From NCBI GenBank assembly GCA_902782245.1, contig CACZMI010000008.1, positions 61,450 through 94,185 on the forward strand: 32,736 nucleotides of DNA, written 5' to 3'. Shown here one piece after another: positions 1-32,736 of the stretch (position 1 is its first letter; each line of letters opens with the position of its first letter). The notes beneath the pieces are model-generated. The model was not told the DNA's origin. It saw only the letters and a program-made list of their open reading frames with translations, and did not search any database. This DNA comes from an uncultured Bacteroidales bacterium (GTDB lineage: Bacteria > Bacteroidota > Bacteroidia > Bacteroidales > Bacteroidaceae). The position numbers and the translations under genes were made by a program.

Positions 1-572
1 TTTTTTTTTGAAAGCTGTGACTGCTTGCTGAAATACTCCTCAAGTGCGGCAACAATTACTTCGGGTTCCTGCATGCGGCCTTTGCCTACAAGCTGGCTGG
101 CAAGCTCACCGCTGGCGGGCTCAATGAATATGTTGCCGATAGATCTAAGAGTCTCAATGTTACGCTGCGTAACGGGATGGCCGTACATGTCCAGATCCAT
201 AGCAGGAGCCACGAATACCGGAGCCTTCATTGAGAAGTATGTGGTAATGAGCATATTGTCTGCCACTCCGCTGGCCATCTTGCCCAGCGTTGATGCGGTG
301 CAGGGAGCTATGAGCATGGCATCGGCCCACTGACCCAGATCCACGTGGCTGTTCCATGAGCCGTCGCGACGGTCAAAGAACTCGCTTACCACCGGCTTGC
401 GGGTAAGGGTGGAGAGAGTGAGCGGAGTTATAAACTCCTTTGCGGCGGGAGTCATCACAATCTGGACCTCGGCTCCTTTTTTAATGAGCAGACGTACCAG
501 GAATGCGGCCTTGTAGGCGGCTATGCTTCCGGTCACTCCCAGGACGATATGTTTACCGTTCAGAACTTCCAT
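1..572 (-). CDS. coaBC: CoaBC, N-terminal (flavoprotein decarboxylase) part, cut by window edge
   Basis: This gene encodes the bifunctional phosphopantothenoylcysteine decarboxylase / phosphopantothenate-cysteine ligase of coenzyme A synthesis. About 190 codons are visible and the reading frame is still open at base 1. The N-terminal flavin-binding motif GVTGSIAAYKAA (residues 12-23), the likely catalytic His in SWNSHVDLG (H76), the APCTASTLGKMA loop (about 89-100) and the PAMDLDMY segment (about 123-130) fit the HFCD/CoaC fold. The ligase half would lie outside the window. The ATG overlaps the stop of the upstream exonuclease gene (TAATG), so translation is probably coupled and the gene belongs to the dnaN operon. 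The last visible codons are a run of nine A (bases 1-9), a slippage-prone tract. Confidence 0.93.
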   Translation of the reverse strand, partial: MEVLNGKHIVLGVTGSIAAYKAAFLVRLLIKKGAEVQIVMTPAAKEFITPLTLSTLTRKPVVSEFFDRRDGSWNSHVDLGQWADAMLIAPCTASTLGKMASGVADNMLITTYFSMKAPVFVAPAMDLDMYGHPVTQRNIETLRSIGNIFIEPASGELASQLVGKGRMQEPEVIVAALEEYFSKQSQLSKK

Positions 573-1336
573 TATCTGGATTGCAGTTTTATTCTTGTAA
601 GTACCTGTTTGGTGTTGAGTGCAAAATCACCCTGCAGTATCCAGGAGTAGTATCCGGGATCACGCTTGAACACCTCTACAACAGGCATATCCTTGTATTT
701 TCCAAAATTGAATACCTCCTGACCCTTGTCATTCAGGACTATGCGGCCTGCAAAATCCACGTTGCGCGTGAACGATGAGAACTCTGAGAGGAATCCCATA
801 TCGTTCTTAAGGTCATCGGGATAGCGGTCCAGCTGGGCCATGAGCACCTCATATGTGGCGCGGGTATCACCGTCGGCGCTGTGGGCATCGGTCAAATCCT
901 TGCCGCAGTAGAACTTGTAGGCAGCCGTAAGGGTGCGCTGCTCCATCTTGTGGAATATAACCTGCACATCAATGAAACGGTGACGGCTCAGGTCTATGTC
1001 CACGCCTGCGCGCAGGAACTCCTCGGCCAGCAGGGGCACATCAAAACGGTTGGAGTTGAATCCGGCTATATCGCTGCCTTCAAAGTCACGTGCTATCTCC
1101 TAGGCGACCTCCTTGAAGGTAGGGCAGTCCTTTACGTCATCGTCATAGATGCCGTGTACGGCCGATGCCTGCTCGGGGATATGCATCTCGGGGTTGATAC
1201 GGCGGGTATGCATGTCCTCATTGCCGTTAGGTGAGACCTTGAGGTAAGAAATCTCTACTATGCGGTCCTGTACAGTGTTGGTGCCTGTGGTCTCCAGGTC
1301 AAAGAACACTACCGGTTTGTCAAGATTGAGTTTCAT
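572..1336 (-). pseudogene. DnaQ-like 3'-5' exonuclease, interrupted by in-frame TAG
   Basis: This is a DEDD-family 3'-5' exonuclease like the DnaQ epsilon proofreading domain; in Bacteroidales such a gene commonly lies between dnaN and coaBC. ExoI (FFDLETTGT, near residue 12) and the following segment are intact, but codon 79 (bases 1102-1100) is TAG. The same frame then continues without further stops through an ExoII-like segment (FNSNRFDVP) and ExoIII (AHSADGDTRAT) to TAA at 572, for 255 codons in all. A ribosome stopping at the TAG would make a 78-residue fragment without ExoII and ExoIII. A GTG at 1039 could start the rest but would lack ExoI. The most economical origin is one substitution from AAG, GAG or CAG. 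The start ATG overlaps the dnaN stop (TGATG). Sequence error remains possible. Confidence 0.88.
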
Positions 1337-2460
1337 CAGTCGTTAAGAACCATTGGCATGAGCAACATAAGCAGATTCTCGCCCTCGGCCTGCTCGGTGG
1401 GAACAATCACACCTGCACGTGAGGGATCGGCCAACTGGAGGGTAATCTCCTGGCTGGGTATGTTGTTGAGGATATCAATCAGGAAACCGGCCTTGAAACC
1501 TATGCTCATGTTGGTACCCTCATACTGGCATGCCAGGCTCTCCTTGGCGGATGTTGAGAAATCTATATCCTGGGCTGAGATATCAACCTTATCCTTCTCA
1601 ATGCGCAGTTTGATAAGACCGCTGCTGGCAGGTGAGAATACAGATACGCGACGCAGAGCCGTAACCAGTGTCTGACGGTCTATTATAAGGTGATGAGGGT
1701 TGTTCTGCGGGATAACCGATCCGTAGTTGGGGTAACGGCCGTCAATGAGGCGGCATACCATACGGAACTCGGGCAGTGAGAAGCGTGCTATACGGCTGTC
1801 AAACTCTATGGTGATAGTCTCAGCCTCCTTGCTTATGAGCGAGCGGAAGAGTGATGCCGGCTTCTTGGGCAGTATGAATGATGACTTGCCGTCGGCCTTG
1901 ACGTTGCTGTTGCGGTTGCAAACCAGCTTGTGGCCGTCGGAGGCAACGAATGTGGCGCCCTCCTCGTTGATGTCAAAGTAGATACCGTTCATTACGGGAC
2001 GGAGCTCGTCATCGGCCGTAGCGAAAATGGTGCGTGCCAGACCGTCTGACAGGACCTGGGCCGATATCTCCAGACTTACAGAGCCCTCCTGAAGGACTGC
2101 GGGGGTGGGGTATTCATCGGCGTTCTGGCCTACCAGTTGGTACTCACCGTTCTGATATTTCACAGTAACCTCATAACTGCTGTCATTTACGATAAACTTG
2201 AGCGGCTGCTCGGGAATCTCCTTGAGTGCGTCCAGAAGAGTCTTGGCGGGAAGGGCAATCTGGCCGTCCTTGTCTGACTCTACTATATCTACGACAGTCT
2301 CCAGTGTGGTGTCGTTGTCGGCAGCGGTTGCGGTCAGTTTTCCGCCTTCAATGCGGAACAGGAAATCCTCAAGAATAGGGTAGATAGCCTTAGGGTTAAT
2401 AACGCGGCTGATAGCCTGCAGACGGCTTGAAAGAGCCTGGCTTGATACTGTGAAATTCAT
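1336..2460 (-). CDS. dnaN: DNA polymerase III beta sliding clamp
   Basis: The 374-residue product matches the usual clamp length and starts MNFTVSSQALSSRLQAISRV, a typical beta-clamp N-terminus. Clamp signatures are spread over three domains, including the GLARTIFATADDELRPVMNG segment in domain II and FSLPEFRMVCRLIDGRYPNY further on. The C-terminal end, LLMLLMPMVLND, carries the conserved MPM motif that lines the client peptide-binding pocket. The ring tethers polymerase III and other repair proteins to DNA. It is the first gene of a tightly overlapping minus-strand operon with the exonuclease and coaBC. A good -7 box lies about 40 bases upstream. Confidence 0.97.
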   Translation of the reverse strand: MNFTVSSQALSSRLQAISRVINPKAIYPILEDFLFRIEGGKLTATAADNDTTLETVVDIVESDKDGQIALPAKTLLDALKEIPEQPLKFIVNDSSYEVTVKYQNGEYQLVGQNADEYPTPAVLQEGSVSLEISAQVLSDGLARTIFATADDELRPVMNGIYFDINEEGATFVASDGHKLVCNRNSNVKADGKSSFILPKKPASLFRSLISKEAETITIEFDSRIARFSLPEFRMVCRLIDGRYPNYGSVIPQNNPHHLIIDRQTLVTALRRVSVFSPASSGLIKLRIEKDKVDISAQDIDFSTSAKESLACQYEGTNMSIGFKAGFLIDILNNIPSQEITLQLADPSRAGVIVPTEQAEGENLLMLLMPMVLND

Positions 2461-2499
2461 ATATATTCCTTTTTGTTTTTATGCGGTTTGTGCGTCTCA

Positions 2500-2507
2500 C
2501 AAAGATA
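2500..2507 (-). promoter_or_regulatory. -7 box of the dnaN operon promoter
   Basis: On the minus strand this reads TATCTTTG, a full match to the Bacteroidetes -7 consensus TAnnTTTG, and would give a leader of roughly 30-35 bases for dnaN. No clear TTTG is seen at the -33 position, only a T-rich stretch. The DUF3127 gene diverges from here; its best candidate box, TAAATTCG at 2574-2581, has one mismatch. Confidence 0.55.
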
Positions 2508-2609
2508 GGGAAAAGTAATGGTAATGTGGAAAAAATAGAGTGGAAAAATATGGGACTCAAAAGGGAAATGTCTTAAATTCGCGCAAAACATTTAAACACA
2601 TCAGGAATA

Positions 2610-2999
2610 ATGGACATTACAGGTAAAATTATCGCAGTCCTTGAGCCCCGTTCAGGCGTGGCCAAGGCATCAGGCAATCCTTGGAAAATACAGGAGTATG
2701 TATTGGAGACTATCGGCGAGCAGTTCCCCAAGAAGATGATGTTCAGCATCTTCGGTGAGGACAAGATACAGCAGGCCGCCATCAACATAGGTGATGAGGT
2801 AGTAGTAAGTTTTGACATCAACGCCCGTGAGTTCAACGGCCGCTGGTACAACGATATCCGTGCATGGCGTGTAAGCCACGACGTGAACAACGGCGCGGCT
2901 CCTGCAGCCCAGCCCTACGCTCCCGCCGGCGCAGCTCCCGCTACTGCCGCACCGGATCCCTTCGCACCAAGTAACGAGAAGGATGACTTACCATTCTAA
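2610..2999 (+). CDS. DUF3127 protein, SSB-like small protein
   Basis: The 129-residue product matches the DUF3127 family of Bacteroidetes. Residues 1-90 form the conserved domain (starts MDITGKIIAVLEPRSG; contains NAREFNGRWYNDIRAWRV). A linker rich in Ala and Pro (about 93-118) follows, and the protein ends NEKDDLPF. That arrangement of compact domain, flexible linker and acidic DD-x-P-F tip copies single-strand DNA-binding protein (SSB), whose tip recruits repair and replication proteins. A nucleic-acid-binding role is therefore my inference, supported by its position divergent from dnaN and followed by rho. It is a single gene closed by a strong terminator. Confidence 0.85.
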   Translation: MDITGKIIAVLEPRSGVAKASGNPWKIQEYVLETIGEQFPKKMMFSIFGEDKIQQAAINIGDEVVVSFDINAREFNGRWYNDIRAWRVSHDVNNGAAPAAQPYAPAGAAPATAAPDPFAPSNEKDDLPF

Positions 3000-3001
3000 A
3001 T

Positions 3002-3034
3002 AAAAAATCCCGCTCGGTTTGAGCGGGATTTTTT
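3002..3034. terminator. Bidirectional intrinsic terminator between DUF3127 gene and rho
   Basis: A perfect 14-bp stem (AAAAAATCCCGCTC at 3002-3015 paired with 3021-3034) encloses the loop GGTTT. The GC-rich core is flanked by A on one side and T on the other, so it reads as a terminator in both directions. It begins two bases after the DUF3127 stop and ends six bases before the rho stop. Confidence 0.95.
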
Positions 3035-3039
3035 ATTTA

Positions 3040-5004
3040 TCAGGAATTCATGCTGGCCAGGAACTCGGCGTTGTCTTGGGTGTTCTCAAGACGGTCCTTG
3101 ACAAACTCCATGGCCTCGATGGGATTCATGTCGCTCAGGTACTTGCGCAGTATCCACATGCGGTCCAGGGTGGTCTGGTCAAGCAGCAGGTCGTCGCGGC
3201 GTGTGCTTGATGCTACGATGTTTACAGCGGGGAAGATACGCTTGTTGCTCAGGTTGCGGTCCAGCTGGAGCTCCATGTTACCTGTACCCTTGAACTCCTC
3301 AAAGATCACCTCATCCATCTTGGAGCCGGTATCGATAAGGGCGGTTGCCACGATTGTGAGCGAGCCTCCGTTCTCAATGTTACGTGCGGCACCAAAGAAA
3401 CGCTTGGGCTTGTGCAGTGCGTTGGCATCGACACCACCGGAGAGAACCTTACCGGATGCAGGTGCTACGGTGTTGTAGGCGCGTGCCAGACGGGTTATTG
3501 AATCAAGGAATATCACTACATCATGTCCGCACTCAACCATGCGCTTGGCCTTCTCAATTACGATGCTGGCAATCTTCACGTGATGCTCGGCGGGCTCATC
3601 AAAGGTTGATGCAATGACCTCGGCCTTTACGCTGCGGGCCATATCGGTAACCTCCTCAGGGCGCTCGTCGATGAGCAGCATTATCATGTATGCCTCAGGA
3701 TGGTTTGCGGCAATTGAGTTTGCTATATCCTTGAGCAGTATGGTCTTACCGGTCTTGGGTTGGGCCACAATCAGGGCGCGCTGTCCCTTACCTATGGGTG
3801 CGAACATATCAACCACGCGGGCCGACAGGTTGTCGTTCTTGCCATTGCACAGGGTGAACTTTTCATCCGGGAACAACGGGGTAAGATGTTCAAACGGAAC
3901 TCGGTCACGTGCAACAGAGGGCTCCAGACCGTTTATGCGGAACACCTTTACCAGCGGGAAGTACTTTTCACCTTCACGCGGCGGACGGATGACACCTTCC
4001 ACGACATCGCCGGTCTTAAGGCCGAACAGCTTGATCTGTGACTGTGATACGTATATGTCATCGGGTGATGCCAGGTAGTTGTAGTCCGATGAACGCAGGA
4101 ATCCGTAGTTATCGGGCATGATCTCCAGTACGCCCTCACCGCGGAGCACGTCACCGAAATCGTACATACGCTCCTCCTGACGGCGGTTCTGGTTGGGCTG
4201 ATTGTTCTGGTTCTGCTGACGCTGATTGTTCTGGTTGTTCTGATTTTGCTGACGCTGCTGGAACTGCTCCTGACGGGGCTGCTCCTGCTGTGGCTCCTGA
4301 ACAGGTGCCTGTGCGGGCTGCTCCGTCTGAGCTGCGGGCTCGGCTACCTGACGTACGGGCTCCTCTTCCTGCTCGTAAGCGTCAGTTACGGGCTGTGATA
4401 CTATATCATCGTCAATCTCGGGCAGGGGTACCTCAACCTGCTGCTTGCGGGGACGGCCACGACGCTTGGATGCGGCGGACTGCTGAGCGGGCTGGGGGAG
4501 TTCCTCTTTCTGAGCGGGCTCACTTGCAGCGATTACAGGCTGCTCCTGGACGGGCTCCTGTACGGGCTGCTGCTGAGCTGCTTCCTGCTCGGGTGCTTTT
4601 TCCTTATTATTATTGTTGTTCTGACGGCCGCGCTTTTTCTTGCCCTGTGCTGCAGGCTGCTGTGCAGCTTCCTGCTGGGGCTTCTCATCGGCTGCGGCCT
4701 GAGGCTTATCGGCCTCCTTTACCTCTTTTGCCTGAGGCTTGGGAGCGTTCTGTTTCTTCACTACAGATTTTGCCTTGCCGTTCTCATCGGCGGTATAGAC
4801 TTTCTCGGAGTCGCTCTTGCGGGTTACCTTCTTGCGGTCGCGGCGCTCCTTTTCGGGCTTGTTCTTGGCGGCTGATATAGCCTGCTCATCCAGAATGTCA
4901 TAAACCAACTGGTTCTTGTCATCCTTTGCCTTGATGCCCATCTCTTTTGCAATGGCCTGGAGCTCGTCCAGACTCTTGCTCTTTAATTGCAGTATGTCAA
5001 ACAT
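3040..5004 (-). CDS. rho: Transcription termination factor Rho with long disordered insert
   Basis: Rho is a hexameric RNA-dependent ATPase that ends transcription. I take the ATG giving [15 protein letters not shown] as the start (654 aa); an in-frame codon 12 residues upstream looks unlikely. Order: Rho-N helical domain (about 1-40), a 235-residue low-complexity region (about 45-280) rich in Gln, Asn, Glu, Pro and Ala, cold-shock RNA-binding domain (about 285-360), ATPase domain. Visible motifs are the P-loop AQPKTGKT (about 414-421), Walker [17 protein letters not shown] (about 496-511), Q-loop [14 protein letters not shown] and R-loop [20 protein letters not shown]. coli Rho is about 420 aa, so the difference is the insert, which contains an AT-hook-like KRRGRPRK (about 180-187). 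A similar insert in Bacteroides Rho is reported to drive phase separation. Confidence 0.97.
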
Positions 5005-5144
5005 TGTTTTTATCGGACCTTGGCAATATCCGTGGCACAAGGAAGGCGCACTGATACTACGTAAGGTATACGGTTAATGAAAAATCGGATTGATTTGCCG
5101 CTACCGGAGTTCCTCGATTAGGACTGTATCGCGGCTTACGGGTG

Positions 5145-5152
5145 CAAAGATA
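5145..5152 (-). promoter_or_regulatory. Candidate -7 box for rho
   Basis: The minus strand reads TATCTTTG here, matching TAnnTTTG. Transcription from it would give rho an untranslated leader of about 135 bases, long enough for autoregulation, as known for rho in other bacteria. No good -33 element is visible. The first 140-bp repeat starts 50 bases further upstream. Bases 5005-5144 hold nothing else that I recognise. Confidence 0.4.
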
Positions 5153-5202
5153 CTGCAAAAATCCGATTTGGTGCGCTCTCACGGCGATTTTTTTGCTTTC
5201 CC

Positions 5203-5342
5203 GCCAAAGTGTCCCACAACGAACCGCTTCCTGGGCGCTGTGGGGCCGATGAGTGTGTTACACACCCCCTGTATGAACGTGTGTCCCACAACCACCCGCG
5301 TGAGAACGTATTCTGAGCGGGGTGGTTGTGGGACACTTTGGC
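5203..5342. repeat. 140-bp palindromic repeat, copy 1
   Basis: The element is bounded by the 16-bp inverted repeat GCCAAAGTGTCCCACA / TGTGGGACACTTTGGC, in this copy extended to a perfect 19 bp (5202-5220 with 5325-5343). It contains a strong hairpin in its right half: GTGTCCCACAACCACCCGC at 5281-5299... pairs with the closing arm, with one extra G. The left internal arm is decayed here (GTGTGTTACACA instead of GCGTGGGACACA). It lies between the promoter side of rho and the 3' end of the anti-sigma-like gene. Copy 1 is closest to copy 2. No target-site duplication is evident. Confidence 0.93.
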
Positions 5343-5361
5343 GAAAGGACAGGGATCGTTC

Positions 5362-5688
5362 TCAGAACGAGGTAATGAGCAGGGATAGGTTGACATCATT
5401 TTGAGCAATGCTGCGGCAGGTGTCGGCATAGTTGAAGGCGGTATTGCCATTGTTGCCGATGCTGCCTAACTTAGGCATTGCTATTCCGATGACAACGCCG
5501 GCAAGCATTGCGGCTACCGCAATCCATGAAGGTATGCGGCGGTGCAGCATTCCGGGCTCGCTGTCTGTGATGTCCAGCTGCGGCAGTGTCATACTGCGGT
5601 TCTGGGCATCGGCATTTGATTTGATCCGAGCAATCAGCTCCCTATTCTCTTTCTCAAGTTCAGTAAGTTTATCCATATCTTTATTCAT
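5362..5688 (-). CDS. Small one-TM protein, probable anti-sigma partner
   Basis: This 108-residue protein has a charged, coiled-coil-like N-terminus (TELEKENRELIARIKSNADAQ, about 8-27) and one membrane helix (WIAVAAMLAGVVIGIAMP, about 55-72). It overlaps the upstream ECF sigma gene by 8 bp. That position and architecture are typical of membrane anti-sigma factors, with the cytoplasmic N-terminus binding the sigma factor. I see no ASD zinc motif (HxxxCxxC) and do not recognise the family, so the role is inferred from context. The short C-terminus (about 35 residues) would lie outside the membrane. Confidence 0.75.
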   Translation of the reverse strand: MNKDMDKLTELEKENRELIARIKSNADAQNRSMTLPQLDITDSEPGMLHRRIPSWIAVAAMLAGVVIGIAMPKLGSIGNNGNTAFNYADTCRSIAQNDVNLSLLITSF

Positions 5689-6205
5689 TGATTTTACAAT
5701 AGTTACGCACCTCTGTCAGCGCTGTGAACAGACGTGATTTTACTGTGCCCTCAGGTATGTTGCATACACGGGCAATCTCTGTCAGAGGCAGTTCCTCCTC
5801 ATATCTTAATAGAAACACCACCTTTTGCGGTTCGGGAAGACGGCCGATGGCATCACTGAGGATACGGTCCCGCTGTTCCTGTTCCAGATGGTCGGTGTCT
5901 GTTACGGGTTCATCCTTCGGGGCGTTTTCCACATACTCCATTACAGTCATGCGGCGGCGATACTCATTTTTGAGCATATTGTACGCTATGGAGAACATCC
6001 AGGTGTGGAACGGCCTTCCGGAATCGTAGCTTTCTCTGGATGCCCACAGCCGCAGAAACAGGTCCTGAGTCAGGTCTCGGGCCAATTCGCGGTCAAAGCC
6101 GGTCATCCTGAGGAAGAAACCTTGGGCACGCGGGCCGTGCTCAAGGTAGAGGGTTCGGAACGTTTCAGCGGTCAATCTCATCGTTGTAGCGTTTACGTTC
6201 ATCAT
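5681..6205 (-). CDS. ECF-type RNA polymerase sigma factor
   Basis: The product (about 174 aa) is a group 4 sigma-70. Region 2 includes ELARDLTQDLFLRLWASRE and FHTWMFSIAYNMLKNEYRRR, where the -10 element is melted. Region 4 includes LPEPQKVVFLLRYEEELPL and the helix-turn-helix TEIARVCNIPEGTVKSRLFTAL, which reads the -35 element. It overlaps the secreted-protein gene upstream by 41 bp if the first ATG is used. The ATG at 6181 (MRLTAETFRTLY) would cut the overlap to 17 bp and is an equally fair start. The overlaps with both neighbours imply one coupled transcript: secreted protein, sigma factor, anti-sigma-like protein. Confidence 0.93.
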   Translation of the reverse strand: MMNVNATTMRLTAETFRTLYLEHGPRAQGFFLRMTGFDRELARDLTQDLFLRLWASRESYDSGRPFHTWMFSIAYNMLKNEYRRRMTVMEYVENAPKDEPVTDTDHLEQEQRDRILSDAIGRLPEPQKVVFLLRYEEELPLTEIARVCNIPEGTVKSRLFTALTEVRNYCKINE

Positions 6206-7358
6206 CGGTTATGTTCTCCGTGCGGGCTACAACGCGTTTCATCAGTCCGTACAGCCTGCGCATCTGGCGTTTTTCACCATTCTCCTTGTAGAAATCCAGC
6301 AGAGATTTGAAACATGGAATATAGTTGAGATTGAGCTTGTAGGCCGATGCCTCGTATGTCTCAGGGGTGAATGTCTCGTACAGATAATCAGTGAGATATA
6401 TCTCCTCAAAATTCCTGCGTTTTACTGATAGGTTGTCATAGCGCCTGGGACTGTATTTATAGACCAGACCTTCAGAGTAAAGCTTGTCCGTGAAAGGCAG
6501 GTGATCCATCAGGGTAGAGAAGTAAATGGGGCGTCCGGTCTCACGGGCTACTGTGAGGTAGAGATTCTCCTCCCAGGTCCTGAGCCCCTGCTCGGTCCAG
6601 TCTGTAGGGCCTTCTATCTGGCTGATTCCCAGCTGGCTGCATATGTTATTGAGATATTCGGGCGAATAGAGAAGTCCTACACATATCACAGTGCGGTCTG
6701 TGAACAGGTCCTTTCCGTACTGTACCATCAGAGACGAGAATGTGGGAGTATCGCCATTTACAAATATGATGCCGTTTTGCTCCATTCCAGCCAACTGGTT
6801 ATAAGCATAGGAGAGCAGGCTGTAGGAATATTCTCCGGTATTATACCATCTCTTAAGGATATCGGCCATCAGGTCAATCTTGCCATTGTTTAACAGATAG
6901 ACCACGTAATCCTTATACATATATGCGTTGTCCGGGCGCATCCTGATGGCTTTCTCCATGTTGTCCGCCTGATTCTCAGACTCTTTGAGCCACATATTGC
7001 AGTAGTAGTCCAGGCAATAGCGGGCGTAGCTGTCGGGACGTTCCTTGCGGACTTTTGCGGCAATTGCTGCGAGCGGGGCATCATCAAAATCAAAGCTTTC
7101 ATCCTCACTCTCAAACATCAGTTTGTATCGGGTGGCGTGAAACCAGTTTATCCACGCATCATCATCAGAGGGTGTCAGTGTGACCTGGGCTTCCCACAGT
7201 CGGGCCTGGCTTGCATACCACCCGGCATCATGCCTGGTCTTGACAAATGATACAATCTGTTCGGGCTTGTTTGCGGTTTGGGTCTTATCGGTTGCTGCGT
7301 ATGCATCGGCCATTAAAAAGGCAGCCAGCATTATCATTGAAAACACTTTTCTGTTCAT
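6165..7358 (-). CDS. Secreted protein of unknown function in an ECF sigma operon
   Basis: A 397-residue protein with a signal peptide (MNRKVFSMIMLAAFLMADAYA, cut near 21-22). The mature part looks mostly helical with TPR-like stretches (WYASQARLWEAQVTLTPSDD; MEKAIRMRPDNAYMYKDYVV). A central region containing GIIFVNGDTPTFSSL and a Cys-poor C-terminal helical part follow. The NGD motif recalls soluble domains of DUF2723-type membrane proteins, but I do not rely on that. No catalytic motif is recognised. It is the first gene of the sigma/anti-sigma operon, so it may sense or carry out the envelope response that this sigma factor controls; that is inference. Confidence 0.8.
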   Translation of the reverse strand: MNRKVFSMIMLAAFLMADAYAATDKTQTANKPEQIVSFVKTRHDAGWYASQARLWEAQVTLTPSDDDAWINWFHATRYKLMFESEDESFDFDDAPLAAIAAKVRKERPDSYARYCLDYYCNMWLKESENQADNMEKAIRMRPDNAYMYKDYVVYLLNNGKIDLMADILKRWYNTGEYSYSLLSYAYNQLAGMEQNGIIFVNGDTPTFSSLMVQYGKDLFTDRTVICVGLLYSPEYLNNICSQLGISQIEGPTDWTEQGLRTWEENLYLTVARETGRPIYFSTLMDHLPFTDKLYSEGLVYKYSPRRYDNLSVKRRNFEEIYLTDYLYETFTPETYEASAYKLNLNYIPCFKSLLDFYKENGEKRQMRRLYGLMKRVVARTENITDDERKRYNDEIDR

Positions 7359-7454
7359 ATTAGTTTGATTGATATGTTACACTTTTTCTTGAAGCGCTTC
7401 ATCTGTGCATACACGTAACGGCGGAAAAGGTTCGGCAAAGATGTGACTTTTTTT

Positions 7455-7594
7455 GCCAAAGTGTCCCACAGCGAACCGCTTTCTGGGTGCTGTGGGGCCG
7501 ATGAGCGTGGGACACAACCCCTGTATGAACGTGTGTCCCACAGCCACCCGCGAGAGAACGTATTCTGAGCGGGGTGCGTGTGGGACACTTTGGC
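7455..7594. repeat. 140-bp palindromic repeat, copy 2
   Basis: Same length, boundaries and orientation as copy 1, and its nearest relative. All four GTGTCCCAC-type arms are intact here: 7461-7470 forward, GTGGGACACA near 7508-7517 reverse, GTGTGTCCCAC near 7531-7541 forward, and the closing arm. It lies between two divergent genes (the secreted-protein gene and the DUF3667-like gene), with a T-run on its left. The remaining intergenic bases (7359-7454 and 7595-7621) hold no gene. Confidence 0.93.
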
Positions 7595-7604
7595 GGAAAA
7601 TGAG

Positions 7605-7612
7605 TAATTTTG
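7605..7612 (+). promoter_or_regulatory. Candidate -7 box for the DUF3667-like gene
   Basis: TAATTTTG matches TAnnTTTG and sits 11 bases after the right end of repeat copy 2 and only 9 bases before the ATG at 7622, so the leader would be almost absent. The -33 region would fall inside the repeat's terminal arm, with no good TTTG at correct spacing. It may be fortuitous. Confidence 0.3.
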
Positions 7613-7621
7613 CTGCCGGTT

Positions 7622-8550
7622 ATGAAGAGACATAGTATAAAGGTGAGGCTCCGGGCGTTCCGGATTTGGCAGGTGCTGGGTTACAATCCGTGGAAATCGG
7701 AGTGGACTGTGGCCGATGATGTGCCCGAGGATGGCGTGAAGGGGTTTTATCGCGGCGCGTTTGACAGTATTCCTTTTTTGAATGATGATGCCAAGCGTAC
7801 GTTCGTGCATCTGCTGCTGCGCCCGGGTTACATGATAAGCGATTATATAAAAGGTAAGCATGACCTTTATCTGGCACCGCTTACATCGCTCATAATATTC
7901 TACGCATTCTTCTCTTTGGTTTCATCGATTGCACATCCGGAGTTTAAAACTGATAATGCATCGGATTTCAGTATTGATTCGGACTCCGTTATATCTTCAG
8001 GGTCAATTATCAATCTGGATTTCTCAAGTGTGGATTCGGTTACGATGGCAGAGATTAACCAAGAGGTCAAGCTGAAAACGGATAATCTGATGGGCTATCT
8101 GGAGAAGATAAACATACTGATGCATCTGGACAGTCATCCTGAGGCCGTTGATTCTCCCAAGAAAGCATCGCTGGCTGCATTAGAGAGCGCGTTGCGCAGT
8201 CAGGGCATACAGTATTTCCTGGAGATTTTCCTGTTGCTAGGCCGGCCATGCGTATTGTGCTGCGCAAACAGTCCATGGGGTGGGCTGCATCGGCTACCAC
8301 TGCTGCGTACGTGCTGTGCCAGTTCAGTTTCTTTATGCTGTTTGTGCTGATATTCTCTCTGGGCAAGAGTAATGAGATAGGAATGTTTTTTTGCAGTCTT
8401 CTGATAATGATTGATTATCATCAGCTGTTCGGCATCAGTTACGGAAAGAGTTTCTGGCTCACAGTCAAGACCCTGATTTATTACCTGCTTTTTATAGGCT
8501 TACTGATATTGATTCTGAGTATCGCGGTATTTGTCTATATGTTCATTTGA
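7622..8550 (+). pseudogene. DUF3667-like membrane protein, frameshifted
   Basis: The start MKRHSIKVRLRAF leads into a DUF3667-like core containing LLLRPGYMISDYIKGKHDLY followed by a membrane segment (APLTSLIIFYAFFSLV). The N-terminal zinc-ribbon cysteines usual for the family are absent. The frame is good to about codon 205 (FLEIFLLL, near 8236), then runs into a Cys/Leu-rich tail unlike a membrane protein. Another frame, from about 8230, continues convincingly (RPAMRIVLRKQSMGW, then two strongly hydrophobic segments) to TGA at 8548-8550. Restoring one base near 8231-8241 rejoins both parts into about 310 codons. This is a real pseudogene or a sequencing indel. Its stop lies 3 bases from the convergent anti-sigma-like gene. 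Confidence 0.8.
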
Positions 8551-8553
8551 TAA

Positions 8554-8925
8554 TCAGAATGCCGCTTTGCGTGTGCGTGACAGTATGTAACTTAATGACA
8601 CCGATAGGGCGGCGGCCAGGATAAGGAAGTATTCTTTCCAGGTAGTCAGGAAAACGATTATACCAGCCAGCGCTCCCTGATTGAATTTATTGAGATCTAC
8701 GGGGCAGATATAGCCGATGATTACTGCTGCTGCACCAATAACTATTCCAAGAATAAGTGTAACGATAAGCGCCATGCGGCCGTGGGTGCGCTGACGGTCA
8801 ACTTCGGCCTTGATGCCTTCCACCTGTTTGAGACGGCGGTTTGTCTCCAGCAGGAATGTGGGGTCATCCTTAAGTTGCGGTTTGTTGCTGCGCAGAAATT
8901 CTTCTATGTTGTCCTTTCCGTTCAT
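8554..8925 (-). CDS. Two-TM protein, probable anti-sigma partner
   Basis: A 123-residue protein with a hydrophilic N-terminus (about 1-48, MNGKDNIEEFLRSNKPQLKD...) and two membrane helices (about 50-72, ALIVTLILGIVIGAAAVIIGY; about 92-114, TWKEYFLILAAALSVSLSYIL). It overlaps the ECF sigma gene by ATGA (8922-8925), which implies translational coupling. I take it to hold the sigma factor at the membrane. No named anti-sigma motif is seen; the assignment rests on operon position and topology. Confidence 0.72.
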   Translation of the reverse strand: MNGKDNIEEFLRSNKPQLKDDPTFLLETNRRLKQVEGIKAEVDRQRTHGRMALIVTLILGIVIGAAAVIIGYICPVDLNKFNQGALAGIIVFLTTWKEYFLILAAALSVSLSYILSRTRKAAF

Positions 8926-9407
8926 ATGCTAAGGTATTCTTTTAAGTGATTACGGCCGATAGAGAGCAGGTACTTTACCGTGCCGGAGGGTATTTGCATT
9001 ATGGATGAAATCTCTTTTATATCGTGATCCTCAAAGTAGTGGAGCACTATTGCGGCGCGTTCCTTGTCCGGTATCCTGTCAAGTGCCTGATAGAGTTGCT
9101 GATAACGGAATGAGTCATCGGTGGAGTCATCGGACAGGACACTTTGCGCCTCGAATGAATCATTGGAGACCGTGTCAAGGGTCGCTTTCCTGCAGTTGTC
9201 TATAAAGCAGTTGTAGGCAATCCTGAACAGCCAAGTGCTGAACTTGGAGAGTCCCAGGAATGAGCCCGATGCCACATACGCACGTACCAGGGCGTCCTGG
9301 GCAATGTCATCGGCCAGAGACTGGTTGCCGCTACACAGTCCAAGCAGAAACCTACGTAATGGCTCCTGCTCAGCTCTGATAAGTTCTATGAACCGCTCCC
9401 GGGTCAT
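8922..9407 (-). CDS. ECF-type RNA polymerase sigma factor
   Basis: A 161-residue group 4 sigma-70. Region 2: SLADDIAQDALVRAYVASGS and STWLFRIAYNCFIDNCRK. Region 4: IPDKERAAIVLHYFEDHDI then the helix-turn-helix KEISSIMQIPSGTVKYLLSIGR. It is the middle gene of a compact three-gene operon. The DUF6249 stop directly abuts its ATG (TAAATG), and its own stop overlaps the next ATG. DUF6249-sigma-small membrane protein trios are recurrent in Bacteroidales as far as I know. The regulon is unknown; a candidate self-recognised promoter is noted upstream of the DUF6249 gene. Confidence 0.94.
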   Translation of the reverse strand: MTRERFIELIRAEQEPLRRFLLGLCSGNQSLADDIAQDALVRAYVASGSFLGLSKFSTWLFRIAYNCFIDNCRKATLDTVSNDSFEAQSVLSDDSTDDSFRYQQLYQALDRIPDKERAAIVLHYFEDHDIKEISSIMQIPSGTVKYLLSIGRNHLKEYLSI

Positions 9408-9839
9408 TTATTTACCGTTATTGAGTGATTCTTCCTCTGCCTTGAGTTCATTTGCCAGCATACGCTTGCCTACAAAGTAGCTGATGAACAGGCCTATGCC
9501 TACTGCGATGGCGACGCAGCCAAAGATTGTAAAGTTGGTGATGATGAATGAGTCGGTATAACCAACCAAGGAGAGTACCAGAATTGCTATGCACAGGGAT
9601 ATGCCTACTGCTGTTACTATACATGCTCCGGTCAGTTTGCCCAACAGCTTCTCTTTAAGGCTCTTTTCCTTATGCTGTGATTTAAGGAACTCAGGGTCGA
9701 TTGATGCACCGGACTCGATTGACTTGAGAAGGATCTCTGTTTTCTTGTTGGTTTCGTTCTGGCTTGTGCGGTTGTTCAACCAGACAACGATGATAGGCAT
9801 GATTACGCAAACACCGATCAAAAAAATTGAATTCATCAT
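9408..9839 (-). CDS. DUF6249-type membrane protein
   Basis: The 143-residue product has an N-terminal membrane helix (IFLIGVCVIMPIIVVWL, about 5-21), a polar stretch with NNRTSQNETNKKTEILLKSI, then two more helices (about 73-97 and 102-123). This order of a first helix ending in PIIVVWLNNRT and two late helices fits DUF6249 proteins encoded with ECF sigma factors in Bacteroidetes. An early second Met (MMNS) is an alternative start. Function is not known; a membrane signal-input role for the sigma factor is an inference from the operon. Confidence 0.78.
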   Translation of the reverse strand: MMNSIFLIGVCVIMPIIVVWLNNRTSQNETNKKTEILLKSIESGASIDPEFLKSQHKEKSLKEKLLGKLTGACIVTAVGISLCIAILVLSLVGYTDSFIITNFTIFGCVAIAVGIGLFISYFVGKRMLANELKAEEESLNNGK

Positions 9840-9890
9840 AATGCTTAAGTTTTTATTGTTTAACGTTTACACCGCTTTTCCGGGCGGTTT

Positions 9891-9915
9891 CATACGTTAG
9901 ACGTAAGCGGGTTTC
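9891..9915 (-). promoter_or_regulatory. Possible ECF-type promoter of the DUF6249-sigma operon
   Basis: On the minus strand the region reads GAAACC, then about 12 bases including CGTCTAACG, then GTATG, a spacing and composition like ECF promoters with an AAC-type -35 element. No TAnnTTTG box is found in this 105-base gap, so dependence on the operon's own sigma factor is plausible. A small hairpin (ACCGC at 9871-9875 with GCGGT at 9884-9888) would lie in the leader. Confidence 0.35.
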
Positions 9916-9944
9916 AAAAGGTTGGAAAAGGACATAATTTTTTT

Positions 9945-10451
9945 TTATTCTTTGATCTGGATGCCATCCAGAAGTTTCTTGATCTTGCGCTTGAGTTCTT
10001 TCTGGGTCTGACGGTCTCCCTTACAGAGTTTCTTTATTTCCTTGTTTGACCTCTTTGTGAACTGCCTTTTGAGTTTGTTGAGAGTCTTCTGATCAAATTT
10101 CTTGATCTCCTTGTCTTTGAGCTGGTTAACCATTCCGTCGTCACCTGCCAGGGTGTTGTAGACTACCTGTATGAGCAGGAAAGGCTGGCTGCTTTTAAAA
10201 TCAAAATCAAATTTGAGATTGAGGTTTATAGGGTCAGCGCCGTCAGCTACTCTTACTGAAAAGTCACTGACAATATTCTGTACTGACTGAAGTATCTCGT
10301 TGAGATTAAGATTATCAAAACTCTTGGAAAAGCTTATCGAATCACTGCGAAATGCGGCAGTATTTCTTGCACCTGCAGACTGCGGAATGCAAACAAGAAA
10401 CATAAGCAGGAATATTCCAAACACGCGTTTCAATGTGGTTCTTTGGGTCAT
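9945..10451 (-). CDS. Small secreted Lys-rich protein, unknown
   Basis: A 168-residue protein with a signal peptide (MTQRTTLKRVFGIFLLMFLVCIPQSAGA, cut near 28). The mature part begins with a Ser/Phe/Asn-rich segment (SFSKSFDNLNLNEILQSVQ). It has a short beta-like stretch (INLNLKFDFDF) and ends in a very basic helical tail (about 110-168: KDKEIKKFDQKTLNKLKRQF and repeats of KKL/KKLLDG). No family is recognised. It is likely transcribed on its own and reads toward the DUF6249 operon, with a 105-base gap. The basic tail might bind anionic polymers; this is speculation. Confidence 0.68.
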   Translation of the reverse strand: MTQRTTLKRVFGIFLLMFLVCIPQSAGARNTAAFRSDSISFSKSFDNLNLNEILQSVQNIVSDFSVRVADGADPINLNLKFDFDFKSSQPFLLIQVVYNTLAGDDGMVNQLKDKEIKKFDQKTLNKLKRQFTKRSNKEIKKLCKGDRQTQKELKRKIKKLLDGIQIKE

Positions 10452-10529
10452 ATTGAGATAATTTTAAGGTTTAGTAGTCTGCTAAAAGACGTGTCAGTTC
10501 TTAATATGTTATAAAAGGAGACGATTACT

Positions 10530-10560
10530 TTTGATAACTACAAAGAATAGTTTATGTTTG
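10530..10560 (+). promoter_or_regulatory. Promoter of the thioredoxin-like lipoprotein operon
   Basis: TTTG at 10530-10533, a 19-base spacer and TATGTTTG at 10553-10560 match the Bacteroidetes housekeeping consensus TTTG-N19/20-TAnnTTTG completely. Transcription would start near 10566, giving a leader of about 25 bases before ATG 10592. Genes diverge from this 140-base gap (10452-10591). Confidence 0.8.
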
Positions 10561-10591
10561 TGTTTAGTATTAACTTAATTCTATCCTTGTT

Positions 10592-12379
10592 ATGAAGCGT
10601 ACAATAATCCTTTTGAGTGTTTTGTTTGCTCTGTTGTCCTGCGGACGGAAAGTGAAAGTGTGGGAAAATCCTGTGATCGGTGCCACACGTTATGATCAGT
10701 ACACGATAAAGAAGGTGGTTTTTACCGAGGACAGCACAGTCCTCTATTTTCATGTCCATTATCCCTCAATGGGCGGTTTTACTTTCGGTAAGGAAACCTA
10801 CATAGAGGCCGATGGCAAGCATTATCTGATAACAGGCAGTGACGCATTTGAGCTGGGGCAATATATCACTACGGATCCTAAGACATGGGAAAAGGATTTC
10901 AAACTCTATTTTGAGCCGATGCCCAGGAACACCAAGATGTTTGACATTATAGAAGGTCATTTTGAGGGCGCATACACATTCTTCAACATCCGTCCGGAGG
11001 GTGTAAAACTACCTGTCGGGAAGGTACCTGCAGAATATCTGGCCGATTATCCCGAGGAGGATGAATGGCCTGCTATGAAATATAGTGAAGACCCTGTTAC
11101 AATTCATTTTAAGTCCTTAAACTATAAGCCAGGCATGAAGACCAGATTAGACTTGTGGCATTTTGACATTACTGACCCGTCATCATTCAATCAAGATATT
11201 ATTTACCTTAATGATAATGGAGAGTATGACTACACATGCAAGACTTATTATCCGCAATACATACAGATAGTTATGTCTTCTCCAGGACCTGGATGGGCCT
11301 CAAGTGTTCAGGCTATGATGGCTCCGGGCGAATAACTGACAGTTCTGATTGATGTGAATGTAGTGCCGGATTCTATCCACGACGCTATTGTGGGCTTTAA
11401 GGGTTATCTGGCCAAATACACCCGCAGGAATCATGAAGGTGATAGGTGGCGTATGGCCGACAAGTCCAATATCACTCTTGCGGAATGGACTATTGATCAT
11501 GCAACTACGGTTGCCCAGTTGATTGCAGGGTATGATTCTGTGGTGACTTCATTTGAGAAATTCAATAAAGCAAACGGCTTTTCAGAACTGGAAAGCAAAC
11601 AATTCTTTGATTATGAACTCAGATATTTTGATCTTGTAGCCCGTAGTCAGGATTCGTTGTTCCGTTCCAAGGAATTTCTGGATTTCATACTCAGCAAACG
11701 TCCTGCCTGTTTCTTTGGTGATAACATAGTTCCCACACCGGATTACGAAAGAGTATCCTGTTTGTTCGCGGGTACTGACATCAAGGGTATCGGACCTGAT
11801 TTCTGCCGTTATCTGGATGGTGTTAAACAGGTACAGGGCGGTAAAAAGATAAAGAAGCCGTTCATTGAAGACCCATATCTGTCAAACCTGTATGACAAGG
11901 TAACGGGCGCTGTAGATGAGCAAATGGCCAAGAATAAGAATACCAAGTTTGCTCCTAACGTGCATTATCTGGATCTGGCCGATGTCGCTCCGGAGAACAT
12001 ACTCAGCACCATTCTTGACAGATATAAAGGCAAGACCATCCTTCTTGACATGTGGGAGACCTGGTGCGGCTATTGCATTCAGGGACATCAGGATATGGCA
12101 CCTTATAAAGAAGAGTTGAAGGACAAGGACATCGTATTCCTCTATTTTGCCTCACCAAGTTCACCGTTTGACCAGTGGATGCACTATACTGTAACAGTTC
12201 CAGGTGAGCACTATTACCTCACAGAGGAGCAGAACGATTATCTGTCTGAAAAGGTCTGGGGCACAGGCGGAGTACCAAAATACGCGATTTATTCAGCGAA
12301 TGGCACTCAGCTCTACAAACAGGTAGGTTGGGGTGGCCTGGACAGAATCAAACCCGAAATTGAGAAAGCACTCAAGTAA
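10592..12379 (+). pseudogene. Thioredoxin-like (TlpA/DUF4369 type) lipoprotein, interrupted by in-frame TAA
   Basis: The N-terminal part (MKRTIILLSVLFALLSCGRK) is a lipoprotein signal with lipobox LLSC, so the protein would be envelope-anchored. The frame runs to TAA at codon 248 (11333-11335). The very next codons, in the same frame, continue the expected sequence (APGE-stop-LTVLIDVNVVP, resembling the APGEKLTV-like motif usual in this family), so AAA, GAA or CAA to TAA explains the break. The rest (341 codons from 11354) includes a helical linker and a thioredoxin domain with active site WETWCGYC (about codon 489-496) and a cis-Pro motif GGVPKYAI. Total 596 codons. If real, the truncated first part lacks the redox domain. 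Related family members are periplasmic thiol-disulfide oxidoreductases. Confidence 0.85.
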
Positions 12380-12389
12380 GATTCCGTAA

Positions 12390-12737
12390 ATGACCTTTTT
12401 GCGCAAGATAGGATTGTCATTCAGATACGGCAGCGGCTATTTTGTCGTTGCCGGTCTGGTTTCATTATGTGCGTTTGTCATTGTAGGGATAAATTCGGGC
12501 GACATAGAAGGGCTATCGGAAGGTATTTTCATATGCAAGATCCTTAAGATACTCTCAATACCCATAATCCTGTATCTGTTCCGCAAGTTTGACCGCAGCA
12601 GTGCAATATACTTCTGGCTCAATCTTGGTATAAGCAGTGTGGAGTACTATGTCATTCCCATTGTAATAGAGTATGTGTTTTTCAGGCTGCTCATTTATAT
12701 AGCGCCGCCGTTGTTCACCTTATTGCATTTGAATTGA
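12390..12737 (+). CDS. Small membrane protein next to an ABC ATPase
   Basis: A 115-residue very hydrophobic protein with about three to four membrane segments (around 17-35, 48-64, 70-88 and 90-110). Its start is 10 bases after the stop of the broken thioredoxin gene, and its TGA is one base from the ATG of the ABC ATPase, so the two are one transcript. No family recognised. It could be the membrane partner of the ATPase, although a permease subunit is normally larger, or an unrelated membrane protein. Confidence 0.7.
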   Translation: MTFLRKIGLSFRYGSGYFVVAGLVSLCAFVIVGINSGDIEGLSEGIFICKILKILSIPIILYLFRKFDRSSAIYFWLNLGISSVEYYVIPIVIEYVFFRLLIYIAPPLFTLLHLN

Positions 12738-12738
12738 G

Positions 12739-13410
12739 ATGGAGCAGGAGGATGAAAACGGAAAACTGCTGATTGACAGCGTGCAGCTGCGCTTTGGCGA
12801 AAATGTCGTCCTGCAGAGCGCATTCGTGACTTCATACAAGGGTAGGGTGACAGGTGTGCTGGGACGTAACGGAACGGGTAAATCCTGCCTGTTCAAATGC
12901 ATCATGGGCGGTATACGTCCGCAGAACAAGTATATCCGCCTGAACGATGAGCCGCGCACTGACTATGGGCATATCGGACTGCGTGTCAAGTATCTCCCGC
13001 AGGCTCATTTCATTCCGCCGGGCATGACTCTGCCGCAGGCCTATGAATTATACGGCGTTGATTTTGAGGGGCTTGTAAGGTTTGATGATAAATTTGACTG
13101 CCTGAGAGAGCAGAAGGTCAAGGAATTGTCAGGCGGCGAGAGGCGCATAGCGGAACTCTATATGATTCTTAATTCCGATGCCGAGTTCTGCGTCCTGGAT
13201 GAGCCGTTCTCAAATATCGCACCCGTATATGATGAGAAAATCCGCGCCATGATTCAGGAACAGAAAGCCCGTAAGGGAATCATCATAACGGACCACGTCT
13301 ACGAGGAGATACTCAAGGTGGCCGATGACCTATTCCTGCTCAGGGACGGATTCACCTACCAGATTCACTCCCGCGACGACCTGGTCCGTCTGGGCTATAT
13401 CCTTTCTTAG
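12739..13410 (+). CDS. ABC transporter ATP-binding protein
   Basis: A 223-residue nucleotide-binding domain. Walker A GRNGTGKS (about 41-48), Q-loop region KYLPQ (about 82-86), a slightly altered signature KELSGGERR (about 130-138), Walker B FCVLDEP (about 150-156) and the switch His in IIITDH (about 178-183). The ITDH switch and overall length resemble LptB-type ATPases. The transport partner is not evident; the only neighbour is the small membrane protein upstream. The gene ends with TAG, which shows that TAG is a normal stop here. Repeat copy 3 starts 6 bases after the stop. Confidence 0.9.
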   Translation: MEQEDENGKLLIDSVQLRFGENVVLQSAFVTSYKGRVTGVLGRNGTGKSCLFKCIMGGIRPQNKYIRLNDEPRTDYGHIGLRVKYLPQAHFIPPGMTLPQAYELYGVDFEGLVRFDDKFDCLREQKVKELSGGERRIAELYMILNSDAEFCVLDEPFSNIAPVYDEKIRAMIQEQKARKGIIITDHVYEEILKVADDLFLLRDGFTYQIHSRDDLVRLGYILS

Positions 13411-13416
13411 GTTTTT

Positions 13417-13556
13417 GCCAAAGTGTCCCACAGCAAAGCGGCTCACAGCGCTTGTGGGGCCGATGAGCGTGGGACACAACCCCTGTATGAGCATGTGTCC
13501 CACAGTAACCCGCGTGAGAGCGTATTCTCGGTGGGGTTAGTGTGGGACACTTTGGC
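13417..13556. repeat. 140-bp palindromic repeat, copy 3
   Basis: Same 16-bp ends and length as the other copies. It fills almost the whole 151-base gap between two convergent genes, starting 6 bases after the ATPase stop and ending 5 bases before the M56 stop. With copy 4 it forms a second subgroup: both have AAGCG/CGCTT-type inner stems (AAAGCGGCTCACAGCGCTT region near 13436). A bidirectional terminator role is possible at this site. Confidence 0.93.
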
Positions 13557-13561
13557 GAAAT

Positions 13562-15079
13562 TTATTGGGCGGACTGGATCTCTGTAAGTTCGTCGGTGGT
13601 GACGTCGTCAAGTTCCTTTCCGTTGACCAGGATTTTCTTTATGGGCTTTCCGTCAATGGTGACATTGCCATCGGCGTCAATCTCGGCACCTGGTAGTTTC
13701 TGGATTATATCCTTTACCTGTGCATCATTGGGCACGTTGTTGACATTCACATTGTCCTGATCATCCAGACGGACTGTTGTGTAGTTTTGGCCGTTGACAA
13801 GGATTTTGGATACTTTCTTGCCGTTTACGGTCATATTGCCTTTTTCGTCAATCTCTACATCGGGTAAGGATTTGATCAATTTGTCAACAAATTCCTCGCT
13901 ATATCCGGTGAACTCCATGTTTATGTCCTGGCCGTTGTCCATGTAGCTCATTGTGGGGATAGTCGGGCTGGCATCAGCGGGTTCACTCTTCTTGTAGAGA
14001 ACCTTTCCGTTGATGATGATTTTCTTGACCTCATGTCCCTGTGATGTGATATTTCCTTGAGCGTCGGTCTTGACATCAGGGAGAAATCTTGAAATACCGT
14101 CAAGCGTGATGCCTTCCAATGATTCTCCATCCAGCTTTATCTCATCATATGTTATACTGGCGGAGACGGGCTTGTTGTTGTAAGTTAACTGACCGGAACT
14201 TTTCTTTCCGTCATTGTACACGTAGGTGACCTTGGTTTGGGCATTGAGAGCCAGAGAAATGCAAACTAAGGGGAGAAGATAGAGTGCTCTAAGCAGACTC
14301 CTTCTGGTTGATGTTTCCTTTTCCATCATAAAAATTCGGTTTTTTAAAATACTGTGATTGAAATTATTAGCTATTGTGTATCCGTTCATCGCGGCCGCTT
14401 TGCTAATGAGCAGATACTGATAACTGCGTATGTCGGTGCCGGCGCGCAGTACGGTGTCATCGGCCTCGTATTCATGGACGGCGCGCAGGTCTATGCGCAG
14501 CATCCAGATGGCGGGGTTGAACCACTGCAGGGCGGCAATTATATCGGTTATAAGTACGTCTATTGAATGGCGGAGTGCCACGTGGGCTTTCTCATGATTG
14601 ATGATTGCGGTTTCACGGTTGTTCCAATCGGCCTCGGAGATTACGATGTGTCCCATCCAACTGAATGACGGGGCGTTGCCGGGCATGACGTAGACGGTGG
14701 TGCCATCGGCCGATACCTCCTTACGTGCGTGCCTTATTATACTGCGTACGCGCAGGGCAGATGCCAGAACCCTTGTCAGCACAAAGACTACGCCTGCGGT
14801 ATAGACCGCCATGAGAGCGATGTGCCACCAGGGTGTGGATGGCTGGGCAGGAGTGCTTGAGACGGCTTGCGTGAACTGGGCCACCGGCATAGACAGAACT
14901 TCTGTCTTGTGGATTGTAATGATGCAAACAGGGAGCAGAAGTGAGAGCAAAGCCGTACTCAAGAGCACAATCCTGTTGAGTCTGTGCCATGAATCCTTGA
15001 TGAGCAGCAGACGGAAGAATATGTAGAAGACGGCCATTATGACCGCAACTTTGAGCTGATATATAAGAAAAGTAACCAT
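13562..15079 (-). CDS. M56 family (BlaR1-like) membrane metalloprotease sensor
   Basis: A 505-residue antirepressor-type protein. Three membrane helices lie at about 5-26, 38-56 and 88-109. The gluzincin motif HEKAH is at 162-166 with the third metal ligand region HEYEADD at 202-208. A fourth helix (about 263-280) ends LALNAQ and leads to the extracytoplasmic part. Instead of a penicillin-binding domain, the C-terminus carries three repeats of a motif of the type LPDVEIDEKGN-T-NGK-V-KILVNG (about 333-359, 405-430, 462-488). That motif is known from plug regions of Bacteroidetes TonB-dependent receptors. By analogy with BlaR1/MecR1 it should sense an external signal and cleave the BlaI-type repressor encoded 13 bases upstream. 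Confidence 0.92.
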   Translation of the reverse strand: MVTFLIYQLKVAVIMAVFYIFFRLLLIKDSWHRLNRIVLLSTALLSLLLPVCIITIHKTEVLSMPVAQFTQAVSSTPAQPSTPWWHIALMAVYTAGVVFVLTRVLASALRVRSIIRHARKEVSADGTTVYVMPGNAPSFSWMGHIVISEADWNNRETAIINHEKAHVALRHSIDVLITDIIAALQWFNPAIWMLRIDLRAVHEYEADDTVLRAGTDIRSYQYLLISKAAAMNGYTIANNFNHSILKNRIFMMEKETSTRRSLLRALYLLPLVCISLALNAQTKVTYVYNDGKKSSGQLTYNNKPVSASITYDEIKLDGESLEGITLDGISRFLPDVKTDAQGNITSQGHEVKKIIINGKVLYKKSEPADASPTIPTMSYMDNGQDINMEFTGYSEEFVDKLIKSLPDVEIDEKGNMTVNGKKVSKILVNGQNYTTVRLDDQDNVNVNNVPNDAQVKDIIQKLPGAEIDADGNVTIDGKPIKKILVNGKELDDVTTDELTEIQSAQ

Positions 15080-15092
15080 TGCGTGTGAGTTA

Positions 15093-15464
15093 TTATTTTT
15101 TGTTTTCCAGATGCTGTATAAGTTCCTTTAGTTCATCCACCGTAACCTTGCCGTCGCCAACAAATGCCGATACCGCATTCAGGTATGAGCCAAAGTAGTT
15201 GCCTATGAAACCGCCCATGGAAAACCTGCTGTACTCCTGACGGCTGATGATGGGGAAATACTGATAGGTGGGGCCGTATGCCTTGTGATCCAGGAATCCG
15301 TCCTGCTCCAGCTCGCGCACCTGTGTGGAGAGCGTGTTGAAATGGGGCTGAGGCTCGGGGTATAACTCTCGGAGTTCACGCACAAAGAGTGCTCCCTTGT
15401 CCCAGAAGTGGTTCATTATGACCTCCTTCTTGTCACTCAGTTTGGTAATCTCTTGCTCTTTCAT
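15093..15464 (-). CDS. BlaI/MecI-type winged-helix repressor
   Basis: A 123-residue repressor. I choose the start MKEQEITKLSDKKEVIMN rather than an upstream in-frame codon that would translate the operator. The winged helix is in residues 10-75 (DKGALFVRELRELYP, HFNTLSTQVRELEQDGFLDH), followed by a dimerisation helix region. It represses its own promoter and is inactivated when the M56 protease next door is triggered, by analogy with BlaI/BlaR1. No beta-lactamase gene is present in the window, so the regulated genes are unknown. Confidence 0.92.
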   Translation of the reverse strand: MKEQEITKLSDKKEVIMNHFWDKGALFVRELRELYPEPQPHFNTLSTQVRELEQDGFLDHKAYGPTYQYFPIISRQEYSRFSMGGFIGNYFGSYLNAVSAFVGDGKVTVDELKELIQHLENKK

Positions 15465-15489
15465 AATGCTTGTGTAACTAGTGATGTTG

Positions 15490-15518
15490 CAAATGTAACT
15501 ACTAAAATAGTTGCTCAA
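15490..15518 (-). promoter_or_regulatory. blaI-M56 promoter with operator palindrome between -33 and -7
   Basis: On the minus strand TTG (15518-15516), an 18-base spacer and TACATTTG (15497-15490) form a Bacteroidetes promoter. The palindrome AACTACTAAAATAGTT (15497-15512; AACTA and TAGTT arms) lies inside the spacer, overlapping the upstream edge of the -7 box. A related half-site TGTAACTA occurs again near 15471-15478. This placement is what an autorepressing BlaI protein needs. Confidence 0.65.
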
Positions 15519-15558
15519 CGATTTGTTTAGTTAATATTTGCTAAACGAGCGGTTTTTT

Positions 15559-15698
15559 GCCAAAGTGTCCCACAGTAAAGTGGCTCACAGCGCTTGTGGG
15601 GCCGATGAGCGTGGGACACAGCTCTTGTATGAAGGGATGTCCCACAGTAACCCGCGTGAGAGCGTATTCTTAGCGGGGTGCTTGTGGGACACTTTGGC
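15559..15698. repeat. 140-bp palindromic repeat, copy 4
   Basis: Same ends, length and orientation as the other copies. It lies between the blaI promoter side and the 3' end of engB, starting about 40 bases beyond the blaI -33 box. The central region GTGGGGCCGATGAGCGTGGGACACA is shared with copies 2 and 3. A degenerate 12-base direct repeat built on GGGCTCG follows at about 15707-15735. Confidence 0.93.
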
Positions 15699-15744
15699 GG
15701 CGGCGGCTCGGACTCGGGCTCGAGCTTGGGCTCGGTAACTGGAG

Positions 15745-16341
15745 CTAAAGTGATTTGTTGATGCTGGAGATGTAATCCAGGACATCGTCACGTCCGGATT
15801 TGTCCAGCGATGAGGTGATGAAGTGGGGCGGGAGTTCCTCCCACTGCTCTTTCAGGGTATCCAGGAACTTGTTTACGTTCTCCGTGAGGCGGCCTCGGCC
15901 CAGCTTATCGGCCTTGGTGAAGATGATTCCAAAGGGAACGGCGTTCTCACCCAGCCACTCAATGAACTCCAGGTCTATCTTCTGGGGCTCGTGGCGGCTG
16001 TCAATGAGTACAAAGAGCGATGTCAGTTGTGGGCGCTCCAGGATGTAGTCGTTGATGATACGGGTAAGCTGATCCTGCTGGCTCTTGCCGCGTTTGGCAT
16101 AGCCGTAACCGGGCAGATCCACCAGATACCAGTTCTTATTGATAAGGAAATGGTTGATAAGTAGGGTCTTACCGGGGGTGGCCGATGTCATGGCCAGGCA
16201 CTTGCGGTTAGTCAGCATGTTTATGAGGCTGGACTTGCCCACGTTTGAGCGGCCTATGAATGCGTACTCAGGCATGCTGTGCTGTGGACATTTGCTCACG
16301 TCCGTGTTGCTTATTACGAATTCGGCGCTCTTTATCTCCAT
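15745..16341 (-). CDS. engB: EngB/YsxC/YihA ribosome-biogenesis GTPase
   Basis: A 198-residue TRAFAC GTPase of the EngB family, which assists assembly of the large ribosomal subunit. G1 GRSNVGKS (about 31-38), the switch I Thr in SATPGKT, G3 DLPGYG (about 75-80), G4 TKAD (about 141-144) and G5-like SS (about 176-177) are all present. The length fits the family. It is transcribed away from recR. Its 3' end faces the fourth 140-bp repeat, 46 bases away. Confidence 0.95.
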
Positions 16342-16361
16342 TTGTGAGGGTTTTGTGTGTG

Positions 16362-16398
16362 CAAAAGTACGAATTTTTGGCCGAATCCGTTAAATTTG
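16362..16398. promoter_or_regulatory. Divergent -7 boxes for engB and recR
   Basis: TACTTTTG (minus, 16369-16362) and TAAATTTG (plus, 16391-16398) both match TAnnTTTG, 21 bases apart. The two promoters overlap, so the -33 region of each lies under the other. No perfect TTTG is found at the expected -33 spacing for either. Confidence 0.5.
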
Positions 16399-16419
16399 CA
16401 GTGTATTGAGTCATAATAA

Positions 16420-17028
16420 ATGAATAAGGAATATCCGTCGGCAGCGTTGGAAAGGGCAGTGGGTGAGTTCGCAAAACTGCCGGGCATTGGTCGTAAGACC
16501 GCCCTGCGTCTGGTTCTGCATATGCTTTCCAAACCGGACGAGGAGGTGAGTACCTTTGGGCGTGTGTTCTCCACACTCAAACAGGATATCCGCTACTGCA
16601 AGGTGTGTCATAACATATCGGACACAGACACATGTGCCATATGCGCCAATCCCAAGCGTGATGCATCGACGCTCTGCGTGGTTGAGAACGTTCAGGATGT
16701 GCTGGCCATTGAGAGCACCATGCAGTTTAACGGACTGTACCACGTGCTGGGCGGAGTGATTTCGCCTATGGATGGTGTGGGTCCGCAGGATTTGCAGATA
16801 AACAGCCTTGTGGAGCGCGTGCAGGCAGGAGGTATAGAGGAGGTTATCCTGGCGCTGAGTCCCACCATGGAGGGCGATACCACCAACTTTTTCATTTCCC
16901 GCAAGTTGCAGCCGTTTGGCGTAAAACTGAGCGTGATTGCACGTGGCGTGGCTGTGGGCAATAACCTTGAATATGCCGATGAAGTATCACTGGGGCGCTC
17001 CATTCAGGACCGCACTCCTTTAAAATAA
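16420..17028 (+). CDS. recR: Recombination mediator RecR
   Basis: A 202-residue protein that works with RecO to load RecA at gaps. Helix-hairpin-helix [12 protein letters not shown] (about 20-31), the four-Cys zinc motif [16 protein letters not shown] (about 58-73) and a Toprim domain from [12 protein letters not shown] (about 87-98) to the end are present. The length is normal. It starts a plus-strand cluster with the membrane protein, glycosyltransferase and acetyltransferase, with 11 bases to the next ATG. Confidence 0.97.
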
Positions 17029-17039
17029 TTGCAAATAGG

Positions 17040-17480
17040 ATGAATACTAAGAAAATGTCTGTCAAGCTGATGGCAATGTGGATCAGCATGTATCTGATAG
17101 CAGGAATTATTGCACTGTTGTTTGAATTCGGCCCCATGAAGGGCATGGCTGTAACGGCACCCAAGGTGATTTATGTGCTTCAGGTAGTTGGAGTGCTTGC
17201 CGCTCTTGCACTTATTCCTCTGGCTCTGCGCGGATTCAAGAAGATGGTGGACCGTCTGGATGAGAAGGAGTACCCCGAGGATAAGATAGAAAAGATTTAT
17301 ATGGCATGCTCGGTACTGCGTCTGGCGGCATTCTCGCTGGTCATTGAGTTCGGAGTGGTGCTCTATTATCTGCTGAATGATACAATAGGGCTGTACATTG
17401 CAGCCATCGGCGCAATTTGTTCCATGTTCGCCATTCCCACCAAGGCCGGGATTGAACACGAAACAGGTTACTTTGATTGA
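17040..17480 (+). CDS. Four-helix membrane protein, unknown
   Basis: A 146-residue protein with about four membrane segments (around 9-27, 42-62, 91-109 and 113-132) and a charged central loop (KKMVDRLDEKEYPEDKIEK). I do not recognise a family; it looks like a conserved Bacteroidales hypothetical. It follows recR by 11 bases and its TGA is 2 bases from the glycosyltransferase ATG, so all are probably co-transcribed. No motif suggests activity. Confidence 0.75.
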   Translation: MNTKKMSVKLMAMWISMYLIAGIIALLFEFGPMKGMAVTAPKVIYVLQVVGVLAALALIPLALRGFKKMVDRLDEKEYPEDKIEKIYMACSVLRLAAFSLVIEFGVVLYYLLNDTIGLYIAAIGAICSMFAIPTKAGIEHETGYFD

Positions 17481-17482
17481 TA

Positions 17483-18652
17483 ATGCCGGCAGTAAGTGTC
17501 ATCATAGTCAGCTATAAGGTGAGGTACTACATTGAGCAGTGCCTCAACTCCGTTCTGCGGTCGGTCCCCGATGCTCAGATACTTGTGGTTGACAACTGTT
17601 CCGATGACGGATCGGTGGAATATCTCAGAGAGCGATTCCCGCAGGCTGAGGTTATTGCCAATGATTTCAATGCCGGGTTCGGCAAAGCCAATAACATAGC
17701 TCTGGCCAAGGCTACGGGCAAATATGTGCTGTTCCTTAACCCTGATACCGTTGTGGCAGAGCGTACCATTCCCGGTTGCATCGGCTATATGGATGAACAC
17801 CCGGAAGTTGGTGCCGTGGGAGTACGTATGCAGCACGGTAACGGCCGATTTGCGCCGGAGTCGCGCCGATCGCTGCCTACGCCGTCGGTATCGTTCTGGC
17901 ATATGACGGGGCTGGGCAAGCTGTTCCCAAAGTCAAAGGTGTTCGGAAAGTACCACTGCACCTATCTTAATAAGGATATGGAGTGCCCCATTGATGTGGT
18001 ATCGGGCGCATATATGTTTGTGCGCAGGGAGGCGCTTGACAAGGTGGGCGGATTTGACGAGGCGTTCTTTATGTACGGCGAGGACATAGACCTCTCTTAC
18101 CGCATATTGCAGGCCGGGTATCAGAACCGTTATCTGCCGCTGCCCATAGTACATTATAAAGGTGAGAGTACCAACAAGACATCATACCGATACGCCAAGG
18201 TGTTCTATGACGCCATGCTTATTTTCTTTAACAAGCACTTTAAGCGTTACAGCCGTCTTTTTGCTTTGCTGGTGAGAATTGTGGTGGGTTTCAGGAAAAT
18301 CGGTACTTTTATCGGACAGAACATTCATGCGCACAGCCGCAGGTTGGCCGATTACACTGAGAACTGCCTGTACGTGGGCCGTAAGGAGACTTTCGCCGAT
18401 GTGGAGCGAAAGATATCGGGCAGCACATATCTGCGCAATCCGCAGTTTGTGGAGGGGGCCGATGATGCCGGCGCTGCACTTGAGGGACGTATTGACAATG
18501 GTGTAAGAGCCGTTATCTTTGACACTGACGCTTTCTCTTACGATGCCATCCTGTACTGGATGTACAGCAGGGCTCAGGAGGGCTTGCGATATACAATGGG
18601 ACTTTATTCGGCCCAAGCGGGTCATCTTATAACCGAGGATGAAGTGATATGA
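17483..18652 (+). CDS. Family 2 glycosyltransferase (rhamnosyltransferase-like) with C-terminal extension
   Basis: The start MPAVSVIIVSYKVRYYIEQ is used; a TTG two codons upstream is less likely. The GT-A fold is shown by VVDNCSDDGSVEYL, the NAGFGKANNIAL helix, the metal-binding LNPDTVV (DxD-like, about 88-94), DVVSGAYMFVRREAL and FDEAFFMYGEDIDLSYR (catalytic ED region, about 195-211). This resembles WbbL-type sugar transferases that build cell-surface glycans. About 90 residues beyond the catalytic domain (about 300-389; starts near DYTENCLYVG, includes AVIFDTDAFSYDAIL) form a tail that I do not recognise. It overlaps the acetyltransferase start by ATGA. Confidence 0.9.
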   Translation: MPAVSVIIVSYKVRYYIEQCLNSVLRSVPDAQILVVDNCSDDGSVEYLRERFPQAEVIANDFNAGFGKANNIALAKATGKYVLFLNPDTVVAERTIPGCIGYMDEHPEVGAVGVRMQHGNGRFAPESRRSLPTPSVSFWHMTGLGKLFPKSKVFGKYHCTYLNKDMECPIDVVSGAYMFVRREALDKVGGFDEAFFMYGEDIDLSYRILQAGYQNRYLPLPIVHYKGESTNKTSYRYAKVFYDAMLIFFNKHFKRYSRLFALLVRIVVGFRKIGTFIGQNIHAHSRRLADYTENCLYVGRKETFADVERKISGSTYLRNPQFVEGADDAGAALEGRIDNGVRAVIFDTDAFSYDAILYWMYSRAQEGLRYTMGLYSAQAGHLITEDEVI

Positions 18653-19179
18653 CGGAGAATGATATCTTATCGGACGGAAAATACCGTCTGCGTGCACCGG
18701 AGCCCGAGGATCTGGATGTAATTTTCGGCATGGAGAACGATACGTCGCTGTGGATGGCGTCGGGCAATGCCGTCCCGTATTCGCGCTACCAGATCAAAAA
18801 GTATATTCTCATGTCGTCACATGATTTCTATACGGACCGCCAGATACGGTTCATGATTGAGCGTGTGAGCGACAATGTGGTTGTGGGCAGCATCGATCTG
18901 ACCGATATCGATCCCTACAACGGACGTGCCGAGATTGGTATCGCTCTGCTTTCGGAGCACCGGGGGCAGGGAATTGCATCGGCCGCAATCAAACTTATGT
19001 CGGAGTATGCGAAAAAAGTCCTGCGTCTGCGCCAATTGTTTTGTCATGTGCCGGCCGACAACCAACCGAGCATTAAATTGTTCACCAGTAATGGGTTTGC
19101 TAAAACTGGCCGCCTCAAAGACTGGCTCGTGAAAGATGAAGGTCATGTCGATGTCCTGCTTTTGCAGAAAATTTTTTGA
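18649..19179 (+). CDS. GNAT family N-acetyltransferase
   Basis: A 176-residue GNAT protein. The N-terminus YRLRAPEPEDLDVIFGMEND is typical of RimJ/RimL-like enzymes, and the acetyl-CoA loop is LLSEHRGQGIASAAIKLM (about 100-117), followed by HVPADNQPSIKLFTSNGF (about 136-153). The substrate cannot be told. It is coupled to the glycosyltransferase by the ATGA overlap, so modification of an amino sugar is possible but unproven. Confidence 0.9.
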   Translation: MTENDILSDGKYRLRAPEPEDLDVIFGMENDTSLWMASGNAVPYSRYQIKKYILMSSHDFYTDRQIRFMIERVSDNVVVGSIDLTDIDPYNGRAEIGIALLSEHRGQGIASAAIKLMSEYAKKVLRLRQLFCHVPADNQPSIKLFTSNGFAKTGRLKDWLVKDEGHVDVLLLQKIF

Positions 19180-19198
19180 AAAAAATGTGCTCAGACGC

Positions 19199-19228
19199 TT
19201 GTAGGTATCAAAAATGTACGTACCTTTG
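19199..19228 (+). promoter_or_regulatory. Promoter of tRNA-Asp
   Basis: TTG (19199-19201), 19 bases, then TACCTTTG (19221-19228) match the Bacteroidetes consensus; the tRNA begins 17 bases after the box. Confidence 0.75.
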
Positions 19229-19245
19229 TCACCGCAAAACAGCGA

Positions 19246-19319
19246 GGTGTGTTAGTTCAGCTGGTTAGAATGCCGCCCTGTCACGGCGGAGGTCATGGGT
19301 TCGAGTCCCATACACACCG
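19246..19319 (+). tRNA. tRNA-Asp (GUC)
   Basis: The acceptor arms GGTGTGT (19246-19252) and ACACACC (19312-19318) pair fully, with discriminator G at 19319. The anticodon stem CCGCC/GGCGG (19273-19277 and 19285-19289) closes the loop CTGTCAC, with anticodon GTC at 19280-19282. The T-loop is TTCGAGTC. CCA is not encoded. The 74-base gene is intact. Its 3' end forms part of a long palindrome with downstream DNA. Confidence 0.97.
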
Positions 19320-19362
19320 CAAAACAAAGAGAGTCGCAAACGCGACTCTCTTTGTTTTGCGG
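19317..19362 (+). terminator. Intrinsic terminator of tRNA-Asp, stem reaching into the tRNA
   Basis: A perfect 21-bp stem (CCGCAAAACAAAGAGAGTCGC at 19317-19337 with 19342-19362) encloses the loop AAAC. The left arm begins within the acceptor strand of the tRNA. The arm holds an internal T-rich stretch, although no long U-run follows. After a 3/2-base bulge the pairing resumes for 12 bp with the tRNA T-arm (19302-19313 with 19365-19376). Confidence 0.85.
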
Positions 19363-19508
19363 CGGTATGGGACTCGTATGGGCCATTTTTTTAGTTCGCT
19401 AACGCGAACGCGCTCACTCCGTTCGCTTGGCGGCCTCCGGCCGCTCTCACCCTCCGGGTTCGCCCCAATACGTTTTACGTGCGTTTTGACGCAAAACGAA
19501 ACGACCCC
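19363..19508. other. Hairpin-rich intergenic region
   Basis: No credible gene is seen. Small perfect hairpins include GTTCGC/GCGAAC (19394-19399, 19404-19409), GCGGCC/GGCCGC (19430-19435, 19439-19444) and CGTTTTG/CAAAACG (19482-19488, 19492-19498). Translated, the region gives a Ser/Leu/Arg-rich low-complexity string that I regard as a by-product of these structures. Confidence 0.6.
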
Positions 19509-19540
19509 TTTGCGTCACTTTAAAAAGTTTTGTATATTTG
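19509..19540 (+). promoter_or_regulatory. Promoter of the cobalamin riboswitch transcript
   Basis: TTTG (19509-19512), 20 bases, then TATATTTG (19533-19540) match the Bacteroidetes housekeeping consensus. The start point would lie near 19547, right at the 5' edge of the riboswitch. Confidence 0.85.
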
Positions 19541-19545
19541 CAATC

Positions 19546-19740
19546 AGAATCTGGGTATCTGTTGAGTCAGATTTAATAGGGAACACGGGTGAGATTCCCG
19601 GACAGTCCCGCTGCTGTATTTCTCAGATACCGTTTCAGGATGAGCGGCCGCTCCCATGGCTGCAACAAACGCCACTGACCGTCAGGGTCGGGAAGGCTCC
19701 TGGAGCGTGAGATAAGTCAGAAGACCTGCCCATGATTTCT
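19546..19740 (+). promoter_or_regulatory. Cobalamin (vitamin B12) riboswitch
   Basis: The conserved core is clear: AATAGGGAACACGGGTGAGA (from about 19575), then TTCCCGG, the CCCGCTGCTGT segment, the B12 box GCCACTG (19671-19677), GGGAAGGC (about 19690-19697) and the closing AAGTCAGAAGACCTGCC (to 19730). Element order and spacing fit the adenosylcobalamin-type family. Adenosylcobalamin binding would reduce expression of the downstream gene. The 5' and 3' ends given are approximate because the closing stem P1 is not exact. Confidence 0.93.
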
Positions 19741-20015
19741 AAGTTTTGCTTTAGCCCCGAGGATAGGGCGGGTACGACAAAATGGCGAAAGAGATTAAAT
19801 ACAATTGTGATGTTCATCGTTTGTTCCAAGCGATGAGCATAAACTATGCATTATGTTTGACAACTGAAATACTTGTTTGATGTCAGCCCTTAATTGGACT
19901 GAAGCGCAGTGATTTCCGGTGATGTGGAAATCGCGGAAAGATGGGGAGGCCGTGAGGGTTTCCTCATCTTTGCTTTTGATTAAACCATTTGAGATAAATG
20001 GAATCAAAATAATGT
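19741..20015 (+). other. Long leader between riboswitch and PEGA gene
   Basis: No recognised gene. It holds a possible 32-codon open frame (19782-19880, MAKEIKYNCDV...) without supporting features, a TATGTTTG match (19852-19859) lacking a -33 partner, a 7-bp perfect hairpin GATTTCC/GGAAATC (19911-19917, 19926-19932), and a terminator-like hairpin listed separately. A small hairpin CCATTT/AAATGG (19985-20001 region) precedes the ATG. Confidence 0.5.
19937..19978 (+). terminator. Terminator-like hairpin in the riboswitch leader
   Basis: About 15 bp (19937-19951 with 19957-19971, three G-U pairs) close a GTGAG loop, followed by TGCTTTT. It stands between the riboswitch and the PEGA gene, so it could be the regulated terminator or could simply end a short riboswitch RNA. 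Confidence 0.55.
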
Positions 20016-20813
20016 ATGGACGTCCGTTCAATATTCAGATTCTCATTAACCGCGCTGGCCTTGATGCTGTGCGGTTCAATCCGTGCGCAGTGGGATGAAC
20101 CGGTCATAATTGATGACAACTATCAGCATGTTGAGTACGCCGTGCCGGAAGGCTCTCCGTTGGTGTTCGGAGCAAGACCTGCCGGCATAGGATCCGTGTT
20201 GTTTGAGACCAATCCTACCGGGGCTAAGGTTTTCATTGATGACGTCTATCAGGGCTTGACCCCATTGCTTATAGATAATGTCCCCGACGGTACCTACAGT
20301 GCCCGTTTTGAGATGGAAGGCTACCTTAATCATTATATGTCATTTGATGTGGCAGCCACGCTGAGGTCACATGTTACGGCGGGACTCCTGCCACGTCCGC
20401 ATTACTTTTTTGACCGTAGTGAACTCTATACCACCCTGGTCTATGAGAATAGCCGTGTGAATGCCGAAGGGTGGGGCGTGGGTAATTCCTGGGGTGCATA
20501 TTTCAAGAATTTCAACCTTGAGCAGAGCACTATAGTCCACATCGGCATAAGCAATACCGTTACTTTTGAGGGCGTTGCCGGATACAGTTTTATTTTCGGC
20601 CGGTTAAAACGTTTCCGCCTTACTCCGCAGATAGGGTATACCGGCGTGTGGTATGACCATGTGGATACCGCTGTGAGCGGTTGGACGGGTTATATGCGTG
20701 GTGCTCTGAACTTTAAGTGCGGCATTACCGAGCAATACGCATTCTCAACCACTGTCCTGTATGACAAAACCGGTATAGGTTTCCGCGCCGGCATTCTCTT
20801 CTATGTAAATTAA
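20016..20813 (+). CDS. PEGA-domain envelope protein
   Basis: The 265-residue protein has a signal peptide (MDVRSIFRFSLTALALMLCG..., cut after about IRAQ, 25). A PEGA domain follows (about 58-110: VLFETNPTGAKVFIDDVYQG, VPDGTYSARFEMEGYL). The C-terminal 140 residues alternate polar and aromatic residues (about 130-265) and end in FRAGILFYVN, which suggests an outer-membrane beta-barrel or similar strand-rich fold. PEGA proteins are common in Bacteroidetes envelopes. The nearest upstream regulatory element on this strand is the B12 riboswitch, 275 bases away. No B12 protein motif is seen, so a role in cobalamin uptake is unsupported. Confidence 0.8.
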   Translation: MDVRSIFRFSLTALALMLCGSIRAQWDEPVIIDDNYQHVEYAVPEGSPLVFGARPAGIGSVLFETNPTGAKVFIDDVYQGLTPLLIDNVPDGTYSARFEMEGYLNHYMSFDVAATLRSHVTAGLLPRPHYFFDRSELYTTLVYENSRVNAEGWGVGNSWGAYFKNFNLEQSTIVHIGISNTVTFEGVAGYSFIFGRLKRFRLTPQIGYTGVWYDHVDTAVSGWTGYMRGALNFKCGITEQYAFSTTVLYDKTGIGFRAGILFYVN

Positions 20814-20852
20814 AATACGTAACTTCGCAGTCTGAAAACTTAATGTTTTGAG

Positions 20853-21884
20853 ATGAATAAGACAGTTACTTTCGGCGAGGTTATGCTTCGTCTTGCCACT
20901 CCGGGCTATGAGCGCTTCGGACAGGGCAACATGCTGAGTGCGACATACGGTGGAGGTGAGGCCAATGTGGCCGTATCACTTGCCAACTACGGTCTCCCCG
21001 TGTCATTTGTTACAAGAGTTCCCGATAATGATATAGCCGATGCCTGCCTGCGTGAACTGCGCGGATTCGGTGTCAATGTAAATGACGTGATCAGGGGCGG
21101 AAACCGTCTGGGAATATATTTCCTTGAGACAGGTGCCGTAAGCCGTGGCAGCAAGGTTATCTATGACCGTGCCGGATCGGCTATTGCCCAGATTGAGCCG
21201 GGCATGATTGATTGGGACAAGGTTCTTGAGGGCGCCGGCTGGTTCCATTGGACCGGTATCACTCCCGCCATATCCGAGGGTGCCGCCAAGGTTTGCCTGG
21301 AGGCCGTAAAGAAGTGCAACGAGAAGGGTATCACCGTATCATGTGACCTGAACTACCGCAAGAACCTTTGGAAGTGGGGCAAGAAGGCATCGGAAGTTAT
21401 GCCTGATCTGGTGGCCTGCACCGATATAGTTCTGGGTAACGAGGAGGATGCACAGATGGCTCTTGGTATCAAGCCCGAGGGTGTGGACGTATCAAAGGGT
21501 GAGGTTAGTGCCGATGCATATCTGTCAGTATCACAACAGATTATGGCCCGATTCCCGCGTTGCAGGAAGGTAATCACCACGCTGCGTACATCAATCAACG
21601 CCAATCACAACAAGTGGGCCGGTGTGCTGTATGACGGCAAGACACTGTTCAAGTCAAGACAGTACGACATTACCCATATCGTGGACCGCGTAGGTGGCGG
21701 TGACTCATTCATGGGCGGTCTGATTTACGGACTGCGCGTTTATGAGGATGACCAGAAGGCTCTGGATTTTGCCGTTGCAGCATCATGCCTGAAGCATACC
21801 ATCTACGGTGATTATAACCGTGTGACAGTCAGTGAAGTAGAGAAACTTATGGGCGGCGATGCTTCAGGCCGCGTTGCCCGCTAA
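20853..21884 (+). CDS. kdgK: 2-dehydro-3-deoxygluconokinase (PfkB family)
   Basis: A 343-residue ribokinase-type sugar kinase. It phosphorylates 2-keto-3-deoxygluconate to KDPG. The N-terminal VTFGEVMLRLATPG and GGGEANVAVSLANYG motifs and the C-terminal anion-hole signature DRVGGGDSFMGGLIYG, with the catalytic Asp in GGGDSF, are typical. The next gene encodes KDPG aldolase 13 bases later, so both steps from KDG to pyruvate and glyceraldehyde-3-phosphate are paired, as in uronate or pectin use. A weak -7 match TAACTTCG lies at 20820-20827. No transporter or regulator is nearby. Confidence 0.95.
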   Translation: MNKTVTFGEVMLRLATPGYERFGQGNMLSATYGGGEANVAVSLANYGLPVSFVTRVPDNDIADACLRELRGFGVNVNDVIRGGNRLGIYFLETGAVSRGSKVIYDRAGSAIAQIEPGMIDWDKVLEGAGWFHWTGITPAISEGAAKVCLEAVKKCNEKGITVSCDLNYRKNLWKWGKKASEVMPDLVACTDIVLGNEEDAQMALGIKPEGVDVSKGEVSADAYLSVSQQIMARFPRCRKVITTLRTSINANHNKWAGVLYDGKTLFKSRQYDITHIVDRVGGGDSFMGGLIYGLRVYEDDQKALDFAVAASCLKHTIYGDYNRVTVSEVEKLMGGDASGRVAR

Positions 21885-21897
21885 ATATTTCAGAGAT

Positions 21898-22569
21898 ATG
21901 AGCCGATTCAAGAGATTACAGGTGCTCAACACATTTGTCGGCACCGGAATTGTCCCTCTGTTCTACAACAAGGATGCAGAGCTTGTAAAGAATGTGGTTA
22001 AGGCATGCTATAACGGCGGTGCCCGCGTATTCGAGTTCACCAACCGCGGTGACTATGCCCATGAAGTTTTTGCCGAGGTCAACAAATGGTGTGCAAAGGA
22101 GTGCCCTGAGATGATTATGGGCGTGGGCTCTGTCTCAGATCCCGCCACTGCAGCACTCTATATCCAGCTTGGTGCAGGCTTCATTGTTTCACCAAGTCTG
22201 AATCCCGATATGGCCAAGATCTGCAACCGCCGCAAGATTGCATGGATTCCCGGCTGCGGCACCCTGACCGAGATCAATATGGCCGAGGAACTTGGCTGCG
22301 AGATTGTTAAGATATTCCCGGGCACCGAGGTAGGCGGTCCTTCATTCGTGAAGGCCATCAAGGGTCCGTGCCCCTGGACCGAGATAATGCCATCGGGCGG
22401 TGTTTCACCAGAACCTGCTAGTCTTGAGGCCTGGTTCAAGGCCGGTGTGGCCTGCGTAGGTCTTGGCTCTCAGCTCACTCCCAAGGATGTAATTGCCAAC
22501 GGTGACTTCAAGTTCATCGAAACCAAGATCCGTGAGTGCATCAATTTTGTGCAGAATTTGAGAAAATAG
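21898..22569 (+). CDS. eda: KDPG aldolase (2-dehydro-3-deoxyphosphogluconate aldolase)
   Basis: A 223-residue class I aldolase of the KDPG/KHG family. I use the ATG giving MSRFKRLQVLNTFVGTG; upstream in-frame codons overlap kdgK. The catalytic Glu is in FEFTNRG (about 45-51), the Schiff-base Lys in CEIVKIFPG (about 137-145), with the phosphate loop MPSGGVSP (about 161-168). It cleaves KDPG to pyruvate and glyceraldehyde-3-phosphate. It ends in TAG, and two tandem hairpins follow at once. Confidence 0.95.
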   Translation: MSRFKRLQVLNTFVGTGIVPLFYNKDAELVKNVVKACYNGGARVFEFTNRGDYAHEVFAEVNKWCAKECPEMIMGVGSVSDPATAALYIQLGAGFIVSPSLNPDMAKICNRRKIAWIPGCGTLTEINMAEELGCEIVKIFPGTEVGGPSFVKAIKGPCPWTEIMPSGGVSPEPASLEAWFKAGVACVGLGSQLTPKDVIANGDFKFIETKIRECINFVQNLRK

Positions 22570-22650
22570 TACAAAAGGGGTCTGTCCCCTTTTGTATCAA
22601 TTTTATCGCAGTACAAAAGGGGTCTGTCCCCTTTTGTATCATTTTTATCG
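22569..22650. repeat. Tandem 42-bp repeat, two hairpins between eda and dnaX
   Basis: Two nearly identical 42-base units each contain an 11-bp perfect hairpin TACAAAAGGGG / CCCCTTTTGTA with loop TCTGT (22570-22596 and 22612-22638), separated by an AT-rich piece. The GC block and the T-runs on either strand make them credible bidirectional terminators for the convergent eda and dnaX genes. The second unit also supplies the last codons and stop of dnaX (TTATCGGAG), so a tandem duplication extended to the dnaX 3' end. Confidence 0.9.
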
Positions 22651-24393
22651 GAGTTCCAGGCCGAAAACTGATTCCAGCTCTTGTAGGGCTGGATTTTCTT
22701 TTTTCATGCGGGCGTAACGCTCCTCGCGGGTAAGAAGGTGCTCCACGTTACGTGACTGGTCAACAATGAGCTCCATATCTATGGCGGGGTTGCTGAACTG
22801 TTCGCGTATAAACCTGAGGATGCGGTCCTGTGCCTGACTGATTTCCTGAGCCATCATGGGGTTACCTGCCGTTACGGTAAACAGGGTATCGGACTTAACG
22901 GCGGGATGGCAGTTGATCATGCGGTTTTTAAGGGGAGTGTCCTGCTTGGGCAGTGTGGCTGCAAATTCATTCCATGAGTTTTGCAGGGCATCGGCAGTAA
23001 GGGGCTTGGCAGGATGCTGCTCCTGGTCTATAACCTGAACCGTCTGACGGCCGTGCGGCTGGTCGGGACGGCCTGCAGGCTTGTTCCCATAGATGGATGT
23101 GAATATGCTGCCGCCTTTAAGGGTAGGTATGGCACTCTTTCGCGCAGGCTGTGGCGTGGGTTGCTGGACGGTCTGTGCGGTGACCGGCTTGGCGGTGGCC
23201 TTGGGCGCTGTCGCTGCCGGAACTGCCTGTGCTGTGGCAGTTATCGTTTTAAAAATGGGGTGTAGTCTCTTGGGCTTGCGCCCACTACTGTCATCGTCTT
23301 CATCGGCCTGTGCAGCCTGAATGAGCGTGAGTTCCACCAACAGTCGCTTGTTCTTGCTTATGCGGTAGTTCAGGTCACAGTCATTGCATATCTTGAGAGC
23401 CCTGTAAAGGAACTTCTGAGAACATTTGGCTGCCTGTGTCTTGTAGCGTTCACGCATCTCGTCGCTCATCTCGAGCAGGGGCAGGGTGCAGGCATCACGG
23501 CTTACCAGCAGGTTGCGCAGATGCAGCATGAGTCCGCTTATAAGATGACTGCCGTCAAATCCCTTGGCCAGGATGTCGTTGAGCAGTACCATCGTGTCCG
23601 GGATGCGTTTCTCAAGGAACATATCCGTGAGGCGGAAGTAGTAGTCATAGTCTATGACGTTCAGATTCTCGATGGTTTTCTGATACGTTACCTGTCCGCC
23701 GGTAAAACTCACCACCTGGTCGAATATGGAAAGAGCGTCACGCATGCCGCCGTCCGATTTCTCCGCAATGACGGCAAGTGCTTCCTTATCGGCTGTGACA
23801 CCCTCTTTTTGTGCCACAGACGCAAGGTGCTCTATGATGTCCTTGTTGCTTATGCGGCCGAAATCGTAAATCTGGCAACGGGACAGTATGGTGGGGATGA
23901 TCTTATGCTTCTCGGTTGTGGCAAGGATGAAAATGGCATACTTGGGCGGTTCCTCCAGTGTCTTGAGGAAGGCGTTGAAGGCAGCCTGTGAAAGCATGTG
24001 TACCTCATCGATTATATAGACCTTGTACTTGCCGTTCATGGGCGGTATGCGTACCTGCTCGGTCAGGTTACGGATATCGTCGACTGAATTGTTGCTGGCG
24101 GCATCGAGCTCGAACACGTTGTATGAACGCAACTCTTCATTGAAACTCCTGCAAGACTCGCACTCGCCGCATGCCTCGCCGTCGGCACCCCGGTTGGTGC
24201 AGTTTATGGTCTTGGCGAAAATACGGGCGCAGGTGGTCTTGCCAACGCCGCGCGGACCGCAGAACAGATAGGTGTTGGCCAACTTGCCGCTGCTGATGGC
24301 ATTCTTGAGCGTTGTGGTAAGAGCCTTTTGGCCGACAACACTGTCAAATGTTACAGGACGGTATTTACGGGCCGATACGATGTAATCTTCCAT
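22645..24393 (-). CDS. dnaX: DNA polymerase III subunits gamma/tau
   Basis: The 582-residue clamp-loader protein starts MEDYIVSARKYRPVTFDSVV; a TTG four codons upstream is rejected. AAA+ motifs: Walker A GPRGVGKT (about 46-53), four zinc Cys (about 65, 75, 78, 81), Walker B IIDEVHM (about 127-133), sensor 1 ATT, and SRC (about 171-173) with the arginine finger. Domain III follows. The tau-like C-terminal part has a low-complexity Ala/Pro/Thr linker (about 380-430) and a final domain (about 470-582). It loads beta clamps encoded by dnaN at the other end of the window. Promoter box TATCTTTG lies at 24420-24413. Confidence 0.96.
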   Translation of the reverse strand: MEDYIVSARKYRPVTFDSVVGQKALTTTLKNAISSGKLANTYLFCGPRGVGKTTCARIFAKTINCTNRGADGEACGECESCRSFNEELRSYNVFELDAASNNSVDDIRNLTEQVRIPPMNGKYKVYIIDEVHMLSQAAFNAFLKTLEEPPKYAIFILATTEKHKIIPTILSRCQIYDFGRISNKDIIEHLASVAQKEGVTADKEALAVIAEKSDGGMRDALSIFDQVVSFTGGQVTYQKTIENLNVIDYDYYFRLTDMFLEKRIPDTMVLLNDILAKGFDGSHLISGLMLHLRNLLVSRDACTLPLLEMSDEMRERYKTQAAKCSQKFLYRALKICNDCDLNYRISKNKRLLVELTLIQAAQADEDDDSSGRKPKRLHPIFKTITATAQAVPAATAPKATAKPVTAQTVQQPTPQPARKSAIPTLKGGSIFTSIYGNKPAGRPDQPHGRQTVQVIDQEQHPAKPLTADALQNSWNEFAATLPKQDTPLKNRMINCHPAVKSDTLFTVTAGNPMMAQEISQAQDRILRFIREQFSNPAIDMELIVDQSRNVEHLLTREERYARMKKENPALQELESVFGLELR

Positions 24394-24412
24394 AATCGAA
24401 TCCAATAGTTTT

Positions 24413-24476
24413 CAAAGATACTCATTTTTTTCGGGCCTGACCTAAATAGAAACTCCGATTTTTTGAACTACTTTTG
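24413..24476. promoter_or_regulatory. Divergent -7 boxes of dnaX and divIC
   Basis: TATCTTTG on the minus strand (24420-24413) serves dnaX about 20 bases before its ATG. TACTTTTG on the plus strand (24469-24476) serves divIC, 18 bases before the ATG. The -33 elements are weak for both. Confidence 0.55.
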
Positions 24477-24494
24477 TATTGCCAAATACGTATT

Positions 24495-24800
24495 ATGGAC
24501 AACGGATTCCTGCCTCAATTCAAAGCCTTTCTGGGTAAGCACAAATACTTGATAGTGTTTGTACTGTTCCTGCTGGTGATGCTGGTGGCCAGCGACAACA
24601 GCATGGTGAAGCGTATGGTTCAGAAACGTGAGATACGCTCCCTCCAGGAACAGTTGCGTGAGAGTGCCGAGCAGAAACGCCAGAATGAGTTGATGCTTAA
24701 TGACCTTAACAATGACAGTCTTGTATTGGACCGAATAGCTCGTGAAAGATACAAAATGCACCGTGAGGATGAGGATCTTTTCATAGAAGAGCAGCGCTGA
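24495..24800 (+). CDS. divIC: DivIC/FtsB-type septum formation protein
   Basis: A 101-residue bitopic protein starting MDNGFLPQFKAFLGKH. There is one membrane helix (about 20-37, LIVFVLFLLVMLVASD), then a coiled coil (about 47-77: KREIRSLQEQLRESAEQKRQ) and a C-terminal conserved segment DRIARERYKMHREDEDLF, which is the FtsB/DivIC signature. It joins the division complex at the septum. The next gene starts 4 bases later, which implies one transcript. Confidence 0.9.
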   Translation: MDNGFLPQFKAFLGKHKYLIVFVLFLLVMLVASDNSMVKRMVQKREIRSLQEQLRESAEQKRQNELMLNDLNNDSLVLDRIARERYKMHREDEDLFIEEQR

Positions 24801-24804
24801 CAAC

Positions 24805-25227
24805 ATGAATAAGAAAGATAACAGGCTGATAGAGGCGTTCATGGTGACGGGAGGCTTGATGCTTCTTGCAGGTGCCGCCTCATACATAACCGGTTGGACA
24901 TATTCGCCCTATTTTTATCTGGTCGGATCGCTCTTGTTTGCAAGCGGCCAGTTAGCCGACCGGTATGAGGGTGATGATCCTATCGTAAAGCGTTTGCGTT
25001 TCCAACAGGTGCTTGGCGCCTTATTTCTGCTCCTTACCGCTGCGCTGATGTTCTCTGGGCCATTGCATGACCGTCTTTTGGCCGATATGGGAGAGGGCGG
25101 CAAGATGCGTTCGTTCCTGCTGGCCCTGACCCGTAAGAACAACTGGATCCTGACACTCTCCATCGGCGCTGTATTTGAACTCTATCCGGCGTTCAGAATG
25201 GACCGTATTTCTAAAGAAAGAGAGTGA
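24805..25227 (+). CDS. Four-TM membrane protein downstream of divIC
   Basis: A 140-residue protein with four hydrophobic segments (about 11-30, 33-50, 68-86, 111-130). Loops are short, except for a basic/acidic one (DRYEGDDPIVKRLRFQQ). I do not recognise a named family; proteins of this kind accompany divIC in Bacteroidales. It may be a division or envelope accessory, by context only. Bases 25228-25329 hold no gene; a weak CCGGTT/AACCGG stem plus T-run near 25300-25320 may be a terminator. Confidence 0.75.
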   Translation: MNKKDNRLIEAFMVTGGLMLLAGAASYITGWTYSPYFYLVGSLLFASGQLADRYEGDDPIVKRLRFQQVLGALFLLLTAALMFSGPLHDRLLADMGEGGKMRSFLLALTRKNNWILTLSIGAVFELYPAFRMDRISKERE

Positions 25228-25329
25228 TAAATCTAAACAGATACTAATACATTTAACAACTTTTAGCCGGTTAAGGGGTGGCTTTACATTAAAGAATAAT
25301 AAAACCGGTTTTTGTTTTTTGCTGTGTTG

Positions 25330-25337
25330 TAATTTTG
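25330..25337 (+). promoter_or_regulatory. -7 box for the DUF4369 lipoprotein gene
   Basis: TAATTTTG matches TAnnTTTG, preceded by T-rich sequence with TTTG at 25311-25314 (spacing about 15, shorter than usual). The ATG follows after 22 bases. Confidence 0.45.
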
Positions 25338-25359
25338 CGTGTCGCAAAAAGGATTTGAC

Positions 25360-26061
25360 ATGCTCAGACACCGCACTAATTTGGTCTTGACAATGGCAAG
25401 CTTGATGCTGGCCATGATGTCGTGCACCGGTCATTATAAGATAGACGGTGTCGTGGAGACCTTGGGTTATGAGGGCCGTGAGTTGTCACTTATTGAATTC
25501 CTTCCTTACCGCACCACAAAGGTTGATTCATGCATTGTCCGTCACGGCCGTTTCCAGATGACAGGTAAGGCCGATACCACACGCCTTGTGTTCCTTTGCA
25601 AGGATAACCGCCCGATTATTCCGGTTTACATTGAGAAGGGAAATGCCAAGATTACTCTGCTTCCCACGGAGATGACGGTATCCGGTACACGACAGAATGA
25701 CCTCTTCTACAGTTTCCTCAAACAGAAGATAGCATACGACAACAGTTATGAGGATATGTCTCAGAGACGTATCTCCATGTCCCGTCAGGGCCTGGATGCG
25801 CGCCGTATGGAAATCATTCAGGATTCTCTCCGCATAATTGTGGACGAGTGTGAGGAGATGATATGCGACTTTATGGCCCTGAATTATAATGAGCCGGCTG
25901 CGGTGGGCGTGTTCATGATGCTCAGTGCAGGTCCTGCAAATGATGTTCCGGCACTTATAAAGAGAATTCTGGATGCTGCCCCGGATTATTTCCTTGAACA
26001 GTCATATGTGGACGGATATACCCGTCGCATGGGTTATAACCGTTTGGGTTCTGTTGATTAA
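25360..26061 (+). CDS. DUF4369-domain lipoprotein
   Basis: The start MLRHRTNLVLTMASLMLAMM gives a lipoprotein signal with lipobox MMSC (about residue 22). DUF4369 follows (about 25-115: YKIDGVVETLGYEGRELSL; IIPVYIEKGNAKITLLPTEM), then a helical domain. Such domains usually precede a thioredoxin domain, but here the protein stops at 233 residues without one, so it is a short form of the family rather than an oxidoreductase. It probably sits in the inner face of the outer membrane. Its stop overlaps the convergent plsC stop by 4 bases, leaving no room for a terminator. Confidence 0.82.
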   Translation: MLRHRTNLVLTMASLMLAMMSCTGHYKIDGVVETLGYEGRELSLIEFLPYRTTKVDSCIVRHGRFQMTGKADTTRLVFLCKDNRPIIPVYIEKGNAKITLLPTEMTVSGTRQNDLFYSFLKQKIAYDNSYEDMSQRRISMSRQGLDARRMEIIQDSLRIIVDECEEMICDFMALNYNEPAAVGVFMMLSAGPANDVPALIKRILDAAPDYFLEQSYVDGYTRRMGYNRLGSVD

Positions 26062-26804
26062 TTCCCTTTGTCAAGGGTTTCCTGGATTATTTCGCTTACT
26101 TTCTGTGCAGTCTCATTCATAGCCTGAGTCTGCTCCTGCTCTGTGGGTCCCACATCGGTACGCGGCATTATCGGTGCATGAATGGTCATGCGTACCGGAT
26201 GCCAGGTTACTGATTTTGCATGGCGTGACATTACATCGTAGTTTCCGTCGATTGTAACGGGCAGGATGGGGAGCTGCAACTCCTGCGATATCATAAATGC
26301 TCCGCGTTTGAATCGGCCCATCTTGCCGTCAGGAGTACGGGTACCCTCGGGGAATATCACTACCGACATGCCGTTCTTGAGTTTGGACTCGGCCTTACGG
26401 ATGCTCTCCATGGATTTTACCCTCGAGCTGCGCTCTATGAATATGTGGCCGGCCATATAGCATGCCCAACCTACGAACGGGATCTTGCCCAGTTCCTTTT
26501 TCATTACCCATTTGAACTTAACGCCCAGGAATCCGTACATCAGGAATGCGTCCCAGTAACTCTGATGGTTGGCGGCCACCACGTATGACTGGCCTTTTTG
26601 GATATTCTCACGACCCTCAACGTGAATGGGGATGAAGAACAGACGATAGAAAAGGCGTCCCCAGATCATTCCGGGCCAGTAGCCCCAGAAACGGTCATTG
26701 AAGATTGAACCTATCATTGTGGTGAGCGCTACGATGATGGTAATGACAATCATCAGGGGCAGCGCAATGCAAATCTGGTAGACAAGATATAATGCTCTGA
26801 TCAT
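26058..26804 (-). CDS. plsC: 1-acyl-sn-glycerol-3-phosphate acyltransferase
   Basis: A 248-residue membrane-bound acyltransferase. Block I NHQSYWD (HX4D, about 78-84), the GHIFIERSS block, block III FPEGTRTPDGKMGRFKRGAF (about 149-168) and block IV LPVTIDGN are present. An N-terminal hydrophobic pair of segments (about 5-33) anchors it. It acylates lysophosphatidate to phosphatidate. Its start overlaps the pyrC stop by 4 bases (26801-26804). The pyrC pairing is probably only transcriptional. Confidence 0.93.
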   Translation of the reverse strand: MIRALYLVYQICIALPLMIVITIIVALTTMIGSIFNDRFWGYWPGMIWGRLFYRLFFIPIHVEGRENIQKGQSYVVAANHQSYWDAFLMYGFLGVKFKWVMKKELGKIPFVGWACYMAGHIFIERSSRVKSMESIRKAESKLKNGMSVVIFPEGTRTPDGKMGRFKRGAFMISQELQLPILPVTIDGNYDVMSRHAKSVTWHPVRMTIHAPIMPRTDVGPTEQEQTQAMNETAQKVSEIIQETLDKGN

Positions 26805-28138
26805 AATCTGTTGAATTCTACTGGTTTTCCTTTTATTTCTGTATCAAACTTTCCTTCATTATAGACGGCGCGGCCGTTCACCCAGGTGGTGCATACCTTC
26901 CAGTGGAACTGCTCGCCTTCAAACGGTGTCCAGCCGCATTTGTTGGGCACATCGGCATTGGATACCTTGTAGCCCTGGTCAGAACGTGATACCAGCGTCA
27001 GGTCTGCCTTGTAGCCCTGGCGTATGTATCCGCGCTCCCTGATGCTGAATATCTGTGCGGGGTTGTGGCACATGAGCCTTACCACATCGGTCATCTGCAT
27101 TATGCCGGCCGATGCCAACTCCAGCATTGATATGAGCGAGTAGGGCAGAACGGGCATGCCAGATGCGGCGCTCTTGCATCCTCCCTGCTTCTCGGAGAGC
27201 AGGTGCGGGGCGTGGTCGGTGCCTATCACGTCTATGCGGCCGTCGGTGAGCGCAAGGCGCAGGGCCTGGCGGTCGGCGGCGGTCTTGATGGCGGGATTGC
27301 ACTTTATCAGCGTGCCCTTGTGGTCATAATCGGCATCGGTGAACCACAGGTGGGCGGGGCAGGCCTCGGCTGTGAACTGCTTGCTCTGCAACGGATGGTT
27401 ATTGAACAGGTTCAGTTCATGGGCTGTGGTAAGGTGCAGAATGTGAAGGTGCACGTTGGTTCCTGCAGCCACATCAAGCGCCTTTGAGGTCGATGCGTAG
27501 CACGCCTCCTCGCTGCGTATGAGCGGGTGATATTTTACGGGAGGCTCACTGCCCAGTTGGCTTACGTAGCGCTCCATGTTTGCGTTTATGATAGATGTCT
27601 CCTCACAGTGTACTGCAACGGGTACTGTGGCGGCCCGGAACAGCGCCTTGAGTGATGCGGCATCGTCCAGCAGCATTCCGCCGGTACTGGAACCCATAAA
27701 GAGTTTGACTCCGCAGACTTTTGCAGGGTCAATCTTTTCAATCTGGTCCAGGTTGGTGTGGGTGGCGCCCAGGTAGAAACTGTGGTTTACCAGACAGGTC
27801 TCTGCGGCGTGGTCAAACTTATCCTGGAGTGCCTGGAGCGTAACCGTCTGGGGTACGCAGTTGGGCATATCGAATATGGTTGTCACACCTCCCATTGCGG
27901 CAGCAAGGCTCTCGGTGGACATATCGGCCTTATGGGTCAGGCCGGGATCACGGAAATGTACGTGATCATCGATCACGCCGGGCAGGAGCCACTTTCCCGC
28001 AGCCTCAATAACTGTATCGGCCGTGGGAGCATCGGACGTAAAGATACCGGCTATGGTGTCGTTTTCAATAAGGACCGATGCGCGCTGCACCTGCCCTTCA
28101 TTTACCACCATAGCGTCTTTTATCAGCGTCCTGCTCAT
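26801..28138 (-). CDS. pyrC: Dihydroorotase
   Basis: A 445-residue amidohydrolase of class I dihydroorotase type, closing carbamoyl-aspartate to dihydroorotate in pyrimidine synthesis. Metal motif DDHVHFRDPG (about 57-66), a Lys at GVKLFMGSSTGG (about 143-154; possibly carboxylated), HCEE (about 177-180), HILHLTT and GTDHAPH (C-terminal catalytic Asp) are all present. The length fits the larger dihydroorotase type. The ATG overlaps the glycosyltransferase stop (TAATG), so it is translated with it. Confidence 0.95.
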   Translation of the reverse strand: MSRTLIKDAMVVNEGQVQRASVLIENDTIAGIFTSDAPTADTVIEAAGKWLLPGVIDDHVHFRDPGLTHKADMSTESLAAAMGGVTTIFDMPNCVPQTVTLQALQDKFDHAAETCLVNHSFYLGATHTNLDQIEKIDPAKVCGVKLFMGSSTGGMLLDDAASLKALFRAATVPVAVHCEETSIINANMERYVSQLGSEPPVKYHPLIRSEEACYASTSKALDVAAGTNVHLHILHLTTAHELNLFNNHPLQSKQFTAEACPAHLWFTDADYDHKGTLIKCNPAIKTAADRQALRLALTDGRIDVIGTDHAPHLLSEKQGGCKSAASGMPVLPYSLISMLELASAGIMQMTDVVRLMCHNPAQIFSIRERGYIRQGYKADLTLVSRSDQGYKVSNADVPNKCGWTPFEGEQFHWKVCTTWVNGRAVYNEGKFDTEIKGKPVEFNRL

Positions 28139-28899
28139 TATGCTTGCGGGGCTTGGGGCTTTTGGGGATATTTACGGAACCAGCTGGCAATCTTGAGGCG
28201 GATGACGCCGAACAGGGCCTCGCTGAATATGCCTCCGCTCATCTTGGATGTACCGAGTTCGCGGTTTACGAATATAACGGGCACCTCCTTGATCTTGAAG
28301 CCGCACTTGTAGGCGGTAAATTTCATCTCAATCTGGAAGGCGTAACCCTTAAAGTGTATCTTGTCCAGCTCAATGGTCTCCAGAACCTGGCGGCGGTAGC
28401 ATTTGAATCCGGCGGTGGTGTCGTGTACGGGCAGACCGGTTACAAAATGCACGTACTTGGATGCAAAATATGACATCAGCACGCGTCCCATGGGCCAGTT
28501 GACAACATTCACGCCGCTCACGTATCGGGAGCCTATGGCTACGTCGTAACCCTCGTCGCGGCAGGCACTCAGCAGGCGGGGCAGATCGGACGGAGCGTGT
28601 GAGAAATCGGCATCCATCTCAAAGATGTAGTCGTATCCGCGCTCAATGCACCACTTGAAACCGGTGATGTATGCAGTACCCAAGCCCAGCTTGCCGCTGC
28701 GCTCCACAATAAAGAGGCGGTCCTTGAAATCGGTCTCCATCAGGCCTTTCACGATGGCTGCGGTGCCGTCGGGTGATCCGTCGTCAATAATCAGTATGTT
28801 GAAATTATCCTCCAACGCCATGACTGCGCGGATGATATTCTCTATGTTCTCCTTCTCGTTATAGGTGGGGATAATTACTATGCTCTGGTTAGTTTTCAT
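28138..28899 (-). CDS. Polyprenol monophosphomannose synthase-type glycosyltransferase
   Basis: The start MKTNQSIVIIPTYNEKENIE is used. The family 2 fold includes LIIDDGSPDGT (about 36-46), the DxD motif in FEMDADFSHAP, and an acceptor region IGSRYVSGVNVVNW. It resembles DPM1 and lacks the C-terminal membrane helices of some bacterial forms. It should load a sugar onto undecaprenyl phosphate for glycan work outside the membrane. The open frame continues 25 codons upstream into the palindrome 28931-28971; those codons are not expected to be translated, as the transcript likely starts downstream. Confidence 0.9.
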   Translation of the reverse strand: MKTNQSIVIIPTYNEKENIENIIRAVMALEDNFNILIIDDGSPDGTAAIVKGLMETDFKDRLFIVERSGKLGLGTAYITGFKWCIERGYDYIFEMDADFSHAPSDLPRLLSACRDEGYDVAIGSRYVSGVNVVNWPMGRVLMSYFASKYVHFVTGLPVHDTTAGFKCYRRQVLETIELDKIHFKGYAFQIEMKFTAYKCGFKIKEVPVIFVNRELGTSKMSGGIFSEALFGVIRLKIASWFRKYPQKPQAPQA

Positions 28900-28920
28900 A
28901 GTTTGTTCTAATATAACGCA

Positions 28921-28983
28921 CAAATATAATAAAAAGGTGCCAAAAGGGACGGTTCCGTTTGTCACCTTTTTCATTTATCTTTG
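28921..28983. promoter_or_regulatory. Divergent promoters separated by a palindrome (glycosyltransferase / mfd)
   Basis: TATATTTG on the minus strand (28928-28921) and TATCTTTG on the plus strand (28976-28983) are both consensus -7 boxes. The gap contains an imperfect palindrome (AAAAAGGTG at 28931-28939 with CACCTTTTT at 28963-28971, and a partly matched inner arm around AAAAGGGAC). The -33 regions lie within this palindrome. For mfd the start point would fall about 2 bases before the ATG, so the message would be nearly leaderless. Confidence 0.6.
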
Positions 28984-28991
28984 CAGGTGCT

Positions 28992-31900
28992 ATGACATTG
29001 GCGGATCTTAGTGGCTTTTACGGCGGGTTGGCGCAGACCAAGGCGCTGCTTAAGGAACTTGCGGGAAAACGCACCGGAAACGTTTTCCTGCAGGGGCTCC
29101 GTGCGTCTTCAGCTCCGCTTTTGTTCTGTGGAGTGGCCCGGAACGGGGTTAAACCCTGTATCCTTATAATACTAAATGACCAGGAGGAGGCTGCATATTT
29201 CTATCACGACATGGTGCAGACCATGGGTGATAAGGATGTGCTCTATTTCCCGTCGGCATTCCGCCGCGCTGCCAAGTACGGACAGAAGGACGATGCCAGC
29301 GAGATACTGCGCACGGAGGTGCTGAGCCGCCTTACCACCGTTGAGCCTGGGGCCCGTACGCTGGTAATTGTGACATCGGCCGATGCACTGGCCGAAAAGG
29401 TGGTATCCAAATCCAGCCTGGAGGACAAGTCCATACGCATCAGCGTAGGTGAGACGCTGGACCGCGAGGAGCTGCAGAACCTGCTGCTGGATCTTGGGTT
29501 CAACCGCGTGGATTACGTCTATGAACCGGGACAGTTTGCCCTGCACGGCAGCATTCTGGATGTATTCTCGTTCTCATCGGAATACCCCTACAGACTGGAT
29601 TTCTTTGGTGATGACATAGACAGCATCCGCCAGTTCTCGGTCGATACACAGCTCTCAACAGACAAGAAAGACAGCGTGGTGGTTGTGCCCGATATGGATA
29701 AGGTGGAGGGCGCACAGGTATCGCTGATGGATTTCCTGCCGGCCGATACCGTGCTGGCTGTCAAGGATTTGCTGCTAACCGCTGACCGCATGACCACAGT
29801 AAGCCGTGAAGTGGCCGACCAGGAGAGTATGGCTGCCCGAATGCGCATAGCTAACGCCGCCGCAGGCTCTGAAGCCAACGCCAATGCCAACGCCAACGTT
29901 GAGATGCCGCACTTGCTTACGGCAGAAGACTTCCTGCGCAAGACCACCGATTTCCGCGTGGTGGAGTTCGGCAACAAACCCACCGGTGTGGCATCGGTAA
30001 CAATCACATTTGATACAACACCGCAGCCGCTGTTCCACAAGAACTTTGACCTGGTATCGCAGACGCTGACCGATTATATTGTAAAGGGCTACAGGATTTA
30101 TATCTTGACCGATAACCCCAAGCAGGGGGAGCGCCTGCACGATATATTTACCGAGCGCGGCGAGAACATACAGTTTGAGACCATAGGCAAGACTCTGCAT
30201 GAGGGATTTGCCGACGGTATCCTTAAGTGCTGCTTCTTTACTGATCATCAGATATTTGACCGATACCACAAGTATAACCTGCGCAGCGAGCGTGCCCGCA
30301 ACGGAAAGGTGGCGCTTACGCTCAAGGAACTCCAGGAGTTCCAGATTGGCGATTATGTGGTCCACATGGATCACGGCGTGGGCAAGTTTGGCGGACTGGT
30401 GCGCGTGCCTCAGGGTAACGGATATCAGGAGAAGATAAAGATCATCTACAAGAATGACGATGTGGTGTTTGTCTCCATCCACGCCCTGCACAAGGTTTCC
30501 AAGTACAAGGGCAAGGAGGGTGAGGAGCCGCATATAAACAAGCTGGGTACCGGTGCCTGGGAAAACCTTAAGGAGCGTACCAAGGGCAAGATCAAGGATA
30601 TTGCACGTGACCTTATCAAACTCTATGCCAAGCGATTGGAGGAGAAAGGCTTTGCCTACAGTCCCGACTCATATCTGCAGAACGAGCTGGAGGCCAGTTT
30701 CATGTATGAGGATACGCCCGATCAGCTCAAGGCCACCCAGGACGTAAAGCAGGATATGGAGAGCAGCCGCCCCATGGACCGTCTTATCTGCGGTGATGTA
30801 GGCTTCGGCAAGACCGAGGTTGCCATACGTGCCGCCTTCAAGGCTGTGGCCGATAACAAGCAGGTGGCCGTTCTGGTGCCTACCACAATCCTGGCATTCC
30901 AGCACTATCAGACATTCCGTGACCGATTGAAGGATTTCCCGTGCCGTGTGGAGTATCTGTCACGCGCCCGCAGCGCCGCTCAGACCACCGCAATACTGGA
31001 GGACCTTAAGAACGGCAAGATAGATATAGTAATAGGTACTCATAAACTCATCGGCAAGCAGGTCAAGTTCAAGGACCTGGGCCTGCTCATAATCGATGAG
31101 GAGCAGAAATTCGGCGTATCGGTCAAGGAAAAACTCAAACAGCTGCGTGCCAACGTGGATGTGCTCACCATGACCGCCACACCTATACCGCGCACTCTGC
31201 AGTTCTCGCTCATGGGCGCCCGTGACCTCTCCGTGATCCAGACCCCGCCACCCAACCGCTATCCCATACAGACCGAACTCCATGTGTTCAGTCCCGATAT
31301 CATCCGCGAGGCCGTCAACTTTGAGATGAGCCGCAACGGACAGCTCTTTATCGTGAGCAACCGCATATCGTCGCTGCCGGATCTGGCAGCCATAGTGGAA
31401 CGTGAGGTGCCCGATGCCCGCGTGGCCATCGGTCATGGACAGATGGACCCTGATGAACTGGAAAAGATACTTACCGGATTCATTAACTATGACTACGATG
31501 TGCTCATTGCCACATCCATCATTGAGAACGGAATCGATATACCCAACGCAAATACAATCATCGTCAACTCCGCCCAGAACTTTGGTCTGAGTGACCTGCA
31601 CCAGATGCGAGGCCGAGTAGGGCGTTCCAACAGGAAAGCGTTCTGCTATCTGCTGGCACCGCCTTTGGCATCACTGTCCGATGAGTCCCGCCGCCGCTTG
31701 CAGGCCATTGAGAGTTTCAGCGATCTGGGCAGCGGAATCCAACTGGCCCTGCAGGACCTTGATATACGTGGTGCCGGTAACCTGCTGGGTGCCGAGCAGA
31801 GCGGATTCATAGCCGATTTGGGTTACGAGACCTATCAGAAGATACTTAAGGAGGCTGTCCGCGAACTTAAGAACGATGAGTTTCAGGATCTGTTCCGCGA

Positions 31901-32435
31901 GCAGGAGGCCAAGGAGAAAGGTAATGGTGCCGGCGTTGCAGTAGGAAGCACCCCGATGGATGCATCGCGTTACGTTGATGAGTGCACCGTTGAGACTGAT
32001 CTGGACCTCTGTTTCCCGGATTCATTCGTGCCAGATGGCAGCGAGCGAATCCTCCTGTACCGTGAACTTGACAGCATGGAGCGCGAGCAGGATATCCAGC
32101 GTTTCCGCGACCGCCTGCAGGACCGTTTCGGCCAGATTCCCAAGCAGGCCGACGAACTTATCCGCCTTGTCACCCTGCGCCGCATGGGGCGCGAGCTGGG
32201 CATCGAGAAAATCTACCTCAAGGCCGGCCGCATGAGCCTGTTCTTTGTGGCCAACCCCGACAGTCCCTACTACGAGAGCGAGGCATTCGGCGCCATCCTG
32301 GCCTACGCCGCACAGAACCCCATGCTATGCCGTCTGCGCGAGGAAGGCACCAAACGCAGCCTCCAGGTATCGGACGTAAAGGACATAGACAGCGCCATCG
32401 GCATTCTGCGTGCCATCCTCACCCCCGCACTGTAA
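28992..32435 (+). CDS. mfd: Transcription-repair coupling factor
   Basis: The start MTLADLSGFYGGLAQTK gives 1147 residues, normal for Mfd. Mfd pushes stalled RNA polymerase off damaged DNA and recruits UvrA. UvrB-like N-terminal domains (about 1-400), the RNA polymerase-interacting domain (about 450-550; from EFQIGDYVVHMDHG), helicase Walker A GDVGFGKT (about 600-607), LLIIDEEQKFG (about 698-708), TMTATPIPRTL, and motif VI QMRGRVGRSNR (about 868-878) all appear; a C-terminal domain closes the protein. A small repeat ANANANAN lies near residues 293-300. No break is seen. Confidence 0.97.
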   Translation: MTLADLSGFYGGLAQTKALLKELAGKRTGNVFLQGLRASSAPLLFCGVARNGVKPCILIILNDQEEAAYFYHDMVQTMGDKDVLYFPSAFRRAAKYGQKDDASEILRTEVLSRLTTVEPGARTLVIVTSADALAEKVVSKSSLEDKSIRISVGETLDREELQNLLLDLGFNRVDYVYEPGQFALHGSILDVFSFSSEYPYRLDFFGDDIDSIRQFSVDTQLSTDKKDSVVVVPDMDKVEGAQVSLMDFLPADTVLAVKDLLLTADRMTTVSREVADQESMAARMRIANAAAGSEANANANANVEMPHLLTAEDFLRKTTDFRVVEFGNKPTGVASVTITFDTTPQPLFHKNFDLVSQTLTDYIVKGYRIYILTDNPKQGERLHDIFTERGENIQFETIGKTLHEGFADGILKCCFFTDHQIFDRYHKYNLRSERARNGKVALTLKELQEFQIGDYVVHMDHGVGKFGGLVRVPQGNGYQEKIKIIYKNDDVVFVSIHALHKVSKYKGKEGEEPHINKLGTGAWENLKERTKGKIKDIARDLIKLYAKRLEEKGFAYSPDSYLQNELEASFMYEDTPDQLKATQDVKQDMESSRPMDRLICGDVGFGKTEVAIRAAFKAVADNKQVAVLVPTTILAFQHYQTFRDRLKDFPCRVEYLSRARSAAQTTAILEDLKNGKIDIVIGTHKLIGKQVKFKDLGLLIIDEEQKFGVSVKEKLKQLRANVDVLTMTATPIPRTLQFSLMGARDLSVIQTPPPNRYPIQTELHVFSPDIIREAVNFEMSRNGQLFIVSNRISSLPDLAAIVEREVPDARVAIGHGQMDPDELEKILTGFINYDYDVLIATSIIENGIDIPNANTIIVNSAQNFGLSDLHQMRGRVGRSNRKAFCYLLAPPLASLSDESRRRLQAIESFSDLGSGIQLALQDLDIRGAGNLLGAEQSGFIADLGYETYQKILKEAVRELKNDEFQDLFREQEAKEKGNGAGVAVGSTPMDASRYVDECTVETDLDLCFPDSFVPDGSERILLYRELDSMEREQDIQRFRDRLQDRFGQIPKQADELIRLVTLRRMGRELGIEKIYLKAGRMSLFFVANPDSPYYESEAFGAILAYAAQNPMLCRLREEGTKRSLQVSDVKDIDSAIGILRAILTPAL

Positions 32436-32443
32436 AAAATAAC

Positions 32444-32451
32444 TATATTTG
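32444..32451 (+). promoter_or_regulatory. -7 box of the rubrerythrin gene
   Basis: TATATTTG matches TAnnTTTG, about 36 bases before the ATG at 32487 and 9 bases after the mfd stop. No TTTG at the -33 position. Confidence 0.5.
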
Positions 32452-32486
32452 CCAAAAAGATTATTAACCTTATAAAAGATACAACT

Positions 32487-32736
32487 ATGAGTAACAAGTA
32501 CGCAGGAACCCAGACAGAGAAGAATCTGGAGGCAGCATTTGCCGGTGAGTCAATGGCACGTAACAAGTACACCTATTTTGCATCAAAGGCCAAGAAAGAG
32601 GGCTTTGAGCAGATAGCTGCAATCTTTGAGGAGACTGCCAACAATGAGAAGGAGCACGCAAAACTCTGGTTCAAGGAGTTGGAGGGCATAGGCGATACAG
32701 CCCAGAACCTGGGCGCCGCAGCTGACGGTGAGAACT
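32487..32736 (+). CDS. rbr: Rubrerythrin, N-terminal part, cut by window edge
   Basis: 83 codons are visible. The sequence MSNKYAGTQTEKNLEAAFAG, then ESMARNKYTYFASKAKKEGF and EETANNEKEHAKLWF, is the diiron four-helix domain with Glu and ExxH iron ligands. The rubredoxin-like C-terminal domain would be outside the window. Rubrerythrin reduces hydrogen peroxide, which suits a strict anaerobe. Confidence 0.95.
   Translation, partial: MSNKYAGTQTEKNLEAAFAGESMARNKYTYFASKAKKEGFEQIAAIFEETANNEKEHAKLWFKELEGIGDTAQNLGAAADGEN

Follow-up and report, generated by a model that had tools for sequence, protein, structure and literature searches.

We consider it highly likely that the 140-bp palindromic elements described here are non-autonomous REPIN-type mobile elements, moved in trans by a divergent RAYT/TnpA_REP transposase whose gene lies between two element copies. 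Four of them occur in the stretch of 32,736 nucleotides from an uncultured Bacteroidales bacterium that we analyzed as a whole (the window). This reading is based on a family of fixed length, sites whose occupancy differs between species, the lack of target duplication, the flanking of the transposase gene by elements, the homology of its product to RAYTs, and the differing words of the elements beside related genes. An unnamed palindromic repeat thereby becomes a gene-plus-element system with testable partners, in a field where the spread of elements by REP-associated transposases is described as poorly understood (PMC8266576).

Four copies of one element in the window

The preliminary description of the window reported four intergenic palindromes of one length and orientation, with shared inverted ends and two subgroups, and these claims were borne out. 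The copies c1 (5203..5342), c2 (7455..7594), c3 (13417..13556), and c4 (15559..15698), all on the plus strand, are each exactly 140 bp, have one internal orientation in common, and carry the perfect 16-bp inverted ends GCCAAAGTGTCCCACA / TGTGGGACACTTTGGC. Elsewhere in the same genome, the element is found in both orientations. Within the window, the 16-mer is confined to the four elements: when up to three mismatches were allowed, all eight occurrences were element ends, against a mean of 0.27 and a maximum of 2 in 100 shuffles. Identity amounts to 92% between c1 and c2, 89% between c3 and c4, and 79–84% across the pairs, and the two subgroups are therefore real. All four copies are located in gaps between the ORFs chosen as genes, which were picked by hand from the ORF list. 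Two divergent ORFs lie on either side of c2 and two convergent ORFs on either side of c3. The stops of the latter two, an ABC-protein-like and an M56-like ORF (labels assigned by eye), are 6 bp and 5 bp away from c3, respectively. Some short overlapping ORFs of the full list do cover c1 and c2.

The reported clustering of the four copies is real but moderate. Under random placement, four copies in 10.4 kb have a probability of about 0.015. Across the genome of the window, we observed 20 copy pairs within 10.5 kb, compared with 5.0 expected, or 14 when the transposase cluster on contig C52 was left out; these statistics are based on 35 places merged by hand, 22 of them full-length.

Every copy contains four alternately inverted 10-bp words, of which M1 and M4 are the outer and M2 and M3 the inner ones, and these words make up two hairpins placed face to face. 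The order in c1 is GCCAAA, M1 (GTGTCCCACA, 5209..5218, plus strand), arm 1, M2, spacer, M3, arm 2, M4 (TGTGGGACAC), and TTTGGC. This layout, an inverted pair of units with a spacer, is the architecture of a REPIN. Folded as single-stranded DNA, the four copies reached z-scores of -4.9 to -6.8, and none of 200 shuffles was as good for any copy. Folding, words, and identity together thus describe two inverted conserved units around a spacer that can form hairpins as a single strand. Covariation relative to shuffles gave z-scores of 1.1 for arm 1, 3.2 for arm 2, -2.8 for the spacer, and -1.5 for the outer part. Compensatory changes in the arms hardly exceed those of shuffles, so it is mainly the four near-fixed words that support the hairpins. 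The canonical GTAG/CGTC tag is absent from the elements; a tag of this type is not defining, as it is missing in TnpA_REP subclass 2.6 and class 3 in the classification of PMC6006769.

Family size, length, and host range

A copy count across the genome and related Bacteroidales, suggested in the preliminary description, uncovered a multi-copy family. We found 54 exact ends in the genome of the window and exact ends in 25 of the 37 genomes of the genus (12 have none), where a backward control pattern did not occur at all. BLAST matches were obtained in 24 of 61 genomes, but in none of the 24 genomes belonging to other families within the order. This is an element of gut Bacteroidaceae, so far seen in one genus only, or in records resembling that genus. 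Copy numbers reach dozens per genome and are very unequal between congeners. Among 131 distinct copies, for which only matches spanning the whole model were retained, 89 measured 140 bp, 35 measured 141 bp, and seven measured 139 bp. Moreover, an independent pattern search of the genome contigs, allowing 127–152 bp, returned 63 stretches, all spanning 139–141 bp. An overlap of over 30 bp with a long ORF was seen in only 12 of 104 examinable copies, as opposed to 438 of 520 random placements. The element is dispersed, mostly intergenic, multi-copy, and mobile as a doublet. Phage carriage was rejected, as the viral contigs held neither an exact-ended element nor a relative of the divergent protein described below.

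Filled and empty sites

The preliminary description left open whether the palindromes are mobile or a structured repeat, and stated that copies at the same places in relatives, with sites never empty, would speak against mobility. We did not encounter this pattern. Insertion polymorphism was evident, as orthologous sites carry the element in certain species and lack it in others. The c1 site is empty in G020, G025, and G026 and filled in G002, G007, and G014; the c2 site is filled in G020 and G026 and empty in G025; the c3 site is empty in G020. As the element is missing from congeneric species at the c1, c2, or c3 site, a mobile origin is supported. The evidence considered below favors neither a classical DDE-type MITE nor a conserved structured RNA. 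Beside the M56-like gene next to c3, an element is also present in G002, G007, G009, G011, and G025, and the counterpart of c4 in G002 adjoins the same downstream sequence (window 15553-22556).

None of 122 flank pairs showed a target-site duplication of 2–8 bases. The base at -1 was a pyrimidine in all 122, and that at +1 a purine in 120 of the 122. IS200/IS605 elements (IS608) are not known to produce a target duplication either. Most of the filled/empty comparisons (12 junction alignments, two of which, L083/L047 and L230/L232, were unusable) contained small additional changes. At the cleanest junction, a G002 copy compared with G017, there was neither a gap nearby nor a duplication; G000 and G009 are about nine bases shorter at this place. 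An insertion of 1.3 kb, present in G002 and G014 where the window has c2, was considered as an autonomous form and rejected, as in G002 it consists of a 408-aa ORF without element ends.

A divergent putative transposase gene between element copies

The search for a transposase gene, also suggested beforehand, revealed a candidate partner outside the window, between two element copies. This gene encodes a protein of about 300 aa, and element copies lie on both sides in seven of seven genes sharing at least 82% identity, from seven genomes and three chromosomal neighborhoods, which is the arrangement of a cognate RAYT gene flanked by its REPINs. A broken 66–75% homologue in G013 has elements on both sides, too.

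Direct scans with Pfam and NCBIfam made no call for the protein, and Pfam Y1_Tnp matched none of the 13 members of its set, indicating that RAYT relatives can escape annotation. All 13 members have an HPH motif and a tyrosine motif, Y...Q[AP]TKD, containing the presumed catalytic tyrosine, with 56 residues between the two. Direct profile-profile comparison with 18 PF01797 RAYTs gave an E value of 4e-5 and a probability of 70%, whereas the best of 60 column shuffles reached a probability of 2.5% and an E value of 0.019. The route through three bridge proteins gave E values of 1.4e-25 and then 2.8e-12, the shuffle control applying to the direct comparison only. Judged by this homology to Y1_Tnp proteins and by the HUH motif and tyrosine, the protein is a distant relative of the REP-associated tyrosine (HUH/Y1) transposases. 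An AlphaFold model from three sequences (pLDDT 40.5) was unusable as evidence of the fold, its strand/helix order being merely compatible with Y1, and a PDB sequence search returned nothing meaningful (best E value 0.39).

In the genome of the window, we found a single copy of the gene, which has lost 40 residues, the HPH motif among them, and the four window copies may therefore now be immobile. As a point against this partnership, exact ends are kept by 18 of the 30 congeners without the close homologue, including G002 (51 exact ends) and G017 (14; scored 100% complete). Such ends could be old residents, could have another mobilizer, or could reflect assembly gaps.

Related putative transposases carry elements with other words

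Seven further intact homologues, at 47–57% to the query, are accompanied by elements on both sides (five) or on one side (two). These elements have GCCA/TGGC ends, lengths of 139 bp (five) or 121 bp (two), and other words, including GTGTCCCAC, GAGAAAC, GGTAAC, and GGTACC. Units begin with GCCAAA in the 140-bp family and six of the seven variants, and with GCCATT in the remaining one. Full-length copies of three variants, searched in the 37 genomes, occurred in G013 only (six), in G031 only (five), and in G031 (six) plus G013 (one); the three are thus dispersed almost only in genomes with the matching homologue. G031 and G013 each have three genes of this kind, one of those in G013 being broken, and the elements beside them differ. 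Gene and element divergence correlated with a Mantel r of 0.34 (p 0.07, not significant) over eight distinct pairs and of 0.88 over all 13.

We lean towards a RAYT lineage that has diverged too far for Y1_Tnp models and that swaps its recognition word freely within a frame of fixed size, namely GCCA ends and four alternately inverted words in 139–141 or 121 bp. If the geometry is shared and every homologue recognizes a word of its own, a single genome could house several REPIN populations that exclude one another. About seven natural enzyme/word pairs are available on one plan in one genus, and the lineage, if it is as proposed, would lend itself as a natural series to working out how hairpins are read by a single-strand transposase.

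Proposed mechanism and alternative explanations

The element very probably depends on the divergent RAYT relative. In this reading, the unit consists of 5'-GCCAAA and an adjoining hairpin, whose stem is GTGTCCCACA/TGTGGGACAC, and it is repeated in inverted form after a spacer of about 17 nt. The element would become single-stranded, on the lagging strand or after cruciform extrusion, and then fold; a transposase dimer could bind both hairpins, its tyrosine would cut at the GCC/GGC borders, and the element would be joined into intergenic pyrimidine/purine sites without target duplication. We infer the cutting chemistry, the strand, and the dimer, as well as the divergent protein as the mover of the four window copies.

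Perfect 16-bp terminal inverted repeats, a mostly intergenic location, mobility, and a size of about 140 bp would also suit a classical MITE, which would have arisen from a DDE insertion sequence by internal deletion, kept its terminal inverted repeats, and been mobilized by its transposase; MITEs of Porphyromonas gingivalis have reportedly been the subject of earlier literature. We regard this as very unlikely, as the target duplication typical of DDE elements is missing from all flank pairs, the gene located between copies is related to RAYTs, and homologues of that gene are accompanied by other elements of this plan. The end-to-end pattern search covered spans of 127–152 bp, and between copies the RAYT-like gene was the only one recognized. 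Strict length, strong folding, and near-fixed words could also mark a conserved structured RNA or protein-binding site, such as a terminator or a nucleoid or replication signal, that selection and not mobility has maintained, and host functions have been credited to REPs of other bacteria (PMC8266576). Orthologous sites without the element, the very unequal copy numbers with 12 of 37 congeners lacking an exact end, and the other words beside other transposase homologues make this explanation very unlikely. Furthermore, covariation was not convincing, and Rfam at gathering scores matched nothing in the elements, a cobalamin riboswitch and a tRNA being the sole matches of the search. The elements may nevertheless have a secondary use for the host.

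The REPINs might instead be moved by an ordinary PF01797 RAYT, the divergent protein being a bystander inserted among them. Y1_Tnp matches do exist in 23 of the 37 genomes of the genus, one of them in the genome of the window, but the element was absent at all 40 loci examined of the 42 Y1_Tnp loci, and the RAYT of the window's genome is bordered by a different palindrome. A further locus, G027:C3 (in L223), had no element either, and ordinary RAYTs were rejected as the partner. With the divergent protein flanked in seven of seven genes and its homologues flanked by elements with other words, there is little to recommend the bystander explanation, and movement by the divergent RAYT relative is the reading we retain. 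L059, one of the 40 element-free loci, resembles a plain IS200 transposase.

Comparison with known systems

A title-level literature search (the word GTGTCCCACA; REP palindromes and Bacteroidales; REPIN/RAYT; MITE and Bacteroidetes) did not find the element named, which leaves its absence in print unproven. Like the REPIN/RAYT systems described by Bertels and Rainey in 2011 (PMC3116915), the element has two inverted conserved ends (a 16-mer there, too), a less conserved spacer, predicted single-strand hairpins, an extragenic dispersed distribution, and a link to a Y1 transposase gene. It differs from that description in its four words instead of two REPs, its nearly fixed length of 139–141 bp, its GCCAAA/TTTGGC ends and pyrimidine/purine borders, and a transposase missed by Pfam Y1_Tnp. 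REPs in general are given as 20–40 bp (PMC3733652).

TnpA_REP subclass 2.6, as characterized in PMC6006769, similarly comprises Bacteroidetes members with atypical flanking structures that lack the GT[AG]G tag and have copies elsewhere in the genome. However, that subclass has NH[LIV]H and YIH[QN]NP motifs at a median HuH-Y distance of 82, whereas our protein has HPH and Y...Q[AP]TKD with 56 residues between and no PF01797 match. The ordinary RAYTs of the genus carry NHVH/YIHQNP-like motifs. In the REPtrons of E. coli, Stenotrophomonas, and Marinomonas covered by PMC8266576, palindromes likewise border the gene, a tetranucleotide precedes the hairpin, and enzyme and REP co-evolve, although the REPs there are hairpins following GTAG. 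Finally, IS200/IS605 elements (IS608) share the HUH/Y1 enzyme and the hairpin ends, but in the account of PMC6006769 the insertion sequence and its gene move together, whereas here the 140-bp element alone is dispersed.

Results

The four elements that the preliminary description had reported in the window are present as claimed. The copies at 5203-5342, 7455-7594, 13417-13556 and 15559-15698, termed c1 to c4 and all on the plus strand, are 140 bp long and share identical 16-bp inverted ends, which are absent from the rest of the window with three mismatches allowed. The proposed two subgroups were reproduced (92% identity between c1 and c2, 89% between c3 and c4), and all four copies are indeed intergenic with respect to the ORFs that we selected as genes.

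All 131 distinct full copies fit one plan when up to three mismatches per inner word are allowed: GCCAAA, M1, about 35 bp, M2, about 17 bp, M3, about 36 bp, M4 and TTTGGC, where M1 to M4 are 10-bp words of alternating orientation. The outer words M1 and M4 are nearly fixed, and the inner words M2 and M3 vary chiefly between GGG/CCC and GTT/AAC forms. Each half of the element thus consists of GCCAAA and a hairpin unit, with the two halves facing each other. Single-strand folding is strong; covariation in the arms was unconvincing, and we therefore gave arm pairing no weight. The length is nearly constant (139 bp in 7 copies, 140 bp in 89 and 141 bp in 35) despite identities to c2 down to about 70%.

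The search for further copies in the whole genome and Bacteroidales, as earlier suggested, revealed a multi-copy family. The window's own assembly (2.5 Mb, 98 contigs, 86% complete; window at C8:61450-94185) contains 22 whole-element matches besides partial ones, and 54 exact ends. Among 37 genomes belonging to the genus, 25 contain exact ends and none contains the backward control pattern. BLAST matched the element in 24 of 61 genomes, with no match in the 24 of these 61 that represent other families within the order. Both exact ends were also found in 63 stretches of named records titled Bacteroidaceae, Prevotellaceae or Bacteroidales, including Candidatus Colenecus caballi (Bacteroidaceae); several such records come from sheep, red deer, water buffalo or horse.

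Insertion polymorphism, likewise proposed for checking, was observed at three window sites. The c1 site lacks the element in genomes G020, G025 and G026 and is filled in G002, G007 and G014; the c2 site lacks it in G025, whereas G020 and G026 have it there; the c3 site lacks it in G020. Joined-flank searches with the 128 of 131 copies having sufficient flank, run against the sequence collected for this analysis, gave 12 junction alignments, five at c1 or c2, two unusable and five at one further site, filled in G002/G007 and empty in G000, G009 and G017. In none of the 122 distinct flank pairs was there a target duplication (2-8 bases); a pyrimidine precedes the element in all 122 and a purine follows it in 120. 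An overlap with a long ORF exceeding 30 bp was seen for 12 of the 104 examinable copies (of 131), compared with 438 of 520 random placements.

Within 10574-15559, two genomes (G002 and G025) have the 10.57-13.41 kb block and the M56-like/regulator block (13.56-15.52 kb) in swapped order, and elements lie close to the breakpoints; the elements may promote rearrangement. The left flank of c1, TTTTTTTGCTTTCCC (5188-5202), also lies upstream of the copy at the c2 site of G020 and G026 (loci L033 and L035), a pattern that would fit either transport of flanking bases along with the element or gene conversion.

A candidate for the transposase gene that the preliminary description had proposed to look for was found at locus L193 (RUG14751), where four elements lie within 3.1 kb and two of them surround a 301-aa ORF. 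The own genome carries a shortened version on contig C52 (L118:3922-4707) that has lost 40 residues in frame, including HPH, and kept the tyrosine motif. Counting weak ones, protein matches occur in 14 of the 37 genomes, with at least 82% identity in seven; these seven close homologues, in three gene neighbourhoods (G006/G004, G015/G011 and G026/G000/G010), all have 140-bp elements on both sides. In G013, a broken homologue (66-75% identity) has variant elements with GTGTCCCGC at its flanks. Another seven homologues, intact and 47-57% identical, reside at other locations beside elements that keep the plan of the 140-bp family but carry different words (139 bp in five types, 121 bp in two), on both sides in five and on a single side in two (G016, with 752 bp of upstream sequence examined, and G018). 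Three of these seven types served as queries in the 37 genomes: full copies of the GAGAAAC type occur only in G013 (six; G036 and G007 add three matches of 21 bp), of the GGTAAC type only in G031 (five), and of the GACTCA type in G031 (six) and G013 (one), the latter genome having a 78%-identical homologue. Over 13 gene/element pairs, a Mantel test reached significance (r 0.88), owing to the close group; with the eight distinct types it did not (r 0.34, p 0.07).

The protein fits no family of Pfam or NCBIfam, and none of the 13 members matches Y1_Tnp at E up to 1. All 13 contain HPH and Y...Q[AP]TKD with 56 residues between, in the motif order of REP-associated tyrosine transposases (RAYTs; PF01797), which they also resemble at the C-terminus. 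When their profile was compared with that of 18 PF01797 RAYTs from the genus, 228 columns aligned (E 4e-5, probability 70%); in controls for this direct comparison, none of 60 column shuffles exceeded 2.5%, and reversing the alignment gave 0.3%. Passing through three intermediate proteins gave E 1.4e-25, then 2.8e-12. Some weak matches of the query are also weak Y1_Tnp matches, one of them above the cut-off in one scan and just below it in another. A homologue from a different family within the order bears the classic RAYT motifs NHIH and YVLRNP. The protein was matched in 10 of 399 genomes of the family sample, all in this genus (one of 30 genera); in the order sample of 393 genomes, matches came from the own genome and two more.

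Other repeats were also seen. Two tandem 42-bp palindromes (AGTACAAAAGGGGTCTGTCCCCTTTTGTATCA...) at 22568-22651 are of the type around the ordinary PF01797 RAYT of the own genome (C57, L077), and together these constitute a second, short REP family. Long perfect palindromes, e.g. GGGGACGGTTCTGTTTGGC types, lie near the gene at a number of PF01797 RAYT loci (L059-L078, L127-L146) and differ from locus to locus; this is one genus with many RAYT/REP pairs. More distant RAYT relatives (L221, L227 and L233 in G001, G018 and G013) stand beside tandem arrays or repeated palindromes of other kinds, e.g. GGTACGG or AGTGTGCGCACACT. Where a tRNA gene (19246-19319) ends, there is a perfect inverted repeat of 21 bp around a 4-bp loop (19317-19362); a cobalamin riboswitch occupies 19536-19747.

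Discussion

The anatomy, the missing target duplications and the partner gene together indicate RAYT-driven movement, in which single-stranded units resembling REPINs (paired inverted REP units) would be mobilised. The cutting chemistry would be that of IS608 and TnpA_REP, which we infer from their description in PMC6006769 and PMC8266576. Exact ends are present in 18 of the 30 genomes without a close homologue, so either the elements reside longer than the gene or the assemblies miss it. Given this distribution and an own-genome gene lacking HPH, our view is that this system produced the four window copies, which are probably immobile now.

The 140-bp system works like REPIN/RAYT, and we class it as a new variant of that kind. 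What sets it apart from the types in PMC3116915, PMC6006769 and PMC8266576 is that its transposase lies beyond Pfam's reach, its four words stand in a fixed frame, and its elements have GCCAAA ends and pyrimidine/purine borders.
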